This document shows positions 1 to 64,000 of a stretch of DNA of 64,000 nucleotides, one piece after another; the first letter of the stretch is position 1; every line of letters starts with the position of its first letter. Location: the NCBI GenBank assembly GCA_900473795.1, contig UCMT01000026.1, positions 124,001 to 188,000 on the forward strand. The letters run 5' to 3'. The notes under the pieces are model-generated. The model was not told the DNA's origin. It searched no databases and worked only from the letters and a program-made list of their open reading frames with translations. The position numbers and the translations under genes are program-made. The DNA is from Hyphomicrobiales bacterium (GTDB lineage Bacteria > Pseudomonadota > Alphaproteobacteria > Rhizobiales > Rhizobiaceae).

Positions 1-220
1 TGTAGCGAAAGCCCCAACCGGCAAGCACCGTAAAGAGATGGGCGCTGTGCGATCCCTCCACCAGAATCGTCGTTCCCGCGTCGACCGCCAGTTCACCCGT
101 CTTGAAGTTGGAAACAAACGCGAGCTCCTCCGGTTGGAATGCGCGGAAATGCTCGAGCGCCCGCAAGGGACACTGCTCGCAGGGCGTCTGTTTGCTGTTG
201 CGGGTTTTCGGAGCGGCCAT
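1..220 (-). CDS. Crp/Fnr-family transcriptional regulator, N-terminal fragment cut by the window edge
   Basis: The reverse strand reads from an ATG at 218-220, preceded by a good GAGGA ribosome-binding site, and stays open to the window edge, giving 73 residues. The start holds a CxxC pair in the motif TPCEQCPLRAL, followed by text typical of the start of a cyclic-nucleotide-binding-like beta roll (EELAFVSNFKTGEL, then TILVEG, LFTVLAGWGFRY). This layout matches alphaproteobacterial Crp/Fnr regulators with cysteines near the N-terminus. The effector domain is incomplete and the helix-turn-helix lies outside the window, so neither the ligand (oxygen, NO, redox) nor the targets can be judged. 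It is divergent from the SDR gene at 400. Confidence 0.8.
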   Translation of the reverse strand, partial: MAAPKTRNSKQTPCEQCPLRALEHFRAFQPEELAFVSNFKTGELAVDAGTTILVEGSHSAHLFTVLAGWGFRY

Positions 221-399
221 TGAGTGTCCTCGGCGAAGTGAAAGATCGGCACTGGAAACAGGGCTTTGATTTACAATGAAAATTAGAGGCCGATGTTTTT
301 CCGGCAAGGGGAGCTTGCAACGCGCCGGTGGACTTCTGCACCCGGCAAGCCTAGTTTTTCGCTTCGAGATCATACCCTTCAGAACGGGACGGAACCGCA

Positions 400-1263
400 A
401 TGAACCATCCAGCCTTTGCCAGCAACCATGTCGCCGTTGTGACCGGAGCCGCGTCGGGCATCGGCCTTGCCGCCGCCAGGCGCTTCGCTGGCCTCGGAAT
501 GAACGTCGTGCTCGCCGATCTGCCGGGCGAACGGCTGGACAAGGCGGCGCGCGAGACGGCGGCGCTCTCCCCACATGGCCCAAACAGCGTGGCAGCCATT
601 GCCGCGGATGTGGCATCGATCGAATCGCTGCAGGCGCTGGAACGCGACGCCGTCGCGCTGTTCGGCCGCGTTCACGTGTTGATGAACAATGCCGGCATTC
701 CGGGCAGCTCGATGTTCGGCGTGCAGGACGCGTGGGAAAAAGTCTTCGCCGTCAATCTGTGGGGCGTCGTCAACGGTTCACGCATCTTTGCGCCCGGCAT
801 GATCGCCCACGGCCAGACCGGCCTCATCGTCAATACCGGCTCCAAGCAGGGCATCACCACCCCACCCGGCGACCCCGCCTACAATGTGACGAAGGCCGGC
901 GTCAAAGCCTTCACCGAAGCACTGCAGCACGAACTGCGCGACACGCCCGACTGCAGGATCACGGCACACCTGCTGATCCCAGGGTTCGTCTACACGGCAC
1001 TGACCGCGCAGGGCCGCACGGAAAAGCCCGAGGGCGCCTGGACGCCGCAGGAAACGGTCGATTTCATGATGCAAAGCCTCGAAAACGACGACTTCTACAT
1101 CCTCTGCCCGGACAATGACGTCGAGCGCCCGACCGACGAGAAACGCATCCTCTGGGCCGCCGGCGATATCATCGAGAACCGCCCGCCGCTGTCGCGCTGG
1201 CATCCCGATTATGCCGACGCCTTCAAGGCATTTCTGACGAAGGATCGTCCGAAAATCAGCTAA
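400..1263 (+). CDS. Short-chain dehydrogenase/reductase (SDR)
   Basis: This 287-residue protein is a classical NAD(P)-dependent SDR. The Rossmann motif TGAASGIG lies at residues 15-22, the structural NNAG at 96-99, and the catalytic set is Ser148 with Tyr161 and Lys165 (YNVTK). The length is slightly above the usual 250, because of a C-terminal extension of about 40 residues containing DNDVERPTDEKR. The substrate cannot be deduced. The ribosome-binding site is weak (GGGACGGAA about 6 bases before ATG). It stands alone between the Crp/Fnr gene and the dioxygenase-hydrolase fusion, and the 121-base gap to that fusion suggests a separate transcript is possible. Confidence 0.9.
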   Translation: MNHPAFASNHVAVVTGAASGIGLAAARRFAGLGMNVVLADLPGERLDKAARETAALSPHGPNSVAAIAADVASIESLQALERDAVALFGRVHVLMNNAGIPGSSMFGVQDAWEKVFAVNLWGVVNGSRIFAPGMIAHGQTGLIVNTGSKQGITTPPGDPAYNVTKAGVKAFTEALQHELRDTPDCRITAHLLIPGFVYTALTAQGRTEKPEGAWTPQETVDFMMQSLENDDFYILCPDNDVERPTDEKRILWAAGDIIENRPPLSRWHPDYADAFKAFLTKDRPKIS

Positions 1264-1384
1264 GGAATAGAGGCAACAAGCACCACTTCGCGCCGTCGCG
1301 CGGTGGACGCTGTGTTCACATCGCAGGACTGGCGCGGCTTTCCTTTTGCTGCTTTCCTGCGGCTTGATCAAAAGGTTTCATGAC

Positions 1385-2941
1385 ATGACGAGCGGTATCC
1401 ACCACATCACGCTGATCACCCGCAAGGTACAAGCGAATGTTGATTTCTACGCCGGTTTTCTCGGCCTGCGTCTCGTCAAACGGACAGCGGGTTTTGAAGA
1501 CGCGATGCAGTTGCACTTGCTCTACGGCGATGCCATCGGATCGCCGGGATCGCTGGTGACGTTCCTCGTATGGGAAGACGGTGCGCCAGGCCGCGTCGGT
1601 CATGGCCAGCCGAGCGAGATCGCCTTTGCCATTGCGCCGGAAAGCATCGGTTTCTGGCTGACCCGAGCGCTGCGATACAATATCTCCACAACCGGTCCGA
1701 CCCAGGAGTTCGATGAACCCGTCATCCGGCTGAAGGATCCCGACGGCGTCATCGTCAAACTCGTCGGCACTGCGGCCCTTGCCACCGCCACCCCCTGCGC
1801 CACTTCGGAGATCCAGCCGCAGGACGCGATCCGGCGTCTGCGTGGCGCAACGATCCTGACGGACAAACCGGAGGGGACGGCAACCTTCATCGGCAGGCAT
1901 TTCGGCTATGCCGAAACGGCAAGGACCGAGACCATCCGCCGCCTCGGCTCGGCCTCCGGCGATATCATCGACGTGCGCGATGCCAGCGGATTCTGGACCG
2001 CTGCCCCCGGGACGGGCACGATCGACCACATCGCCTTCCGGGCAGCCGACAGGGCCGCGGTCGACGATCTGCGTACACGGCTGGCGGCGGAGGACGCCGG
2101 AACGATATCGGCCCACGACCGCAAATATTTCTTTTCGCTCTATGTGCGCGAGCCGGCCGGCACGCTGTTCGAATTCGCAACCGACGCGCCCGGCATGACG
2201 GTGGACGAAGACACTGCCTCGCTCGGAACCCGCCTGTTCGTTCCCGAGCATTTCGGCGGAGATCTGGAATCGAACCTCGTGGTCCTGCCGCAATTCGCGC
2301 TGCCCGGCGAGGAGCGTTTCACCCAGCGCGACCTGCCCTTCATCCACCGCCTGCACCGGCCGGAACACCCGGACGGGCGCACCCTCGTGCTGCTGCATGG
2401 CAGCGGCGCCAACGAGACCAGCCTCTTGCCACTCGGCCGGCAGATCGCCCCGAATTCCCTGCTCTTCAGTTTGAGAGGGCGTAGCACCGAAGAGGGTTTC
2501 CCGCGGTTTTTCCGCCGGATTACGCCCTTCAGCTTCGACCAGCAGGATATCGTCTCCGAAGTCGAAGCTTTTGTCGCGATGATCGAGGGCGCCGTTCCGG
2601 CCTATGGCATCGATCGCGAAAGAATGGTTTTCGTCGGCTATTCGAACGGTGCCAACATGCTGATCGCAACCATGCTGCTTCATCCGGGCCTGATCAGGAA
2701 TGCCGCGCTGCTGCGCATGATGAACCCGCTGGAAACGGTGCCGGACGCCGATCTTTCCGGCACCAATATCCTGACGGTGACAGGCGCAACGGACGCCTAT
2801 TCCCGCTATGCCCCGCCACTTGAGGCCATTCTCCACAAGGCAGGCGCGACGCTCGAGGCCGTCACGCTGAAAGCCGGACACGAGATCGGCGACATGGACG
2901 CGAAAGCCGTTCGGGAATGGCTGAAATCCTTCGGAGCCTGA
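1385..2941 (+). CDS. VOC-family ring-cleaving dioxygenase fused to an alpha/beta hydrolase (MhqO-MhqD-like)
   Basis: This 518-residue protein joins two enzymes. Residues 1 to about 285 form a tandem vicinal-oxygen-chelate dioxygenase: GIHHITL at the start supplies the first metal His, His215 (IDHIAF) the second and Glu263 (LFEFATD) the third. Residues about 315-518 form an alpha/beta hydrolase of the phospholipase/carboxylesterase type, with the oxyanion segment VLLHGSGANE, nucleophile Ser420 in GYSNG, a likely acid at Asp470 and His499 (AGHEIGD). In Bacillus the separate MhqO and MhqD proteins detoxify hydroquinones. The physical fusion suggests coupled ring cleavage and ester or lactone hydrolysis. 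The ATG at 1385 was preferred over one at 1346 because the VOC domain begins there. Convergent with an FMN reductase 10 bases away. Confidence 0.85.
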   Translation: MTSGIHHITLITRKVQANVDFYAGFLGLRLVKRTAGFEDAMQLHLLYGDAIGSPGSLVTFLVWEDGAPGRVGHGQPSEIAFAIAPESIGFWLTRALRYNISTTGPTQEFDEPVIRLKDPDGVIVKLVGTAALATATPCATSEIQPQDAIRRLRGATILTDKPEGTATFIGRHFGYAETARTETIRRLGSASGDIIDVRDASGFWTAAPGTGTIDHIAFRAADRAAVDDLRTRLAAEDAGTISAHDRKYFFSLYVREPAGTLFEFATDAPGMTVDEDTASLGTRLFVPEHFGGDLESNLVVLPQFALPGEERFTQRDLPFIHRLHRPEHPDGRTLVLLHGSGANETSLLPLGRQIAPNSLLFSLRGRSTEEGFPRFFRRITPFSFDQQDIVSEVEAFVAMIEGAVPAYGIDRERMVFVGYSNGANMLIATMLLHPGLIRNAALLRMMNPLETVPDADLSGTNILTVTGATDAYSRYAPPLEAILHKAGATLEAVTLKAGHEIGDMDAKAVREWLKSFGA

Positions 2942-2951
2942 CGGCTAAGGC

Positions 2952-3509
2952 TCAGGCGACCTTCCGGGCAACATAAGCGGCAAAGGCCTCGACAAAGGCC
3001 TTCAGCCTTGCCTTGGCATCCTCGTCGACAAGATTGCCTTCCTTGTCGAACAGCGAGCCCGCTTTCGGTAGCATCAGCCGCTTGCTGGACCAGAGATCGG
3101 CGCCCAGCGTGCGTAGCACCGGCAGCCAGGCATTCTGGCTGAGTATCGTGCCGAAAGCGCCAGGCGACGTGCCGGCAAGCGCGAAGGCGCGGCCGGCAAA
3201 GACGTTCGGTGCGCCGGTCATCGAGGAGCTCACCCAGTCGATGGCATTCTTGAAAACGCCGGGTATCGAGTTGTTGTATTCCGGCGTGAAGAGAATGACG
3301 CCATCGGCCGCCGCGATCTGGTCCTTCAAAACTTGAACCGGCTCAGGCACCCCTTCCCTCTCGACATCGGCATTGTAGAGCGGGATGCCTTCGATGGTTC
3401 CTGTCGTGAACGTCACGCCCTCCGGCGCCAGCGGGATCGCTGCGTTCAAGAGAGATTTGTTGAACGATGCCTTTCTCAGGCTCCCGGAAATGCCGATCAG
3501 TTTTGTCAT
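2952..3509 (-). CDS. NADPH-dependent FMN reductase (quinone/azo/chromate reductase type)
   Basis: This 185-residue flavodoxin-like protein has the FMN phosphate-binding loop GSLRKASFN at residues 9-17 and the family motif TPEYNNSIPGVFKNAIDW in the middle. These are the marks of the ChrR/YieF/MhqN-like NADPH-dependent FMN reductases, which perform two-electron reduction of quinones, azo dyes or chromate. It is transcribed on the minus strand, upstream-adjacent to and convergent with the dioxygenase-hydrolase fusion, and it follows another ring-cleaving dioxygenase at 3602-4555. The three together look like a quinone-detoxification set. Whether it shares a transcript with the dioxygenase is not certain; the gap is 92 bases. 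Confidence 0.9.
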   Translation of the reverse strand: MTKLIGISGSLRKASFNKSLLNAAIPLAPEGVTFTTGTIEGIPLYNADVEREGVPEPVQVLKDQIAAADGVILFTPEYNNSIPGVFKNAIDWVSSSMTGAPNVFAGRAFALAGTSPGAFGTILSQNAWLPVLRTLGADLWSSKRLMLPKAGSLFDKEGNLVDEDAKARLKAFVEAFAAYVARKVA

Positions 3510-3601
3510 CCGATTCCATCCTTTGTTTTCGCAAAAGATGGTCAGAAAAGCGAAAAAGTACAGATGGAAAAGCCGGAAAACGATGCTCCCGGCCTATTAT
3601 G

Positions 3602-4555
3602 CTAGACCAGCGGCTTCAGCCTCGCTTCGATCTGGCTGCGTTTGTGTTCCAGGAATGGCGGCAGCGACAGCCCTTCACCGAGCGTTTCCATCGGTTCGTC
3701 GACCGCAAAGCCGGGGCCGTCGGTTGCGATCTCGAACAGGATGCCGTTCGGCTCGCGGAAATAGAGGGAGCGAAAATAGTAGCGTTCGACCTCGCCGCTC
3801 GACGGCAGGCGGAAGTTCTGCAGCCGTTCGGTCCATTCATGCAATGTCGCCTCGTCCGGAGCGCGGAAGGCGACGTGGTGGACGGCGCCCGCGCCCTGCC
3901 GGGCAGCCGGCAACCCCGGCTGGACCGCGACATGCAGCTCCGCCGCCGGACCGCCCTTGCCCATCGAGAATACATGTACGTCGCCAATGCCATCCGGTGA
4001 CGGATACTGACGCGCCTTGGTCATGTTCATCACCTGCTCCAGAACCAGCGCCGTGTTGGCGATATCCGGTACGCTCATGGTGATGGGGCCGAGACCTTTG
4101 ATTTGGTGCTCGGCCGGAACCGGACTCCTGTCCCATGGGTGCGATGGCGCCAGCCCGCCGTCGTCGATCAGCCGGAAACGCTGGCCTTCGCCGTCCTCGA
4201 AGTCGAGCGAGGCGCGCCCGTCGATCTCGCTGACGACATCGGATTTGACCTTGAGTTCGTCGAAGCGCGCCTTCCACCAGACAAGGCTGTCGCGGCTGCC
4301 GACACGCAGGCCGGTGCGCGACACGCTATGTGTGCCGCGCCCTTCCGGCCCGACTGGCCAGTCGAAGAAGGTCAGGTCGGTCCCCGGCGTCGCCTGCCCG
4401 TCGGCGTAGAAGAGGTGGTAGGCACTGGTGTCGTCCTGATTGACCGTCTTTTTGACCAGCCGCATGCCGAGTGTCTGCGCATAGAAACGCAGGTTTTCCG
4501 GCGCGTTCGCGGTGATCGCCGTCAGATGATGAATTCCTGTCAATTGCAAGCTCAT
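3602..4555 (-). CDS. Ring-cleaving dioxygenase, VOC superfamily (MhqO-like)
   Basis: This 317-residue protein has two VOC halves. The metal ligands are His in GIHHLTAI at the N-terminus, His in [11 protein letters not shown] at the start of the second half, and Glu in [11 protein letters not shown]. The layout and length match the MhqO/LinE-like hydroquinone-cleaving dioxygenases. The start at 4555 (MSLQLTG) was chosen because a GGAGG lies inside the four extra codons of the upstream ATG at 4567, at ideal spacing for the second ATG. It resembles the N-terminal half of the fusion at 1385 (for example the shared [18 protein letters not shown] ends), so the two look paralogous. An inverted repeat lies about 80 bases upstream. 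Confidence 0.88.
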
Positions 4556-4633
4556 GGCTGCCTCCATCGGAAAGATATGGAGCGAATATCGGTCGCTTGA
4601 GCTGTTTAATAAAGGGGCACAGCCCGAACAGAA

Positions 4634-4652
4634 TGTTCAATGACTGTGAACA
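4634..4652. promoter_or_regulatory. Inverted repeat TGTTCA-N7-TGAACA, candidate operator
   Basis: A perfect 6-base inverted repeat with a 7-base spacer sits between the nitrilase-family gene and the MhqO-like dioxygenase, 79 bases upstream of the latter's start. Its geometry suits a LysR- or MarR-type dimer. Quinone-responsive MarR regulators control mhq genes in Firmicutes, but no such regulator gene is present in this window, so the assignment is inference. Confidence 0.4.
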
Positions 4653-4689
4653 ATCGCTGCGGCGGCTTTGGAGCCGTTTTGCGAGGCGA

Positions 4690-5472
4690 TCAGGTATGGC
4701 GCTTCAAATCGCTCAGGTAGGTATTTTCGCTTCTCGAAACATCGAATAGGACTGGATCGACGGTCACGATCATCAGCGTCTCGCCATGGGATGCGGCGCC
4801 TGCGAGCAGGCTGCCATCGGGTGCGGCGATGCGCGAGGAACCTGCGAAGGTGAAGCGCTCGTCGGCACCGCAATGATTGACATAGGCAACGAAAACCTGG
4901 TTCTCGAAGGCACGCGTCTGGATCATGTGATCGGCAATGAAGGTGCCCGAATAACCGGCCGGCAGCGCCGTCGGCACCAGCACCGCTTCGGCGCCCGCCA
5001 GAGCCAAGCGCCGGACGTTTTCCGGAAACTCCACATCGTAACAGATCAGCATGCCGCACGTCACGCCGCGATGGTCAAGGAGCGTCGTGCTCGGCGCGGC
5101 GGCGGCAAACAGCGCACGCTCGTAGTCACCGTAGAGATGGGATTTGCGGTAGACGACGGGCTCTGCCGCGCCGTCGACATAAACGGCGCTGTTGAAGACT
5201 TCAGAACCCGCCTTCTCGGCAAAACCGGCGATCACCGCCACCCCGGTCGCCGTTGAGATCCCCTGCAGCCGCCGTACCAAAGGTCCATCCGCAGGCTCTG
5301 CCAGATCGCGGATGATGTCGCCGGCGCCATAGCCCGTCAGCCCGAGCTCCGGCGTGATCAGCAGGCTTGCGCCCTTGCCAGCCGCATCCCTCGCCGCCTC
5401 GCCGATGCGCGCCAGATTGGCGGCGACATCGCCGCTTTCCGATCTCATCTGCAGGGCGGCGAGCGTAATCAT
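4690..5472 (-). CDS. Carbon-nitrogen hydrolase (nitrilase superfamily)
   Basis: This 260-residue protein has the full nitrilase-superfamily triad: Glu42 in PELGLTGYG, Lys110 in YRKSHLYGDYE, and Cys144 in MLICYDVEFPE. This indicates an amidase, carbamoylase or omega-amidase type enzyme rather than a nitrile-specific one. Its start overlaps the stop of the upstream permease gene by 4 bases (ATGA), so it is the last gene of the ABC transporter operon at 5469-9401. The context suggests that it hydrolyses an amide or carbamoyl derivative of an imported polyamine-like compound, for example an N-carbamoylputrescine type substrate; that substrate is inference from neighbours only. Confidence 0.88.
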   Translation of the reverse strand: MITLAALQMRSESGDVAANLARIGEAARDAAGKGASLLITPELGLTGYGAGDIIRDLAEPADGPLVRRLQGISTATGVAVIAGFAEKAGSEVFNSAVYVDGAAEPVVYRKSHLYGDYERALFAAAAPSTTLLDHRGVTCGMLICYDVEFPENVRRLALAGAEAVLVPTALPAGYSGTFIADHMIQTRAFENQVFVAYVNHCGADERFTFAGSSRIAAPDGSLLAGAASHGETLMIVTVDPVLFDVSRSENTYLSDLKRHT

Positions 5473-6269
5473 GTGTCGTCCGATGACATGGCGCCGAGCA
5501 GCTTCGGCAAATCGCCGAACCGCGCGACGAGGGAGAAGATGACGGCGGCCGTCGCCACGAACAGGATCGTCACCGAAGCCATGGTCGGCGTGTAACCGTA
5601 GCGGAGCGCGTTGAAGATCTTGATCGGCAGCGTTTCCATGGTGAAACCGACGGTCATATAGGCGACGATATACTCGTTGAGCGACAGCACGAAGGCGAAG
5701 GCATAGCCCGAGACGATATAGGGCAGGATCAGCGGCAGGACGACGGTGCGGAAGATCGTGCGATCGTCCGCACCCATGGTGGCGGCAGCCTCGACCAAGG
5801 ACCGGTCAATCGCCGTGAAGCCGAGCGACAGCGTCACCAGCGGCAAGGTGACGAAGAAGATCGCATGGCTGACGACGGCGGTCCATGGCTGGCCGTAAAA
5901 GCCGGTGGTCGCCCAGAAGGTGAGCAGCCCGAGCGCCGTGATCACCGGTGGCAGCGTGAAGGGCGCGACGCCGAGCAACTGGAAGATGTTTGCCCAGGGC
6001 GCGATCCGTCGCCACAGGAACCAGGCAAGCGGCAGGGCGATCGCCACTGCCAGAGCCGCCGACAGGACGGCGAGCGTCAGCGAAGCAAAGAGCGCATTGC
6101 GCCATTCGGGATTGAGGAAGATTTCGCCGTACCAGGAGAGCGAAAAGCCCTTGGGTGGGAAGGCGAGCGTCTGCCTGGCGTTGACCGAGACGCCGGCGAC
6201 GACGATCATCGGTAGCGCCAGGAACAGCCCGATCAGGAAGAAATAGAGCTTGCTGAGCGCACCGGTCAT
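5469..6269 (-). CDS. ABC transporter permease, PotC-like (spermidine/putrescine family)
   Basis: This 266-residue inner-membrane protein has about six hydrophobic segments and the EAA loop LVEAAATMGADDRTIFRTVVLPLILP near its middle, which docks to the ATPase. The C-terminal end MASVTILFVATAAVIF is typical of PotC/YdcV permeases. The ATG at 6267-6269 overlaps the stop of the partner permease (ATGA), which fixes the start. Its own stop overlaps the nitrilase start in the same way. It forms an importer with the permease at 6266-7120, the ATPase at 7117-8154 and the binding protein at 8313-9401. Confidence 0.9.
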   Translation of the reverse strand: MTGALSKLYFFLIGLFLALPMIVVAGVSVNARQTLAFPPKGFSLSWYGEIFLNPEWRNALFASLTLAVLSAALAVAIALPLAWFLWRRIAPWANIFQLLGVAPFTLPPVITALGLLTFWATTGFYGQPWTAVVSHAIFFVTLPLVTLSLGFTAIDRSLVEAAATMGADDRTIFRTVVLPLILPYIVSGYAFAFVLSLNEYIVAYMTVGFTMETLPIKIFNALRYGYTPTMASVTILFVATAAVIFSLVARFGDLPKLLGAMSSDDT

Positions 6270-7120
6270 GCTGCTTCTCCCTTGCGTCCGGCAATCACGG
6301 TCAGCGCCACCAGTCCGAGCGTGACCAGCACCAGGAACACCGCCATCGCGGCCGCGAACGGCATGTTGGATTGGTAGATCGCCTGATCGGTGATCAGCAC
6401 CGACAGCGTCCAGTGCTGCGGACGGCCGAGAAGCTGCGGCAAGAGATAGGAACCGAGCGCAAAGATGAAGACCATGATCAGCGTCGCCGTGATGGTGTTG
6501 CGCAACGCCGGTACGACGACGGTGAAGAAGGCCTTGATGGGCGAAGCGCCAAGCGTGCGGGCCGCTTCCGTCAGCGTCGGGTCGAGCCGCACCAGTGCTG
6601 GATAAAGCACCAGCACCGTATAGGGGAAAGCCTGATAGACCATGCCGGTCAGGACCGCACCAAAGCTCGGCAAAAGCGCCTTCGCCTCGCTCATGAGCCC
6701 CGCCATGACCAGCAGATTGGTGATCCCGGCGGTGCGCGAAAACAGCGTCGACCAGGCAAAGCCGATGATGACTTCCGACAGCGACAGCACAGACAACAGC
6801 GCCACGAGCCAGATGATCTGCACTTTTCTCGCCATGCGCGTCAGAAGGTAGGTAAAGGGGATGGCGAGCACGACGCAGCAGATTGCAACCGCGATCGCCA
6901 GCATCAGCGAGAAGCCGAGCACGTTGGCGAAGAACAGGCTGAGGAATCGCTGATAGTTCGAAAGTTCGAAGGCCGGCACATAGAAGCCGCCCTGCTGGCG
7001 CTGGAAAAATGAGACGGCGATCATCGTCGCAAAGGGCACGACGAAGAAGACGATGAGCATCATCGCCGGGAAGAACAGCGGCCCGTAATCGGCCAGGCGT
7101 TGCGGCGCTTCGCGTCTCAT
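6266..7120 (-). CDS. ABC transporter permease, PotB-like (spermidine/putrescine family)
   Basis: This 284-residue membrane protein starts with a short cytoplasmic stretch (MRREAPQRLADYG) and then a strong membrane segment (LFFPAMMLIVFFVVPF). The EAA loop is LTEAARTLGASPIKAFFTVVVPAL. It pairs with the PotC-like permease. The start at 7120 was chosen over the in-frame ATG at 7138 because it overlaps the ATPase stop by 4 bases, as do the other junctions of this operon. The substrate class (polyamine or related amine) follows from family resemblance only. Confidence 0.9.
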   Translation of the reverse strand: MRREAPQRLADYGPLFFPAMMLIVFFVVPFATMIAVSFFQRQQGGFYVPAFELSNYQRFLSLFFANVLGFSLMLAIAVAICCVVLAIPFTYLLTRMARKVQIIWLVALLSVLSLSEVIIGFAWSTLFSRTAGITNLLVMAGLMSEAKALLPSFGAVLTGMVYQAFPYTVLVLYPALVRLDPTLTEAARTLGASPIKAFFTVVVPALRNTITATLIMVFIFALGSYLLPQLLGRPQHWTLSVLITDQAIYQSNMPFAAAMAVFLVLVTLGLVALTVIAGRKGEAA

Positions 7121-8154
7121 TTGGCAAGCACCACGCAAACGTCGGGCAAGAGCACCACGCCGACCGGCTGGCCGACGGAAACGTCGGGCCGCGCCCGCGG
7201 CGTCGAGACGGCGATGATCTGCTGGCCGGCAATGTCGACGAAGGTCTCGATCGTGCCGCCGAGATCGCGCACGAAGGTCACCGTGCCGGACAGCGCGCCG
7301 TCGCTGGGCGCCGTCAGATGCACGTCTTCCGGCCGGACAGACAGCGTCGCCTTGCTGATATTCGGGCCAAGGGAAATGCCGGCAACCGGCTGACCGAGCA
7401 CGTTGACCCGGCCGGAGCTGTCGGCTTCGGCCTCGAGCAGATTGGTCGAGCCGATGAAGTCGGCAACGAAGGTGTCGGCGGGGCGACGGTAGATTTCGAT
7501 CGGTGACGCGGCCTGACGGATTTCTCCACGGTTCATGACCACGACCGTATCGGCCATCGTCATCGCCTCGCGCTGATCGTGCGTCACGACGATGGTGGTG
7601 ATGCCGAGTTTCTGCTGGAGCTGGCGCAGTTCGACCTGCATTGCCTCGCGCAGCTTGGCGTCGAGCGCCGAGAGCGGCTCGTCGAGCAGGAAGAGTTTCG
7701 GCGAGATCGACAGCGCGCGCGCAATCGCCACGCGTTGCCGCTGGCCGCCGGAGAGTTTCGACACCGGCCGGTCCGCATAGCCGGAGAGATGGATCATCGA
7801 GAGCAGTTCATCAACCCGCTTTTTCTGGTCTTCCTTCGGCGCGCTGCGGATGCGCAAGGGATAGGCGATGTTCTCGCCAACCGTCAGATGCGGAAACAGC
7901 GCCAGCGACTGGAACACCATGCCGAGATTGCGCTTGTGCGTCGGGACCCGGGTGATGTCCTCGCCATCAAGCCGGATTGCGCCACCGGTCGGCAGGTCGA
8001 GGCCGGCGATCATTCTCAGCAGCGTGGTCTTGCCGCAGCCGGACGGTCCGAGCATGCAGACGAACGTGCCGTGCGGCACCGTCAGCTCGACATTGTTGAC
8101 CGCGGTGAAGGTCCCGAATTCCTTCGTGACGTTGTTGAGGACGAGGCCTGACAT
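7117..8154 (-). CDS. ABC transporter ATP-binding protein, PotA-like
   Basis: This 345-residue protein has an intact ATPase core: Walker A GPSGCGKTT, signature LSGGQRQRV, Walker B LFLLDEPLSALD, and the switch histidine in VVTHDQREA. A C-terminal TOBE-type domain follows (about residues 270-345), which in PotA/FbpC relatives takes part in regulation. The start MSGLVLNNV at 8154 was taken in preference to one at 8202, because the extra 16 residues are not family-like and run towards the RIME repeat. It energises the permeases at 5469-7120. The RIME-like repeat at 8191-8306 separates it from the upstream binding-protein gene. Confidence 0.92.
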   Translation of the reverse strand: MSGLVLNNVTKEFGTFTAVNNVELTVPHGTFVCMLGPSGCGKTTLLRMIAGLDLPTGGAIRLDGEDITRVPTHKRNLGMVFQSLALFPHLTVGENIAYPLRIRSAPKEDQKKRVDELLSMIHLSGYADRPVSKLSGGQRQRVAIARALSISPKLFLLDEPLSALDAKLREAMQVELRQLQQKLGITTIVVTHDQREAMTMADTVVVMNRGEIRQAASPIEIYRRPADTFVADFIGSTNLLEAEADSSGRVNVLGQPVAGISLGPNISKATLSVRPEDVHLTAPSDGALSGTVTFVRDLGGTIETFVDIAGQQIIAVSTPRARPDVSVGQPVGVVLLPDVCVVLAK

Positions 8155-8190
8155 GAGTTTCCTTGTTCCGCTTCTCGGACGTAAATATTC

Positions 8191-8306
8191 AAAGCCCCTC
8201 ACCCTAACCCTCTCCCCGCGAGCGGGGAGAGGGGACGATCGAGGTTGCCGCTTAGTCCTTCTCCCCGTTCACGGGGAGAAGGTGGCCGATAGGCCGGATG
8301 AGGGGC
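8191..8306. repeat. RIME-like intergenic palindromic repeat, copy 1 (inverted relative to copies 2 and 3)
   Basis: This element contains two GC-rich hairpins built from CTCTCCCCGC/GCGGGGAGAG and CTTCTCCCC/GGGGAGAAGG arms, and it is bounded by GCCCCTCA and TGAGGGGC. Its ends match, in reverse order, those of the elements at 23665-23780 and 29064-29179. It lies inside the polyamine-type ABC operon, between the binding-protein stop and the ATPase start, where the hairpins could protect or attenuate the transcript. Such elements are known from rhizobia as RIMEs. Confidence 0.85.
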
Positions 8307-8312
8307 GCACCC

Positions 8313-9401
8313 TCAACCAACGATCAGTTCGGTCCACTTCTGGTTCAGCCAATCCGACTTCGTCTGGTAGAGGTCGTAGCGCGGAATGATCGGCTCGATG
8401 TCGGACGACACGGCGGCGAACTCTTCTGCCGTGAGGTCCGTGAGTTCACGCTTGACGGTCGGCGAGGTCCCGACCTTGCGCGACAGAATGGCCTGGATCG
8501 ACGGCTGGCTCATATAGTCGATGAAGACATGCGCCTCCTCGACTTTCTGCGAGGCGCGCGACAGCGCCCAGCAACCGGAGTCCTGAATGCCGCCTTCCTT
8601 CGGGAAGGTCGAGCGGACGGGGTTGCCGTCGGCAGCGGCAAGACCAGTAACGTCGTGATAATACTGACCCATCGGGATTTCGCCCGATTTCAGCGCCTGC
8701 TCGAACTGGGCTTCGTCGCGATACCACAGGCGAACATTCGGCTTGACTTCGGCGAGCTTGGCAAAAGCCTTTTCAAGACCTTCGTCCGTGTCCAGCGCGT
8801 TGGTACCACCGAGATAAGTCTTGGCCGTCACTTCGAGCAGGAAGGAGTTAGAGACGAGCGCCAGCAGACCGAGCTTGTCGGCATTCGCCGGGTCCCAGAA
8901 AGCTTCCCAGGAGGTCGGGGCTTCCTTGTAGACATCGGTGTTGGTCACGAGCGTGATGTACCATGAAACGGCGCCGATACCGGCGACGCGACCATCCGGG
9001 TACTTGTTGACGAAGCGATCGATCAGGTTGGAAGCATTCTTGATCTTGGCGACATCGAGCGGCGCCCAGAGGTCGGTCGCCTGGCCCTTCAGCATCGAAA
9101 CCTGCGACATCATCGAGACGTCAGCAGGCGCCTGGCCGGCCTTTGCCGCCTGTTCAAGCTGGACAAGCCAGGCTTCGCCGGTCGGTTCGGCAACGGCTTC
9201 AATCGCGATTCCCGTCGCCTTGGTGAATTCCGGGAAGATGTTCTTGTCGAACGAATCCTTGAAATAACCACCATAGACGCCGACTTTCAGCGACTTGTCC
9301 TGCGCCCGCAGGATCGATGGCATGGCCAGCATCGACACACCGGCAAGTCCGGCGCCGAGCACGGCCCGGCGGCCGATATTTTGTTTCAGAAATTCAGTCA
9401 T
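8313..9401 (-). CDS. ABC transporter periplasmic substrate-binding protein, PotD-like
   Basis: This 362-residue protein has a twin-arginine-like signal (NIGRRAVLGAGLAG) ending near the cleavage-site motif LRAQD. The mature part (LKVGVYGGYFKDSFDKNIFPEF, later GEIPMGQYYHDVTGLA) is typical of family 1/PotD-type binding proteins for polyamines and related solutes. It is the first gene of the operon that continues through the ATPase, two permeases and the nitrilase-family enzyme. Two adjacent ATGs exist (9404 and 9401). The second has better spacing (7 bases) from AGGAG and was chosen. The ligand is not identifiable from the sequence by eye. Confidence 0.88.
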   Translation of the reverse strand: MTEFLKQNIGRRAVLGAGLAGVSMLAMPSILRAQDKSLKVGVYGGYFKDSFDKNIFPEFTKATGIAIEAVAEPTGEAWLVQLEQAAKAGQAPADVSMMSQVSMLKGQATDLWAPLDVAKIKNASNLIDRFVNKYPDGRVAGIGAVSWYITLVTNTDVYKEAPTSWEAFWDPANADKLGLLALVSNSFLLEVTAKTYLGGTNALDTDEGLEKAFAKLAEVKPNVRLWYRDEAQFEQALKSGEIPMGQYYHDVTGLAAADGNPVRSTFPKEGGIQDSGCWALSRASQKVEEAHVFIDYMSQPSIQAILSRKVGTSPTVKRELTDLTAEEFAAVSSDIEPIIPRYDLYQTKSDWLNQKWTELIVG

Positions 9402-9495
9402 CATCGTTCTCCTGTTTTTGCCGGCGCCGCTCTTTTTCAGCTTCCGGTCTGTCCCCAATTTCTGATCCGGCATGCAAGTCCGGATTGCATGCCAG

Positions 9496-10143
9496 TCAAT
9501 GTTTCAAGGCCCTCAATTCCAGCACCTTTGCGTATCGCGTCAACGGAAAACACAAGGCGAAATAGATCAAGGCGACAAACCCATAGACCGTGAACGGTTC
9601 GAAGGTTGCATTGTTGATCGCATTCGAGGTTCTGACCAGTTCCTCAAAGCCGATAATCGACGTTAGGGCCGTGCTTTTGATCAGCTGCACGAGAAAACCG
9701 ACGGTCGGAGCCCGAGTGATTGCAAAGGCCTGCGGCAGGATGATCAACCGCAATTGCTTGAGATAATGCAGCCCGAGGCTGCTGCCGGCATCCCACTGCC
9801 CAAGCGGCACTGCCTGTACGCCGCCGCGCCAAATTTCCGCCAGAAACGCGCTGGCGCACAGGGTAAGCCCGAGCACGGCAGCCGTCCAGGGTTCGATGCG
9901 AAACCCGAGCAGCGGCAGGCCGAAGAACAACAGGAAAAGCTGCATCAAAAGTGGCGTGCCCTGGAACAGGCCGATGTAATACTCAGCGAACTGCCGCATC
10001 CAGCGCCGCTTGGATATCCTCAGGAACAGGATGAGCAGGCCGACAATGGTGCCGCCCGCGAAGGCGACCGCCGATAAAAGCACCGTCCACCGGGCTGCCA
10101 GCAGGAGGTTGCGGACGATGTCCCAAAGCGTGAACTCGATCAC
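9496..10143 (-). CDS. Amino-acid ABC transporter permease (His/Glu/Gln/Arg family)
   Basis: This 215-residue membrane protein has the HisM/GlnP signature region, with GLFQGTPLLMQLFLLFFGLP near residues 58-77 and the EAA-like loop SSLGLHYLKQLRLIILPQA. The start is GTG at 10143, which overlaps the upstream permease stop (GTGA) and follows GGAGG at good spacing. It is the last gene in the speB-binding protein-permease-permease group. No ATPase gene for this transporter is found next to it, so the ATPase must be encoded elsewhere. Confidence 0.9.
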   Translation of the reverse strand: MIEFTLWDIVRNLLLAARWTVLLSAVAFAGGTIVGLLILFLRISKRRWMRQFAEYYIGLFQGTPLLMQLFLLFFGLPLLGFRIEPWTAAVLGLTLCASAFLAEIWRGGVQAVPLGQWDAGSSLGLHYLKQLRLIILPQAFAITRAPTVGFLVQLIKSTALTSIIGFEELVRTSNAINNATFEPFTVYGFVALIYFALCFPLTRYAKVLELRALKH

Positions 10144-10808
10144 GACACGCCTCCAGCCAACATGCGGTTGCCTCCGGCGATCAGCAAGCGGCGCAAGCCG
10201 ATGCTCATCGCGAGGTAGACGAGCGTGACGATCAAATAGGTCTCGAACGCGCGGAAAGTGCGTGCCTGCAGCATGTCGGCCTCATAGGTCAGTTCGCGTA
10301 CGGCAATCTGCGAAACGACGGCCGATTCCAGCATCATGATGACGATCTGGCTCGTCAGCGCCGGATAGATCACCTTCAGCGCCTGCGGCAGCACGATCTT
10401 GATGAAGACCACGCGTGGCCGCAAGCCCAGTGCAAGTGCTGCCTCCCTCTGCCCCTTCGGCACGGCATCGAGCCCGGCGCCGACGATTTCCGTCGTATAG
10501 GCCGTCATGTTCAGCGTCATCGCCAGGATGGCGGCGACGACGGGATCGAGGCGGATGCCAAGGCTGGGCAACCCGAAGAAGATGAAGAAAAGCTGCACCA
10601 GAAACGGCGTATTGCGGATGAGCTCGACATAACCGGCAATCCCCCGGCGCAGGACGGCATGGCGACTGCGCCGGGCTGCCGCGCCCAAAATGCTGAGCAC
10701 GATGCCGGCGATTGCCGACACCGCGATCAGGAAGATCGTCATGGCCGCGCCGCTCGCGATCAGCGAGACCGCGTCATTCAGCCAGCCGAAATCGAGCGCA
10801 TAGCCCAA
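10140..10808 (-). CDS. Amino-acid ABC transporter permease (His/Glu/Gln/Arg family)
   Basis: This 222-residue membrane protein contains the family region ELIRNTPFLVQLFFIFFGLP and the coupling loop LALGLRPRVVFIKIVLPQAL. It starts at a TTG at 10806-10808, with AAGGA 8 bases upstream inside the end of the binding-protein gene, 4 bases after that gene's stop. No ATG lies near this site in frame. It would form a heterodimer with the permease at 9496-10143. The substrate is probably a basic or guanidino compound, as judged from the linked ureohydrolase gene. Confidence 0.88.
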   Translation of the reverse strand: MGYALDFGWLNDAVSLIASGAAMTIFLIAVSAIAGIVLSILGAAARRSRHAVLRRGIAGYVELIRNTPFLVQLFFIFFGLPSLGIRLDPVVAAILAMTLNMTAYTTEIVGAGLDAVPKGQREAALALGLRPRVVFIKIVLPQALKVIYPALTSQIVIMMLESAVVSQIAVRELTYEADMLQARTFRAFETYLIVTLVYLAMSIGLRRLLIAGGNRMLAGGVS

Positions 10809-10812
10809 AGGA

Positions 10813-11613
10813 TCAATCCTTCAGGTTTTCAGGGTTGAGCGGGGTCTTCAGCCACGCTTCCGAGCTTTCATTGAGCTTGCCGTCGGCGAGCATCTTGGCG
10901 ACCGCGTCGTTGATCGCCTGCTTCAGGCGATCTTCGCCCTTGTTGAGCGCCAGATGCGACGGCGAGGTCAGGAGCTGGAACTTCTGCTCCGGCTTCAAGG
11001 CTTCCTGGCGGGCCAGAACCTGGGCACCGACATCGTTGCCGACAACCATCAGTTCGGTCTGGCCGGAGATGAAGGCCTGGATCACCGAGTTGTAGTTGTC
11101 GAAGCGCTTGATGTCGGCATCCTTCGGTGCTGCTTCCGTCAGCGAAGTGTCTTCGAGCGTGCCGCGATTGACGGCGATGCTCTTGCCGGCGAGGTCTTCC
11201 TTGCCCTTCACTTCCAGGGCAGCCGGACCAATGACGGCGATGTAGTAAGGCGCGTAGGCCGCAGCGAAATCGATGACCTCGGCGCGCTCCTTGCTGTAAC
11301 CGACGCTGACGAGCACGTCGACGCGCTTCTCGGTGAGATAAGGGATGCGGTTCTGGCCGGTCACCGGCACCGGAACGAGCTTCACCTTCAGGCTGTCGGC
11401 AATGTACTGCGCAACGTCGATGTCATAACCCTTGAGGCTCATATCGGCGCTGGCCGAGGAGAAGGGCGGGAAATCGGCAAAGACGCCGACATTCAGGACG
11501 CCCGCCTTGGTGATATCGTCGATGGCGTCCGCCTGGGCGTTGCCAGCGAAGCCGAGAACGGCGGCGCTCAGCATCAGGGCGGCAGCGAAGGATGATTTCA
11601 ATACGTTTTTCAT
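10813..11613 (-). CDS. Periplasmic amino-acid-type substrate-binding protein (ABC transporter)
   Basis: This 266-residue family 3 binding protein has a Sec signal (MKNVLKSSFAAALMLSAAVL, cleavage near NAQA) and the typical core LNVGVFADFPPFSSASADMSLKGYDIDVAQYIAD, followed by VSVGYSKERAEVIDFAAAY. It delivers ligand to the permeases at 9496-10808. It lies 63 bases downstream of speB, consistent with one transcript. A GGGGAAGA ribosome-binding site precedes the ATG. The ligand could be arginine, agmatine or a guanidino acid given the neighbour; this is inference. Confidence 0.9.
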   Translation of the reverse strand: MKNVLKSSFAAALMLSAAVLGFAGNAQADAIDDITKAGVLNVGVFADFPPFSSASADMSLKGYDIDVAQYIADSLKVKLVPVPVTGQNRIPYLTEKRVDVLVSVGYSKERAEVIDFAAAYAPYYIAVIGPAALEVKGKEDLAGKSIAVNRGTLEDTSLTEAAPKDADIKRFDNYNSVIQAFISGQTELMVVGNDVGAQVLARQEALKPEQKFQLLTSPSHLALNKGEDRLKQAINDAVAKMLADGKLNESSEAWLKTPLNPENLKD

Positions 11614-11676
11614 TGTCTTCCCCTTTATACGGACATTGCTTTGGGTGGTGCGGGCAATCCGGCCGCAGATGTGGGA

Positions 11677-12738
11677 TCAGTCGCGCTTGCCGTTGACGAA
11701 GGGGCTGAACACCATGAGGCTGAGGATTTCGAACAGGACCTGGGCGCCGACATGCGCCGTGTTGGTCGTCGCGTCATATTGCGGCGCGACCTCGACGACA
11801 TCGCCGCCGACGAGGTTGATGCCCTTCAGGCCGCGGATCAGTTCCAGCACCTCGCGGGTGGTGAGACCGCCCACTTCCGGTGTGCCGGTGCCCGGTGCAA
11901 AGCTCGGATCGACGCTGTCGATGTCGAAGGAGAGATAGGTCGGGCCGTCGCCGACGATCTGTTTCGCCTTCTCGATGATCGCCGGCATACCCATGCCGGT
12001 CACCTCCTCGGCATGGATCACGGTCATGCCGGATTCGTAGGAAAACTCCCAGAGATATTCCGCCGAACCGCGAATGCCGATCTGGACGGTGCGCGTCGGA
12101 TCGAGCACGCCGTCGAGAACCGCATTGCGGAACGGTCCGCCATGGTGGAATTTCGTCTGGTCGAAGGCGCCGCCGGTATCGCAATGCGCGTCGATATGGA
12201 TCATGCCGACCGGGCGTTTCTTGCCGACGGCCTTCAGGATCGGATGGCTCATCGAGTGGTCGCCGCCGACCGACAGCGGCACAACGCCGGCATCGACGAT
12301 CTGGTTGATGCGCTTTTCGATGTCGTCATGGCTGAGTTCCAGCCGGTAGCGACTCTGAAATGGGACGTCGCCGATATCGGCGACGCGCAGGTCGAACACC
12401 GGTGCGCAATCGAGCACATGGTTATAGGGGCCAATACGTTCGATGGTGCGGATGGCGCGCGGCCCGAAGCGGGAGCCCGGACGATTAGTGACGCCAAGAT
12501 CCATCGGCACGCCGACGATGGCAACCTGGAGATTGCCGAAATCGGGCACGCCGGCATCGACAGGCATATAGGGCGCGGTCAGGAAGGTTGGAACGCCGGC
12601 ATAGGGCGCAAGCCGCGTACCGGTCTTGGAGAAAATCTTGTCCGCCACCTTGCGGAAGGCCGGATCGAACAACTCGCCACCATGGCTTTCGCCATACTTC
12701 GCCTTCAGCTCGCTTAGCTTTTTCTCGTCCCACGCCAT
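11677..12738 (-). CDS. speB: Agmatinase-family ureohydrolase
   Basis: This 353-residue protein has all the dinuclear manganese-site motifs of the arginase/agmatinase family: GGDHSMSHP, HIDAHCDTGG, and SFDIDSVDPSFAPGTGTPEVGG. It would release urea from a guanidino substrate in the cytosol. Agmatinase is the default call. Guanidinobutyrase or another guanidino hydrolase cannot be excluded, because the specificity-determining loops are not readable by eye. An N-terminal extension of about 45 residues precedes the core. The ATG at 12738 was preferred over an in-frame GTG at 12747, because TGAGGTG lies at suitable spacing. It heads an operon with an amino-acid-type ABC transporter and is divergent from a LysR gene. 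Confidence 0.85.
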   Translation of the reverse strand: MAWDEKKLSELKAKYGESHGGELFDPAFRKVADKIFSKTGTRLAPYAGVPTFLTAPYMPVDAGVPDFGNLQVAIVGVPMDLGVTNRPGSRFGPRAIRTIERIGPYNHVLDCAPVFDLRVADIGDVPFQSRYRLELSHDDIEKRINQIVDAGVVPLSVGGDHSMSHPILKAVGKKRPVGMIHIDAHCDTGGAFDQTKFHHGGPFRNAVLDGVLDPTRTVQIGIRGSAEYLWEFSYESGMTVIHAEEVTGMGMPAIIEKAKQIVGDGPTYLSFDIDSVDPSFAPGTGTPEVGGLTTREVLELIRGLKGINLVGGDVVEVAPQYDATTNTAHVGAQVLFEILSLMVFSPFVNGKRD

Positions 12739-12945
12739 GTCCGTCACCTCATATCGGGCCGGAGGAGACGTGCGGGATCGGCGATCGGAAAGCCTTCAAA
12801 CGGCTCGGATGTTCGCCGAAAACGGTTCGCGCATCGACATTGGTGCCAGAGCGCTTGCGTGCATGTTCCCCAGGCTTTTGCCCTTGTTGCCGACATTAGG
12901 AAACAAATTCACTGGAAAATCAATTGACATTGTTATAGCGTTTGG

Positions 12946-12962
12946 TGTGAGAAAAACTCACA
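12946..12962. promoter_or_regulatory. Inverted repeat TGTGAG-N5-CTCACA, candidate LysR-type operator
   Basis: A perfect 6-base inverted repeat separated by AAAAA sits 28 bases upstream of the LysR gene start and about 207 bases upstream of speB. LysR-type regulators usually bind such sites in the region shared with their divergent target. It would allow autoregulation and control of the speB-transporter operon. Confidence 0.5.
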
Positions 12963-12990
12963 TCATTTTCCGCCCTTCGGAGCCGTTTCC

Positions 12991-14037
12991 TTGTCCAGCC
13001 GCCTGCCCCCGCTGAACCCGTTGCGCGCTTTTGAGGCGACGGCCCGGCGCGGCTCCGTTTCGGCGGCGGCGCGCGAGCTCAACGTCACCCATGGTGCGAT
13101 CAGCCATCAGATAAGGGCGCTGGAACTCTCCTTCAATGCGGCGCTTTTTGAACGCGGCGGCAAGCGGCTGAAGCTTACGCCTCAAGGTGCACTGCTGCTG
13201 CCGGCCGTCACCGAGGCATTCCAAGGGATCGCCGCGGCTACCGCGGCCATGACGCGACCGACGACGAGCGGTCAATTGCGCATCGCCTGCGTGCCGGCGC
13301 TTCTGTCCTTCTGGATGATCCCGCGCCTGCACCTGTTCACCGAACAGTTTCCCGATGTGCAGCTGACCCTGATTGCCTCGAACGACGCCGCCAACCTGTT
13401 TTCCGGCGATGTCGATATCTGCCTCCTCTATGGCGACGGCAACTGGCCGGATTGCTGGGCGCGTCTGTGGAGCCGGCTGGAATTGTTTCCGGTCGTCAGC
13501 CCGACCCTGCTCAACATGCGGCCGCTGCGTTCGGTGCGCGCCCTGCGCGACCACGTCATCCTGCATGGCGACGATGGCCGCGAATGGAACACCTGGCTTG
13601 CCGCCGCCGATGGCATCGATATCCAGCGCGGCCGCCAGCATTTCATGAGCGACGCCCGCCTTTCGACGGAAGCCGCGCTGCACAATCAGGGCGTGGCACT
13701 CGGCGATACGATCACCGCCGGCAGCCTGATCGCCAAGGGCGAACTGATCGCACCTTTCGATCTCACAGTACCCGCCAACGACGCCTTCTACGTCGCCTGC
13801 CGCAACGAGGTCCGCGCCGCCCCCATCGTCAAGGTCTTCATCGACTGGCTGTTCTCGGCGCTGGAAAGCGATCCGATGCCTGAACTGCAGACTTCGGCGC
13901 GCACCATCATCCGCGCCCGCGCCGCCAAGGTCAGCGCGCCCGAACGCCTGCCATTCAAGGATGGCTTCAAGCCCGTCTCCTCTCCCGCCCGCGCCCGTCG
14001 GCCCGAACCGACGCCAAAGCGCCGGGTCAAGTCTTGA
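12991..14037 (+). CDS. LysR-family transcriptional regulator (GcvA-like)
   Basis: This 348-residue protein opens with a winged helix-turn-helix (PLRAFEATARRGSVSAAARELNVTHGAIS...) and continues with a LysR effector domain (GQLRIACVPALLSFWMIPRL). The pattern is that of the GcvA subgroup, often linked to amino-acid metabolism. It starts at TTG 12991, with GGAG 8 bases upstream. No in-frame ATG is better placed. The C-terminal tail after about residue 300 is basic and proline-rich (ARRPEPTPKRRVKS), longer than usual. It is divergent from speB and 18 bases upstream of the aminotransferase gene, so it probably controls both. Confidence 0.9.
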   Translation: MSSRLPPLNPLRAFEATARRGSVSAAARELNVTHGAISHQIRALELSFNAALFERGGKRLKLTPQGALLLPAVTEAFQGIAAATAAMTRPTTSGQLRIACVPALLSFWMIPRLHLFTEQFPDVQLTLIASNDAANLFSGDVDICLLYGDGNWPDCWARLWSRLELFPVVSPTLLNMRPLRSVRALRDHVILHGDDGREWNTWLAAADGIDIQRGRQHFMSDARLSTEAALHNQGVALGDTITAGSLIAKGELIAPFDLTVPANDAFYVACRNEVRAAPIVKVFIDWLFSALESDPMPELQTSARTIIRARAAKVSAPERLPFKDGFKPVSSPARARRPEPTPKRRVKS

Positions 14038-14055
14038 AAACACAGGATAATCCGA

Positions 14056-15234
14056 ATGCCGCGTTTCAATCCGCTGATCGCCAGACTGTCGCCGCCGCCG
14101 GTGCCTTCCGTCCTCGCCTGGGCAAAGGCCTATGACGGCGCGCGCGGACCGCTCATCGACCTCAGCCAGGCTGTTCCCGGCTATCCGCCGCATCCCGATA
14201 TGCTGAAATGGCTCGGCGAGGCCGCCGCCTCTCCCGCGTTCACCGGCTATGGCGCGATCGAAGGCGAGCAGGTTCTGCGGGCCGCCTATGCCACGCATGT
14301 CTCGAGCCTCTACAACGCCTCGATCAATGCCCGGAACATCCACATCACCTCCGGCTGCAACCAGGCTTTCATCTCGACCGTGATTGCGCTCGCCGGCGCC
14401 GGCGATACGGTGCTGATGACCAACCCCTTCTACTTCAACCAGGAAACGACACTTGCCATGCTCGGCATCGGTGTCGAGCTGGTGCCCTGCGACGCAAGCG
14501 ATGGCTTCCTGCCGGATATCGACGCCATTGCCTCATCGCTGAAACCGGGCGTGCGGGCGCTGGCGCTCGTCACGCCGAACAACCCGACCGGATCCGTCTA
14601 TCCGCCGGCCTTGCTGCGGCGGATCTATGATCTCTGCCGCGCCAACAAAACCTGGCTGATCCTCGACGAAACCTATCGCGACTTTCTGGCCGAAGGCAGC
14701 GGCGCGCCGCACGACCTTCTGGCGGTCGAGGGTTGGCAGGACGGCCTGATCTGCCTCTACAGTTTCTCCAAATCCTTCTGCATTCCCGGCCACCGTCTCG
14801 GCGCGATCACGGCAGGCCTCGCCGTTGTACGGCAGGTCGCAAAGGTCATGGACAACCTGCAAATTTGCGCGCCGCGGTCGGCGCAAGCGGCTGTGGCCAA
14901 AGCGCTTCCGGCGCTGGACGACTGGCGGGCGAGCAATCGCGCGGAGATTGGCAGGCGGGCCGAAGCGCTGAAACAGGTGATGAGCAAACTGACCGGCTGG
15001 AAACTCCAGGCGATCGGCGCTTACTTTGCCTATATCCGCCACCCCTATCCCGATATCAGCTCCGAATTCGTGGCAGAGAAGCTCGCAAAGATTGCCGGCG
15101 TCGTCTGCCTACCGGGCGACTATTTCGGCGAGGGCCAGGAAGGCTACCTGCGCTTTGCCTTCGCCAACGCCGACGTGCCGACGATCCTCAAGCTGGAAGA
15201 ACGGCTGTCGACCTTCCATCTGCCGGGGATCTGA
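14056..15234 (+). CDS. Aminotransferase class I/II (PLP-dependent)
   Basis: This 392-residue fold-type I enzyme has the pyridoxal-phosphate lysine in SFSKSFCIPGHRLG, the cofactor-contacting VTPNNPTG motif and the DETYRDF Asp/Tyr pair. It resembles the aspartate aminotransferase superfamily. The amino donor is unknown. It follows the LysR gene by 18 bases on the same strand. With the agmatinase-family enzyme opposite, a plausible role is deamination of the amine or amino acid left after urea release. It ends directly against the EamA gene on the other strand. Confidence 0.9.
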   Translation: MPRFNPLIARLSPPPVPSVLAWAKAYDGARGPLIDLSQAVPGYPPHPDMLKWLGEAAASPAFTGYGAIEGEQVLRAAYATHVSSLYNASINARNIHITSGCNQAFISTVIALAGAGDTVLMTNPFYFNQETTLAMLGIGVELVPCDASDGFLPDIDAIASSLKPGVRALALVTPNNPTGSVYPPALLRRIYDLCRANKTWLILDETYRDFLAEGSGAPHDLLAVEGWQDGLICLYSFSKSFCIPGHRLGAITAGLAVVRQVAKVMDNLQICAPRSAQAAVAKALPALDDWRASNRAEIGRRAEALKQVMSKLTGWKLQAIGAYFAYIRHPYPDISSEFVAEKLAKIAGVVCLPGDYFGEGQEGYLRFAFANADVPTILKLEERLSTFHLPGI

Positions 15235-16134
15235 TCAGCCCCGGCGGGCAACCATGATACCGGCAAGCACGACGGCACCACCGACGGCCTGCATCAGGCC
15301 AATGGGCTCACTGAGCAGAAGCCAGGCGAGGATCGCCGCCACGACGGGCTGCAGCAACAGCGTCAGCGACGAAAAGGCCGGCGCCAGGAAGGCGAGCGCA
15401 TAGATGATCAGCGCTTGCCCGCCGGCGTGGCTGATAAGCGCAAGGCCGATCAGAATGGCCCAGCCGAACAGCGCCACGGGGATGAAGCTGTCTTCGAAGA
15501 GGAGTGCCAACGGCAATAGGCACACCGTTGCCGAAGCCGTGCTCCAGATCATGATCCGGTTGGTGGAAAAGCGGCTGCGCAGGCGGCCGATCGAGAGGAT
15601 GTAGCCCGCATAGAAGACGGCAGCGACGACTGCCGTCGCGTCACCGGCCAGATGCCCATCGCCGAGCGCCGCAGGCCCGCCTTTCAGGACCACGACGCCG
15701 GCCAGCGTCGTCGCCAGGCCGGCGAGGAACACGCCGCTGACATGGGCGCGAAACAGCACCCACGAGCCGAGCGTCACGAAGATCGGCGCCAGATTGGCAA
15801 GCAGCGTCGCATTGGCGACCGATGTCATATGCAGGGACAGGTGCCAGGCGGCGAGATCGGCTGCAAGGAAGACGCCCGGCAGGACGAGCAGACCGTAATC
15901 GGCCAACCCGGCAGGCCGCGAATCCGTAACCGTCTTTTCAGTCGCCTTGGCCCAGATCAGAAGCGGCAACAGCGCCAGCGCCACCCGCCAGAACGCCGTC
16001 GCCATAGGGCCGACTTCCGACAGCCGCACGAAGATCGGCGACCCGCCGATCGCGACACCACCAACCAACAACGCAACCAGGGCAAGGCGGCTTGCGGACG
16101 CAGACGCGGAAGAACCAAGGGCAGTGTCTGACAC
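15235..16134 (-). CDS. EamA/DMT-superfamily transporter
   Basis: This 299-residue protein has about ten hydrophobic segments in two EamA halves; it starts with LVALLVGGVAIGGSPIFVRLSEVGPMATAFWR and ends with LLSEPIGLMQAVGGAVVLAGI. Such proteins usually export amino acids or metabolites. The start is GTG at 16134, with no strong ribosome-binding site. The stop abuts the aminotransferase stop, convergent. It lies 170 bases downstream of an aldehyde dehydrogenase on the same strand and may or may not be cotranscribed. The intervening region (16135-16304) shows nothing distinctive to me. Confidence 0.88.
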   Translation of the reverse strand: MSDTALGSSASASASRLALVALLVGGVAIGGSPIFVRLSEVGPMATAFWRVALALLPLLIWAKATEKTVTDSRPAGLADYGLLVLPGVFLAADLAAWHLSLHMTSVANATLLANLAPIFVTLGSWVLFRAHVSGVFLAGLATTLAGVVVLKGGPAALGDGHLAGDATAVVAAVFYAGYILSIGRLRSRFSTNRIMIWSTASATVCLLPLALLFEDSFIPVALFGWAILIGLALISHAGGQALIIYALAFLAPAFSSLTLLLQPVVAAILAWLLLSEPIGLMQAVGGAVVLAGIMVARRG

Positions 16135-16304
16135 GAGTGCTGTCCACAGAATCTGCGCGGCACGGCGCCGCCACGCGATAACGCATCGGAGCTAGCAGAA
16201 ACCCGCCGCCGGAAACAACGACTTCTCCTTATGGGAGCATGAGAATTGGTGAAGCGAGCCCCGCAGCCGCAGGGCCGCGAGGCATATATTTCAACGCACA
16301 GGCC

Positions 16305-17738
16305 TCACGCCGCGTCCGGCCGGTGCACCGTCTTCACTTCGAGGAAATCCTCAAGGCCGAACATGCCGCCTTCGCGGCCGTTGCCCGACTGCTTGTAGCC
16401 GCCGAACGGGCTGCCGTAGCGATGCGGGCCACCGTTGATGTGGACCATGCCGGCGCGAAGCCGCGCGGCAACGCGCTCGGCACGTTTGGGATCGCCGGTC
16501 TGGACATAGGCGGCGAGACCATAGCTGGTGTCGTTGGCGATCTCGATCGCCTCTTCTTCCGTTTCGAACGGCATGATGGCAAGCACCGGGCCGAATACCT
16601 CTTCGCGGGCAATCCGCATCGTGTTGTTGACGTCGGCAAAGATCGTCGGCTTGACGAAATAGCCTTGCTTGAACCCCTGCGGCTTGCCGGCGCCGCCAAC
16701 CAGAAGCCGGGCGCCTTCGGCAATGCCCGCCTCGATCAACGCCTGTACCCGGCTGAACTGGATATCGCTGACCAGCGGGCCGATATGGCTACCCTCTTCC
16801 GCCGGGTTGCCGACCTTGACCTCCCTGCCGATCCGCGTGGCGATCTCGACGACCTTGTCGTAGACGGATTTCTGCACCAGAAGCCGCGTCGGCGCGTCGC
16901 AGGACTGGCCGGAATTGTTGAAACATTCCTGCACGCTGGCGGTGACGCGTTCTTCCAGGTCTGCATCTTCGAAGACGATGTTCGGCGACTTGCCGCCGAG
17001 CTCCAGCGTAACGCGCTTGACGGTATCGGCAGCATCCTTGCTGACGGCGATGCCGGCGCGGGTCGAGCCGGTGAACGACATCATGTCGACGTCCTTGTGC
17101 CGGGACAGGGCCGCACCCACATTCGGCCCATCGCCGTTGACGAGGTTGAACGTACCGGCCGGGAAGCCGGCCTCGTGCACCATTTCGGCATAGAGGAGCG
17201 CATTCAGCGGCGTGAATTCGCTCGGCTTCAGGACGCAGGTCGAGCCCGTCGCCAGCGCCGGAACGACCTTCAGCGCGATCTGGTTGATCGGCCAGTTCCA
17301 TGGCGTGATCAGGCCGCAGACACCGATCGGCTCGCGCAGCAACACATCGCCATTCGGCAGCACTTCGCGCATGTGCAGGCGCTTCAAGGCATCGATGAAG
17401 CCCTGAAGATGGCCGACGCCGACATCGGCCTGCTGCTCGCGGCTCATCGTCGCCGGAGCACCCAGTTCCATGGTGATGGTCTGAGCCATCTCGTCGTAGC
17501 GACGCTTGTAGATCGCCAAAAGTCTTTCAAGCCGCGCCAGACGTTCTTCGACGCTGGTGCGGCTATAGGTGACGAAGGCCTTCTTGGCGGCCGCAACGGC
17601 GCGGTCGATATCGGCCGCCGTGCCCATCGAGATCACGGCGACCGGCTTTTCCGTTGCCGGATTGAGCACCTCGAGATCATTCGGCGTGATCGGGTCGACC
17701 CATTCGCCGTTGATGTAGAACTTGCGTTTGTCGAGCAT
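16305..17738 (-). CDS. NAD(P)-dependent aldehyde dehydrogenase
   Basis: This 477-residue protein is a complete ALDH: cofactor-binding FTGSTRAGIAV, catalytic Glu in TLELGGKSPN, catalytic Cys in NNSGQSCDAPTRLL, and the C-terminal PFGGYKQSGNGREGG. The asparagine of the oxyanion hole is in PWNWPINQ. The start at 17738 (MLDKRKFY) follows GGGAGGG. The ATG at 17777 overlaps the upstream gene and looks non-native. It lies 16 bases downstream of the frameshifted MBL-fold gene, so the two appear to form an operon. The substrate aldehyde cannot be named. Confidence 0.92.
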   Translation of the reverse strand: MLDKRKFYINGEWVDPITPNDLEVLNPATEKPVAVISMGTAADIDRAVAAAKKAFVTYSRTSVEERLARLERLLAIYKRRYDEMAQTITMELGAPATMSREQQADVGVGHLQGFIDALKRLHMREVLPNGDVLLREPIGVCGLITPWNWPINQIALKVVPALATGSTCVLKPSEFTPLNALLYAEMVHEAGFPAGTFNLVNGDGPNVGAALSRHKDVDMMSFTGSTRAGIAVSKDAADTVKRVTLELGGKSPNIVFEDADLEERVTASVQECFNNSGQSCDAPTRLLVQKSVYDKVVEIATRIGREVKVGNPAEEGSHIGPLVSDIQFSRVQALIEAGIAEGARLLVGGAGKPQGFKQGYFVKPTIFADVNNTMRIAREEVFGPVLAIMPFETEEEAIEIANDTSYGLAAYVQTGDPKRAERVAARLRAGMVHINGGPHRYGSPFGGYKQSGNGREGGMFGLEDFLEVKTVHRPDAA

Positions 17739-17754
17739 AAGTCGTTCCCTCCCG

Positions 17755-18481
17755 TCAGATCGTTTTCTGTTTTTCATGCAGCCAATCGGTGATCAATTGG
17801 CGGTAGCGTGCGCCGCTGAAGCTTGGAAAATGTCCGCCATGCACGACGCGCACGGGGATTTTCAAGAGCCGCTCCATGGATGTGAGATAGTCAGCGGCAT
17901 TTGAGTGATAGATGTCCTCGACCAGCGGACCATCGTAGAGGATGTCGCCGGAGAACAGAATTTCGGTTGCCTTCTCATAGAGCGCAATGCCGCCCGGGGA
18001 ATGGCCGGGTGTATGAATGACCTCGAAGACCCGGTCGCCCAGATCGATGATATCACCATCGTCGAGAATGCGCGTCGCTGGCGCCTTTTTTACGGCGTAA
18101 CATGTCGAACAATAGGGTTCCGGCGGCAATGCATCGAAAATCTCGTCTGTCACGTAGGGATCGGCGAGGGTGTTTGTCCGTGTCGGATTGGCGAGCAGAT
18201 CGGCCTCGGCGGAATGCACCGCGCGGCATTCGAATTCGTGATGGCAGCCGATATGGTCGAAATGCGTATGGCTGGCGACGGCGACGAGATCACGCTCGGC
18301 CACCAGCGGCACCCACTCGCGCCACGCCCATGCCGCTATCGACCAGCATGTCGCGATCGCGGCCGCGCACATGCCAGATGTTGCAACGGTAGAATTCCTG
18401 GATGAATGGCTCGGAGATGGCGGTTACGCCGTCATCGAGACGTTTGACGGCATACCATTTGTCGGGACCGATGCGTTCCAT
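17755..18481 (-). pseudogene. MBL-fold metallo-hydrolase gene interrupted by a frameshift
   Basis: The N-terminal part (MERIGPDKWYAVKRLDDG ... DRDMLVDSGMGV) reads from an ATG at 18481 that follows AGGAG. The metal-binding part (REWVPLVAERDL, then SHTHFDHIG, GHSPGG, SGDILYDG, VVHGGHFPSF) reads in another frame that continues to a stop at 17755. The two join at about 18319-18326, where one extra base, or a loss of 8 bases, has broken the frame. Without a shift, the first frame ends at 18290, before the HxHxDH motif. The rest of the hydrolase (glyoxalase II-like) is intact and shows no other stop. This could be a recent mutation, a sequencing error, or a programmed shift. It precedes the aldehyde dehydrogenase. 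Confidence 0.8.
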
Positions 18482-18670
18482 GCTCATCTCCTGCCGTCTC
18501 ACGCTGGCAAGGCTACGACATCGGCAAGATCGACGGCAAGTGGGAGATCTGACCGTCAGCCACCGCTGCCGCTTACGGCACGATCGCAAACTCCCGGATG
18601 TCGCCCGGCCTCTGCGAACGGATGCAGGGGCGCTACCGCCTGCACCGCGACGGACGCGAGCGACCAAGAC

Positions 18671-18705
18671 AAACGAAAACCTCTGAATCGGTATCGACTC
18701 AGAGG
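18671..18705 (-). terminator. Rho-independent terminator for the small membrane-protein gene
   Basis: On the minus strand a perfect 7-base stem, CCTCTGA/TCAGAGG (18680-18705, 12-base loop), is followed by TTTTCGTTT. It lies 44 bases after the stop of the small ORF at 18749-18898 and points the same way. Confidence 0.75.
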
Positions 18706-18748
18706 CCCCGCAATGGTGAAATTTCGCGTTTCGCCTTCCAGAAAAGGC

Positions 18749-18898
18749 TCAGATCGCCCCGAAGACGAGCGCGGAAACGAAAAGGAACGCCGCACCCAGT
18801 GCGACCGCCTGTGCTGCCATGTTCCAGGAAAACTGGGGTCCGGTATGCGCGCCAAAGGCGGTTGGGCGATTCTGCATGACTGGTTTCGAACCTTGCAT
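18749..18898 (-). CDS. Small single-pass membrane protein, 49 residues
   Basis: A short reading frame starts at the ATG at 18896-18898, with GGAGG 5 bases before it, and ends at TGA 18749-18751. The product begins MQGSKPVMQNRPTAFG and has a C-terminal hydrophobic helix from about residue 27 to 49 (MAAQAVALGAAFLFVSALVFGAI), so it should sit in the inner membrane with a short soluble head. A clean terminator follows. The strong ribosome-binding site plus own terminator argue that it is a real gene. I do not recognise its family and assign no function. The 267 bases between it and the frameshifted MBL gene hold only the terminator. Confidence 0.65.
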   Translation of the reverse strand: MQGSKPVMQNRPTAFGAHTGPQFSWNMAAQAVALGAAFLFVSALVFGAI

Positions 18899-19068
18899 CC
18901 TGTCCTCCACTTCGAGTTGTTGCAGATATTCTGCTGACCGTATCGTCGCCCTGGTTTTCTCCGATATTTTCCATTGAGTTTATAGATATTATTTTCTTTG
19001 TTTTTCGCCCCAGGAGGAAAAACCGTCCTCGGGCGCGATCGGCCGAAATAAGAAACGCGGCAGGCGGC

Positions 19069-19986
19069 CTAATGTTCCCGGCCGTGTTCTCTTTCTCTTA
19101 CGTGCCTGGACCATTGCTCGCTGAACCAGGGACTGAGCAACGAAACATCCGGCTGGCTGTGCGGCTTCGTCATCGCACCGGTCTCTTCCATGTAGGTCCA
19201 TACCTTGAAGGTCGTCAGCTCGTGTTTGCCGAAGGTCTGGATCAACGGAATGTCGGCGGCGTCACGGCCGCGTGCAACGGCAATGCGGCCAATGCGCGGA
19301 ATATTGTGGCGGGCATCGAACGTGTACCACCGGTCCTGAAGATAGACCTCGAACCAGGCATTGAAATCCATCGGCGCCGGATCACCGGCAACGCCGATAT
19401 CACCCATATAGCCGTTGACGTAACGCGCGGGCATGTTCATGCAGCGGCAGAGGGTGACGGCGAGATGGGCGTAGTCCCGGCAGACCCCTGCCCTTTCCTG
19501 ATGGGCCTCCATCGCCGTCCGCAAGGCTGGTGCATATCCGTAGCTGAAGATCAGTCGGTCATGCACGTAGTCGCAGATCGCCTTCACGCGTTGCCAACCC
19601 GGTTCGAGATTTCCGAACAAGCGCCAGGCAAGCGGGCCAAAACGGTCGGTTTCGCAATAGCGGCTGGCAGAAAGATAGGGCAGGCAGACGGAAGGCAGTC
19701 TTTCGACCGGTACGGCCTTCGCGTCGAGATTGACGCGATCGGGGCGGCCGCTATCCCTCACGACGGCGTCGTAGCTCAAATGCAGCCCGCCTGCCGGCAC
19801 CACCATGCGCATGCAGACATTGCCATGCGGATCGATGACCTCGCCGATTTTCACGGCTGGATCGGCAACCGGTCCGCGCTCGCCGACGATGTCGGGCCGC
19901 CTGGCACGATCGACGGAAAGATAGGTCATCATCGGCGTCGGCTGGTCGCAGCTGATACCGATCTCGTATCCGAACCGTATGAACAT
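19069..19986 (-). CDS. Transglutaminase-like domain protein with an altered triad position
   Basis: This 305-residue protein has an N-terminal beta-rich region (FIRFGYEIGISCDQPTPMM) and a transglutaminase-like core. The catalytic cysteine lies in AGVCRDYAHLAVTLCR, followed by ARYVNGYMGDIG. The place where the family usually has His reads DFNAWFEVYL, so the expected His of HAWFEV is Asn. The Asp equivalent is in WYTFDARHNIPRIGR. The upstream GGGAGG supports the ATG at 19986. Such proteins are often cysteine proteases or peptidases of unclear substrate. If the His is really absent, activity would differ from the classical Cys-His-Asp enzyme. Confidence 0.85.
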   Translation of the reverse strand: MFIRFGYEIGISCDQPTPMMTYLSVDRARRPDIVGERGPVADPAVKIGEVIDPHGNVCMRMVVPAGGLHLSYDAVVRDSGRPDRVNLDAKAVPVERLPSVCLPYLSASRYCETDRFGPLAWRLFGNLEPGWQRVKAICDYVHDRLIFSYGYAPALRTAMEAHQERAGVCRDYAHLAVTLCRCMNMPARYVNGYMGDIGVAGDPAPMDFNAWFEVYLQDRWYTFDARHNIPRIGRIAVARGRDAADIPLIQTFGKHELTTFKVWTYMEETGAMTKPHSQPDVSLLSPWFSEQWSRHVREREHGREH

Positions 19987-20375
19987 ACGCTACCTCCCAC
20001 CACCGAGCGGGAACGGGTTTCCCGCATCATTGTTCCGGTTTCAGGTTTGGAAAATGAGAACCCAAGAGAGCTTCCGCTACAGAACGCAAATCGCACATCT
20101 GACGCATGTCTTTATCACTCGTCCCGGCGTCTTGGAGGATCGAGCCTTGAGGATAAGGCGCCCTAACGCCACTGCCCAGGCCCCTCGACAATCGGAGCTG
20201 AGCGCCGTTCGGCGCAGACACATACTGCAAATACTAAGCCGATCACCAATCTCTGACAACCTCCCGATGGATGCCGGGCGCCGATGTGCAAGCGAAAACG
20301 TTCGTCGGGGATGCCCGAAGGTGTGTGCGGTTTCAGCGCGACAACCAACTCTAACTTTTTGATTTATAGGAAGAT
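19987..20375. other. 389-base non-coding stretch between the transglutaminase-like gene and glycerate kinase
   Basis: I find no convincing gene here. It contains the transglutaminase ribosome-binding site, a 7-base hairpin GCGGGAA/TTCCCGC at 20007-20025 in the presumed leader of that gene, and a short GCGCCG/CGGCGC hairpin at 20202-20215 without a T-run. The promoter of the transglutaminase gene should lie here. Confidence 0.6.
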
Positions 20376-21644
20376 TCAAACGACCAGCATCGCCCGGAAG
20401 TCGTTGACGTTCGTTCCTGTCGGACCCGGAACGAACAGGTCGCCGCTCGCATGGAAGGCGCTCCAGGCATCGTGCCGGGAGAGATAGTCGCGCGGATCGC
20501 CACCGGCCGCACGCACACGCGTCACCGTCCCCGCATCGGCGAAAGCCCCTGCATTGTCCTCCGAGCCATCGATGCCGTCGGTATCGGCCGCCAAGGCATG
20601 GATGCCATCAACGTCCTCAATGTCGAGCGCGAAGGACAACAGGAACTCGCTGTTGCGCCCGCCCTTGCCATAGGTATTGCCGGAAATGGTCACCGTCGTT
20701 TCGCCGCCGGACAGGATGACGACAGGTTTTTGGAAAGGCCGGTTGCGCAACACCGTTTCGCGCGCGATCGCGGCATGCATGCGGCCGATGTCGGCGGCCT
20801 CTCCCTCGATCGCGTCGGAAAGGATCACCGCTTCGATACCCTGCTGCCGTGCCTTGGCGGCAGCCGCTTCGAGCGAAACGCTGGCCGAAGCGATGATGTG
20901 GCGTTCGTGATCGGCAAAGGCCGCGTGGTCCGGCCGAGGCGCTGCGGCTTCGGATGAGCTCAGGTGCCGAATCACCGCCTCGGGCAATTCCATCCGGTAG
21001 CGCTCGACGATGGCAAGAGCATCCGCCGGCGTCGACAGATCCGGGATCGTCGGGCCGGATGCGACAAAGGCCGGATTGTCGCCGGGCACATCGGAGACGA
21101 TCAGGCTGACGACCTTGGCGGGTGCTGCCGCAAAGGCCAGACGACCGCCCTTGATGCGCGAGACATGCTTGCGCACGACGTTCATCGCCGAAATCGGCGC
21201 GCCGGAGGCGAGGAGAGCGCGGTTAACGGCGATCTCGTCCTCAAGCGTCAGGCCGGCGGGTGGCGCCGGCAGCAACGAGGAGCCGCCGCCGGAAATCAGC
21301 GCCACGACCAGATCATCCGGCGTCAGCCCCTGCACCAGCCGCAGCAATTCGGCCGAGCCGGCAAGCCCGGCCTCGTCCGGCACCGGATGCGCCGATTGCA
21401 GAATGCGGATTCGCTCGCAGGCAGCGATCGGCCCGTGCCGGGCCACAACAGCACCCTCGAGCGGGCCACCCCACAGGCTTTCAAACGCAGCCGCCATCTG
21501 GCTTGCCGCCTTGCCGGCGCCGACGACGATGGTCCGGCCTTTGGGCCGCGCAGGCAGATGGGCGCGGATAGCCGCAAGCGGATCGGCAGCTTCGACCGCG
21601 GCCTCGAACAGGCTGGTCAGAAAGGGACGCGGTTCTAGCATCAT
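20376..21644 (-). CDS. ttuD: Glycerate 2-kinase (GckA/TtuD, MOFRL family)
   Basis: This 422-residue protein has the DUF4147 plus MOFRL architecture of glycerate 2-kinase: GRTIVVGAGKAASQMA near the start, ISGGGSSLLPAPP, the ENxVRKHVSRIKGG-like segment NVVRKHVSRIKGGRL, SDVPGDNPAFVASGP, and the C-terminal ILSGGETTVTISG, GGRNSEFLLSF and ADTDGIDGSEDNAGAF. It phosphorylates glycerate to 2-phosphoglycerate. It is also often annotated as hydroxypyruvate reductase TtuD. It is the last gene of the LacI-associated sugar operon, 6 bases after the Dabb gene, which suggests that the pathway ends at glycerate. Two start ATGs are adjacent. Confidence 0.92.
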   Translation of the reverse strand: MMLEPRPFLTSLFEAAVEAADPLAAIRAHLPARPKGRTIVVGAGKAASQMAAAFESLWGGPLEGAVVARHGPIAACERIRILQSAHPVPDEAGLAGSAELLRLVQGLTPDDLVVALISGGGSSLLPAPPAGLTLEDEIAVNRALLASGAPISAMNVVRKHVSRIKGGRLAFAAAPAKVVSLIVSDVPGDNPAFVASGPTIPDLSTPADALAIVERYRMELPEAVIRHLSSSEAAAPRPDHAAFADHERHIIASASVSLEAAAAKARQQGIEAVILSDAIEGEAADIGRMHAAIARETVLRNRPFQKPVVILSGGETTVTISGNTYGKGGRNSEFLLSFALDIEDVDGIHALAADTDGIDGSEDNAGAFADAGTVTRVRAAGGDPRDYLSRHDAWSAFHASGDLFVPGPTGTNVNDFRAMLVV

Positions 21645-21650
21645 TCAGGA

Positions 21651-21965
21651 TCAACTCGCGACTTCAAAGTCGTAGACGAAAACGCCATCAACGCCGCCTT
21701 CAGTCGCAGCAACGATGCGGCCGCCTGCCTTCTCATGCTCAGGATGGGAAAGATAGGCGTCGCGTGCGACTGCATCGGCGAAATCGATGATGAAGCCGCT
21801 ATTGTAGCCTTTTCCGAGCCCCTCCGGGCTGACATTGGGACCGATGTCGATGGCGAGATATCCGGGAACAAGGGGCTTCAACGCCGCTATGTCGGCGAGA
21901 ATCGATGCCCTCTCGGCATCCGGTACGCTCGTCGTGAAGCGGATGAAGACACAATGGCGGATCAT
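21651..21965 (-). CDS. Dabb-domain (stress-responsive A/B barrel) protein
   Basis: This 104-residue protein begins MIRHCVFIRFTTSVPD and has the features of the dimeric alpha/beta-barrel Dabb family: a central helix, PGYLAIDIGPNVSPEG, then FIIDFADAVARDAYLSHPEHEKA. Members are found as small accessory enzymes or isomerases in catabolic operons. It lies between the GMC oxidoreductase and glycerate kinase, with gaps of 9 and 6 bases, and follows an AGGAG site. A specific reaction cannot be given. Confidence 0.88.
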   Translation of the reverse strand: MIRHCVFIRFTTSVPDAERASILADIAALKPLVPGYLAIDIGPNVSPEGLGKGYNSGFIIDFADAVARDAYLSHPEHEKAGGRIVAATEGGVDGVFVYDFEVAS

Positions 21966-21974
21966 GGCAAACTC

Positions 21975-23630
21975 CTATCGGATCTCGGCGCGTGCCCGCG
22001 GTCTGAGATCGTTGCGTTCGTGGCTGAAAATCGCCGCCGGCAACGGCTGGCGATTGCGGATGATGTCCGATCCCTTCTCGCCCATCATGATCGTCGGGCC
22101 GTTGGTATTGCAAGAGGGCACGCGCGGCATGACGGAACTGTCGCAGACGCGCAAGCCCTCGAGGCCATGGACTTTCAGCTCCAGATCGACGACGGCGTCC
22201 GCACCGGTCCCCATCTTGCAGGTGCCGACCGGATGATGATCGGTCTTGGCGTTGGCGCAGCCATAGTCGAACAACTCCTCGTCCGTCATGACCTTCGGCC
22301 CCGGCAGACGCTCGGCCATGACGAACGGCTTCAGAGCCGCTTGCTGGAGGATTTCGCGCGCGATCTTCAGTCCCTCGATCGACATCTTCCGGTCATGCGG
22401 ATCTTCCCAATAGTTCGGATCGATCAACGGAGCGGCCGCCGGGTCGGAAGAGGATAGCCGCACGGTGCCGCGCGAACGGGGATGCAGATAGGCGGAGTTC
22501 AGCGTGACGCCGGCATTCCTCAGCTTCTCGACGCCCGCCTCGATGCCGGAACCGAGACCGAGGTGGAATTGGATATCGGGCGAGCGGGCATTCGGATCGG
22601 CGTACCAGAAGCCACCGGTCTCGAAGAGCGAGGAGGCGACCGGACCGGTGCGGAACAGCACATATTGCAGGCCCGCCCAGATCGACCGATGCAGCTTGGC
22701 GACGCCGTCATAGGTGTGGTCGCCGGTGCATTCGGAAATGACGAAGAGATCGAGGTGATCTTGCAGGTTCGAGCCGACGCCCGGCAAATCGTGTTTCACC
22801 TCGATACCGACCGAACGCAGATGATCGGCCGGACCGATGCCGGACTGTTGCAGGAGCTTCGGCGAACCAATGGCACCGGACGTGATGAGAACCTCGCGCC
22901 CGGCGCGGACGATCTCGGCTCCGCGCGGCGTGGCGATCTCGACACCGACGGCGCGTTTGCCTTCCAGCACGATCCGGCTCACCCGCGCGCCGAGCCTGAC
23001 TGTCAGGTTCTTGCGGTTCCTGATTGGCGAAAGATAGGCGAGCGAGGCGGAAGAGCGGCGGCGATTGCGCTGGGTAAGCTGATAGAAGCCGACGCCGGCC
23101 TGCTGCCTGCCATTGAAATCATGATTGTAGGGAATGCCGAGCTCCTGGCCGGCACGGATATAGGCATCGCAGATCGGCAGGCCGGAGACGGGCATGGAGA
23201 CACCGAGCGGCCCACCATAGGAATGATAGTCGTCGGCGAAACGCTGGTTGTCTTCCGCCCGCTTGAAATAGGGCAGCACGCTGCGGTAATCCCAGCCCGT
23301 GCAGCCGTCCTCGCTCGCCCAGAGATCATAATCGACCGCATTGCCGCGCGTATAGAGCTGCGCATTGATCGAGGAGCCGCCGCCGATGACCCTGGCCTGC
23401 GTATAGCGCATCACGCGGCCCTTCATGTGCTTTTGCGGTACGGTTTCCCAGCCCCAGCTTGCCACGCCCTTGGTCATCTTGGCGAAACCCGCGGGCATAT
23501 GGAACAGCGGGTGCCAGTCGCTACCGCCCGCTTCCAGCAAGAGCACCTTGACGTCGGCGTCCTCCGTCAGCCGGTTGGCAAGGACGCAACCCGCCGGACC
23601 GCCGCCGGTGATGATATAGTCGTAAGTCAT
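21975..23630 (-). CDS. GMC-family FAD-dependent oxidoreductase (choline/alcohol dehydrogenase type)
   Basis: This 551-residue flavoprotein has the N-terminal dinucleotide motif DYIITGGGPAGCVLANRL, followed by the second GMC signature (ITSGAIGSPKLLQQSGIGPA). The catalytic C-terminal part has DHHPVGTCKMG, with the conserved His, and NTNGPTIMMGEKGSD. The start at 23630 was chosen because the longer reading frame upstream runs through the RIME repeat. It oxidises an alcohol, probably a sugar or polyol derivative imported by the linked ABC system. It is separated from the upstream SDR gene by the RIME-like element. Confidence 0.9.
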   Translation of the reverse strand: MTYDYIITGGGPAGCVLANRLTEDADVKVLLLEAGGSDWHPLFHMPAGFAKMTKGVASWGWETVPQKHMKGRVMRYTQARVIGGGSSINAQLYTRGNAVDYDLWASEDGCTGWDYRSVLPYFKRAEDNQRFADDYHSYGGPLGVSMPVSGLPICDAYIRAGQELGIPYNHDFNGRQQAGVGFYQLTQRNRRRSSASLAYLSPIRNRKNLTVRLGARVSRIVLEGKRAVGVEIATPRGAEIVRAGREVLITSGAIGSPKLLQQSGIGPADHLRSVGIEVKHDLPGVGSNLQDHLDLFVISECTGDHTYDGVAKLHRSIWAGLQYVLFRTGPVASSLFETGGFWYADPNARSPDIQFHLGLGSGIEAGVEKLRNAGVTLNSAYLHPRSRGTVRLSSSDPAAAPLIDPNYWEDPHDRKMSIEGLKIAREILQQAALKPFVMAERLPGPKVMTDEELFDYGCANAKTDHHPVGTCKMGTGADAVVDLELKVHGLEGLRVCDSSVMPRVPSCNTNGPTIMMGEKGSDIIRNRQPLPAAIFSHERNDLRPRARAEIR

Positions 23631-23664
23631 GTCGTCTTCCTCAAATTCGAGTTTTGCCAAGCCA

Positions 23665-23780
23665 AGGCCCCTCATCCGGCCCTCCGGGCCACCTTCTCCC
23701 CGCAAGCGGGGCGAAGGAGAGTACGGCAAACTCAGTCGTCCCCTCTCCCCGCCTGCGGGGAGAGGGCTAGGGTGAGGGGC
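23665..23780. repeat. RIME-like intergenic palindromic repeat, copy 2
   Basis: About 116 bases with two hairpin arms (CTTCTCCCCGCaagcGGGGCGAAG, and CCCTCTCCCC/GGGGAGAGGG around CGCCTGCG) bounded by GGCCCCTCATCC and GGGTGAGGGGC. It has the same orientation as the copy at 29064-29179. It lies between the stop of the SDR gene and the start of the GMC gene inside the operon. Confidence 0.85.
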
Positions 23781-23796
23781 AATCGCCGCCGCCCCC

Positions 23797-24564
23797 TCAC
23801 AACCGTCCGATAGACAGCCCGCCATCGGCATTGATCACCGATCCCGTCGCAAAGCCGAAACTGCCGCTCGCCAATGCCGCAACGATTGCGCCGATGTCCT
23901 CCGGTTCGCCCCAGCGCTTCATAGGCACCAGACCGTCACTGATCAGGGCGTCATATTTCGCGGAAACGCCGGCGGTCATGGCAGAGCGGATGACACCCGG
24001 CCGCACCTCGAAAACGGCGATGCCGGTGTCTGCAAGACGCAAGGCCAACCCTTGCGAAAAAGCGGCGAGCCCCGCCTTCGTCATGCAGTAGTCCAGGCGC
24101 TCCGGCGAGCTCATCGTTGCGGAGACGGAGGTAATGTTGATCACCGAGCGTTTCGCACCGGAACCGACGGCCAACATCGCCTTCACCACGGCCTGGGTGA
24201 AAAAAACCGTTCCGCGCAGATTGGTGGCGACGATCGTGTCGAAATTCTCCGGCGCCAGATCGAGAAAATCGCCGCGCACCACGGATGCCATGCCGGCATT
24301 GTTGACGAGGCAGGCGATAGGGCCCAGTTGCGCCTGAACGGCTTCGACCGTCGCCTGGTGCCCCGAGAGATCGGCAAGGTCGGCCTGCAGGAAAATCGCC
24401 TTGGCGCCAAGCACCGAAAGGTCGTCGAGCACAGTGCCGATCTGATCGGCGTCGCCGATGCCGGTGACGGCGATGTCGAAGCCGACCTTCGCGAGCGCCT
24501 TGGCGATGCCAAGGCCGATACCGCGGCGGCCGCCGGTGACGATGGCAACGGGGCGTTTCGTCAT
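23797..24564 (-). CDS. Short-chain dehydrogenase/reductase (SDR)
   Basis: This 255-residue classical SDR has the Rossmann motif TGGRRGIGLGIAKAL near the start, NNAG, the catalytic NITSVSATMSSPERLDYCMTK (Ser, Tyr, Lys) and the C-terminal GSVINADGGLSIGRL. It would oxidise or reduce a hydroxyl group of the pathway intermediate. The ATG overlaps the stop of the second GMC gene (ATGA), so the two are translationally coupled. The longer reading frame to 24993 lies inside that GMC gene and was rejected. Confidence 0.9.
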   Translation of the reverse strand: MTKRPVAIVTGGRRGIGLGIAKALAKVGFDIAVTGIGDADQIGTVLDDLSVLGAKAIFLQADLADLSGHQATVEAVQAQLGPIACLVNNAGMASVVRGDFLDLAPENFDTIVATNLRGTVFFTQAVVKAMLAVGSGAKRSVINITSVSATMSSPERLDYCMTKAGLAAFSQGLALRLADTGIAVFEVRPGVIRSAMTAGVSAKYDALISDGLVPMKRWGEPEDIGAIVAALASGSFGFATGSVINADGGLSIGRL

Positions 24565-26069
24565 GCCGCCAGATCCTTCGAAACGATGTGATCGGCAACG
24601 CGCAGCGCCTGCGCCGCGACCGTCAGGGCCGGATTGACCGCGGCCGATGTCGGCAGGCACGACGCATCGACGACGAACAGGTTGTGGTGATCGAAGGCGC
24701 GGCAATAGACATCGAGCGGCGCAGACGCCGGATCGTTGCCGATCCGCACCGTGCCGCACTGGTGCGACGGCGTGCGCTTGTCGAAGGGCCGAGACAGAAC
24801 GATCGGGAATCCCGCCGCTTTCAGCGCCTGCTTCAGCTTCTTCACCAGCATCAGATGCGCCGGCCAGTTGGTGCGTACCCACTGCAGCACGATACGCTCG
24901 CCATCGACCATGATCCTGCTTTCCGGATGCGGGATATCCTCGCTCATGGCATAGAAGTCGATGGCATGAGCCGAGATCTGACCGAGCAGCCATTCCGGCA
25001 CCGACGGCATGTTTGCCTTCAGGATCGGACCGGAGATGCGACCGAGAAGCTGCACATTACCGAGCGGCGGACCGCCCTCACCGTCCGAGAGATAGAAATC
25101 ATTGAAACCGAAGGTCTTCTGATAGATCGAGTCGTTCCTGTAGAACGGCGAAACCGCGATCACCGCGCTCGAATTGTGGTTCATGAAGTTGCGGCCGACC
25201 TGGTCGGAACTGTTGGCGAGCCCCTTCGGATGAGCAGCATTGGCAGAGCGCAGCAGCAGCGCCGCCGACTGCACCGCACCTGCCGACAGGATGACCAGTT
25301 TCGGAGAGACGGCATGTTCGACGCCATCCTTGATATAGCGAACCGTTTCGATCCGCTTGCCATCCGGCGCCGTTTCCAGCCGCGTCACCCGCGACCCGGT
25401 CTGCAACCGGACATTCCGATGCTGCAACGCGACCGTCAGCGCCGCGGTCTCCGCATCCATCTTGCCGTCGAAACTGTTGGGGTGCGCATCCCAGGGCGTC
25501 TTCGCCTTGGCGAGCCACTTGTCGATATCGACGCCAAGCGGTAGCGAATAGGGATGCAGGCCGTTGCGTTTCAGCTTCTCACGCACCGAAGCAATCGGCG
25601 CCTCGTCCGGCACCGGTGCAAAGGCGTAGCGCTGCGAATGCGGCGGCTCCGTCGGGTCCTCACCGAGCGTTCCACGCACCTGATAGAGCTGTTCGGCGCG
25701 ACTGTACCAGGGCTCCAGTTCCTCGTAAGGAAACGGCCAGGCGGGCGAGACACCTTCCAGATGCCGCATTTCCGCAAAATCTTCGCGGCGATAGCGCACC
25801 AGCACGGCACCGAAGAATTTCGAATTGCCACCGACATTGTAGTAGTTGCCCGGATTGAAGCCCGTCCCGTCGGTTTCGTACCAGAGCTCCTTCGGCCGGA
25901 AATGGCCACGCTGGAAGATCGCCCGCTGGTCGCGGTTTTCCGGCCGGTCTTCGATATGGCCGCCGGCCTCCAGGATCAGGATGTCGGCGCCGGAACCCGC
26001 AAGGGCGGAGGCGATCGTCGATCCGCCGATGCCGGAGCCGATGATGACGATATCGGGCTGCTTCACCAT
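24561..26069 (-). CDS. GMC-family oxidoreductase, second copy of the operon
   Basis: This 502-residue FAD-dependent protein has DIVIIGSGIGGSTIASALAGSG at residues 5-26, GGNSKFFGAVLVRYR in the flavin contact region, and the C-terminal TPSHQCGTVRIGNDP plus VVDASCLPTSAAVNPALTVAAQALRVAD. These features match the glucose/gluconate-type GMC dehydrogenases more than the choline type, and it differs markedly from the GMC protein at 21975. The start MVKQPD at 26069 lies 8 bases after the ATPase stop. With the ABC transporter, it suggests oxidation of an imported sugar before further catabolism. Confidence 0.88.
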   Translation of the reverse strand: MVKQPDIVIIGSGIGGSTIASALAGSGADILILEAGGHIEDRPENRDQRAIFQRGHFRPKELWYETDGTGFNPGNYYNVGGNSKFFGAVLVRYRREDFAEMRHLEGVSPAWPFPYEELEPWYSRAEQLYQVRGTLGEDPTEPPHSQRYAFAPVPDEAPIASVREKLKRNGLHPYSLPLGVDIDKWLAKAKTPWDAHPNSFDGKMDAETAALTVALQHRNVRLQTGSRVTRLETAPDGKRIETVRYIKDGVEHAVSPKLVILSAGAVQSAALLLRSANAAHPKGLANSSDQVGRNFMNHNSSAVIAVSPFYRNDSIYQKTFGFNDFYLSDGEGGPPLGNVQLLGRISGPILKANMPSVPEWLLGQISAHAIDFYAMSEDIPHPESRIMVDGERIVLQWVRTNWPAHLMLVKKLKQALKAAGFPIVLSRPFDKRTPSHQCGTVRIGNDPASAPLDVYCRAFDHHNLFVVDASCLPTSAAVNPALTVAAQALRVADHIVSKDLAA

Positions 26070-26077
26070 GACCAGAC

Positions 26078-27190
26078 TCAGCCGATGCGCTGTTGGCTTT
26101 GCGGATCGAAATACACCGCCTTGTCCAGGTTGAAGGCAAGCCTTGTGTGTTGTCCGGGCGCGATACGGGCGTCGGCGCGCAGACGCGCCACCACTTCCTT
26201 GCCACCGAGCTTGGTCACGGCGAACGTATCGGAGCCGGCCGGTTCGACCACTTCGATCAAACACTCCCCTTCGACCAGCGAGCGGGCATTGCGGTCGGCG
26301 CCATCCGGGTCGGTCAGCGCCTCCGGCCTGATGCCGAAGACGATCTGCTTGCCGGCATAGGCGGAAAGGCCATTGACCTGCGCCATCGGCAAATGCAGCG
26401 GCTCCGCATCCGGGCGCGCCAGGGAGACCCGAAGATCGTTGCCGCCCCCTTCGACGGTCGCACTGAGCAGGTTCATCGCCGGCGAGCCCATGAAATCGGC
26501 AACGAAGAGGTTGGCCGGATTGTTGTAGATCTCGGCAGGCGTGCCGAACTGCTGCAGTACGCCATCCTTCAGGACGGCGATCTTGGTCGCCAGCGTCATC
26601 GCCTCGATCTGGTCGTGCGTGACATAGACGATCGTCGTCTTCATGCGCTGGTGCAGGCGCTTGATCTCGGTGCGCATGTCGACGCGCAGCTTGGCGTCGA
26701 GGTTGGAGAGGGGTTCGTCGAACAGGAACACCTGCGGATTGCGCACCAGAGCCCGGCCCATGGCGACGCGCTGGCGCTGGCCGCCGGAGAGCTGGCTCGG
26801 CTTGCGCTCGAGCAGATGGCCGATCTGCAGCATATCGGCGACTTGCTTGATCGCCTTCTCGCGCTCCTCCTTCGGCACGCCGCGGATTTCCATGCCGAAG
26901 GCGATGTTGCCCGCAACCGTCATGTTGGGATAGAGCGCATAGGACTGGAAGACCATGGCGATATCGCGCTTGGAGGGATGCAAGCCCGCGACCGACCTGC
27001 CGTTGATCGAAATCTCGCCGGACGTGATCGGCTCCAGGCCGGCGATCGTGTTCAAGAGCGTCGACTTTCCACAGCCGGACGGGCCGACCAGCACCAGGAA
27101 GCCGCCCTCCTCGATCTCGAGGTTGATGTTCTTCAGGATTTCCAGCGAGCCGTAGGACTTGCGCAGATCGGTGATTTTCAGAAACGACAT
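26078..27190 (-). CDS. Sugar ABC transporter ATP-binding protein (UgpC/MsmX type)
   Basis: This 370-residue protein has Walker A GPSGCGKST, signature QLSGGQRQRVAMGRAL, Walker B VFLFDEPLSNLD, the switch His in YVTHDQIEAM, and the C-terminal TOBE domain with FGIRPEAL. This is the carbohydrate-uptake type 1 ATPase. It is 4 bases downstream of the permease gene (stop at 27195) in the same operon and energises the two permeases at 27195-28954. Confidence 0.93.
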   Translation of the reverse strand: MSFLKITDLRKSYGSLEILKNINLEIEEGGFLVLVGPSGCGKSTLLNTIAGLEPITSGEISINGRSVAGLHPSKRDIAMVFQSYALYPNMTVAGNIAFGMEIRGVPKEEREKAIKQVADMLQIGHLLERKPSQLSGGQRQRVAMGRALVRNPQVFLFDEPLSNLDAKLRVDMRTEIKRLHQRMKTTIVYVTHDQIEAMTLATKIAVLKDGVLQQFGTPAEIYNNPANLFVADFMGSPAMNLLSATVEGGGNDLRVSLARPDAEPLHLPMAQVNGLSAYAGKQIVFGIRPEALTDPDGADRNARSLVEGECLIEVVEPAGSDTFAVTKLGGKEVVARLRADARIAPGQHTRLAFNLDKAVYFDPQSQQRIG

Positions 27191-27194
27191 GGTC

Positions 27195-28076
27195 TTAACC
27201 CTTCACAGCGCCGGACATCAGGCCGCGGACGAAGTAGCGGCCGGAGACGATGTAGACGACAAGCGTTGGCAGGGCGGCGAGGATCGCGCCTGCGAAGTGG
27301 ACATTGTATTCCTTGACCCCCGTGGAGGAGGAAACGAGGTTGTTGAGCGCAACCGTCATCGGCGTCGAATGGGCGCCGGAAAAAGACGCGCCGAAGAGGA
27401 AGTCGTTCCAGATATTGGTGAACTGCCAGATGACCGAGACGACGATGATCGGGCCCGAGGACGGCAGGAGGATGCGCCGAAAAATCTGGAAGAAACTCGC
27501 GCCGTCGATCTGCGCCGCCCGCACCAGCTCGGTCGGAAAGGCCTCGTAGTAATTGCGGAAGTAGAGCGTCGTGAAGCCGAGACCGTAGATGACGTGCACG
27601 AACACCAGGCCAGGCACCGATCCGGCGAGACCCAGAATGCCGAGAATGCGTGCCATCGGGATCAGCACGATCTGGAACGGAATGAAGCAGGACAGAAGCA
27701 GCATGCCGAAAAAGATGCCCGATCCCGGGAAACGCCACTTGGTCAGCACATAGCCGTTCAGCGCGCCGACGATGGTCGAGATCGCCACAGCCGGAATGAC
27801 CATCAGGATGGAGTTGATGAAAAAGGGGCGAAGGCCTGTCGGCTGCACGCCGATCTGCGCGGTCGACCAGGCGGAAAGCCAGGGTTCGATCGTCCAGGTC
27901 TGCGGCATGCTGAGCATGCCGCCCTGGCGGATTTCGTCGAGCGGCTTGAAGGAATTGACCACCATCACGTAGAGCGGCAGCAGCGAATAGAGCGCAAACA
28001 GGATCAGCACCGAATAGATGATCGCGCGCGTCAGGCGGCCGCTGGAAATAGCGTTGTCAGGGCTCTGGACGCTCAT
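27195..28076 (-). CDS. Sugar ABC transporter permease, MalG-like
   Basis: This 293-residue membrane protein has about six helices, beginning with IIYSVLILFALYSLLPLYVMVVNS. The EAA loop is LVRAAQIDGASFFQIFRRILLPSSGP, which is characteristic of carbohydrate-uptake type 1 permeases. Its start overlaps the stop of the other permease (ATGA). It forms the channel with the permease at 28073-28954. Confidence 0.92.
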   Translation of the reverse strand: MSVQSPDNAISSGRLTRAIIYSVLILFALYSLLPLYVMVVNSFKPLDEIRQGGMLSMPQTWTIEPWLSAWSTAQIGVQPTGLRPFFINSILMVIPAVAISTIVGALNGYVLTKWRFPGSGIFFGMLLLSCFIPFQIVLIPMARILGILGLAGSVPGLVFVHVIYGLGFTTLYFRNYYEAFPTELVRAAQIDGASFFQIFRRILLPSSGPIIVVSVIWQFTNIWNDFLFGASFSGAHSTPMTVALNNLVSSSTGVKEYNVHFAGAILAALPTLVVYIVSGRYFVRGLMSGAVKG

Positions 28077-28954
28077 TGGCGCTTCTCCCCTTTGATTTCG
28101 GAATAGAGGTAGGGAATGATGATCGAGAAGATCATCACCAGCATGATGATCGCCGAGGAAGCGCCGATGCCCATCTGGTTGCGGGTGAAGGTGTAGGAAT
28201 ACATGAACGTCGCCGGCAGTTCGGTCGCCTGCCCCGGCCCGCCGCCGGTCAAGGCGATGATCAAGTCATAGGCCTTGATGGCGAGATGGGCGAGCACGAC
28301 GAAGGCCGACAGGAAGACCGGGCGCATCAGCGGAATGATGATCCGCCGGTAGATGGTCGTCGTCGAGGCGCCGTCGATCTGCGCTGCCTTGATGATCTCG
28401 TTGTCGACGCCGCGCAGGCCCGCAAGGAACATCGCCATGATGAAGCCGGAGGATTGCCAGACGGCAGCGATCACCACGCAATAGATCGCGTAGTTGCGGT
28501 CCTTGATCCAGTTGAAGGTGAAGCTCTCCCAGCCCCAGAGATGCATGGTATTCTCAAGCCCGATGCCGGGATCGAGGAACCATTTCCATGCCGTGCCCGT
28601 GACGATGAAGGACAGCGCCATGGGGTAGAGATAGATCGGCCGCAACAGGCCTTCGGCGCGGATCTTCTGGTCGAGCAGGATCGCAAGACCAAGGCCCAGC
28701 ACCGAGCAGATGCCGATATAGAGCGTCGCGAAAATCGCCAGATTGGAGATCGCCCGCCACCAGTGCGGCAGGGCCCAGAGCTTGGAATAGTTGCTGAGGC
28801 CCACGAAATTGTAGGACGGCAGCATCTTGCTGTCCGTCATCGACAGGAAGCCGGTATAGGCGATGAAGCCATAGACAAAAATCAGGACGATGAGGAAGCT
28901 TGGAGCAAGTACCAGCTTTGGCACAATATCCTGCAACCGGCTGCGGCTATCCAT
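28073..28954 (-). CDS. Sugar ABC transporter permease, MalF-like
   Basis: This 293-residue membrane protein has the loop IIKAAQIDGASTTTIYRRIIIPLMRP for ATPase docking and the ending IIMLVMIFSIIIPYLYSEIKGEKRQ. The start MDSRSRLQDI at 28954, preceded by AAAGGTGG, was preferred over the longer frame to 29041, because the additional residues resemble leader sequence only. It is separated from the binding-protein gene by the third RIME-like repeat. Confidence 0.9.
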   Translation of the reverse strand: MDSRSRLQDIVPKLVLAPSFLIVLIFVYGFIAYTGFLSMTDSKMLPSYNFVGLSNYSKLWALPHWWRAISNLAIFATLYIGICSVLGLGLAILLDQKIRAEGLLRPIYLYPMALSFIVTGTAWKWFLDPGIGLENTMHLWGWESFTFNWIKDRNYAIYCVVIAAVWQSSGFIMAMFLAGLRGVDNEIIKAAQIDGASTTTIYRRIIIPLMRPVFLSAFVVLAHLAIKAYDLIIALTGGGPGQATELPATFMYSYTFTRNQMGIGASSAIIMLVMIFSIIIPYLYSEIKGEKRQ

Positions 28955-29063
28955 AGTGACACCACCTTTGGCGCATGCCTCCGGCGCCTCATGGTCCGGA
29001 TCGATCACGCACAATTTCGAAACCCAGAAATCCGCGGGCATTCGAGCCTTTGGAACAATCGTA

Positions 29064-29179
29064 AAAGCCCCTCATCCGCCCTGTCGGGCACCTTCTCCCC
29101 GCTTGCGGGGAGAAGGGACAAGCGGCAACCTCCGTGATCCCCTCTCCCCGCCTGCGGGGAGAGGGTCAGGGTGAGGGGC
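29064..29179. repeat. RIME-like intergenic palindromic repeat, copy 3
   Basis: About 116 bases with two GC hairpins: CTTCTCCCCGC/GCGGGGAGAAG and CCTCTCCCCGC/GCGGGGAGAGG. The ends are AAGCCCCTCATCC and GGGTGAGGGGC. It is nearly identical in plan to copy 2. It lies between the binding-protein stop (29202) and the permease start (28954), the position where many importers carry a stabilising hairpin to lower permease expression. Confidence 0.85.
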
Positions 29180-29201
29180 AAACCCTCTAAACCCTCAAGC
29201 C

Positions 29202-30458
29202 TTACTTGGCGGCTTCGACGGCGGAAGCCAGTTCCTTGACGGCGTCTTCCGAAGACAGTTCACCGTTGAACTGGCGCGTAACGACGTCGTAGATCGCATT
29301 CTTCACCGATGCCGGGTTGGCGTGGCCGTGCGCCATGGAACCGAACAGCTTGCCGCTGGCATTGGCTTCGGCCAGGTCCTTGATCCCCTTCTTGCCGCAG
29401 GCGTCGAAATCCGTGTCCGGAACATCGGTGCGCGCGGGAACGGAGCCCTTGACCACGTTGAAGGCCGACTGGAAGGTCGGGCTTTCGATCGCCGAAGCCA
29501 TCTGCAACTGGGCCGGCACCTTGTCTTCGGAAACCTTGAACATCGCGAACTGGTCGGAGTTGAAGGTCACGGCCCCTTGAGTGCCCGGGAAGCGCATGCA
29601 GACGAAGTCGGTGCCCGGCACCTTCTTGGCCTTGACGAACTCACCCTTTGCCCAGTCGCCCATGAACTGCAGACCGGCCTTGCCTTCGATGACCATGGCG
29701 GAAGCAAGGTTCCAGTCACGGCCGGAGAAGTTGTCGTCCACATAGGAACGAAGCTTGGTCATGCGGTCGAAGGCTTCCTTCATCTTGTCGCCGCCGAGAG
29801 CTGCCGGGTCGAGATCGATGAACGCCTGCTTGTAGAAATCGGTGCCGAGCGAGAGCACGACGGCGTCGAAGATCGTCGCGTCCTGCCAGGGCTGGCCGCC
29901 ATGCGCCACCGGGGTGATGCCCTGAGCCTTGAAGTTGTCGAGAAGAGCGATCAGCTCGTCCCAGTTCTGGGGTTCCTTGCCGCCTGCCTTGTCCAGCGCT
30001 GCCTTGTTGATCCACACCCAGTTGGTGGAGTGGACGTTGACCGGCGCGGCGATCCAGTGGCCGTCATATTTGGAGAACTGCTGCAGCGCGGTCGGGATGA
30101 CCTTGTCCCAGCCTTCCTTGGCAGCGGTGTCGTCGAGATTGCCGAGTGCGCCTTCCTTGGCCCAGTCGAGAATGTCGAAACCGAGCATCTGAACCGCCGT
30201 CGGGGCATTGCCCGAGGTGACGCGGGCGCGAAGCACCGTCATGGCTTCCGTGCCACCGCCGCCGGCAACCGGCATGTCGGTCCACGAGATGCCCTTGCTT
30301 TCCAGATCCTTCTTCAGGACGTCCAGCGCGGCCGCTTCGCCGCCGGATGTCCACCAATGCAGAACCTCAACGCTCTCGGCCGCATGAACGGCGCTGATGC
30401 CCGCCATGCTGCCCATCATGATCGCTGCCACTGCCGTCGTCGTCAAAAACTTGCGCAT
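29202..30458 (-). CDS. Sugar ABC transporter periplasmic binding protein
   Basis: This 418-residue family 1 binding protein has a Sec signal ([20 protein letters not shown], cleavage near VHAAES) and the core [22 protein letters not shown]. Later segments [32 protein letters not shown] and [11 protein letters not shown] are typical of glucose/mannose-type binding proteins of the GtsA kind. The ATG at 30458 follows GGGAGGA. It is the first gene of the operon. The divergent LacI gene and its operator-like boxes lie just upstream. The specific sugar cannot be read. Confidence 0.9.
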
Positions 30459-30570
30459 CGTATTCCTCCCGTTTGCAAGTCGTAGAGCGGGAAAACTCCT
30501 CCCCCGCCGTTGAATGCCGTCCCGTCTCGAAAACGGGAAGCAATTGGTCGCGGCCTCCGCCGCTGGCACA

Positions 30571-30582
30571 TTTAAAACGTTA
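30571..30582. promoter_or_regulatory. Operator-like site TTTAAAACGTTA, copy 1
   Basis: This site has the CG-centred AAACGTT(T/A) core typical of LacI-family operators and lies 113 bases upstream of the binding-protein gene. A second match is centred 136 bases away, close to the LacI gene. Both are candidates for the regulator at 30794. Confidence 0.55.
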
Positions 30583-30706
30583 TAAGTTACATCAAGTCAA
30601 GCGTTGCTCGCAATCTCCATATCAATAGCTTTAACATACTGAATTTGGATAATTATAGTCCATTTTATTGATTCCGCACTGCAGCAAATACTTTCGATAA
30701 ATGCGG

Positions 30707-30718
30707 TTTAAAACGTTT
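30707..30718. promoter_or_regulatory. Operator-like site TTTAAAACGTTT, copy 2
   Basis: It contains the perfect palindrome AAACGTTT and lies 76 bases upstream of the LacI start. It shares 11 of 12 bases with the copy at 30571. The intervening 335-base region (30459-30793) is A+T-rich and contains no gene that I can support. Confidence 0.6.
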
Positions 30719-30793
30719 GCATAAAACACATTGCACATCCGTTCGCGCAGCGTTACAAAGGCGGTCTTGTCTTCGCCTCGCGGGAGTATTTCA

Positions 30794-31849
30794 TTGCCCG
30801 ACACTCCCAAATCCGCCACCTCGGAAAACATGCTGAAAGGCGGCAAGCCGACCCTGCGCACGATTGCCGACATCACCGGCTTTGCCGTGACCACCGTGTC
30901 GCGTGCGCTCAGCAATGCGCCGCAGATTTCGCTCGATACCCGCACGCGCGTTCACGAAGTCGCGGCCGAAATCGGCTATCTGCCGGATCGTGCTGCCCAG
31001 CGACTGAAGACCGGCCGAACCAACGTCATCAGCGTGCTTCTCGATCCGCACGAGGAAATCCTCGGCTACGGCACGTCGCTGATGCTCGGCCTTGCCAAAG
31101 CGCTCAAAAACACGCCCTACCACCTGATCGTCACGCCGAACTTCATCAATGACAGCAATGTCGATGCGATCAGGCACATCGTCCGCAACGGCATGGCAGA
31201 CGGACTGATCTTCTCCCGCACCGAGCCCTTCGATCCGCGCGTGCGCCTTCTTCTCGAAAACGGCTTTCCCTTCGTCACCCATGGGCGAACCGAGTTCACC
31301 ACGCCGCATCCCTACGTCGATTACGACAATTTCTCGTTCGCCTACGAGGCCACCAAACGGCTGATCGCCCGTGGCCGCCGCAAGCCGCTGATCATCCTGC
31401 CGCCGAAGCGCATGACCTTCTCGCAGCACCTGCAGCACGGCTTCATGACCGCCGTTCGCGAGGCGGGCGTCGCCTACGAGATCCCCACCGAAATCGACCT
31501 CGACTGTCCCGTCGACCAGATCCGCGACTATGTCAGCCGCCGGGCCGGCGAGCCCGATGCCCCCGACGGATTTGCCTGCGGCGGCGAGGTCTCCGCGCTC
31601 GCGACCATCACCGGCATGAGCGACCACGGCCTGACGCTCGGCATCGAATACGACATCGTTGCCAAGCAGACGTCGAAACTGCTGATCAATATCCAGCCAA
31701 AGGTCGAAACCATCTACGAGGACCTGACGGACACCGGCGAGCAGATGGGGCGAATTCTTCTCGCACGGATCGCCAGTGACGAAACGACCGATATGCAGGT
31801 GCTGCTCAAGCCGCAGATCAACTTTCCGGCGCCGGAAAGCGGAGGCTGA
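30794..31849 (+). CDS. LacI-family transcriptional regulator of the sugar operon
   Basis: This 351-residue protein has an N-terminal helix-turn-helix (TLRTIADITGFAVTTVSRALSNAPQIS) with the hinge LKTGRTNVISVLL, then a periplasmic-binding-like effector domain. The start is set at TTG 30794 because GGGAG lies 8 bases upstream. In-frame ATGs at 30731 and 30830 are possible but have no ribosome-binding site. The gene is divergent from the sugar ABC/GMC operon, and the intergenic region has two AAACGTT boxes. The effector is unknown; a sugar or its first oxidation product is expected. Confidence 0.9.
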   Translation: MPDTPKSATSENMLKGGKPTLRTIADITGFAVTTVSRALSNAPQISLDTRTRVHEVAAEIGYLPDRAAQRLKTGRTNVISVLLDPHEEILGYGTSLMLGLAKALKNTPYHLIVTPNFINDSNVDAIRHIVRNGMADGLIFSRTEPFDPRVRLLLENGFPFVTHGRTEFTTPHPYVDYDNFSFAYEATKRLIARGRRKPLIILPPKRMTFSQHLQHGFMTAVREAGVAYEIPTEIDLDCPVDQIRDYVSRRAGEPDAPDGFACGGEVSALATITGMSDHGLTLGIEYDIVAKQTSKLLINIQPKVETIYEDLTDTGEQMGRILLARIASDETTDMQVLLKPQINFPAPESGG

Positions 31850-31920
31850 GAATACGCCTCCCTTCCGGTCAGGCGTCGAAAAAGCCGAAATGGCGGTCAT
31901 GTACGTTTCTCTTCCGTTGC

Positions 31921-33429
31921 TCAGCGCGGCATCCACCAGCCGGTGCGGCCGCCGATGTGCATGTTGAGCGTCTTGGTTTCGGTATAGTCTTCCACCGCAT
32001 GACGGCCGAGTTCGCGGCCAAGGCCGGATTGGCGGTAGCCGCCGAACGGCAGTTCGGAGGCGCCGTCCATGAAGGTGTTCATCCAGACCGTTCCCGCCCG
32101 CACCTTGCGGCCGATGGTCAGGCAGGTGTCGAAATCGCGGCTCCAGACGCCGGCCGACAGGCCGTAGTCGATGGAGTTGGCTATCCGGATCGCCTCATCG
32201 GTCGTCTCGAAGGTGAGGACCGAGAGAACCGGCCCAAACACTTCCTCGCGCGCCACAGCCATGTCCGGCGTGACGGCAGACAGAATGGTCGGCGACATGA
32301 ACTGGCCGGAGCCGAGATCGAGCGCTGAACCACCATGCGACACGGTTGCCCCATTGCCTGAGGCAGCCGAAACGTAACCGACGATCTTTTCCAGATGCTG
32401 CGGCGTGATGATGGCACCGACCTGCGTCGACGGATCGAGCGGATCGCCAACCTTGACCTTGGCCGAAAGCGCGGCAACGCGGCGCGTCACTTCGGCTGCG
32501 ATATCGCGATGAACGATCAGCCGCGAGCCGGCATTGCAGCATTCGCCGGCATTGAAATAAGCACCGAACACCGCAGCGTCGATGAAATCGTCGAGATTGG
32601 CGTCCGGAAAGACGATCTGCGGGTTCTTGCCGCCGAGTTCCAGCGAGACTTTCTTCAGGGTCTGCGCCGCATTGCTCATCGTCAGCTTGCCGACGCCGGT
32701 CGAGCCGGTGAAGGAGACCATGTCGACATCCGGATGGCTCGTCATGATCGCGCCGACATCCGGACCGGTGCCGGTGATGATATTGACGACGCCTGCCGGA
32801 ACGCCGGCGGCCTCGAGGATTTCGCCGAGAACCAGAGTAGACCCCGATGTCAGTTCGGACGGTTTGACCACCGTGGTGCAACCGGCCGCCAGGGCGAAAG
32901 GCAGTTTTTGGCTGACGATCAGGAAGGGGAAGTTCCACGGCGTGATAATCGAGACGACACCGATCGCTTCGCGCAGCACGATACCGAGCGTGCCGTCGCC
33001 CAGCGTATTGTAGCTCTCGCCATGCAGGTCGCGGGCAAGGGCGGCCGCGTAGCGCCAGATATCGGCGGCGCCGCCGAGTTCACCCTTGGCCTGGCTGATC
33101 GGCTTGCCGGACTCGATGCAGTCGAGATAGGCGAGTTCATCGGCGCGGGCTGCGATCATGTCGGCGGCCTTGAGCAGGATCAGCGAGCGCTCGGACGCGG
33201 TCATGCGCGGCCACGGCCCGTCGTCGAACGCCTTTCGCGCGGCGGCGATCGCCCGCTCGGCATCTGCCTTGGTGGCGGCCGGATAGCGACTGACGGTGAC
33301 GCCGTGACCGGGGGCCACGCGCTCCAGCGTCCTGCCTTCGGCTGCATTCCCCCATTTGCCGTCGATCAGCATCTGGAAGTCGCGCACCTTCACGTCGGTC
33401 AGCGCCTTGGGCTTCACCAATACCGTCAT
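31921..33429 (-). CDS. Aldehyde dehydrogenase (NAD(P)-dependent)
   Basis: This 502-residue ALDH has FTGSTGVGKLTM, the catalytic Glu in SLELGGKNPQIVF, and the active cysteine in NAGECCNAGSRL. The C-terminus has PFGGYRQSGLGRELG. The start at 33429 overlaps the stop of the enoyl-CoA hydratase gene and follows GGGAG. An ATG 6 bases upstream is equally in frame. It is the last gene of the five-gene LacI operon. Its partners (CoA-transferase, hydratase) suggest a role in oxidising an aldehyde intermediate of a sugar- or acid-degradation route. Confidence 0.9.
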   Translation of the reverse strand: MTVLVKPKALTDVKVRDFQMLIDGKWGNAAEGRTLERVAPGHGVTVSRYPAATKADAERAIAAARKAFDDGPWPRMTASERSLILLKAADMIAARADELAYLDCIESGKPISQAKGELGGAADIWRYAAALARDLHGESYNTLGDGTLGIVLREAIGVVSIITPWNFPFLIVSQKLPFALAAGCTTVVKPSELTSGSTLVLGEILEAAGVPAGVVNIITGTGPDVGAIMTSHPDVDMVSFTGSTGVGKLTMSNAAQTLKKVSLELGGKNPQIVFPDANLDDFIDAAVFGAYFNAGECCNAGSRLIVHRDIAAEVTRRVAALSAKVKVGDPLDPSTQVGAIITPQHLEKIVGYVSAASGNGATVSHGGSALDLGSGQFMSPTILSAVTPDMAVAREEVFGPVLSVLTFETTDEAIRIANSIDYGLSAGVWSRDFDTCLTIGRKVRAGTVWMNTFMDGASELPFGGYRQSGLGRELGRHAVEDYTETKTLNMHIGGRTGWWMPR

Positions 33430-34208
33430 TACCATTCTCCCTTGAATTCCGCGGGGCGCTTGCCGGCAAAAGCCGCAACGCCTTCCTTCATGTCGCCGGT
33501 CTTGGCGGCCAGTATCGACCCCAGCGCCTCGACGGCCGTGCCGTTGTCTTCGCCGTTGGCAGACGCGATCATCAGCTTGCAGATCTCCAGCGCCGCCGGG
33601 CCACGCTTGGCGATACCGCCGGCGTAATCTTTCGCCACCGCCAGCACCGTTCCGCTCCCGGCCACCGCATCGACCAGCCCGAGCGCCCTCGCCTCCTCGG
33701 CCGTAAACATCTCGCCGCCGAGCACCATGCGGCGCACCACCTGCGCGCCGAAGCGCTTGACGAGACGCTGCGTGCCCGACCAGCCCGGCACCATGCCGAG
33801 ACCGGTTTCCGGCAGCCCGATCCTGATCTGCGCCTCCGCAATGCGCATGTCCGCCGCCGCCGCCAGTTCCAACCCACCGCCGAGCGCGTGACCGTTCATC
33901 GCGGCGATCACCGGCATGCGCAGCGTCGCCAGCCGCTCGAATACCCGGTGGCCGAAGCGCACCCATTGGTGGCCGAACGCGTTCGGGCTCATCGCCCCCC
34001 AGGCCTTGATGTCGCCGCCGGCGGAAAAGGCCTTGCCCTCGCCGGTCAGGATAACAACACGCACGCTGGCGTCGGCCTCGACCGTGTCGCAGGCGGCGCA
34101 GAGCGCCTTCAGCATGTCGATGTCGAAGGCATTCAGCTTTTCCGGCCGCGCGACGGTGAGGACGGCGATCGCATCCTCGATCTCGATCTTGATCCGGGCA
34201 TCAGACAT
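33429..34208 (-). CDS. Enoyl-CoA hydratase/isomerase family protein
   Basis: This 259-residue crotonase-fold protein has the oxyanion-hole segments KAFSAGGDIKAWG and NGHALGGGLELAAAADMRIAE, and the second catalytic region GLPETGLGMVPGWSGTQRL, which contains the Glu expected for hydratases. It would hydrate, isomerise or cleave an acyl-CoA. Its start lies 8 bases inside the end of the CoA-transferase gene, so translation is coupled. The context supports sequential CoA activation and hydration of an organic acid. Confidence 0.9.
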   Translation of the reverse strand: MSDARIKIEIEDAIAVLTVARPEKLNAFDIDMLKALCAACDTVEADASVRVVILTGEGKAFSAGGDIKAWGAMSPNAFGHQWVRFGHRVFERLATLRMPVIAAMNGHALGGGLELAAAADMRIAEAQIRIGLPETGLGMVPGWSGTQRLVKRFGAQVVRRMVLGGEMFTAEEARALGLVDAVAGSGTVLAVAKDYAGGIAKRGPAALEICKLMIASANGEDNGTAVEALGSILAAKTGDMKEGVAAFAGKRPAEFKGEW

Positions 34209-35814
34209 CCGACGCTCCTTCCAGTTTCCGCACCGGCTTTTGCGGCAGCGTCAGGCCGATCGGCGCCTCGTGGAACAGGGCCTCGTCCATCACTTTAAGC
34301 CGGTCGGATACGATCAGCGGAAACTCCGACTGGTCGAGAATCTGTGTCTGCAGATCAACGCCGGGCGCGATTTCCGTCAGCATGATGCCTTCGGGCGTCA
34401 ACTTCATCACACAGCGCTCGGTGACATAGGTGATGTCCTGACGCTGCTCGACGGCGCGGCGGCCGGAGAAGGTGACATGCTCGACCTCGTTGACGAGTTT
34501 CTTCAGCTTGCCTTCCTTCTCGATCACCAGCTTGCTGTCGACCATCGAAAGTTTTGCGCCGGCATTGAACATGCCCGAGAAGACGATCTTCCTCGCTCGC
34601 GCGGTGATATCGACGAAACCGCCCGCCCCCGCCGTGACATGCGGCCGGAAGGAAAGTTTCGAAACATTCACCGATCCGTCCCTGCCGATTTCGAGGAAGG
34701 AGAGCAGCGAGGCATCGAAGCCTGCCCCCTGGAAATACGTGAACTGATAGGGTGACGGCATGAAGGCGTCGGCGTTCGAGGCGCAGCCGAAGGCGAAATC
34801 GAGCAGCGGCACACCGCCGACGGCCCCTTGCTCGATCACCCAGGTGACCGAACCGTGCAGCCCCTCTTCGAGCAGAATGCGCGGCACGTTGGCCGAGATA
34901 CCGAAGCCGAGATTGACGCAGCTTCCGCCCTCGAGCTCCTGCGCCACGCGGCGGGCGATGACCTTCTGGATGTTGAACTCCGGCACGCGGAAACTATCGA
35001 GCGGCCGGAAGATTTCGCCGGAAATGGCCGGGTCGTAGTCCGTCAGTGTCGTCTGTTTCTGATCCGGATCGACAACAATGTAGTCGACCAGCATGCCGGG
35101 CACGCGCACGTCATGCGGCTTCAAGGAGCCGGACTTGGTGATGCGCTTGACCTGGGCAATGACGATGCCGCCATTGTTGCGGGCTGCCAATGCCTGATCG
35201 AGACCGCCGAGATAGGCGCCTTCGTGCTCATAGGTGAGGTTGCCGCGCTCGTCGGCCGTCGTCGCGCGGATGATCGCCACCTGCGGCACGATCGCCTTGA
35301 AATAGAGCCAGTCCTCGCCTTCGAATTCGATCTTTTTCACCACCGGCTCGGCAGCGGCCGAGGCATTCATCGCGCACCCCTGGCGCGCCGGGTCGACGAA
35401 GGTATCGAGGCCGATCTTGGTCAGGACGCCCGGCCGCTTGGCTGCCGCCTCCCGGTGCATGTCGAACAGCACGCCGGAGGGGATGTTGTAGGCCGCGACC
35501 TCGTCATCGCCGATCATCTGCCAGATCCGCGGCGGCTCTGCCGTCGAGGGGCCGGAGGGATAGGAGCCGCCGATGATTTTCTTCAAGAGGCCCTTTTTGG
35601 CGATGTAGTCGACGCCCTTGATGCCGCTCATATCGCCGGCGGCGATCGGGTGCAGCGTCGTCAGATCGCGCGGATGGCCGGTTGTATCGAAGCGTTCGCC
35701 GATCGCTTTCAGCATCAGGTCGGGGCAACCAAGCCCGCTCGACGACGACACGGAAACGGTCGCGCCGTCCGGGATCAGGGAAGCGGCTTCCGCCGGGGTG
35801 ATATGCTTGCTCAT
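34201..35814 (-). CDS. Acyl-CoA:acetate/3-ketoacid CoA-transferase (family I, YdiF/Pct type)
   Basis: This 537-residue protein fuses the alpha and beta halves of a family I CoA-transferase: N-terminal SKHITPAEAASLIPDGATVSV and SSGLGCPDLMLKAIGERF, and C-terminal WVIEQGAVGGVPLLDFAFG. The last contains the Glu used to form the thioester intermediate. Propionate- and acetate-CoA transferases have this length. The start at 35814 was preferred over the longer frame to 36018, which runs inside the dehydrogenase gene. It sits 10 bases after the Gfo/Idh gene and overlaps the hydratase. Confidence 0.9.
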   Translation of the reverse strand: MSKHITPAEAASLIPDGATVSVSSSSGLGCPDLMLKAIGERFDTTGHPRDLTTLHPIAAGDMSGIKGVDYIAKKGLLKKIIGGSYPSGPSTAEPPRIWQMIGDDEVAAYNIPSGVLFDMHREAAAKRPGVLTKIGLDTFVDPARQGCAMNASAAAEPVVKKIEFEGEDWLYFKAIVPQVAIIRATTADERGNLTYEHEGAYLGGLDQALAARNNGGIVIAQVKRITKSGSLKPHDVRVPGMLVDYIVVDPDQKQTTLTDYDPAISGEIFRPLDSFRVPEFNIQKVIARRVAQELEGGSCVNLGFGISANVPRILLEEGLHGSVTWVIEQGAVGGVPLLDFAFGCASNADAFMPSPYQFTYFQGAGFDASLLSFLEIGRDGSVNVSKLSFRPHVTAGAGGFVDITARARKIVFSGMFNAGAKLSMVDSKLVIEKEGKLKKLVNEVEHVTFSGRRAVEQRQDITYVTERCVMKLTPEGIMLTEIAPGVDLQTQILDQSEFPLIVSDRLKVMDEALFHEAPIGLTLPQKPVRKLEGASDV

Positions 35815-35824
35815 CGGTCTCGTC

Positions 35825-37872
<2,048 letters not shown>

Positions 37873-37920
37873 ATTTCTCTCCCGACGAGGTCTTTCGCCT
37901 CAACATCTGCCATTAGATAA

Positions 37921-37934
37921 TTGGAACGTTCCAA
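37921..37934. promoter_or_regulatory. Perfect palindrome TTGGAACGTTCCAA, LacI-type operator
   Basis: The 14-base sequence is its own reverse complement, with a central CG as in LacI-family operators. It lies 49 bases upstream of the LacI gene. The related box at 38154 matches its left half exactly. The rest of the 330-base intergenic region (37873-38202) is A+T-rich and shows no gene. Confidence 0.75.
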
Positions 37935-38153
37935 AATTGTCAAGCGTATTTCTTGAAAAATGTGTCAGCACGCCGACAGATCGTCTTCAGTGAAACGCCG
38001 CGATGATCTGGAGATCATTTGCTTCATTGATATTAAACATAAATATGGATAATCAGTGAGAAATTTCACCTAACACAACCTTGAAATGAGGCGGTTTTTG
38101 CCACTGGCCGAGCGTGCCAAAGCGCAATATCCACATTAATTTCCTCTTGAAAT

Positions 38154-38167
38154 TTGGAACGATCTAA
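38154..38167. promoter_or_regulatory. Imperfect operator TTGGAACGATCTAA
   Basis: It matches the palindrome at 37921 in 12 of 14 bases, has the same CG centre, and lies 36 bases upstream of the DUF993 gene. It would let the same LacI regulator control the divergent gene. Confidence 0.65.
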
Positions 38168-38202
38168 ATTATTCGACCGATAACGCCCGAGGAGGAGCCC
38201 GC

Positions 38203-39366
38203 ATGTCCTTTACCCTGTCGCTGCCGCGCGTCGATGGCACGCTCGAGCCTTACCACCTGTCGGGAACGACGATCGCGCGGCCCGCAACGGTCCCGACCTT
38301 CAATCGCATCGCCTATGCTGCCGCCCACGTCGTGTCCGATCCGCTGGCCGATCTGCAGCCCTGGAACCGCCCCGCCATCGACTGGGACGCGACGATGGCA
38401 TTCCGGCATCACCTCTGGGCGCTAGGCTTCAGGATTGCCGAGGCGATGGACACCTCGCAACGCGGCATGGGTCTCGATTGGGCCGGCGCGCAGGAACTGA
38501 TCCGCCGCTCGCTGGCCGAAGCACGCAGCGTTCCGGGCGCCGATCTCGCCTGCGGCGCCGGTACAGACCATCTCTCGCCGGCCGACACGCGCTCTTTGGA
38601 CAATGTCATCCGCGCCTATGAAACGCAGATCGGCTTCGTCGAACAGGAAGGCGGGCGGTCGATCATGATGGCGAGCCGGGCGCTCGCCCACATCGCCGCC
38701 TCGCCGGATGACTATCGCAAGGTCTACGGACACATTCTCCGCCAGACGAAGGACAAGGTCGTCCTCCACTGGCTCGGCGGCATGTTCGATCCAAAGCTGA
38801 AAGGTTATTGGGGTTCGGAGAAATTCGAGGACGCGCTGGAGACGGTCCTGTCGATCATCGAGGACAACAGGGCCAAGGTCGAAGGCATCAAGATTTCACT
38901 GCTCGACAATGCCTGCGAAGTCGCGTTGCGCAACCGGCTGCCGGACGGCGTGCTCTGCTTCACCGGCGATGATTTCAACTATGCCGAACTGATCGAGGGC
39001 GACGGCCGTAAATACAGCCACGCCCTGCTCGGCATTTTCGATGCCGTCGCGCCCTCGGCTTCGAAAGCGTTGGCGTCGCTGGCGGCGGGCGACGTCGCAA
39101 CATTTCGCAGCGTCATCGCGCCGACCGTGCCGCTCTCGCGCAAGATCTTCGAGGCGCCGACGCAGTATTACAAGGCCGGCGTCGTCTTCCTCGCCTGGCT
39201 GAATGGTCACCAGAAGCACTTCACCATGCCGGCCGGTATGCAGTCGGCCCGCGGCGTGCTGCATTATGCCGACATCTTCCGACTTGCCGACAAGGCCAAC
39301 GTGCTCGACAAGCCGGAACTGGCCATGGAGCGGATGAAGGCGTTTCTCGTCACCCAAGGATTCTGA
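38203..39366 (+). CDS. DUF993 protein, dihydrodipicolinate-synthase-like aldolase
   Basis: This 387-residue protein belongs to the DUF993 family, which is predicted to adopt the TIM barrel of the DHDPS/aldolase superfamily. The expected Schiff-base lysine region is VEGIKISLLDNACE, and GDDFNYAELIEGDG follows. The ribosome-binding site GAGGAG lies 6 bases before the ATG. It is the only gene on the plus strand of this regulon and shares the operator region with the LacI operon. A retro-aldol or dehydratase step in a sugar-acid pathway is likely. No characterised substrate is known to me. Confidence 0.8.
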   Translation: MSFTLSLPRVDGTLEPYHLSGTTIARPATVPTFNRIAYAAAHVVSDPLADLQPWNRPAIDWDATMAFRHHLWALGFRIAEAMDTSQRGMGLDWAGAQELIRRSLAEARSVPGADLACGAGTDHLSPADTRSLDNVIRAYETQIGFVEQEGGRSIMMASRALAHIAASPDDYRKVYGHILRQTKDKVVLHWLGGMFDPKLKGYWGSEKFEDALETVLSIIEDNRAKVEGIKISLLDNACEVALRNRLPDGVLCFTGDDFNYAELIEGDGRKYSHALLGIFDAVAPSASKALASLAAGDVATFRSVIAPTVPLSRKIFEAPTQYYKAGVVFLAWLNGHQKHFTMPAGMQSARGVLHYADIFRLADKANVLDKPELAMERMKAFLVTQGF

Positions 39367-39474
39367 GGTCTCCTGAACTTCACGATTGCTTCCCGCTTTT
39401 CGCAGAAACGCCTTCATTTCTTGCCCGATCTCGTGTTGAAGAAGGACCAGGAAAATGCGGGGGACGGCGAAGGC

Positions 39475-40338
39475 ATGGCTGCGACGAAATCCTGGAAGCG
39501 CCGGTTGCGCAAATGGCGCAACCGCGTCGCGAGACGCATCCTGAGCACCCGCACCGGCCGCGAGATGCTCGTCAACTCCGTAAGCCCCAAGGTCCTGACG
39601 ATGACGGCCGATTGCGGCGACCACCTGATAACCTTCTCGCCACATGACTACATCGGCCGAAAAATCTATCGCAAGGGCCATTTCGAGCGCGAGAACGTCG
39701 ACCGCCTGCTGGCGATCCTGCGCCAGCGCAATCTGCTGAAGCAAGACGCTGTTCTCCTCGAACTCGGCGGCAATATCGGCACGCAAACCCTCTATTTTGC
39801 CCTGAGCGAGGCGTTCCGCCACATCGTGACCGTCGAGCCCGACCCACGCAATTTCAAGCTCCTGAGGACCAACATCGACCAGAACGGGATGAGCGACCGC
39901 ATCACCGCGATCAACAGCGCCGCCGGCGAAAGCGAAGGCGCGCTCGATTTCTTCCTGCATCGCGACAATCACGGCAAAAGCAGCGCCCTGCGCCAGAGCG
40001 ACCGGGACATCGCGATCACCGTTCCGGTAAAGACCGTCATCGCCATCCTTAACGACACGGCCATCGCGCCGGAGGAGATCGGGCTGATCTGGATGGATAT
40101 CGAAGGATACGAACCGGTCGCGGCCCGCTCGATGCAGCCGCTGCTTGAGCGCCGTGTGCCGTTCTACATGGAGTTTTCGCCGGTCTTCTATGGACCTGAC
40201 GGATCAAAGGCCTTCATCGATCATCTCGCGCAATTCTACGGGAACTGCATCGTCTTCTTCGAGGACCGGCAGGTGGAGATGAAGGTCGTGGCAATGCCGA
40301 TCGACATCGAGCAATTCGACGTCCTGCTCCTGCCCTGA
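39475..40338 (+). CDS. FkbM-family SAM-dependent methyltransferase
   Basis: This 287-residue protein has an N-terminal basic segment (KSWKRRLRKWRNRVARRILSTR) and an FkbM methyltransferase domain: motif I VLLELGGNIGTQTLYFA, motif II IVTVEPDPRNFKLLRTNI, and GLIWMDIEGYE. FkbM enzymes O-methylate sugars or polyketides, and in rhizobia they often modify surface polysaccharides. The ATG at 39475 is chosen because GAAGG precedes it, but the frame is open to a TTG at 39421 and a GTG at 39433, so the start is uncertain. It follows the DUF993 gene by about 108 bases and is convergent with the next methyltransferase. Confidence 0.8.
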   Translation: MAATKSWKRRLRKWRNRVARRILSTRTGREMLVNSVSPKVLTMTADCGDHLITFSPHDYIGRKIYRKGHFERENVDRLLAILRQRNLLKQDAVLLELGGNIGTQTLYFALSEAFRHIVTVEPDPRNFKLLRTNIDQNGMSDRITAINSAAGESEGALDFFLHRDNHGKSSALRQSDRDIAITVPVKTVIAILNDTAIAPEEIGLIWMDIEGYEPVAARSMQPLLERRVPFYMEFSPVFYGPDGSKAFIDHLAQFYGNCIVFFEDRQVEMKVVAMPIDIEQFDVLLLP

Positions 40339-40352
40339 CGGCATCAGCTCAA

Positions 40353-40835
40353 TCAACGTTTCCGGTAGAAATAGGTCCGCCCCGGCTCGGCGCCGGCGGG
40401 AAGCGGCAGCGGCTCAAGTGCGGTATGGTCGAGCGGCAGGCCGCTTGCGGCGACGCCGCCGGAAGCAAGCGCGGCGGCGACCGATTGCGGCAGCCATGTC
40501 AGCGTCTGCGCATCCTTTTCCGGATAGGCCGTGCCGATATCGGCATGCGCAAAGGCAACATCCTTTCCGGCAAACTGCCTGATCGTCTCCCGGATGTCGC
40601 CAAGGACGAGATCGGCCTCCGGCGGCGTCGAACCGGGATGGGAGCCCACGGCTCGGTCGAAAGCGATAATGCGATTGGTTGGAAACAGTTCGCGGATGTG
40701 GTCATAGGTTCTGCCGTTTCCGAGCCCGATTTCCAGAATCACGCCATCGGGCGCAACCATCGACGTGTCCTTGATATGGTTGAGAACAGCGCGCTGCGAC
40801 TGCATGCGTGAAATAAAACTATCGAGGCGGCTCAT
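40353..40835 (-). CDS. Class I SAM-dependent methyltransferase
   Basis: This 160-residue protein is a compact Rossmann methyltransferase: motif I VILEIGLGNGRTYDH, then IIAFDRAVG, a possible D in LVLGDIRE, and FAHADIGTAYPEKD. It is shorter than most family members and lacks an obvious substrate-binding lid, so it may act on a small or bound substrate. It is divergent from the DUF3095 gene. The start is immediately downstream of a five-copy 14-base tandem repeat. Confidence 0.8.
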   Translation of the reverse strand: MSRLDSFISRMQSQRAVLNHIKDTSMVAPDGVILEIGLGNGRTYDHIRELFPTNRIIAFDRAVGSHPGSTPPEADLVLGDIRETIRQFAGKDVAFAHADIGTAYPEKDAQTLTWLPQSVAAALASGGVAASGLPLDHTALEPLPLPAGAEPGRTYFYRKR

Positions 40836-40854
40836 CTAATTCTATCCATCCATT

Positions 40855-40924
40855 CCAAATCATGAGGGCCAAATCATGCGACCCAAATCGTGCGGCCCAA
40901 ATCGTGCGGCCCAAATCATGCGAA
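40855..40924. repeat. Five tandem copies of a 14-base repeat (CCAAATCRTGCGRC)
   Basis: Five head-to-tail units of 14 bases occupy 40855-40924: units 3 and 4 are identical (CCAAATCGTGCGGC) and units 1, 2 and 5 are variants with CATG. The array lies 19 bases upstream of the methyltransferase start (40835) and 174 bases before the DUF3095 gene. It may be an unstable copy-number repeat in the promoter region, or an array of sites for a protein. Confidence 0.85.
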
Positions 40925-41098
40925 TTGTCCCGCTTAACACGAGGTTGCGCGACCGGTCGACCGCAGCGGCATGAAATAAGCAGCTATTTCAACCACGCGG
41001 GAAGGATGCTGCAAGCGCGGTCGCATCCGCACATTTTTGACATCTGCGATAGTCAAACCGCCGTCGCCTGCCTTGCGCGAATATGTTAGCCTCCCGCC

Positions 41099-42277
41099 AT
41101 GAACGAACTTTCCAGCGAAACATTCTTCAATGCGCTTCCGGTCTTCGTCGAATTTCAAGGCGTTGCCGATGCCAGCAATTATCGCGGGCTGCCCGCCGAC
41201 TGGGCGCTGGCGACCGCCGACATCGTCGATTCGACCGGCGCGATCGAGGCCGGGCGCTACAAGGCCGTCAACATGGCGGGCGCCAGCGTCATCTCGGCGA
41301 TCCTGAATGCGCTCGGCAAACACGACCTCCCTTTCGTGTTCGGGGGCGACGGCGCGCTGGTCGCCGTACCGCCGTCGGGAATTGAAAAAGCCCGTGCCGC
41401 CCTCTCGGCGGTGCAGAAATGGGTCGGGGAAGAGCTGCAACTGACGCTCCGCGCCGCCCTCGTTCCCGTCGCCGATGTCGTCGCCGCCGGCCTCGAGGTC
41501 CGTGTCGCGCGCTTTCAGGTCAACCCGAACATCTCTTACGCAATGTTCGCCGGCGGTGGCTCGAGCTGGGCGGAAGCCCGCATGAAGGAAGGCCAGTTTG
41601 CCGTCCCGCCGGCGCCGCAAGGCGCGCGGCCCGACCTGACAGGCCTCTCCTGCCGCTGGAACCCGATCCAATCCCGCCATGGCGACATCGTCTCGATCAT
41701 CGCGGTGCCAACCGGTTCCGGCAACAATGAAGCGTTTCAAGCTCTGATTTCCGATGTCGTGGCGCTCGCAGCCGGCGAAGAACGAGATGGCCATCCCGTC
41801 GCATCCGAAGGACCGCAGATGGGATTGTCGGCGGCGGGGTTGTCGGCGGAGACGAAAACCGCGCCGAAGGGCAAACGCCTCCAGCACCGGCTTTTCATCC
41901 TAGGACAATATCTGCTCATCGTTGGGCTCTACCGCCTCGGCCTGACGCTCGGCAATTTCGACCCGCGCAGATATCGGCGGGAGGTCGCCCGCAATTCGGA
42001 CTTCCGCAAGTTCGACGACGGCCTGAAAATGACGGTCGACGTCGATCCGGAACGGCTGCGGCTGATCGAGGCGCGGCTGGAGGAAGCGGCCAAGGCCGGC
42101 GTTTGCCGCTACGGCCTGCACCGGCAGGATTCAGCGCTGATGACCTGCATCGTACCGACGCCGCTCAGCCACGACCACATGCACTTCATCGACGGTGCTG
42201 CGGGTGGTTATGCGGTGGCGGCCAGCCGACTGAAGAAGCAGGCGCTCGCCTCGCCCGCCGTCTCCGCTACGCCTTGA
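41099..42277 (+). CDS. DUF3095 protein, cyclase-like fold
   Basis: This 392-residue protein belongs to the DUF3095 family. Two segments resemble the metal-binding regions of class III nucleotide cyclases: ATADIVDSTGAIEAGRYK, like the FADIxGFT region, and FVFGGDGALVAVP, like the GDG region. A C-terminal half of about 160 residues follows, with no recognised domain (LFILGQYLLIVGLYRLGLTLG looks partly membrane-associated). Cyclase-like activity is inference from the motifs. It is the first of two cyclase-like genes within 4 kb. Its 3' end overlaps the UDP-sugar dehydrogenase gene by 11 bases, convergent. Confidence 0.75.
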   Translation: MNELSSETFFNALPVFVEFQGVADASNYRGLPADWALATADIVDSTGAIEAGRYKAVNMAGASVISAILNALGKHDLPFVFGGDGALVAVPPSGIEKARAALSAVQKWVGEELQLTLRAALVPVADVVAAGLEVRVARFQVNPNISYAMFAGGGSSWAEARMKEGQFAVPPAPQGARPDLTGLSCRWNPIQSRHGDIVSIIAVPTGSGNNEAFQALISDVVALAAGEERDGHPVASEGPQMGLSAAGLSAETKTAPKGKRLQHRLFILGQYLLIVGLYRLGLTLGNFDPRRYRREVARNSDFRKFDDGLKMTVDVDPERLRLIEARLEEAAKAGVCRYGLHRQDSALMTCIVPTPLSHDHMHFIDGAAGGYAVAASRLKKQALASPAVSATP

Positions 42278-43616
42278 GGATCGTCTGGCCCTCGATGCCT
42301 CGCCTTGCAAAAGCATTGCGGGTATCGACGATCAGCGGCGCCCAACGAGCAAGCGCGGCATAGTCGACCGCATCGTGATCGGTGGCGATCAACACCGCAT
42401 CGAAGGCCTTCACTGATTGCTCGGTGAGCGGCACCGATTGCCGCCCCTTCAGAGCCATATATTCGCGCGTCCGCGGAATCTCGGCGACGTGCGGGTCGTG
42501 ATAGGCAGCACTGCCGCCCCGCTCCTCGATCAGTTCGATCAGCTTCAGCGAGGGGCTCTCGCGGATGTCCGGCACATTCTTCTTGTAGGCAAGGCCGATC
42601 ACGAGGACGCGCGAACGGCTCAGCGCCTTGCCGAGATGGATGTCGAGCGCTTCCGCGAGCCGTCCGACGACATGGCGTGGCATCGCCGAATTGATTTCGC
42701 CGGCGAGTTCGATGAAGCGGGTCGGCAGTTCGTATTCGCGCGACTTCCAGGTCAAGTAGAAGGGATCGATCGGGATGCAGTGGCCGCCAAGTCCCGGGCC
42801 GGGGTAAAACGGCATGTAACCGAACGGCTTGGTCTTGGCCGCATCGACCACCTCCCAGATGTCGATGCCCATCGCTTCGTAGACGACCTTCAGCTCATTG
42901 ACGAGCGCAATGTTGACGGCGCGAAAAATGTTCTCGGTCAGCTTCACGGCCTCGGCCGTCGCCGTGGACGATACCGGCACCACGGTTTGCACCGCAGCGC
43001 CGTAGAAGGCCTCCATCAGTTTCGCCGCGTCGGCGCCATCCCCGGCAACCACCTTGGGAATGCTGGACGTATGGAAATCGCGATTGCCCGGGTCTTCGCG
43101 CTCCGGCGAGAAGCCGAGGAAGAAATCCTTCGCCGATTTCAGCCCGGTCTTTTCCAGGATCGGCCGCACGACTTCGTCCGTCGTGCCGGGATAGGTGGTC
43201 GATTCCAGCACGATCAGTTGCCCGGGCCTCAATGTTTCGGCGATCCGGTCGCAGGTCTTCGTGATGAAGGAAAGATCGGGATCCCGGTATTTCGTCAGCG
43301 GCGTCGGCACGCAGATGACGATGATGTCGCAATCGGCAAGCCGGCCGAAATCCGTCGTTGCCCGAAAGCGACCCTTCGCCGTTTCCCCTGCCAGAACCGC
43401 GTCCGGCACCGCCTCGATATAGGAACGCCCGGCATCGATGGCGACGATCTTCTCCGGTTCGATATCGAAGCCCGTGACGGCAAATCCGCTGCGCGCGACG
43501 GTGATTGCGAGCGGCAGGCCGACATAGCCGAGGCCGATCACGCCGGCATGGGCGCTGCGGTCTGCGATCTTCAAAAGAAGCGTTTCGCTTGAGGAGGAAA
43601 GGACGGTCAAATGCAT
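42267..43616 (-). CDS. Nucleotide-sugar 6-dehydrogenase (UDP-GlcNAc/UDP-ManNAc dehydrogenase type)
   Basis: This 449-residue enzyme has the NAD-binding GVIGLGYVGLPLAITVA, the EREDPGN segment typical of the UDP-GlcNAc and ManNAc branch, and the active-site cysteine Cys280 in PGPGLGGHCIPIDPFY. It would oxidise the C6 hydroxyl of a UDP-sugar to a uronic acid and so supplies precursors for a surface polysaccharide. The N-terminus has about 20 extra residues (MHLTVLSSSSETLLLKIADR) before the dinucleotide motif. The role fits the glycosyltransferases further right. Confidence 0.9.
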   Translation of the reverse strand: MHLTVLSSSSETLLLKIADRSAHAGVIGLGYVGLPLAITVARSGFAVTGFDIEPEKIVAIDAGRSYIEAVPDAVLAGETAKGRFRATTDFGRLADCDIIVICVPTPLTKYRDPDLSFITKTCDRIAETLRPGQLIVLESTTYPGTTDEVVRPILEKTGLKSAKDFFLGFSPEREDPGNRDFHTSSIPKVVAGDGADAAKLMEAFYGAAVQTVVPVSSTATAEAVKLTENIFRAVNIALVNELKVVYEAMGIDIWEVVDAAKTKPFGYMPFYPGPGLGGHCIPIDPFYLTWKSREYELPTRFIELAGEINSAMPRHVVGRLAEALDIHLGKALSRSRVLVIGLAYKKNVPDIRESPSLKLIELIEERGGSAAYHDPHVAEIPRTREYMALKGRQSVPLTEQSVKAFDAVLIATDHDAVDYAALARWAPLIVDTRNAFARRGIEGQTILKA

Positions 43617-43875
43617 ATTCCCGGCTGTCGTGGCACGCGAAAGCGGCTTTTCTGATGCCGGTCAGTTGAGGATAAAATCACCGGGTGTCAAGCACGGGCC
43701 TCAATCGCACCGTGGCCGGACACGCAGCGGCCTGCCAAATTGTTGGCGCGCAATCTGGTTTCGCACATATCGCCACCTATATTGAGCGAGGGCAAGTGCC
43801 GGGCCACCGAGAAGTGATTGTACGTAACGGATCGGCGAACCGTCGGATTTTCCTATAGAAAGCGGCAGAAACGCT

Positions 43876-45228
43876 ATGAACATCCACGAGACGAATGTTT
43901 CTGTTCACCTGCTGGACCGCGTGTCGAATTGGCTGCAGCAAGCTGCCCTCAACGGTGAAAATCTCGAAACTGTGGTGACGGGTTTCTGCGAAAGGCTGGC
44001 AGCGGCCGGCTTGCCGCTCAATCGCGTCCACCTGAGCTTCTCGATGCTGCACCCCCTCTACGATGCTTTGGGGTTCACCTGGCTGCGTGGCCAGGGTGTC
44101 ACCGTCGAGGGCTACCGCGCCGACCCCAGCGACGACAAACCCGATCGTTTTCTGCTCAGCCCCTATTATTATCTGCTCAGCAACAATCTCGACCACCTGC
44201 GCCGGCAGCTCGATCCGACGACCTCGTCCGAATTCCCCATCTTCGACGATTTGAAGGAAATGGGCGTCACCGACTACATCGCCTTCGTGCAATCCTTCGG
44301 CGAGACCTCCGGCCAGGGCATGATCGGCTCGTGGTCCACCGATGCCCATGGCGGCTTTAGCGACAACGTCATCGAGGCGCTGCTGCGCATCCAGAACAGC
44401 CTCGCCGTGGCAGCCAAGATGGCCGTTCTCGGCAAGCTCGCCGACAATATGCTCACCACCTATCTCGGAGAAAATGCCGGCAAGCGCGTCCTGTCGGGAC
44501 AGACCCGCCGCGGCGACGGCGAGACCATCCGCGCGGCACTCGTCATGGCGGACATGCGCCAGTCGACCGTGCTTGCGGAGAAGGAAGGCCGGCAGGTCTA
44601 CATCGATACGCTCAACCAGTTCTTCGATGCGATCGCGACGCCGTTCAGCCGCAACGGCGGCGAAATCCTGAGTTTCGTCGGCGACGGCTTTCTCGCCGTC
44701 TATCCCTGTGGCCGGCATCGGGAGCCGTCGCAGGTCGCCGCTTTGGCGGCGATGGCGGCCGTTCGCCAGGCCACGGCGCGGATGTCGGAACTCAACGCCG
44801 GCCGCCGCAGGCATGGGCTGGCCGACGTCAAATACGGCATCGGACTGCATGTCGGCAACGTCATGTTCGGCAATGTCGGCCTCAACGACCGCCTGACCTT
44901 TTCCGCCTTCGGGGCCGCGGTCAACGAGGTCGAGCGGCTGCAGGGGCTAACGAAGAAATATTCAAAACCGATCATCGCCAGCCAGTCCTTCGCCACCTAT
45001 TGCGGCGGCGACTGGGTGACGCTTGGTCACGAGAAGTTGCGCGGCGTGGGCCAGAAGGTCACGGTGCTTCTGCCTGGAGAAACGAACATGAAGCTGGACA
45101 ATGGCGAGGCCATGCAGGGCCGGTCGCTGGAGACTCGCTCGGAGGCGGAGCAGGTCATGCTGCTCTATCGCAACAGCAAGAAGAAAGCGGAGCCGCGTGA
45201 GGTTCTCTGGAACAAGCTGTTGCAGTAG
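43876..45228 (+). CDS. Class III adenylate/guanylate cyclase with an N-terminal domain of unknown type
   Basis: This 450-residue soluble protein has an N-terminal part (1 to about 190) with no recognised sensor signature and a class III cyclase catalytic domain (about 200-400). The two metal-binding aspartates are Asp226 (MADMRQS) and Asp270 (FVGDGF); the transition-state residues are Asn350 and Arg354 (VNEVERL). At the positions that usually choose between ATP and GTP, it has Ser266 and Ser343 in place of the Lys/Asp or Glu/Cys pairs. It should make cAMP or cGMP if active. It is followed by an ABC importer and a group of glycosyltransferases. Confidence 0.85.
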   Translation: MNIHETNVSVHLLDRVSNWLQQAALNGENLETVVTGFCERLAAAGLPLNRVHLSFSMLHPLYDALGFTWLRGQGVTVEGYRADPSDDKPDRFLLSPYYYLLSNNLDHLRRQLDPTTSSEFPIFDDLKEMGVTDYIAFVQSFGETSGQGMIGSWSTDAHGGFSDNVIEALLRIQNSLAVAAKMAVLGKLADNMLTTYLGENAGKRVLSGQTRRGDGETIRAALVMADMRQSTVLAEKEGRQVYIDTLNQFFDAIATPFSRNGGEILSFVGDGFLAVYPCGRHREPSQVAALAAMAAVRQATARMSELNAGRRRHGLADVKYGIGLHVGNVMFGNVGLNDRLTFSAFGAAVNEVERLQGLTKKYSKPIIASQSFATYCGGDWVTLGHEKLRGVGQKVTVLLPGETNMKLDNGEAMQGRSLETRSEAEQVMLLYRNSKKKAEPREVLWNKLLQ

Positions 45229-45485
45229 AAAGGGCTGCCGTCGACGCACCCGCGCGCCGACCACCCTTACGGCGCGGGATTTGCGCGATCCCGTTCGAAT
45301 GATTGCCATTTTTGCCGTTCCGAAGCGCTTGGCGGACGCGGTTATATCCGTGCACACTTTACCAGCCCAAGGTCATGGACAGGCCAGAGTCCGTGCGATA
45401 GTCTCCTTATGATGAAGCCGGGTCTCTACCCGGAGGCGAAGCTTGCGCAGTCGCGAGCCGCCGTGAAACAAGGACACTTGCTGGC

Positions 45486-47387
45486 ATGAACTCAGGCGCG
45501 GACCTGCTGCGGATCGAGGATTTGAGTATCTCGTTCGCGATGCTCGGCGGGCAGATTGATGCCGTGCGCAAGGCGAGCCTGCGTGTGCTGCCGGGCAAGG
45601 TAACGGCTCTGGTCGGCGAGTCCGGCTCGGGGAAATCCGTCATCAGCCAGGCCGTGATGGGTATCTTGCCGAAGACGGCAACGTGCAGCGGCCGCATCCT
45701 CTTTTGCGACCCGGCAACCGGCGAAAGACCGACCGATCTTCTGCAGATGCCGCGCGACGGGCGGGAAATCCGCCACCTGCGCGGCAACCGCATGGGCAAG
45801 ATCTTCCAGGAGCCGATGACCTCGCTGTCGCCTCTCCACACGATCGGCAACCAGATCAGCGAAGCGCTAAAAATCCATACGGACAAATCGGCCAGGGAAC
45901 GGCGTGAGCGCACCGAGGAAATGCTCGGACTGGTCGGCTTTGCCAAACCGTCGCGCGCCTTCGACATGTATCCTTTCGAACTGTCGGGCGGCATGCGCCA
46001 GCGCGCGATGATCGCCATGGCGCTGATCTGCAATCCCTCGCTGCTGATCGCCGACGAGCCGACGACTGCGCTCGATGTGACCATCCAGGCGCAGATTCTG
46101 CAATTGCTGCGCGGCTTGCAGACCAAGCTGAACATGGCGATGCTGCTGATCACCCACGATCTCGGCGTCGTCGCCAACGTCGCCGACGAAGTCGTGGTGA
46201 TCTATCACGGCGAGATCATGGAAGCAGGACCGGTCGAGACCATCTTCCGTAAGCCAGCGCATCCCTATCTCAAGGGCCTGATGGCCGCCGTGCCGCATTT
46301 CGACATGAAGCCGGGAGAACGCCTGAAGGCATTGCGCGAGGTGCCGGTCAATACCAGCAGCCTGCTTGGCAAGCAGAGGCTTGTTGCACATGCAGTGCCC
46401 ACCAAGCCCGATGTTCTCCTCTCCGTGCGCGACATCAGCAAGACATTCAGCACGCGCAAATCGAGCTGGCTGACGAAGGATACGGCAGCCGGGATCAAGG
46501 CTGTGGATGGCGTCAGCTTCGACATCATGCGCGGCGAATGTCTGGGGCTCGTCGGCGAAAGCGGCTGCGGCAAGACGACGGTCAGCAAGATCCTGATGCG
46601 GGCCGTGACGCCCGACGCGGGGGCGGTCTTGCTCAACAGCAGCGACGGTCCGATCGATGTCCTGAAGGCGGAAGGTGACGGCCTGCAGACGCTCCGCACC
46701 AAGGTGCAGATGGTCTTCCAGGATCCTGTCTCCTCGCTCTCGCCACGCATGACGGTCCAGAACATCCTGAGCGAACCGCTCGAAATCCACGATCGCGGCA
46801 GCGGCAAGTCGCGCGTCGAGACGGTCAAGGCCTTGCTCAAGGCGATCGGCCTCAACGAGCGTCATCTCAACCGCTATCCGCACAGTTTTTCCGGCGGCCA
46901 GCGCCAGCGCATCGGTATCGCCAGGGCGCTTGCGCTCGGACCCGATCTCCTGATCTGCGACGAACCTGTCTCGGCGCTCGACGTTTCCGTCCAGGCGCAG
47001 ATCCTCAACCTCTTGAAGGACCTGCAGAAGGAACTGGGGCTCACCTATCTCTTCATCTCGCACAACCTTGCGGTCGTCGATTACATGGCAGACCGGATCG
47101 CCGTGATGTGCGGCGGGCGGATCGTCGAGGTCGCCCCGCGCGAGACGCTGATGCGTGCGCCCGTCCATCCCTATACGAAGTCGCTGCTCGCCGCCGTACC
47201 TTTCCCCGATCTCGACCGGCCGCTCGATTTTTCCATTCTCGATCCGGGCGGCGCCTCCGACAAGCGCAGCTGGGGCAAACAGTTCTCCGATGAAGGCGAT
47301 GAAGACGTTTTGTCGACGGCAGATCTTGGTGGCGGTCATCTGGTCCTTGCGCGGCGAAACGCCGATGTAAGGGAGTTGCGACCGTGA
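45486..47387 (+). CDS. Oligopeptide-type ABC transporter, two ATPase domains fused in one protein
   Basis: This 633-residue protein carries two complete nucleotide-binding domains in tandem. The first has GESGSGKSV, LSGGMRQRA and LLIADEPTTALD; the second has GESGCGKTT, FSGGQRQRI and LLICDEPVSALD. It corresponds to DppD and DppF fused. It belongs to a complete importer with the binding protein at 47384 and permeases at 49288 and 50283; the four genes overlap or nearly touch. Substrates of this family are peptides, opines, sugars or glycan fragments. Confidence 0.93.
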   Translation: MNSGADLLRIEDLSISFAMLGGQIDAVRKASLRVLPGKVTALVGESGSGKSVISQAVMGILPKTATCSGRILFCDPATGERPTDLLQMPRDGREIRHLRGNRMGKIFQEPMTSLSPLHTIGNQISEALKIHTDKSARERRERTEEMLGLVGFAKPSRAFDMYPFELSGGMRQRAMIAMALICNPSLLIADEPTTALDVTIQAQILQLLRGLQTKLNMAMLLITHDLGVVANVADEVVVIYHGEIMEAGPVETIFRKPAHPYLKGLMAAVPHFDMKPGERLKALREVPVNTSSLLGKQRLVAHAVPTKPDVLLSVRDISKTFSTRKSSWLTKDTAAGIKAVDGVSFDIMRGECLGLVGESGCGKTTVSKILMRAVTPDAGAVLLNSSDGPIDVLKAEGDGLQTLRTKVQMVFQDPVSSLSPRMTVQNILSEPLEIHDRGSGKSRVETVKALLKAIGLNERHLNRYPHSFSGGQRQRIGIARALALGPDLLICDEPVSALDVSVQAQILNLLKDLQKELGLTYLFISHNLAVVDYMADRIAVMCGGRIVEVAPRETLMRAPVHPYTKSLLAAVPFPDLDRPLDFSILDPGGASDKRSWGKQFSDEGDEDVLSTADLGGGHLVLARRNADVRELRP

Positions 47388-49285
47388 TTACCCGCCGAAC
47401 CACCCTTGGAATGCTTGCCTCCGTACTGGTGCCGGGTACGAGCCGCGCCACTTCGGAGCCTGATTTTCTCCGGCCGTATCTGCGCGCGCAGACACTGCCG
47501 GTTCTCGGCGAGCGGATTCCGAAAAATCCGCGCCGCGTCAATCTTGCCGCCATGGGTCGTGAGTCCGGCAAATATGGCGGAACGGCCCGCATGCTGATCG
47601 GCAGCCAGAAGGACATCCGATATATGACGATCAACGGCTATTCCCGTCTGGTCGGCTATGACGAGCACCTGCAGTTCCAGCCGGATATCCTTGAAAGTTT
47701 CGACGTCCAGGAAGGCCGCATTTTCACGTTCAAGATACGCGACGGCCATCGCTGGTCGAATGGCAGCTACCTGACAGCCGAGGATTTCCGCTACACGTGG
47801 GAAGATGTGATCCTCGACAAGGATCTGCGCAAGGGCGGCGTCCAGCGCGAACTTCTTGCCGATGGCAAGCCGCCCGTCTTCGAGGTTCTGGACGAATTGA
47901 CCGTCCGCTACACCTGGAGTGCGCCGAACCCGGACTTTCTCCCGGGTCTTGCAGCCGCGTCCCCGATCATCCTGCTTTTGCCCTCCGCCTATATGCGGCA
48001 TTTCCACAAGAAGTATCAGGACGAATTTCGTCTCTCGGCGCTGATGAAACAGTACCGCGCCAAGAAATGGGCTGACCTGCATATCAAGATGTCGCGGCAG
48101 TACCGCCCTGAAAACCCCGATCTGCCGACGCTTGATCCGTGGGTCAACAGGACTGCACCGCCGGCCGAGCAATTCGTCTTCGAGCGCAATCCCTTCTTCC
48201 ACCGGGTCGATGAAAACGGGCTGCAACTGCCCTATATCGACCGCTTCCTGCTCAATATCAGCTCCTCCGAAATCATCCCGGCCAAAACGGGGGCGGGCGA
48301 GAGCGATCTTCAGTCGACGGGCGTCGATTTCTCCGACTATGCGTTTTTCAAGGACTCGGAAAAACGCTACCCGGTGAAGGTCAATCTGTGGAAGAGAACG
48401 GAAGGCTCCCGCATCGCCCTTTTGCCCAACCTCAACTGCAGCGACAAGGTGTGGCGCGACCTGTTCTGGGACGTGCGGGTGCGTCGGGCGCTTTCGCTCG
48501 CGATCGACCGGCACGAGATCAACATGGTCAGCTTCTATGGCCTTGGCACGGAAAGTGCCGACACGATCCTTCCGGAAAGCCCGCTGTTCAAGCCCGAATA
48601 TGCCTCGGCCTGGGCCAGCCACGATCCGGACCAGGCCAATGCGCTGCTGGACGAGGTCGGTCTTACACAGAAAAACAGCGCGGGCGTTCGTCTCCTGCCG
48701 GATGGGCGCGAGGCCCAGATCGTCATCGAGACCGCAGGTGAAAGCACGCTCGAAACCGATGTTCTGGAGTTGATCAAGGATCACTGGATGAAAATCGGTT
48801 TCTCGCTTTTCATCAAGACATCGCAGCGCGACGTTTTCCGCAGCCGCGCGATGGGTGGCGACCTCATGATGTCGATGTGGAACGGCCTCGAAAACGGGGT
48901 GCCTACGGCGGACATGAACCCGGCGCGCCTTGCGCCAAGCGCCGACGACCAATTGCAGTGGCCGGTCTGGGGTATGTACTACCTCTCCCTTGAACAAAAC
49001 GGACATGCTCCGGAATTGCCGGAAGCGGCCAAGCTTGTCGAGCTGTTGAAGGAATGGCGCAGGACCGTCAATACCCCCGAAAGGACGCGGATCTGGCACG
49101 AGATGCTCGATATCTACACGCAGAACGTATTTTCGATCGGCATCGTCAACGCGACCCTTCAGCCGGTGCTCCATTCATCCCGTCTCCGCAACGTTCCCGA
49201 AAAGGGTCTCTACGGGTTCGATCCGACCTGTTTTCTCGGCGTCTACATGCCGGATACCTTCTGGTACAGCAGCGAGGTTAGCTGA
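47384..49285 (+). CDS. Periplasmic binding protein, oligopeptide family 5 (SBP_bac_5)
   Basis: This 633-residue protein starts at GTG 47384, overlapping the ATPase stop (GTGA), with GGGAG 8 bases upstream. It has a twin-arginine-like signal (MITRRTTLGMLASVLV...) and the family's core: FKIRDGHRWSNGSYLTAEDF, DVRVRRALSLAIDRHEIN, and the ending FDPTCFLGVYMPDTF. The length is greater than the usual 530, and the N-terminus has extra text (AQTLPVLGERIPKNPRRVN). A large or branched ligand such as a glycan or peptide fragment is plausible given the neighbours. Confidence 0.9.
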   Translation: MITRRTTLGMLASVLVPGTSRATSEPDFLRPYLRAQTLPVLGERIPKNPRRVNLAAMGRESGKYGGTARMLIGSQKDIRYMTINGYSRLVGYDEHLQFQPDILESFDVQEGRIFTFKIRDGHRWSNGSYLTAEDFRYTWEDVILDKDLRKGGVQRELLADGKPPVFEVLDELTVRYTWSAPNPDFLPGLAAASPIILLLPSAYMRHFHKKYQDEFRLSALMKQYRAKKWADLHIKMSRQYRPENPDLPTLDPWVNRTAPPAEQFVFERNPFFHRVDENGLQLPYIDRFLLNISSSEIIPAKTGAGESDLQSTGVDFSDYAFFKDSEKRYPVKVNLWKRTEGSRIALLPNLNCSDKVWRDLFWDVRVRRALSLAIDRHEINMVSFYGLGTESADTILPESPLFKPEYASAWASHDPDQANALLDEVGLTQKNSAGVRLLPDGREAQIVIETAGESTLETDVLELIKDHWMKIGFSLFIKTSQRDVFRSRAMGGDLMMSMWNGLENGVPTADMNPARLAPSADDQLQWPVWGMYYLSLEQNGHAPELPEAAKLVELLKEWRRTVNTPERTRIWHEMLDIYTQNVFSIGIVNATLQPVLHSSRLRNVPEKGLYGFDPTCFLGVYMPDTFWYSSEVS

Positions 49286-49287
49286 TC

Positions 49288-50286
49288 ATGTTGCGTTACA
49301 TATTCTGGCGCATTCTGGCGATGATCCCGACGCTGTTGATCATCTCCGCGCTGGTCTTCACCATCATCGAACTGCCGCCGGGCGACTATTTCGAAAGCTA
49401 CATCTCCGAACTGCGCGCCCAGGGCGAAGCCGTGGACATGGCGGAGATCGAAGAGCTGCGCGCCCAATACGGCTTCGACCGCCCGCCAGTGCTGCGCTAT
49501 TTCCATTGGGTTGCCGGCATGCTGCAGGGCGACTACGGCTATTCCTTCGAATACCAGCTTCCCGTCAACGAGGTTGTCGGCGATCGCCTCTGGCTGACCG
49601 TGCTCGTCTCCTTCGTCACCATCCTGTTCACCTGGCTGGTTGCCTTTCCGATCGGCATCTATTCCGCCACTCATCAATATAGCTGGGGCGACTATGGCCT
49701 CACGTTCCTCGGCTTGATCGGCATCGCCATTCCGAACTTCATGTTCGCATTGATCCTGATGTATTTCGCCAATATCTGGTTCGGGACCTCCATCGGCCAC
49801 TTGATGGACCAGAAATACCTGGCCGAGCCGATGAGCTGGGAGAAGATGAAGTCGATCCTGGAGCACCTGTGGATCCCGGTGCTGATCGTCGGCACCGCGG
49901 GCACCGCCGGCATGATCCGAAGGCTGCGCGCCAACCTGCTCGACGAGCTGCAAAAACAATATGTCGTGACTGCCCGTGCCAAGGGCTTGCATCCGTTCCG
50001 TGCACTGGTCAAATATCCGCTGCGCATGGCACTCAACTTCTTCATCTCCGATATCGGTTCGATCCTGCCGGCGATCATTTCCGGTGCCGAAATCACCGCC
50101 ATCGTTCTGTCTCTCGAAACAACGGGTCCGATGCTGATAAAAGCGTTGCAAAGCCAGGATATGTATCTTGCCGGCTCGTTCCTGATGTTCCTGGCATTCC
50201 TGACAGTGATCGGCGTGCTCATCTCGGACATTGCGCTTGCCCTGCTCGATCCGCGCATCAGACTGCAAGGCGGTAGCACCAAGTGA
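49288..50286 (+). CDS. ABC permease, DppB-like
   Basis: This 332-residue inner-membrane protein begins with the typical MLRYIFWRILAMIPTLLIISALVFTIIELPPGDY and has the EAA motif VTARAKGLHPFRALVKYPLRMAL. A soluble insert of about 25 residues (YISELRAQGEAVDMAEIEELRAQYG) follows the first helix. It partners the DppC-like permease and the two-domain ATPase. It begins 2 bases after the binding-protein stop. Confidence 0.92.
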   Translation: MLRYIFWRILAMIPTLLIISALVFTIIELPPGDYFESYISELRAQGEAVDMAEIEELRAQYGFDRPPVLRYFHWVAGMLQGDYGYSFEYQLPVNEVVGDRLWLTVLVSFVTILFTWLVAFPIGIYSATHQYSWGDYGLTFLGLIGIAIPNFMFALILMYFANIWFGTSIGHLMDQKYLAEPMSWEKMKSILEHLWIPVLIVGTAGTAGMIRRLRANLLDELQKQYVVTARAKGLHPFRALVKYPLRMALNFFISDIGSILPAIISGAEITAIVLSLETTGPMLIKALQSQDMYLAGSFLMFLAFLTVIGVLISDIALALLDPRIRLQGGSTK

Positions 50287-51458
50287 CGATATCCCTTCCC
50301 GAATCCGGCGCGCCGCTGGCGCACTACGTATCGACCGCGCCCTTCGACCCGCATTCCGTCGACGTGATGACCGAGGAGCAATCGCGCGTCTATCAGGCGT
50401 CGCAGATGCGGCTGATGTGGTGGAAGTTCAAGAAACACCGCCTGGCACTGTACTCGCTCTATTTCCTCGGTTTTCTCTACGCGATCATCGCCATCGTCGA
50501 GCTCCTGGCACCCTATAACCTGCACACGCGCAACGTCGATTTCATCCATTCGCCGCCGCAGCGGGTTCACTTCTTCCATGACGGCAATTTCGTCGGACCG
50601 TTCGTCTATGGACGCACAATGACGCTCGACATGGACACGCTGCGCCGCATCTACACCGACGATGTGAACAAGGTCGAACCGATCCGTTTCTTCTGCAGCG
50701 GCGACAGCTACCGGTTCTGGGGCCTGTTCGAAGCCAACAAGCACCTGGTCTGCCCGGCCAAGGACGGACAGCTGTTCCTGCTCGGCAGCGACCGTCTCGG
50801 GCGTGACGTCCTGTCGCGCATTCTCTATGGCGCCCGCATATCGCTGACCATCGGCCTGCTCGGCATCACCATGAGCTTCGTGCTCGGCATCGTCATCGGC
50901 GGTCTCGCCGGCTATCACGGCGGCGTCTTCGACCTGATCGTCCAGCGCATCATCGAGGTGCTGCAATCCATCCCGAGCATCCCGCTGTGGATGGCGCTGG
51001 CAGCGATCATGCCGGTGACCTGGAGCCCGATCCTCATCTATCTCGGCATCACGGCCATTCTCGGCATGCTCGACTGGACGGGCCTCGCGCGCGCCGTGCG
51101 CTCGAAGCTGTTGGCGTTGCGCGAGGAAGACTACGTTCTGGCTGCGCAGCTGATGGGCGCCGGCTCGAGCCGCGTCATCGGCCGCCATCTCGTCCCCGGC
51201 TTCATGTCGCACCTGATCGCCACGGCGACGATGTCGATCCCCGGCATGATCCTCGGCGAAACCGCGCTCAGCTTCCTGGGCCTGGGTCTGCGTCCGCCGA
51301 TCACCAGCTGGGGCATTCTTTTGACGGAAGCCCGCAGCGTCAGCGTCATTGCATTTTATCCCTGGCTGTTGTTTCCAACCATTCCGGTCATTCTCGTGAT
51401 TCTGGCGTTCAATTTCCTGGGCGACGGTCTTCGGGATGCTGCCGACCCCTATAAGTGA
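50283..51458 (+). CDS. ABC permease, DppC-like, with a large periplasmic insert
   Basis: This 391-residue protein starts at a GTG overlapping the previous stop (GTGA). The core has DRLGRDVLSRILYGARISL and the coupling loop LAAQLMGAGSSRVIGRHLVPGF. After the first helix it carries about 90 extra residues (DFIHSPPQRVHFFHDGNFVG ... LVCPAKDGQLFLL), longer than in most DppC proteins. The insert, on the periplasmic side, may help ligand capture from the binding protein. The same insert type occurs in related glycan/peptide importers, but I cannot test this here. Confidence 0.88.
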   Translation: MTISLPESGAPLAHYVSTAPFDPHSVDVMTEEQSRVYQASQMRLMWWKFKKHRLALYSLYFLGFLYAIIAIVELLAPYNLHTRNVDFIHSPPQRVHFFHDGNFVGPFVYGRTMTLDMDTLRRIYTDDVNKVEPIRFFCSGDSYRFWGLFEANKHLVCPAKDGQLFLLGSDRLGRDVLSRILYGARISLTIGLLGITMSFVLGIVIGGLAGYHGGVFDLIVQRIIEVLQSIPSIPLWMALAAIMPVTWSPILIYLGITAILGMLDWTGLARAVRSKLLALREEDYVLAAQLMGAGSSRVIGRHLVPGFMSHLIATATMSIPGMILGETALSFLGLGLRPPITSWGILLTEARSVSVIAFYPWLLFPTIPVILVILAFNFLGDGLRDAADPYK

Positions 51459-51518
51459 AGTGGAACCTGATATGCTTAGGAAGAAGGGCAGCGCGAGAGG
51501 AGACAAGGGGCTCCGCTC

Positions 51519-52727
51519 ATGACCCGTCGGATCGAAGACGCCCGGATCCTGATGTACAGCCACGACACGTTCGGCCTCGGTCATCTCCGGCGCTGTCGCA
51601 CGATCGCGCATTCGCTGGTCGAGGACTATCGCGGTCTCAACATCCTGATCATCTCGGGCGCGACGATCGCCGGTGCCTTCGACTATCGGGCCCGCGTCGA
51701 TTTCGTGAAGATCCCGAGCGTCATCAAGCTACGCAACGGCGAATATACGTCGATGGACCGGCATATCGACCTGCACGAGACGCTGAAGATGCGCAAGTCG
51801 ATCATCCGTCACACGGCGGAGACCTTTCAGCCGGACATCTTCATCGTCGACAAGGAGCCGATGGGCCTGCAGGGCGAAGTCGAGGAGACGCTCGCCTATC
51901 TGAAGAGGCAGGGAACGACCCTCGTTCTTGGCCTTCGTGAAGTCATGGACGCCCCGCATCTGCTCGATGCGGAGTGGAAAGCCAACGACGTGATGCGCAA
52001 GATCGGCCAGTTCTACGACAACGTCTGGGTCTATGGTCCGCCGGATTTCTACGATCCGCTCGTCGGTCTCGATGTTCCGCCGCATGTCCGGGCGAAGATG
52101 GATTTCGTCGGCTTCCTGCAGCGAAGCGTCTCGCAGGACGTCGAGTCCGAACACAAGCCGAAAGGCGAGTACATCTTGGTGACCACCGGCGGCGGCGGCG
52201 ACGGTTCCGATCTGATCCACGACGTGATCGACGCCTATCAGGAAGATCCGACCCTGACGCACAAGTCATTGATCGTTCTTGGTCCGTATATGCCGGCAAA
52301 GCAGCGCCACAAGCTTTTGACGAAATGTGCGAAGGTCCCCTCTCTCGAGGTGATCGAATTCGACAATCGCATGGAAGAGCTGATCGCCGGCGCCAAGGCC
52401 GTGGTGGCCATGGGCGGCTACAACACCTATTGCGAAATCCTGTCCTTCGACAAGCCGGCGCTGATCGTGCCACGCGTGATGCCGCGCGAAGAGCAGCTGA
52501 TCCGCGCCAGCCGCGCCGCCGAGCTTGGATTGATCGACATGCTCCGGCCCGAGGAAGCACGCGACCCGATGCGCTTTGCCGCCGCCCTCAAGGCCCTGCC
52601 CGACCGCGCTCCGCCATCGAAAAGCGCGGCCGGCATGACGCTTGAAGGACTGGTAAACATATCGCAGACCGTTGGCGAATGGCTTGGCCGCCGCGAACAT
52701 GAGCACCTGACCGTCGTTAAGGGGTGA
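51519..52727 (+). CDS. Glycosyltransferase, MurG/GT-B type
   Basis: This 402-residue protein has the start DARILMYSHDTFGLGHLRRCRTIAHSL (GHLxR) and the C-terminal VVAMGGYNTYCEILSFDKPALIVPRVMPREEQLIRA, which are features of MurG-like GT-B enzymes. The middle part (DIFIVDKEPMGLQGEVEETL) is typical of a family annotated as predicted glycosyltransferase. It is the first of three glycosyltransferases in a row on the plus strand. The upstream AAGGGG is 8 bases from the ATG. It would transfer a sugar from a nucleotide donor onto a lipid or oligosaccharide acceptor. Confidence 0.85.
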   Translation: MTRRIEDARILMYSHDTFGLGHLRRCRTIAHSLVEDYRGLNILIISGATIAGAFDYRARVDFVKIPSVIKLRNGEYTSMDRHIDLHETLKMRKSIIRHTAETFQPDIFIVDKEPMGLQGEVEETLAYLKRQGTTLVLGLREVMDAPHLLDAEWKANDVMRKIGQFYDNVWVYGPPDFYDPLVGLDVPPHVRAKMDFVGFLQRSVSQDVESEHKPKGEYILVTTGGGGDGSDLIHDVIDAYQEDPTLTHKSLIVLGPYMPAKQRHKLLTKCAKVPSLEVIEFDNRMEELIAGAKAVVAMGGYNTYCEILSFDKPALIVPRVMPREEQLIRASRAAELGLIDMLRPEEARDPMRFAAALKALPDRAPPSKSAAGMTLEGLVNISQTVGEWLGRREHEHLTVVKG

Positions 52728-52734
52728 TTTCACT

Positions 52735-53982
52735 TTGACGCAACGCCGCAAGATCGTCGTGGTGCTGAAGGGATATCCGCGCCTTTCGGAAACCTTCATC
52801 GCCCAGGAACTGCTTGGATTGGAACGGGCCGGTTTCGAACTGGCGCTGGTGGCGCTGCGCCGCCCGACGGACAAGAAGCGCCACCCGGTGCATGACGAAA
52901 TCCGCGCCCCGGTTCACTACCTGCCGGAATATCTGCACGAGGAGCCTTTGCGGGTTGCCCGCGCCTTCGCGCACTGCCTTGCGAAACCCGGCTTCTGGCG
53001 CAGCCTTCCGGCATTCATGGCCGATCTCTGGCGCGACCGGACACGCAACCGGGTTCGGCGCTTCGGCCAGGCGATGGTTCTCTCTGCGGAGTGGCCGAAG
53101 GGCGGCGACTGGCTGCACGCCCACTTCATCCACACGCCGGCTTCCGTTACGCGCTACACCAGCACGATCACCGGTATCGCCTGGACCTGCTCGGCCCACG
53201 CCAAGGACATCTGGACGTCGCCGGCATGGGAACTTGCCGGCAAGCTCGCCAGCACGCGCTGGACCGTGACCTGCACGCAGACCGGATTTGAGCATTTGCG
53301 CCATCTTGCCGGCGGCAGGCCGCACGTGCATCTGAGCTATCATGGGCTCGATCTCAGCCGCTTCGGCGTCTTTGACGGCGTCCGGTCGTCGTTCGACGGC
53401 TCGCAGCCGGAAACGCCCGTGACGATCATGAGCGTCGGCCGTGCCGTCGAGAAGAAGGGCTTCGACGTTCTGCTGCGCGCGCTCAGCCTGCTCCCCAACG
53501 ATCTCCATTGGCGGTTCGAGCACATTGGCGGCGGCGAACAGCTGAAGAAACTTCAGGCGCTGGCGGCCGAACTCGGCATCGCGAACAAGGTGACCTGGCA
53601 CGGACCGCTGTCGCAGACGGAGGTTTTGCATCACTATCGCAGCGCCGATGTCTTCGCCCTCGCCTGCCGCATCACCGCTGATGGTGATCGCGACGGGCTG
53701 CCGAACGTATTGGTCGAAGCATCGAGCCAGGCTCTGGTCTGCGTCTCGACGAACATTTCGGGCGTACCGGAATTGCTCATCGACGGCGAAAATGGCTTTG
53801 TTGTCCCGCCCGAGGATCCGCAAGCCCTTGCCAATGCCTTGGAACGAGCCATCCGCGATCCGGCCCTGCGCCAGCGGCTGGGCGAAGCGGCGGAAAGAAC
53901 CGTGCGGCGCGAGTTCGACCACCAGACCAGCATCCACCAACTGAAAACCCTCTTCGAGACCGAATGGCAGGCAGCGCAATGA
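52735..53982 (+). CDS. Glycosyltransferase family 4 (colanic-acid WcaL-like)
   Basis: This 415-residue GT-B protein starts at TTG 52735, with AAGGGGTG upstream, 7 bases after the preceding stop. It has IVVVLKGYPRLSETFIAQELLGLERAGF at the N-terminus, which is the WcaL/AmsK pattern, and the C-terminal donor site ITADGDRDGLPNVLVEASSQALVCVSTNISGVPELL (EX7E-like), with GFVVPPEDP after. It would extend a polysaccharide repeat unit. It overlaps the next glycosyltransferase by 4 bases. Confidence 0.88.
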   Translation: MTQRRKIVVVLKGYPRLSETFIAQELLGLERAGFELALVALRRPTDKKRHPVHDEIRAPVHYLPEYLHEEPLRVARAFAHCLAKPGFWRSLPAFMADLWRDRTRNRVRRFGQAMVLSAEWPKGGDWLHAHFIHTPASVTRYTSTITGIAWTCSAHAKDIWTSPAWELAGKLASTRWTVTCTQTGFEHLRHLAGGRPHVHLSYHGLDLSRFGVFDGVRSSFDGSQPETPVTIMSVGRAVEKKGFDVLLRALSLLPNDLHWRFEHIGGGEQLKKLQALAAELGIANKVTWHGPLSQTEVLHHYRSADVFALACRITADGDRDGLPNVLVEASSQALVCVSTNISGVPELLIDGENGFVVPPEDPQALANALERAIRDPALRQRLGEAAERTVRREFDHQTSIHQLKTLFETEWQAAQ

Positions 53983-55124
53983 CCGATGGCCAGACCGCGT
54001 CGCCGCGCGTCTTTTTCTATGTCCAGCACCTGCTCGGCATCGGTCATCTGGCGCGCGCCAGCCGTATTGCCCGGGCGCTTGCCGAGGACGGTTTCGACGT
54101 GACGGTGGTGACCGGCGGCACGCCGGTGACCGGCTTTCCCGGCCCACTTGTGCGCCACATCGCCTTGCCGACGATCACGGCTGGCGACGCCGGCTTTTCC
54201 GGGCTTGCCGACATCGACGGCAAGCCGGTCGATGATGCCTTCAAGGACAGTCGCCGCGACCTCTTGCTGGCGGCATTCCGCGAAAACCAGCCCGACATTG
54301 TCATCATCGAAGCCTTTCCCTTCGGCCGTCGCCAGGTCCGCTTCGAACTTCTGCCGCTGCTCGACGAGATCGCCGCGATGGACAACCGGCCCATGGTGAT
54401 GACCTCGCTGCGCGATATCCTGCAGGAGCGCTCCAAGCCCGGCCGCGACGAGGAAACGGTGGCAGTATTGAAACAGTATTTCGACCGGGTTCTCGTTCAT
54501 GGGGACCCGGCCTTCGCACGGCTGGAAGATACGTTTCCTCCCGCCGCCGAGATCGCCGACAAGGTCATCTATACCGGCCTCGTTGCAGCACCGCCGCCCG
54601 CAGAACCGGCAGAGCGTTTCGACATCATCGTATCGGCCGGCGGCGGCGCCGTCGGCAACGCTTTGATCCGTGCAGCGCTTGAAGCGGCAAAATCGATCGA
54701 CAAGCGCCTGTCCTGGGCCTTGATCACCGGTCCCAACCTGCCGCAGTCCGATTTCGACGCCATTTCTTCGGCTGCGCCGGCGCATGTCAGCGTTTATCGC
54801 TTCCGCCCGGATTTTGCGAGCCTTCTCAAGGGCGCCAAGCTGTCCGTGTCACAAGCCGGCTACAACACGGTTTGCGACATTCTGCGGGCCGGATGCCATC
54901 CCCTGCTCATCCCCTTTACCGCCGGCGGCGAAACCGAGCAGACGGTCAGAGCCGAACGCCTCGAAAAGCTGGGCCTCGCCCATGTCCTGCCCGAGGAAAC
55001 GCTGTCGCCCCAGACCATGATGCAAGGGATCGAATCGGCGCTCGCGGTCTCCGGCCATCCGCCGCACAGGCTCGATCTCGATGGCGCGCAGCGCACGGCA
55101 GAAATTCTGCGCGGTCTCCTCTGA
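53979..55124 (+). CDS. Glycosyltransferase, MurG/GT-B type, second copy
   Basis: This 381-residue protein resembles the one at 51519 in plan: FYVQHLLGIGHLARASRIARAL at the N-terminus and LSVSQAGYNTVCDILRAGCHPLLIPFTAGGETEQTVRAERL at the C-terminus. In these proteins, Q-A-G-Y-N-T binds the nucleotide sugar. The start ATG 53979 overlaps the previous stop (ATGA). The reading frame is open further upstream, but the overlap is the best start. The two GT-B copies flanking a WcaL-like one suggest assembly of a multi-sugar unit. Confidence 0.87.
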   Translation: MTDGQTASPRVFFYVQHLLGIGHLARASRIARALAEDGFDVTVVTGGTPVTGFPGPLVRHIALPTITAGDAGFSGLADIDGKPVDDAFKDSRRDLLLAAFRENQPDIVIIEAFPFGRRQVRFELLPLLDEIAAMDNRPMVMTSLRDILQERSKPGRDEETVAVLKQYFDRVLVHGDPAFARLEDTFPPAAEIADKVIYTGLVAAPPPAEPAERFDIIVSAGGGAVGNALIRAALEAAKSIDKRLSWALITGPNLPQSDFDAISSAAPAHVSVYRFRPDFASLLKGAKLSVSQAGYNTVCDILRAGCHPLLIPFTAGGETEQTVRAERLEKLGLAHVLPEETLSPQTMMQGIESALAVSGHPPHRLDLDGAQRTAEILRGLL

Positions 55125-55131
55125 CCGGCGA

Positions 55132-55809
55132 TCAGACGGTGCCGATCACCATGAAGCGGGTGTATTTCTTCATCGCCAGCGCGCCGGCAAAGGCAACGTG
55201 GCGGAGTGCCGTCTGCTCCTGGAAGGCCTCAAGCGTCGGCACGCAGTTGATGTGCGTGGGCTCGCTGAAATAATCGTTGGATTGCAACAGGACCTGCGTA
55301 CCCCGCGGCAGCAAAGACAGCCATGCCGGAAGATCGGCGATGTGTTCGCAACTGGTGTTGATCACCAGATCTGCCCCAAAAGTCTCGTAATCGAGCCCGT
55401 ACATATCCTGCGTGACTGCACGAAAACGCTCGCCCGCCTTGGCATTCAGCGTCTCGGCCACTTCGGCAACTTCTGGATCGATATCGACGCTCTCGATCAC
55501 CCCGATCTTGAAGCGGCTGTCGTCAAAAAACATCGCCGACAGCACGCCGTACCAGCCGCCGAGAACGACGATGTGGTTAAATTTTCCGCCGAGGCTTTCA
55601 AACAGGCTGTCGCGCGCCCATATCTTGCATCCAACCTGCTTGTGGTTGAAGGCCGTACCCAAGTCCGCGTCCGGATATTTGGCCACGACTTTCGCAAGAC
55701 CTTCGACCAGAGAGCTTCCCGTATAGGCGGCCAGACCGCGGATAATATCGAAGGCACTTTCGTGCCAATCTGTTGTGTTTGCTTCGTTTGTTCGGGTGGT
55801 TTTCATCAT
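55132..55809 (-). CDS. SAM-dependent methyltransferase-like protein
   Basis: This 225-residue protein has a Rossmann core with FNHIVVLGGWYGVLSAMFFDD (motif I region, degenerate), IGVIESVDIDPEVAEVAE (motif II, acidic residues) and ADLVINTSCEHIADLPAWLSLLPRG. The methyltransferase fold is likely, and a sugar or glycan substrate is possible. It is transcribed opposite to the surrounding glycosyltransferases. Its start region is divergent from the next gene by 38 bases. Two adjacent start ATGs (MMKTT) have no strong ribosome-binding site. Confidence 0.75.
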   Translation of the reverse strand: MMKTTRTNEANTTDWHESAFDIIRGLAAYTGSSLVEGLAKVVAKYPDADLGTAFNHKQVGCKIWARDSLFESLGGKFNHIVVLGGWYGVLSAMFFDDSRFKIGVIESVDIDPEVAEVAETLNAKAGERFRAVTQDMYGLDYETFGADLVINTSCEHIADLPAWLSLLPRGTQVLLQSNDYFSEPTHINCVPTLEAFQEQTALRHVAFAGALAMKKYTRFMVIGTV

Positions 55810-55847
55810 GCGCGTGTTGTAGTCTGTGCTTTTCTGGAGTGCAAGGA

Positions 55848-56447
55848 ATGCAAGTCAACCTGAAGGATGCCGCTTCCGTTTCCGAAGCTCCCGGGGCGGG
55901 AAAGGACATACCGCATCTGGCAGGAATTGGTGCAACCATGCGGCAAGTCTTTGCCGCCCATTTCATGCGCGATTGCCCGCACGTCCTGGAAATCGGTGGC
56001 CACATCCGGCCCATCACGCCTTACCTCACCCATCATCCGCTCTCTGTGACCTCGATCGATCCCAAGACGGAGCCTTACGAGACGCATGAACGGAACGGCA
56101 AACAGTGCCACGTGCGGCATATTCAAGCCAAGTTCCAGCAAATCGACTACCACTACCAACCCGGCAGTTATGGCCTGGTCCTTCTCGGTTACTCGCTGAA
56201 GCCGTTTGGTCACAAGGACCCGCTGGGTGCTCTGCTGTTTTCGCTGATCGACAATGCCAGGATCGTCGTCATCGAATATGCGCCCGAACTCGAACGCGCT
56301 GCATCGCAGGTGCCGCACATCGTCAGCCGCCCAACCGTCACGATCAGGGGGCAGTTCGACCTTCGTCTCCGCGACCCGGAGATCGCCGGCACGCCCTATG
56401 CCGCCCGGCGTTTCTACGTCCTCGACACCCGCTATTCGGTTAGTTGA
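55848..56447 (+). CDS. Methyltransferase-like protein with a degenerate SAM site
   Basis: This 199-residue protein shows a Rossmann pattern: HVLEIGGHIRPITPYLTHH, VTSIDPKTEPYETHERNG, YGLVLLGYSLKPFGHKDPLG and ARIVVIEYAPE. The motif I region GGHIRP lacks the usual glycine pattern, so SAM binding is doubtful. The start ATG 55848 was selected because GGAG lies 8 bases upstream; the frame is open upstream to 55773. It ends 8 bases before the pseudo-ABC gene and may be translated with it. I do not recognise a specific family. Confidence 0.7.
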   Translation: MQVNLKDAASVSEAPGAGKDIPHLAGIGATMRQVFAAHFMRDCPHVLEIGGHIRPITPYLTHHPLSVTSIDPKTEPYETHERNGKQCHVRHIQAKFQQIDYHYQPGSYGLVLLGYSLKPFGHKDPLGALLFSLIDNARIVVIEYAPELERAASQVPHIVSRPTVTIRGQFDLRLRDPEIAGTPYAARRFYVLDTRYSVS

Positions 56448-56455
56448 ACCCGCCC

Positions 56456-59173
56456 ATGGAAAAACGTCTCGCCCGATATATCTGGACCCATACGCGCGGT
56501 CAGCAGCTCTGGATTCTGCTGGTCGTCGCGATCTCGATGGTTCCCTATTTCCTGTCATTCGACCTGCCCAAGCAGATCGTCAACGGACCCATCCAGGGCC
56601 AGGGCTTCGATCAGCCGGGCGCCACCCAGACCTTCATGAACATCAGCTTCGACCTGCCCTGGCTCGGGCCGGTCACGCTGTTTGACGGCATCGATCTGAC
56701 GCGCATGCAGATGCTGTTCGCGCTTAGCCTCGTGTTCCTCGTGCTCGTGATCGTCAACGGACTCTTCAAATTCTACATCAACACCTATAAGGGGCGCCTC
56801 GGCGAGCGGCTGCTGCGCCGAATTCGCTTCGAACTCGTCGACCGCATCCTGCGTTTTCCGCCCAGCCAGTTCAAACGCATGAAGGGGGCGGAAGTCGCCA
56901 GCATGGTAAAGGACGAGGTCGAACCGCTCGGCGGCTTCACCGGCGACGCCTTCGTGCAGCCGGCGCTGCTCGGTGGACAAGCGCTGACGGCGTTGTTCTT
57001 CATCTTCATGCAGAATGCCTGGCTCGGGCTGATTGCCGCTGTCATGGTCGGCGTCCAGGCGCTGATCATTCCGCGCATGCGCCGGCGTCTGCTGGTGCTC
57101 GGCCGCGAACGCCAGATCACCGCACGCGAGCTTGCCGGCCGCGTCAGCGAAATCGTCGACGGCATCGGCACGATCCACGCCTATGATACCTCAAACTACG
57201 AGCGCGCCGACATCGCCTCTCGCCTCGGCCGCATCTTCAAGATCCGCTATGACCTCTACCAGTGGAAATTCCTGGTCAAGTTCATCAACAATTTCCTCGC
57301 CCAGCTGACACCCTTCCTGTTCTACTGCATCGGCGGCTACCTGGCGCTGCAAGGCCGCCTCGACATCGGCCAGCTGATCGCCGTGATCAGCGCCTACAAG
57401 GACCTGCCCGGTCCGCTGAAGGACCTGATCGACTGGGATCAGACGCGTCAGGACGTGCAGGTGAAATACGTTCAGGTCGTCGAGCAGTTCAGCGTCGACC
57501 GGACGATCGAGCCGTCCATTCAGGCAGTCGCCATCCAGGACCCCGGTTCGATGAAACACCCGCTGGCCGCGGTCAACCTGTCGCTCGCCGACGATAGCGG
57601 CGCCAAGCTCCTGGAGCGCGTTTCCGTGCAGATCCACCCCGGCGAAACGGTCGCGATCGTCGGCGGTGCGGCCGGTGGCGGCGACATGCTGGCCGAAGCC
57701 TTTGCCCGCCTCACCTGGCCCGAGAGCGGCAAGATCACTGCCGGCGGCGACGATCTGCTGGAACTGCCGGAATCCATCACCGGACGCGGCATTTCCTATG
57801 TCTCGGCCGACACCTACTTCTTCTACGGCACCCTGCGCGACAACCTGCTCTACGGCCTCAAGCACGCACCGTTGAAAGATGCCGCCTATGAGGGGAGCGG
57901 GGCCGCCCATCGCAAATGGGAGATCAACGAAGCAAAGATGGCCGGAAACCCGGACCATGACGTCAACGGCGACTGGATCGACTATCAGGCCGCCAATGCG
58001 ACGGACCGGGCCGATCTCTTCGCGCCGGTCCTGTCGGTCCTCGACACCGTGCAGCTGTCGAAAGACATTCTCGATCTTGCACTTCGCAGCACCGTGTCTC
58101 CGGACGATCATCCCGGCCTTGCCGAAGGCATCGTCGAGATGCGGCATGCCCTTCGCGACGAGCTTGAGGAAGCCGGCTTGAGCAGCCTCGTCGTCTCGTT
58201 CGAGCCGGGCGCCTACAACACCGAGGCGACCGTCGGCGAAAACCTGTTGTTCGGCACCGCGACCGGTCCCGCATTCGTCGGCAAGGCGATCGGCAGGAAT
58301 GCCTATTTCCGCTCGGTGGTCGGCCGCACCGGCCTCGACCGCATCATGTTCGACATGGGCTACAGCATCGCGGAAAACGCGGTGGAACTGTTTGCCGACC
58401 TGCCGCCGGATCACCCGTTCTTCCAGCAGCTCACCTTCATGACGGCGGACGACATTCCGGAATATCAGCTGCTGCTGCAGAAACTCAAAGGCAAGGGCTT
58501 CGACGCTGCCTCCGAGGATGAAAAAGGCGCCATCATCCGCCTGAGCTTCCGCTATATCGAGCCGCGGCACCGTTTCGGTCTGCTCACCGACGAACTGATG
58601 GCGAAGATCGTCGATGTCCGCCGCCAGTTCCATGACGGCCTGCCGGAGAATATGCGCGGCGATATCGAACGTTACGACCCGGAACATTACCAGGCATCTG
58701 CAAGCCTGATGGACAACATCCTGTTCGGCCGCATCAGTCACAAGCATTCGGACGGTTCGAAGCGCATCCGCTCGATCGTCAGTTCACTGCTGAATTCGCT
58801 GGGCCTGTTGGAGCAGGTGATCGATATCGGCCTGGACTTCAATCTCGGTGCCGGCGGCAAGCGCTTGACCGCGGTACAGCGGCAGAAGCTCAATCTGGCG
58901 CGTGCACTGGTGCGCCGTTCAGATTATTATATCCTTAACCGTCCGCTACCCGGTCTCGACCACCGCCTGCAGGATGAAATCGTCCGTGACGTGCTGAAGC
59001 TCGTGCGCCGGGATGGACGTGATCCGGCGGTCGTCTGGGTCCTTTCGAATACCGCTCTGTCGAGCCTTTTCGACCGTGTCCTGGTCTTCGACCGAGGCAT
59101 GCTGGTGGAAGACGGAACACATGCGGCACTTGTTGAGAATAACGGTATCTTTAAGGAACTTGTGTCATCATAA
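56456..59173 (+). CDS. Pseudo-ABC exporter: ABC-type membrane domain with a catalytically degenerate, inserted nucleotide-binding domain
   Basis: This 905-residue protein has an ABC-exporter membrane domain (about residues 13-330; helices near 17-36, 82-104, 170-205 and 280-300) followed by an NBD-like region. Every ATPase motif is altered: Walker A reads GGAAGGGDM (403-411, Lys to Gly), the Q-loop Gln is Ala451, LSGGQ is LTAVQ (804-808), Walker B DE is Asn828-Arg829, and the switch His is Asn865. About 325 residues (about 470-795) are inserted between the Q-loop and signature regions. The exporter motif NLLYG/NLLFG/NILFG occurs three times (near 463, 596 and 753). It should not hydrolyse ATP on its own. 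It follows glycosyltransferases and is followed by a cyclic-nucleotide-binding protein. A TTG at 56444 is an alternative start. Confidence 0.85.
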   Translation: MEKRLARYIWTHTRGQQLWILLVVAISMVPYFLSFDLPKQIVNGPIQGQGFDQPGATQTFMNISFDLPWLGPVTLFDGIDLTRMQMLFALSLVFLVLVIVNGLFKFYINTYKGRLGERLLRRIRFELVDRILRFPPSQFKRMKGAEVASMVKDEVEPLGGFTGDAFVQPALLGGQALTALFFIFMQNAWLGLIAAVMVGVQALIIPRMRRRLLVLGRERQITARELAGRVSEIVDGIGTIHAYDTSNYERADIASRLGRIFKIRYDLYQWKFLVKFINNFLAQLTPFLFYCIGGYLALQGRLDIGQLIAVISAYKDLPGPLKDLIDWDQTRQDVQVKYVQVVEQFSVDRTIEPSIQAVAIQDPGSMKHPLAAVNLSLADDSGAKLLERVSVQIHPGETVAIVGGAAGGGDMLAEAFARLTWPESGKITAGGDDLLELPESITGRGISYVSADTYFFYGTLRDNLLYGLKHAPLKDAAYEGSGAAHRKWEINEAKMAGNPDHDVNGDWIDYQAANATDRADLFAPVLSVLDTVQLSKDILDLALRSTVSPDDHPGLAEGIVEMRHALRDELEEAGLSSLVVSFEPGAYNTEATVGENLLFGTATGPAFVGKAIGRNAYFRSVVGRTGLDRIMFDMGYSIAENAVELFADLPPDHPFFQQLTFMTADDIPEYQLLLQKLKGKGFDAASEDEKGAIIRLSFRYIEPRHRFGLLTDELMAKIVDVRRQFHDGLPENMRGDIERYDPEHYQASASLMDNILFGRISHKHSDGSKRIRSIVSSLLNSLGLLEQVIDIGLDFNLGAGGKRLTAVQRQKLNLARALVRRSDYYILNRPLPGLDHRLQDEIVRDVLKLVRRDGRDPAVVWVLSNTALSSLFDRVLVFDRGMLVEDGTHAALVENNGIFKELVSS

Positions 59174-59281
59174 TATCAAAGGCAAAGTTCATGCGTGCGG
59201 CAGGGGCGCAGGCAGGGGCATCCTTCCAGACGGCGGCGCCGGTGAGCATCATCGGCAGACCCGGAGGGAGGAAAATGGGGA

Positions 59282-59755
59282 ATGGGCACGGAAATGCTTC
59301 TGAAGGATGAAGTTCAAATGCTGCGGCGCGTGCCGCTCTTTTCCAATGTCGAGCCGGGAAAGCTGAAGCTTCTCGCCTTCACATCGGACCGTGTCAGCTA
59401 CGATGCCGGCGAGGCCATCTTCCACCAGGGCGACACCGGCGATGCGGCCTATGTCGTGCTCGCGGGCAAGGCGGATATCCTGGTCGACTCTTCGACTGGC
59501 CCGATCAAGATCGCCGAGGTCGAAACCAATTCCATTGTCGGCGAGATTGCCATCCTCTGTGACGTCTCGCGAACCGCCACGGTGCAGACGACAACAGCGG
59601 TGGAAGCCCTGCGCATTCGCAAGGAACACTTCCTCAAGCTCCTGACCGATTTCCCCGAAATCACCATCGAGATCATGCGCGTGCTGGCGGACCGTTTGAG
59701 CCACACGACCAGCGAATTGTCCGAGGCGAGAAGCCGCGCGCGCAAGGCCGAGTAA
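59282..59755 (+). CDS. Stand-alone cyclic-nucleotide-binding-domain protein
   Basis: This 157-residue protein is a single CAP/CNB domain: LFSNVEPGKLKLLAFTSDRV, then FHQGDTGDAAYVVLAGKADILV, and the phosphate-binding cassette with Gly87-Glu88 and Arg97-Thr98-Ala99 (VGEIAILCDVSRTATV). The Glu and Arg needed to bind cAMP or cGMP are present. No helix-turn-helix follows, so it is not a usual Crp regulator and could act by protein contact. It lies 108 bases after the pseudo-ABC gene on the same strand, with GGGAGG 10 bases from the ATG. The C-terminus is a short basic helix. Confidence 0.87.
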   Translation: MGTEMLLKDEVQMLRRVPLFSNVEPGKLKLLAFTSDRVSYDAGEAIFHQGDTGDAAYVVLAGKADILVDSSTGPIKIAEVETNSIVGEIAILCDVSRTATVQTTTAVEALRIRKEHFLKLLTDFPEITIEIMRVLADRLSHTTSELSEARSRARKAE

Positions 59756-59785
59756 GCCTCGGCTGTCGCTTCAGGGGGCTGAGCT

Positions 59786-61594
59786 TCAGTTGCTCCCGAG
59801 CCTCTCCAGTGGCGCATTCGCCATCGGATCTCTCAAGGTGATGGCTCCGCTTGTCCGGTCGATACGGAAATTGCCTGACGGCAGACCGGAGATGGATTTC
59901 TCGAACATCCTGAAGATGAGGGCAAAGCGCGCCTGCGCCGCATTCGCGTCGTTCCAATCACCGTCGGCATAAAGGCGGCCAACCGCCTGATAAAGCACCA
60001 TCCGCCCGTCGGCGACCCAGTCGAGAGCGAGATCGCTGCCCATGCGCAGCCGATACCAGTCGGCGAGGAAATCCATTGCGGAAATGTCGCGCAGCAGCTC
60101 AGGTCTGGCGCCGGCGCCTTTCAACCGCGCCGCGAGGCGGCCTTGCAGCACCCTGTCGGCGCGGGCAGCCGCAGTTGTGCCAATCGCGTCATCCGTCGCC
60201 ACCGGCTTGTCCATCAGAGCCAGCGCTGCCAGATCGGCAAGATCGAGGACGCGGATAAGCGCTGCCATATCCTGCGGCCATTCGCGCTTGAGGAAACGCC
60301 GCCCGACCAGATGGCCGAGATGCTCGAACAGGAATCCGCCATAGTCGCCGACGTCGAGCATGCCGCCCGCATCCAGTCCGGAGGGCACGATCTCCCGGTC
60401 GTAGGTCTGCCGCAATTGCGGGTTCAATGGCATGTCCTCGATCCCGACGGTCTCGATGTCGAGATAGCGCTCGCCGATGGTGATCACCTTATACGCACCG
60501 GGAAAGGCAACGAGCGCCGGCACCGCGACATTGACCAGAAAGCGATCGTCGCTGCGATATTGCGCCGTGTCGTTGACATGCAGATGCCCGCTGAAATGCA
60601 CATCTATGCCGGCCGCGATCAGGGCTTCGGCAACAGCCGCAACCGGAATGCGCTCCGACATGCCCGTCCGGCCAAGTAAGGAAACCTCTTCGTCCGCTGT
60701 TCCGTCGAGAGGATCGAGCACGGGATAGTGGGAGAAAGCCAGAAGGCTTTTGCCCGACCGGCGCGCGCGCGCCGAGACGTCTTTCATCCAGTCAAGGACA
60801 AACTGCTTATGCGTCAGCATGGCGTTCCAGCCGGCGCTGGTGCTGTCGGCCAGATCACCCGCCTCACCCGGCACGGCGCCATCGACCGGGACGAAGACAT
60901 TGGCATCGATCATCAACAGCCAGACGCCGGGAAAGGGCTCGATGAGATAGGACGCGTCCATCAGCGAGCGCGTTGTTTTCCCATCGGGCGAATGCACCTC
61001 GTAGAGGCGGGCCGCAGGATCACCGTCCCTGCCGAACGGCGTTTCCCAATGGAGGTCGCCGGGCCGGGGAAAAAAACCGAAATCCGCCACGGCGTCGAGA
61101 CCGTCCGGATAGCCCTGGCAATACATGCGATCGCTGGCGACGATCGACCGGGCGCCCCGGTCGCGCACATGCGGATCGCTGCTGACAACGCTGTAGCTGC
61201 CATCCTCGTTCATGAACCGTTTGGCGCGGTGCCGGCCAGACGCGCCGAAGATGTCGTGATTGCCGACGGTGGCGTAGAAGCGCATGCCGTAACGCGCCTC
61301 ATAGCCATCAAGCACCTTTTTGACGCCTTGGACGGTTTCCACCTGCCCGTCGTCGGAATAGTCACCGAGCAACACCACGTGGCGAATGCCGCTTGCTGCG
61401 ATCCCGTCGAGCGCGTGGTGAAGGGCAAAGTAGCTCTCGTTGAAGACGCGTGTCGACCGCGCGGTATCGGCGAGCAGCCTGAATGTCAGCCGCCAGTCGC
61501 CCTGCATGATTCCGGGAAAACCAAAATCGGCATAAGGATCATGAAAATGCGCATCGGCAATGACGGCGATGCGCGGATGCTGGGAGGGCGGCAT
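59786..61594 (-). CDS. Calcineurin-like metallophosphoesterase
   Basis: This 602-residue protein has the complete dimetal set: Asp14 and His16 (ADAHFHD), Asp78 and Asp81 (GDYSDDG), Asn112 and His113 (GNHD), His289 (SHYPV), and His337 and His339 (GHLH). The order and the GHLH are typical of the class III phosphodiesterase/calcineurin superfamily. The C-terminal 230 residues, after about 370, are helical and unclassified. Hydrolysis of a cyclic nucleotide or a phosphoester of the glycan pathway is possible; the context of a cyclase and a CNB protein favours the former. It is convergent with the CNB gene. Confidence 0.88.
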   Translation of the reverse strand: MPPSQHPRIAVIADAHFHDPYADFGFPGIMQGDWRLTFRLLADTARSTRVFNESYFALHHALDGIAASGIRHVVLLGDYSDDGQVETVQGVKKVLDGYEARYGMRFYATVGNHDIFGASGRHRAKRFMNEDGSYSVVSSDPHVRDRGARSIVASDRMYCQGYPDGLDAVADFGFFPRPGDLHWETPFGRDGDPAARLYEVHSPDGKTTRSLMDASYLIEPFPGVWLLMIDANVFVPVDGAVPGEAGDLADSTSAGWNAMLTHKQFVLDWMKDVSARARRSGKSLLAFSHYPVLDPLDGTADEEVSLLGRTGMSERIPVAAVAEALIAAGIDVHFSGHLHVNDTAQYRSDDRFLVNVAVPALVAFPGAYKVITIGERYLDIETVGIEDMPLNPQLRQTYDREIVPSGLDAGGMLDVGDYGGFLFEHLGHLVGRRFLKREWPQDMAALIRVLDLADLAALALMDKPVATDDAIGTTAAARADRVLQGRLAARLKGAGARPELLRDISAMDFLADWYRLRMGSDLALDWVADGRMVLYQAVGRLYADGDWNDANAAQARFALIFRMFEKSISGLPSGNFRIDRTSGAITLRDPMANAPLERLGSN

Positions 61595-61822
61595 ACTGTC
61601 AATGTTCCGTCAGCGCGTTCAAACGGGATTCGTTTGCTTTCGTATCTGCCACATATGGAAAGAAAAAGCGAATTGGTGTCTCGCTTAACCCGGGCAGTTT
61701 GGCTAACATGATTGAAATTAGGCTTATTTAATCAAGCCTGCCATGAAAAGACGACCGTAAGAACTAAGTGGAACAGGTGCAGACGGACAGCTGATACAGC
61801 CTGCCGTGACTGAGGCGAGAGA

Positions 61823-62653
61823 GTGAACGAAAACGTGTTTCGGGTGAGGTTATGGGGAGTGCGCGGCAGTCTCCCGGTCTCGGGAGCCGAATTTCAGCAC
61901 TATGGCGGCAACACCATCTGCATCGAAATGCAATGCGGACCGCATAGATTGCTGTTCGATGCCGGCTCCGGGCTGATGCCCGCCGGCCAGGCGCTCAAGG
62001 CCGCCGGCGTTTCCGATTTCAATCTGTTCTTCACCCACTGTCACTACGACCATATCATCGGCCTGCCCTATCTGCCGGCACTGTTCGATCCGCATGCTTC
62101 GGTGACGCTGTGGTCGGGACATCTGGCCGGGCGTATGTCCACGCGCCAGATGATCGGCGAATTCATGCGGCCGCCGTGGTTTCCCGTTGAGCCGGACATC
62201 TGCCGCGCCGCCATCAATTGCCGCGATTTCCGCTCCGGCGACGTGCTGGCTCCCTATGATGACGTGGCGATCAAGACCGGCAGTCTCAACCACCCAGGCG
62301 GCGCGATCGGCTACCGGGTGGAATGGGGAGGCCGCGCGGTGGCGCTCGTCACGGATACGGAACATCGGCCGGGAACGCTCGATCCGGCCGTGCTCGATCT
62401 CATCGATGGCGCCGATCTGTTCCTCTACGACTGCATGTATACCGACGATGAGATGCCGCGCCATGTCGGCTACGGCCATTCCTCCTGGCAGCAGGCCATC
62501 CGCCTCGCCAAGGCCGCCCGCGCCAAACGGGTGGCTTTCATCCACCACTCGCCGCTGCGCACCGACGTCGAACTCGACGCCATCCAGCGGCTCGCCGTAC
62601 AGGAATTCAAGGGCGCCTTCATGGCGCGTGACGGTCAGGCGATCGACCTCTGA
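61823..62653 (+). CDS. MBL-fold hydrolase of the class II cyclic-nucleotide phosphodiesterase/PhnP-like group
   Basis: This 276-residue protein starts at GTG 61823, after GAGGCGAGA. It opens with RLWGVRGSLPVSGAEFQHYGGNTICIEM and has the metal ligands THCHYDH (His72, His74, Asp76, His77), followed by NHPGGAIGYRVEW, LVTDTEH and IHHSPLRTD. The opening GVRGS plus GGNT layout is shared by RNase Z-like, PhnP and class II cAMP phosphodiesterase relatives. It would cleave a cyclic or phosphodiester bond. It is divergent from the calcineurin-like gene. The 228-base gap between them contains one AGGCTT/AAGCCT hairpin at about 61711-61730 and no other feature I can support. Confidence 0.85.
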   Translation: MNENVFRVRLWGVRGSLPVSGAEFQHYGGNTICIEMQCGPHRLLFDAGSGLMPAGQALKAAGVSDFNLFFTHCHYDHIIGLPYLPALFDPHASVTLWSGHLAGRMSTRQMIGEFMRPPWFPVEPDICRAAINCRDFRSGDVLAPYDDVAIKTGSLNHPGGAIGYRVEWGGRAVALVTDTEHRPGTLDPAVLDLIDGADLFLYDCMYTDDEMPRHVGYGHSSWQQAIRLAKAARAKRVAFIHHSPLRTDVELDAIQRLAVQEFKGAFMARDGQAIDL

Positions 62654-62683
62654 ACAACGCGCCGCGACCGTCGTCGGCCCGGC

Positions 62684-63427
62684 TTATTGATCTCGCAGAA
62701 TATCCGTGACCCGGCACCAGCGGCAGGCAGGGTGGCGCGCGGTGCTCCTGAAAAGCGCGTTCATGAAATCCCAGACGGCCTCGTCATGAACGAGATGATG
62801 CGTCAAAAGCCCCAGTGATCCGCCCTGATCGAACATCTGCCCGAGACGCGCAACGATCTCAGCAGCAAGCGCCATCCGGTCGCGTCCGCCGCGCGTACCG
62901 TGCCAGTCCATGACATCGACATGCGCATTCACCGCCGGCAAGGCGGACGGCTTTTCCGGGCCGTAGACCGACAGCGCCTTAAAGCCGATGCCGGCAAGCT
63001 GCGGCACGAGCCCCGCGTCGATCCGGTTCCACGGCGGCACGAGGATGGGGACGAAACGGTTCGGATGCAGCCTCGCCAGATGGCGGAGGCCTTGCTGCAA
63101 CTCGTCGAGCACGTCGGAAGCCGGGCGATGGCGGCCGAGCTCCTGCTTCTTTTCGCCCGCGCCCGCATGGTTCACATGCGACCAGCCGTGCACCGCAACG
63201 GTGCATGACGGCTCGCGCTCCAGTCTCTGAGCGAGCGCATTACCGGTATGGGCCGGAATGACGGCAAGCGTCAGCGGCACGGAAAATGCACTGGCGATCT
63301 CCAGCAGCCTTTCGAGCGGTGCGCTCGGCTCGACCGCATCGTCGTCCCGCAGCCAGAAGCGCGCGACCTTGCCGGCCTGCTGCCACCGGTCCAGTTCCTC
63401 GGTGATAATCCTGTCAAAATCGTCCAT
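62684..63427 (-). CDS. Polysaccharide deacetylase-like protein
   Basis: This 247-residue NodB-homology-type protein has FWLRDDDAVEPSAPLERLLEIA, with the metal-binding Asp triplet at residues 28-30, and HGWSHVNHAG with His80 and His84, matching the HxxxH ligand pair. VPPWNRIDAGLVPQLAGIGF is the typical central motif. It would remove acetyl groups from a glycan. The ATG at 63427 is 1 base from the stop of the glycosyltransferase upstream, so the genes form an operon. The longer frame to 63550 was rejected. Confidence 0.87.
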   Translation of the reverse strand: MDDFDRIITEELDRWQQAGKVARFWLRDDDAVEPSAPLERLLEIASAFSVPLTLAVIPAHTGNALAQRLEREPSCTVAVHGWSHVNHAGAGEKKQELGRHRPASDVLDELQQGLRHLARLHPNRFVPILVPPWNRIDAGLVPQLAGIGFKALSVYGPEKPSALPAVNAHVDVMDWHGTRGGRDRMALAAEIVARLGQMFDQGGSLGLLTHHLVHDEAVWDFMNALFRSTARHPACRWCRVTDILRDQ

Positions 63428-63428
63428 T

Positions 63429-64000
63429 TTATTCCGCCCGCTTGAGATGCCGGTCGAGAACAGTGTCCAATTGCACGGCGGCCCGATCGAGCGAACGCTC
63501 CTCGCCGGCAAAAATCCGTGCCGCTGCGGCAAGCGCGCTGCGCTCCCCATCCCGCGTCAGCAGCCGTTCGATCGCTTTCACATAGGCGTCGACATCACCG
63601 GCTGGCGTCAGCAGGCCGGTACGGCCGTGTTCCACCACTTCCGGCACCCCGGCGATCTCCTGCGCCACGACCGGCAGGCCCGCCGCCTGCGCTTCGAGAT
63701 AGGCGAGACCATAGGCCTCGCCGCAGCCGGGCCAGACATAGAGCGCACTTTGCGCCAGGAGATCAGCGATCTCGCCAGCCGTTTTCTGTCCGTGCCAGAG
63801 GATGCGTCCTTCGTCGAAGCCGGCAAAAAGCGCCCTCACCTCGTCCGCACGGGGGCCATCACCAACGATGGACAGTTGCCAGGGCAGATGAGCCAGTCGT
63901 GCAAGTGCATCCGCCAGCATGACATAGCTCTGCATCTTGTCGCCGGACCGCATCATCGCCACGGTGATCAGCTGTCCGGGCTGAGGCGCGGGTTGCTTGT
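63429..64000 (-). CDS. Glycosyltransferase family 4, C-terminal part (cut by the window edge)
   Basis: The reverse strand stays open from the stop at 63429 to the window edge (190 residues). The readable part, beginning PGQLITVAMMRSGDKMQSY, is the C-terminal Rossmann half of a GT-B enzyme: LSIVGDGPRADEVRALFAG and the donor-binding GEAYGLAYLEAQAAGLPVVAQEIAGVPEVVEHGRTGLL. The N-terminal acceptor domain lies outside. It is the gene before the deacetylase in the same operon and adds a fourth glycosyltransferase to the region. Confidence 0.88.
   Translation of the reverse strand, partial: KQPAPQPGQLITVAMMRSGDKMQSYVMLADALARLAHLPWQLSIVGDGPRADEVRALFAGFDEGRILWHGQKTAGEIADLLAQSALYVWPGCGEAYGLAYLEAQAAGLPVVAQEIAGVPEVVEHGRTGLLTPAGDVDAYVKAIERLLTRDGERSALAAAARIFAGEERSLDRAAVQLDTVLDRHLKRAE

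Follow-up and report, generated by a model that had tools for sequence, protein, structure and literature searches.

An ABC-exporter-fold protein without intact ATPase motifs and its putative cyclic-nucleotide-binding partner in a glycosyltransferase locus of Hyphomicrobiales

In the current understanding of ABC exporters, ATP sites power the cycle of the membrane part. The window analysed here, a stretch of 64,000 nucleotides from a Hyphomicrobiales genome, raises the question of what such a fold may do once no ATPase motif is left intact. At positions 56456-59173 of the forward strand lies a stop-free frame of 905 residues that encodes an exporter homologue of this kind; Table 1 presents it with its segments and neighbours. 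A first-pass annotation had described the gene as a selected, non-hydrolytic pseudo-ABC protein free of stops across 2.7 kb, and the single open frame agrees with this. No description of such a protein was found in the literature searched (open-licence PMC text).

Table 1. Segments of the pseudo-ABC protein and neighbouring genes in the window, with the number of well-flanked loci that carry a related gene
Feature	Positions	Strand	Evidence	Loci (of 68)
Putative class III adenylate/guanylate cyclase	43876..45228	+	Pfam Guanylate_cyc 1.9e-07	
Peptide-type (Opp) ABC importer: fused ATPase, binding protein, two permeases	45486..51458	+		37 (ATPase homologue)
Glycosyltransferase (GT28 C-terminal domain)	51519..52727	+	Pfam 1.3e-08	59
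Glycosyltransferase (group 1)	52735..53982	+	Pfam 4.1e-37	60
Glycosyltransferase (GT28 C-terminal domain)	53964..55124	+	Pfam 3.9e-14	59
Pseudo-ABC exporter, 905 aa, no intact ATPase motif	56456..59173	+	Pfam, motif alignment	
Membrane domain, residues 1-345; best conserved part of the family	56456..57490	+	Pfam ABC_membrane	
ATPase domain, N-terminal part, residues 346-444; dead Walker A, VGGAAGGGD at 402-410	57491..57787	+	hhalign 99.2% vs canonical exporter ATPase domains	
Segment M1, residues 445-574; Q-loop/helical core in normal place	57788..58177	+	hhalign 97.2% vs canonical segment, 29 columns	
Segment M2, residues 575-733; further core copy in first 63 residues	58178..58654	+	hhalign M1 91%, M3 98%, canonical segment 77%	
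Segment M3, residues 734-797; third core copy, runs into signature region	58655..58846	+	hhalign vs canonical segment 71% without, 99% with signature region	
ATPase domain, C-terminal part, residues 798-905; LTAVQ signature, NR Walker B, Ser for switch His	58847..59173	+	Motif alignment, hhalign	
Stand-alone cNMP-binding domain protein, 157 aa; phosphate-binding cassette GE...RTA intact	59282..59755	+	Pfam cNMP_binding 2.8e-19	
Calcineurin-like metallophosphoesterase, 602 aa, between cNMP and MBL genes	59786..61594	-	Pfam Metallophos 1e-10	
MBL-fold hydrolase, HxHxDH intact	61823..62653	+	Pfam Lactamase_B_2 4.5e-19	
Polysaccharide-deacetylase-like protein	62684..63550	-	Pfam Polysacc_deac_1 0.0029, below cut-off	56
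Glycosyltransferase (group 1), 5' part outside window or start misplaced	63429..63962	-	Pfam Glyco_trans_1_4 1.3e-27	59

Membership in the ABC exporter superfamily is apparent from homology. Pfam finds a membrane domain of the exporter type that had been claimed (ABC_membrane, 1.3e-22, residues 90-312) followed by an ABC ATPase domain, where ABC_tran covers residues 386-485 only (1.3e-10); both matches are above cut-off, and the start position (mostly MEx) is common to the homologues aligned. In hhalign profile comparisons, the domain agrees at both ends with the ATPase domains of canonical exporters, at 99.2% (residues 346-444) and 99.7% (residues 734-858), as expected of a domain of ABC type. 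With MsbA, Sav1866 and BmrA-type (ABCB-like) exporters the protein shares the homologous membrane domain and both of these ends; unlike them, it has no intact ATPase motif, and its Walker A and signature lie about 300 residues further apart. It was also considered as the MsbA lipid A exporter itself and rejected, scoring 171.9 bits with the NCBIfam equivalog model TIGR02203 against a cut-off of 602.

An alignment of 128 homologues served to locate the motif positions. In the window protein, the Walker A lysine position (409) is Gly and the next Ser/Thr position (410) is Asp, the Q-loop position (451) is Ala, the signature (804-808) reads LTAVQ and Walker B (828-829) is Asn-Arg, in line with the replacements first reported. 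The switch histidine is lost as well, although its replacement is Ser864; the Asn named earlier is the next residue, 865. In pairwise alignment Leu stands where exporters carry the A-loop Tyr, and the Leu-Asp of the D-loop is retained. A motif search for P-loop or LSGGQ patterns at other places found none in the window protein or in the remaining 33 rows of its clade. That clade (tree support 99/96) keeps none of the seven scored positions in any of its 34 rows, and so lacks the Walker A, Q-loop, signature, Walker B Glu and switch His of a functional ATP-driven exporter. Among 125 family rows, the window's own included, 9 have an intact P-loop, 1 an intact signature and none both. Close homologues with canonical motifs, which would have marked this copy as merely decaying, are absent from the window clade. 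The family set omits L035 (split frame), L115 (no single 700-residue frame) and the duplicates L041, L045 and L051, and the tree additionally omits 24 same-genus copies.

Erosion of the ATPase motifs across the family is graded and repeated. The Walker A Lys survives in 53 of 101 non-redundant rows, as does the Walker B Glu in 53, and other parts of the family may therefore still bind nucleotide. This retention by about half of the family, along with the MgATP bound by degenerate sites of other exporters (PMC7756269), would suit a reading in which ATP is still bound, unsplit, as a slow structural ligand like that of degenerate sites, any cyclic-nucleotide control being an extra layer. We regard it as improbable, given that the ten window-clade rows of the tree have replaced the Lys with Ala (6), Gly (3) or Ser (1), that the Ser/Thr position is acidic in 7 of them, and that the Q-loop Gln has also gone.

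A decaying gene or a sequencing artefact would be another cause of motif loss. The copy in G014, a genome of the same genus that is 78% complete, is indeed split into three frames, though its neighbours are split too. The gene runs through a single frame in 25 of the 26 same-genus genomes, its own included, and all 125 family rows are in open frame. Median omega, the check that had been called for, is 0.076 among 23 genus orthologues (two of 25 were left out for their other length), with values of 0.058 for the membrane domain, 0.108 for residues 346-485, 0.094 for 486-790 and 0.063 for 791-905. Within the genus, the replacement residues show little or no variation (Gly409, Asn828, Arg/Lys829 and Ser864 in 23/23, Asp410 in 22/23), hence the motif losses exceed chance. 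Decay is rejected on these grounds as barely credible. Combined with the motif losses throughout the clade and the profile matches at both domain ends, the omega value favours the selected, probably non-hydrolytic pseudo-ABC protein first proposed, the loss of ATPase activity being inferred from sequence.

Compared with L175, a canonical exporter found at another place in this genome, the ATPase domain is greatly enlarged: Walker A and the signature lie 401 residues apart rather than 104, a gain of about 300. The first-pass annotation mentioned neither this gain nor the core copies described next, nor the partner genes downstream. Within this domain, a Q-loop/helical core of ~60 residues occurs in three tandem copies (hhalign 91-98%), whereas shuffled controls reach at most 15% and seven further control pairs 0.17-0.29%. 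One control pair, residues 100-240 against 200-340, scores 99.4% because its segments overlap by design. Each copy covers ~60 columns, which explains the extra stretch only partly, and the end of M2 and a middle part of M1 had no match in any comparison made. The idea that the extra residues hold a second ATP site was dropped, as the motif search found no motif there.

An ATP site could instead be supplied by another protein. TM287/288, TmrAB and ABCB2/B3 are heterodimeric exporters in which one nucleotide site is degenerate and the other canonical, and the degenerate exporters covered in the relevant part of the same review keep one good site (PMC7756269). The window protein resembles them in the degenerate motifs of an ATPase domain and differs in that all scored positions are lost and no linked canonical partner was found: a second exporter-like ORF is present in only 1 of 108 loci, many of whose fetched flanks are short. 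A linked partner half is rejected on this count, and an unlinked one is conceivable, L175 being a canonical exporter of the same genome that might provide the ATPase activity. In the two-site geometry of ABC dimers, ATP sites are composite. Since both the signature and Walker A are lost, neither composite site of such a heterodimer would be complete, and we think this arrangement quite unlikely.

A more consistent companion is the cyclic-nucleotide-binding protein encoded just downstream. Among 105 loci, a cNMP partner lies within 600 bases downstream in 88 and is C-terminally fused in 6, while it is absent from 8 and 3 have no flank; it is therefore downstream or fused in 94 of 102 testable loci. 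Co-occurrence of the pseudo-ABC and cNMP proteins is seen in 40/40 genomes versus 1/21. In the 94 adjacent or fused partners, to which the count was confined with duplicates out, the cassette keeps Gly-Glu in 93 and Arg in all, which predicts a family of cyclic-nucleotide-binding proteins. The domain matches CRP/Fnr regulators and cyclic-nucleotide-gated channels such as SthK, and in such channels a cNMP domain can gate a membrane path. Unlike CRP/Fnr proteins, the 157-residue partner has no C-terminal HTH or other DNA-binding domain (cNMP_binding is its only Pfam match at E up to 0.1), and it was rejected as a CRP/Fnr transcription factor; unlike SthK, its membrane mate is of ABC type and not a channel. 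A search of the window for a consensus of the cAMP receptor Clr gave no match. The partner also accompanies family members that keep the Walker A Lys or Walker B Glu. Loci with and without the cNMP gene show no significant difference in the motifs they retain (p = 0.21), the Walker A Lys being kept in 6/8 loci without the partner and 45/94 with it (p = 0.27).

Another exporter with a cNMP-type domain is HetC of Nostoc, in which this N-terminal domain is needed for function and binds ppGpp, the ATPase residue is essential and a peptidase domain is present (PMC10986499). The likeness lies in a cNMP-type domain joined to an exporter. In contrast to HetC as described there, the window protein has lost its ATPase motifs and has no peptidase match in Pfam, and the fusions in its family are C-terminal; a HetC-like cNMP-regulated exporter fails on the ATPase residue and the peptidase domain.

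Both kinds of glycosyltransferase occur nearby in 58 of 68 well-flanked loci, a neighbourhood that fits the scaffold or passive conduit for glycan transfer offered in the first-pass annotation, while the cNMP partner suggests regulation over mere passivity. As a pure scaffold or receptor, a dimer without transport would anchor the glycosyltransferases, perhaps with the Opp importer, and report the cyclic-nucleotide level. The loss of every scored ATPase position in the window clade, the enlarged cytosolic domain with its triplicated core and the neighbouring glycosyltransferases all suit this role. It is nevertheless rather doubtful. The membrane domain is better conserved across the family than the ATPase domain (0.69 versus 0.56), and in some relatives it stands alone; both points fit a path or substrate site more readily than an anchor, and neither is decisive. 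Canonical exporters show the reverse (0.51 versus 0.68), an inversion partly expected because the 11 used are mixed paralogues. No ATPase gene lies near the two membrane-domain-only relatives whose neighbours were scanned.

Genes for making or breaking the ligand may also belong to the locus. A cyclase role for the 43876-45228 product is suggested by a weak family match; a homologue lies within 4 kb in 22/105 loci, and in the window it is 11 kb off. By raw counts that ignore kinship, 21 of the 41 rows that lack the Walker A Lys have a cyclase within 4 kb, against 1 of the 33 that keep it. The MBL-fold protein at 61823-62653 is possibly a cyclic-nucleotide phosphodiesterase, judging from weak family matches (RNase Z model 1.2e-20, NF041851 5.5e-14, both far below cut-off). 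Again in raw counts, its gene is within 3 kb in 26/42 rows lacking the Lys versus 0/33 keeping it, the window row being scored positive by hand (2.65 kb) because its fetched locus is short. On the tree, with 3-4 independent pairs, the association with Lys loss is not significant, and the Lys-keeping loci L126 and L129 have a related MBL gene ~9.5 kb away. Ten representatives of recurrent neighbour clusters, drawn from Lys-keeping and Lys-lacking loci, comprise a zinc peptidase, an endonuclease/exonuclease/phosphatase-family protein, a histidine phosphatase, a short-chain dehydrogenase, one cyclase and five without a match.

Building on what is directly supported, namely motif loss, purifying selection, the triplicated core, partner linkage, fusion and co-occurrence, the intact partner cassette and the glycosyltransferase context, we propose at about even chances an ABC-exporter-fold protein without ATPase, switched by a cyclic nucleotide through a CRP-like partner, that opens and closes a path for a glycan or regulates it. 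The protein would probably form a homodimer in which ATP hydrolysis has ceased and, very probably, ATP binding as well. Conformational input would come from the cyclic nucleotide on the partner, adjacent or fused behind the ATPase-fold domain and presumably in physical contact with the pseudo-ABC protein. The former ATPase domain, enlarged and with the core of its membrane-coupling segment present three times, may serve for docking and transmission, and the conserved membrane domain could then open and close a path for, or regulate, the glycan of the adjoining glycosyltransferase cluster. Both the glycan as cargo and a gated path instead of a scaffold are presumed in this proposal. The pairing of such a protein with an intact-looking cyclic-nucleotide site hints that, in the making of bacterial sugar polymers, one nucleotide switch may have given way to another. 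More tentatively, and possible rather than probable, the ATP switch would have passed stepwise to cAMP or cGMP via a dedicated CRP-like subunit, the dead ATPase domain having a triplicated coupling core, and an ATP pump would thereby have become a valve for glycan export under second-messenger control.

The family, tied to a putative cNMP receptor, is widespread and under selection, and one of its clades has no intact ATP site. If the proposal is true, the fold of an exporter can dispense with ATP and answer to a second messenger instead, which would help explain a glycosyltransferase locus common to many Alphaproteobacteria. The idea is directly testable in Sinorhizobium meliloti, whose pSymB, that of laboratory strain 2011 included, carries a copy of the pseudo-ABC gene that is 68% identical. 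SMb20813, termed an msbA homologue of this species in a passage that gives it no function (PMC10945364), may be that pSymB orthologue.

The frame of the pseudo-ABC gene is free of stops and encodes 905 residues, with a Pfam ABC-exporter membrane domain (1.3e-22) followed by a Pfam ABC ATPase domain matched in its first part only (residues 386-485, 1.3e-10). By its sequence profiles the fold is that of an ABC exporter, the nearest NCBIfam model being MsbA at 171.9 bits, far below the cut-off of 602. An alignment with 128 homologues places Gly at the Walker A Lys position (409), Asp at the following Ser/Thr position (410), Ala at the Q-loop position (451), LTAVQ at the signature, Asn-Arg at Walker B (828-829) and Ser at the switch-His position (864). 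The loss of every ATPase motif reported by the first-pass annotation is thereby confirmed, with one correction: the switch His is replaced by Ser, and the Asn named there is the adjoining residue. ATP hydrolysis has very probably been lost.

The gene was also proposed to be under selection rather than a random pseudogene, and the same-genus genomes bear this out. It is present in all 26 searched (own included) and forms a single frame in 25, the exception (L035) being a 78%-complete assembly where the gene falls into three frames and its neighbours are likewise split, probably through read errors. Of the 25 orthologues set side by side, 23 are of equal length, and these give a median pairwise dN/dS of 0.076; by region it is 0.058 for the membrane domain, 0.108 for residues 346-485, 0.094 for 486-790 and 0.063 for 791-905. 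The replacement residues are invariant or almost invariant (Gly409, Asn828, Arg or Lys829 and Ser864 in 23/23, Asp410 in 22/23), and the Q-loop position varies (Ser in 16, Ala in 7). Decay of the gene is rejected on these grounds.

Coordinates of the features discussed
Feature	Location	Strand	Remark
Pseudo-ABC gene	window 56456-59173	+	
cNMP partner gene	window 59282-59755	+	
MBL-fold gene	window 61823-62653	+	
Cyclase gene	window 43876-45228	+	
Calcineurin-like phosphoesterase gene	window 59786-61594	-	602 residues
Gene divergent from pseudo-ABC gene	window 55132-55809	-	weak methyltransferase match (0.0055, below cut-off)
Split pseudo-ABC gene	L035:7332-10210	-	
Sister group	L160:7434-10022	+	
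Sister group	L161:6539-9586	+	
Sister group	L162:8456-11302	-	
Membrane-domain-only relative	L163:8543-9817	-	
Membrane-domain-only relative	L164:7932-9197	+	
Membrane-domain-only relative	L165:7868-9091	+	
Membrane-domain-only relative	L166:1-1146	+	cut by contig end
Sinorhizobium cNMP orthologue	L192:17809-18273		plasmid record; labelled "Crp/Fnr transcriptional regulator"

The family profile matches 132 of 385 class-sampled and 32 of 398 phylum-sampled genomes at E up to 1e-60, some of these matches being partial or membrane-domain-only relatives. From a scan of named genomes the best 80 of 556 confirmed matches were taken; their sources include Stappia, Roseibium, Pseudovibrio, Azospirillum, Tistrella, Reyranella, Thalassospira, Marinobacterium, Zooshikella and metagenome bins named Burkholderiales or Gammaproteobacteria, among others. 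Since the named loci were picked on best score and on two peptides conserved in the membrane domain, more canonical relatives may lie beyond those 80. Across 101 non-redundant family rows, the Walker A Lys is retained in 53, the Ser/Thr after it in 28, the Q-loop Gln in 18, the LSGG signature in 1, the Walker B Asp in 31, the Walker B Glu in 53 and the His in 22. Even where the Lys is kept, Asp or Glu replaces the Ser/Thr in 34 of the 53 rows and Ser/Thr is retained in 11. The comparison across homologues suggested by the first-pass annotation shows that all 34 rows of the window clade keep none of the seven scored positions; of 125 family rows, 9 have an intact P-loop pattern and 1 an intact signature, but none has both. 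Residual ATP binding by the pseudo-ABC protein is improbable. Five rows in other parts of the tree (L034, L072, L103, L113 and L117) also score zero, and the most canonical row, L081, keeps five. In a phylogeny built from the membrane domain only, ten rows of the window clade group with support 99/96. The minimum number of changes on it is 12 (Lys), 16 (Ser/Thr), 10 (Gln), 9 (Asp), 16 (Glu) and 12 (His), counts that do not separate gain from loss as the tree is unrooted. Read plainly, motif erosion is old, graded and repeated. A sister group (L160-L162) has the same enlarged ATPase domain and a strongly diverged membrane domain; by eye, no intact ATPase motif was seen in it.

The ATPase domain is enlarged, with 401 residues from Walker A to the signature versus 104 in the canonical exporter L175. 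Profile comparison resolves three copies of one core: M1 (residues 445-574), M2 (575-733) and M3 (734-797). M1 matches M2 at 91% (E 1e-6, 54 columns) and M3 at 91% (E 1.3e-6, 61 columns), and M2 matches M3 at 98% (E 1.3e-12, 60 columns, improving to 8.8e-14 when M3 is ended at the signature). Seven control pairs stayed at 0.17-0.29%, with one further pair left out since its segments overlap by design, and none of forty column-shuffled controls exceeded 15%. Against the canonical exporter segment, M1 matches at 97%, M2 at 77% and M3 at 71% alone or 99% with the signature region. Only part of the extra length is accounted for by the copies: nothing tried matched the middle of M1 or the end of M2. 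In a normal exporter the corresponding segment faces the membrane domain; we are aware of no exporter reported to carry it in triplicate.

Conservation in the family is higher in the membrane domain (0.69) than in the ATPase domain (0.56), in every one of 50 samples of 11, whereas the 11 canonical exporters from the genomes searched show the reverse (0.51 and 0.68), although these are a mix of different exporters, which alone is enough to lower their membrane-domain value. Relatives consisting of the membrane domain only also exist (L163-L166). L163 sits between multicopper oxidase and PCuAC copper-chaperone genes and L165 lies near MerR regulators; the neighbours scanned at these two loci were copper-related, MerR, MauE-like or permease genes and one unmatched gene, with no ATPase among them.

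Located 108 bases downstream, the partner gene encodes a CRP-type cyclic-nucleotide-binding domain (2.8e-19) and gave no match to a DNA-binding domain, while a plasmid record labels its Sinorhizobium orthologue a transcriptional regulator. In a census of 105 loci, one per genome, the partner lies on the same strand and no more than 600 bases downstream in 88, is fused to the pseudo-ABC C-terminus in six (L034, L106, L116, L117, L121, L130) and is absent there in eight (L047, L080, L089, L103, L107, L110, L114, L127), the flank being too short in three. The phosphate-binding cassette of the 94 adjacent or fused partners retains Gly-Glu in 93 and Arg in all. Among 61 genomes (own included), the partner (E up to 1e-22) occurs in 40 of 40 with the pseudo-ABC gene, once fused and once in two pieces, versus 1 of 21 without. 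Adjacency, fusion and co-occurrence make it very likely that the two proteins act jointly.

The neighbourhood was sampled at 68 loci whose flanks reach at least 7.5 kb upstream and 4 kb downstream, counting matches at E up to 1e-6, which may include paralogues. At 58 of these, relatives of the window's GT28-type and group-1 glycosyltransferases are both present, mostly upstream and in opposite orientation (the window has them upstream on the same strand), and at seven neither is; a deacetylase-like gene occurs at 56 and an Opp ATPase at 37. The protein probably belongs to a glycan pathway. Of 105 loci, 32 have an MBL-fold gene within 3 kb and 22 have a cyclase within 4 kb, and HxHxDH is intact in all 35 MBL rows. 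With 2.5 kb flanks on both sides, the MBL gene is found within 3 kb in 26 of the 42 rows that lack the Walker A Lys versus 0 of the 33 that keep it, an association that is not significant, reflecting only 3-4 independent events; two Lys-keeping loci have a related MBL gene about 9.5 kb off. Calling the MBL protein a phosphodiesterase and the cyclase gene a cyclase by role is a guess from family matches. Read by eye, the window cyclase has Ser before its second metal Asp, at the place where class III cyclases usually carry a Lys or Glu that selects the purine, which leaves its product uncertain.

The simplest and most likely account is an exporter fold lacking ATPase activity, switched by cyclic nucleotide and placed in glycan service. 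Cyclic nucleotide on the partner would act as the conformational switch, the signal would pass through the enlarged, dead ATPase domain to the membrane domain, and the conserved membrane domain would serve the glycan pathway, with about even chances of its being a gated path rather than a scaffold. These likelihoods, and those of the rivals, are judgements rather than computed values. Exporters with one degenerate site retain a canonical one, according to PMC7756269. Pairing of the pseudo-ABC protein with an unlinked exporter as a heterodimer seems improbable. HetC likewise links a cNMP domain, one that binds ppGpp, to an exporter, but according to PMC10986499 its ATPase residue is essential, whereas the pseudo-ABC protein lacks the ATPase motifs. 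No account of such a protein was found in text searches of the open-licence literature, nor in the accessible parts of PMC5498481, which covers cAMP and Clr in S. meliloti, PMC6180224 and PMC5539429. SMb20813, named the msbA homologue of S. meliloti in PMC10945364, may be the counterpart of this gene.

In S. meliloti strain ml46, pSymB preserves the gene order cyclase, polysaccharide lyase, Opp importer, glycosyltransferase, methyltransferase, pseudo-ABC and cNMP gene, and the place of the third gene is taken there by a methyltransferase and not by the MBL gene; by eye, the pseudo-ABC copy has lost its ATPase motifs and the partner cassette is intact. In the window, a phosphoesterase gene lies between the cNMP and MBL genes on the opposite strand, with relatives matched, among the loci compared, only in the window genus and L024. 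Relatives of the gene divergent from the pseudo-ABC gene were not matched in the same-genus loci L036-L038 and adjoin the pseudo-ABC gene in L034 and L106.
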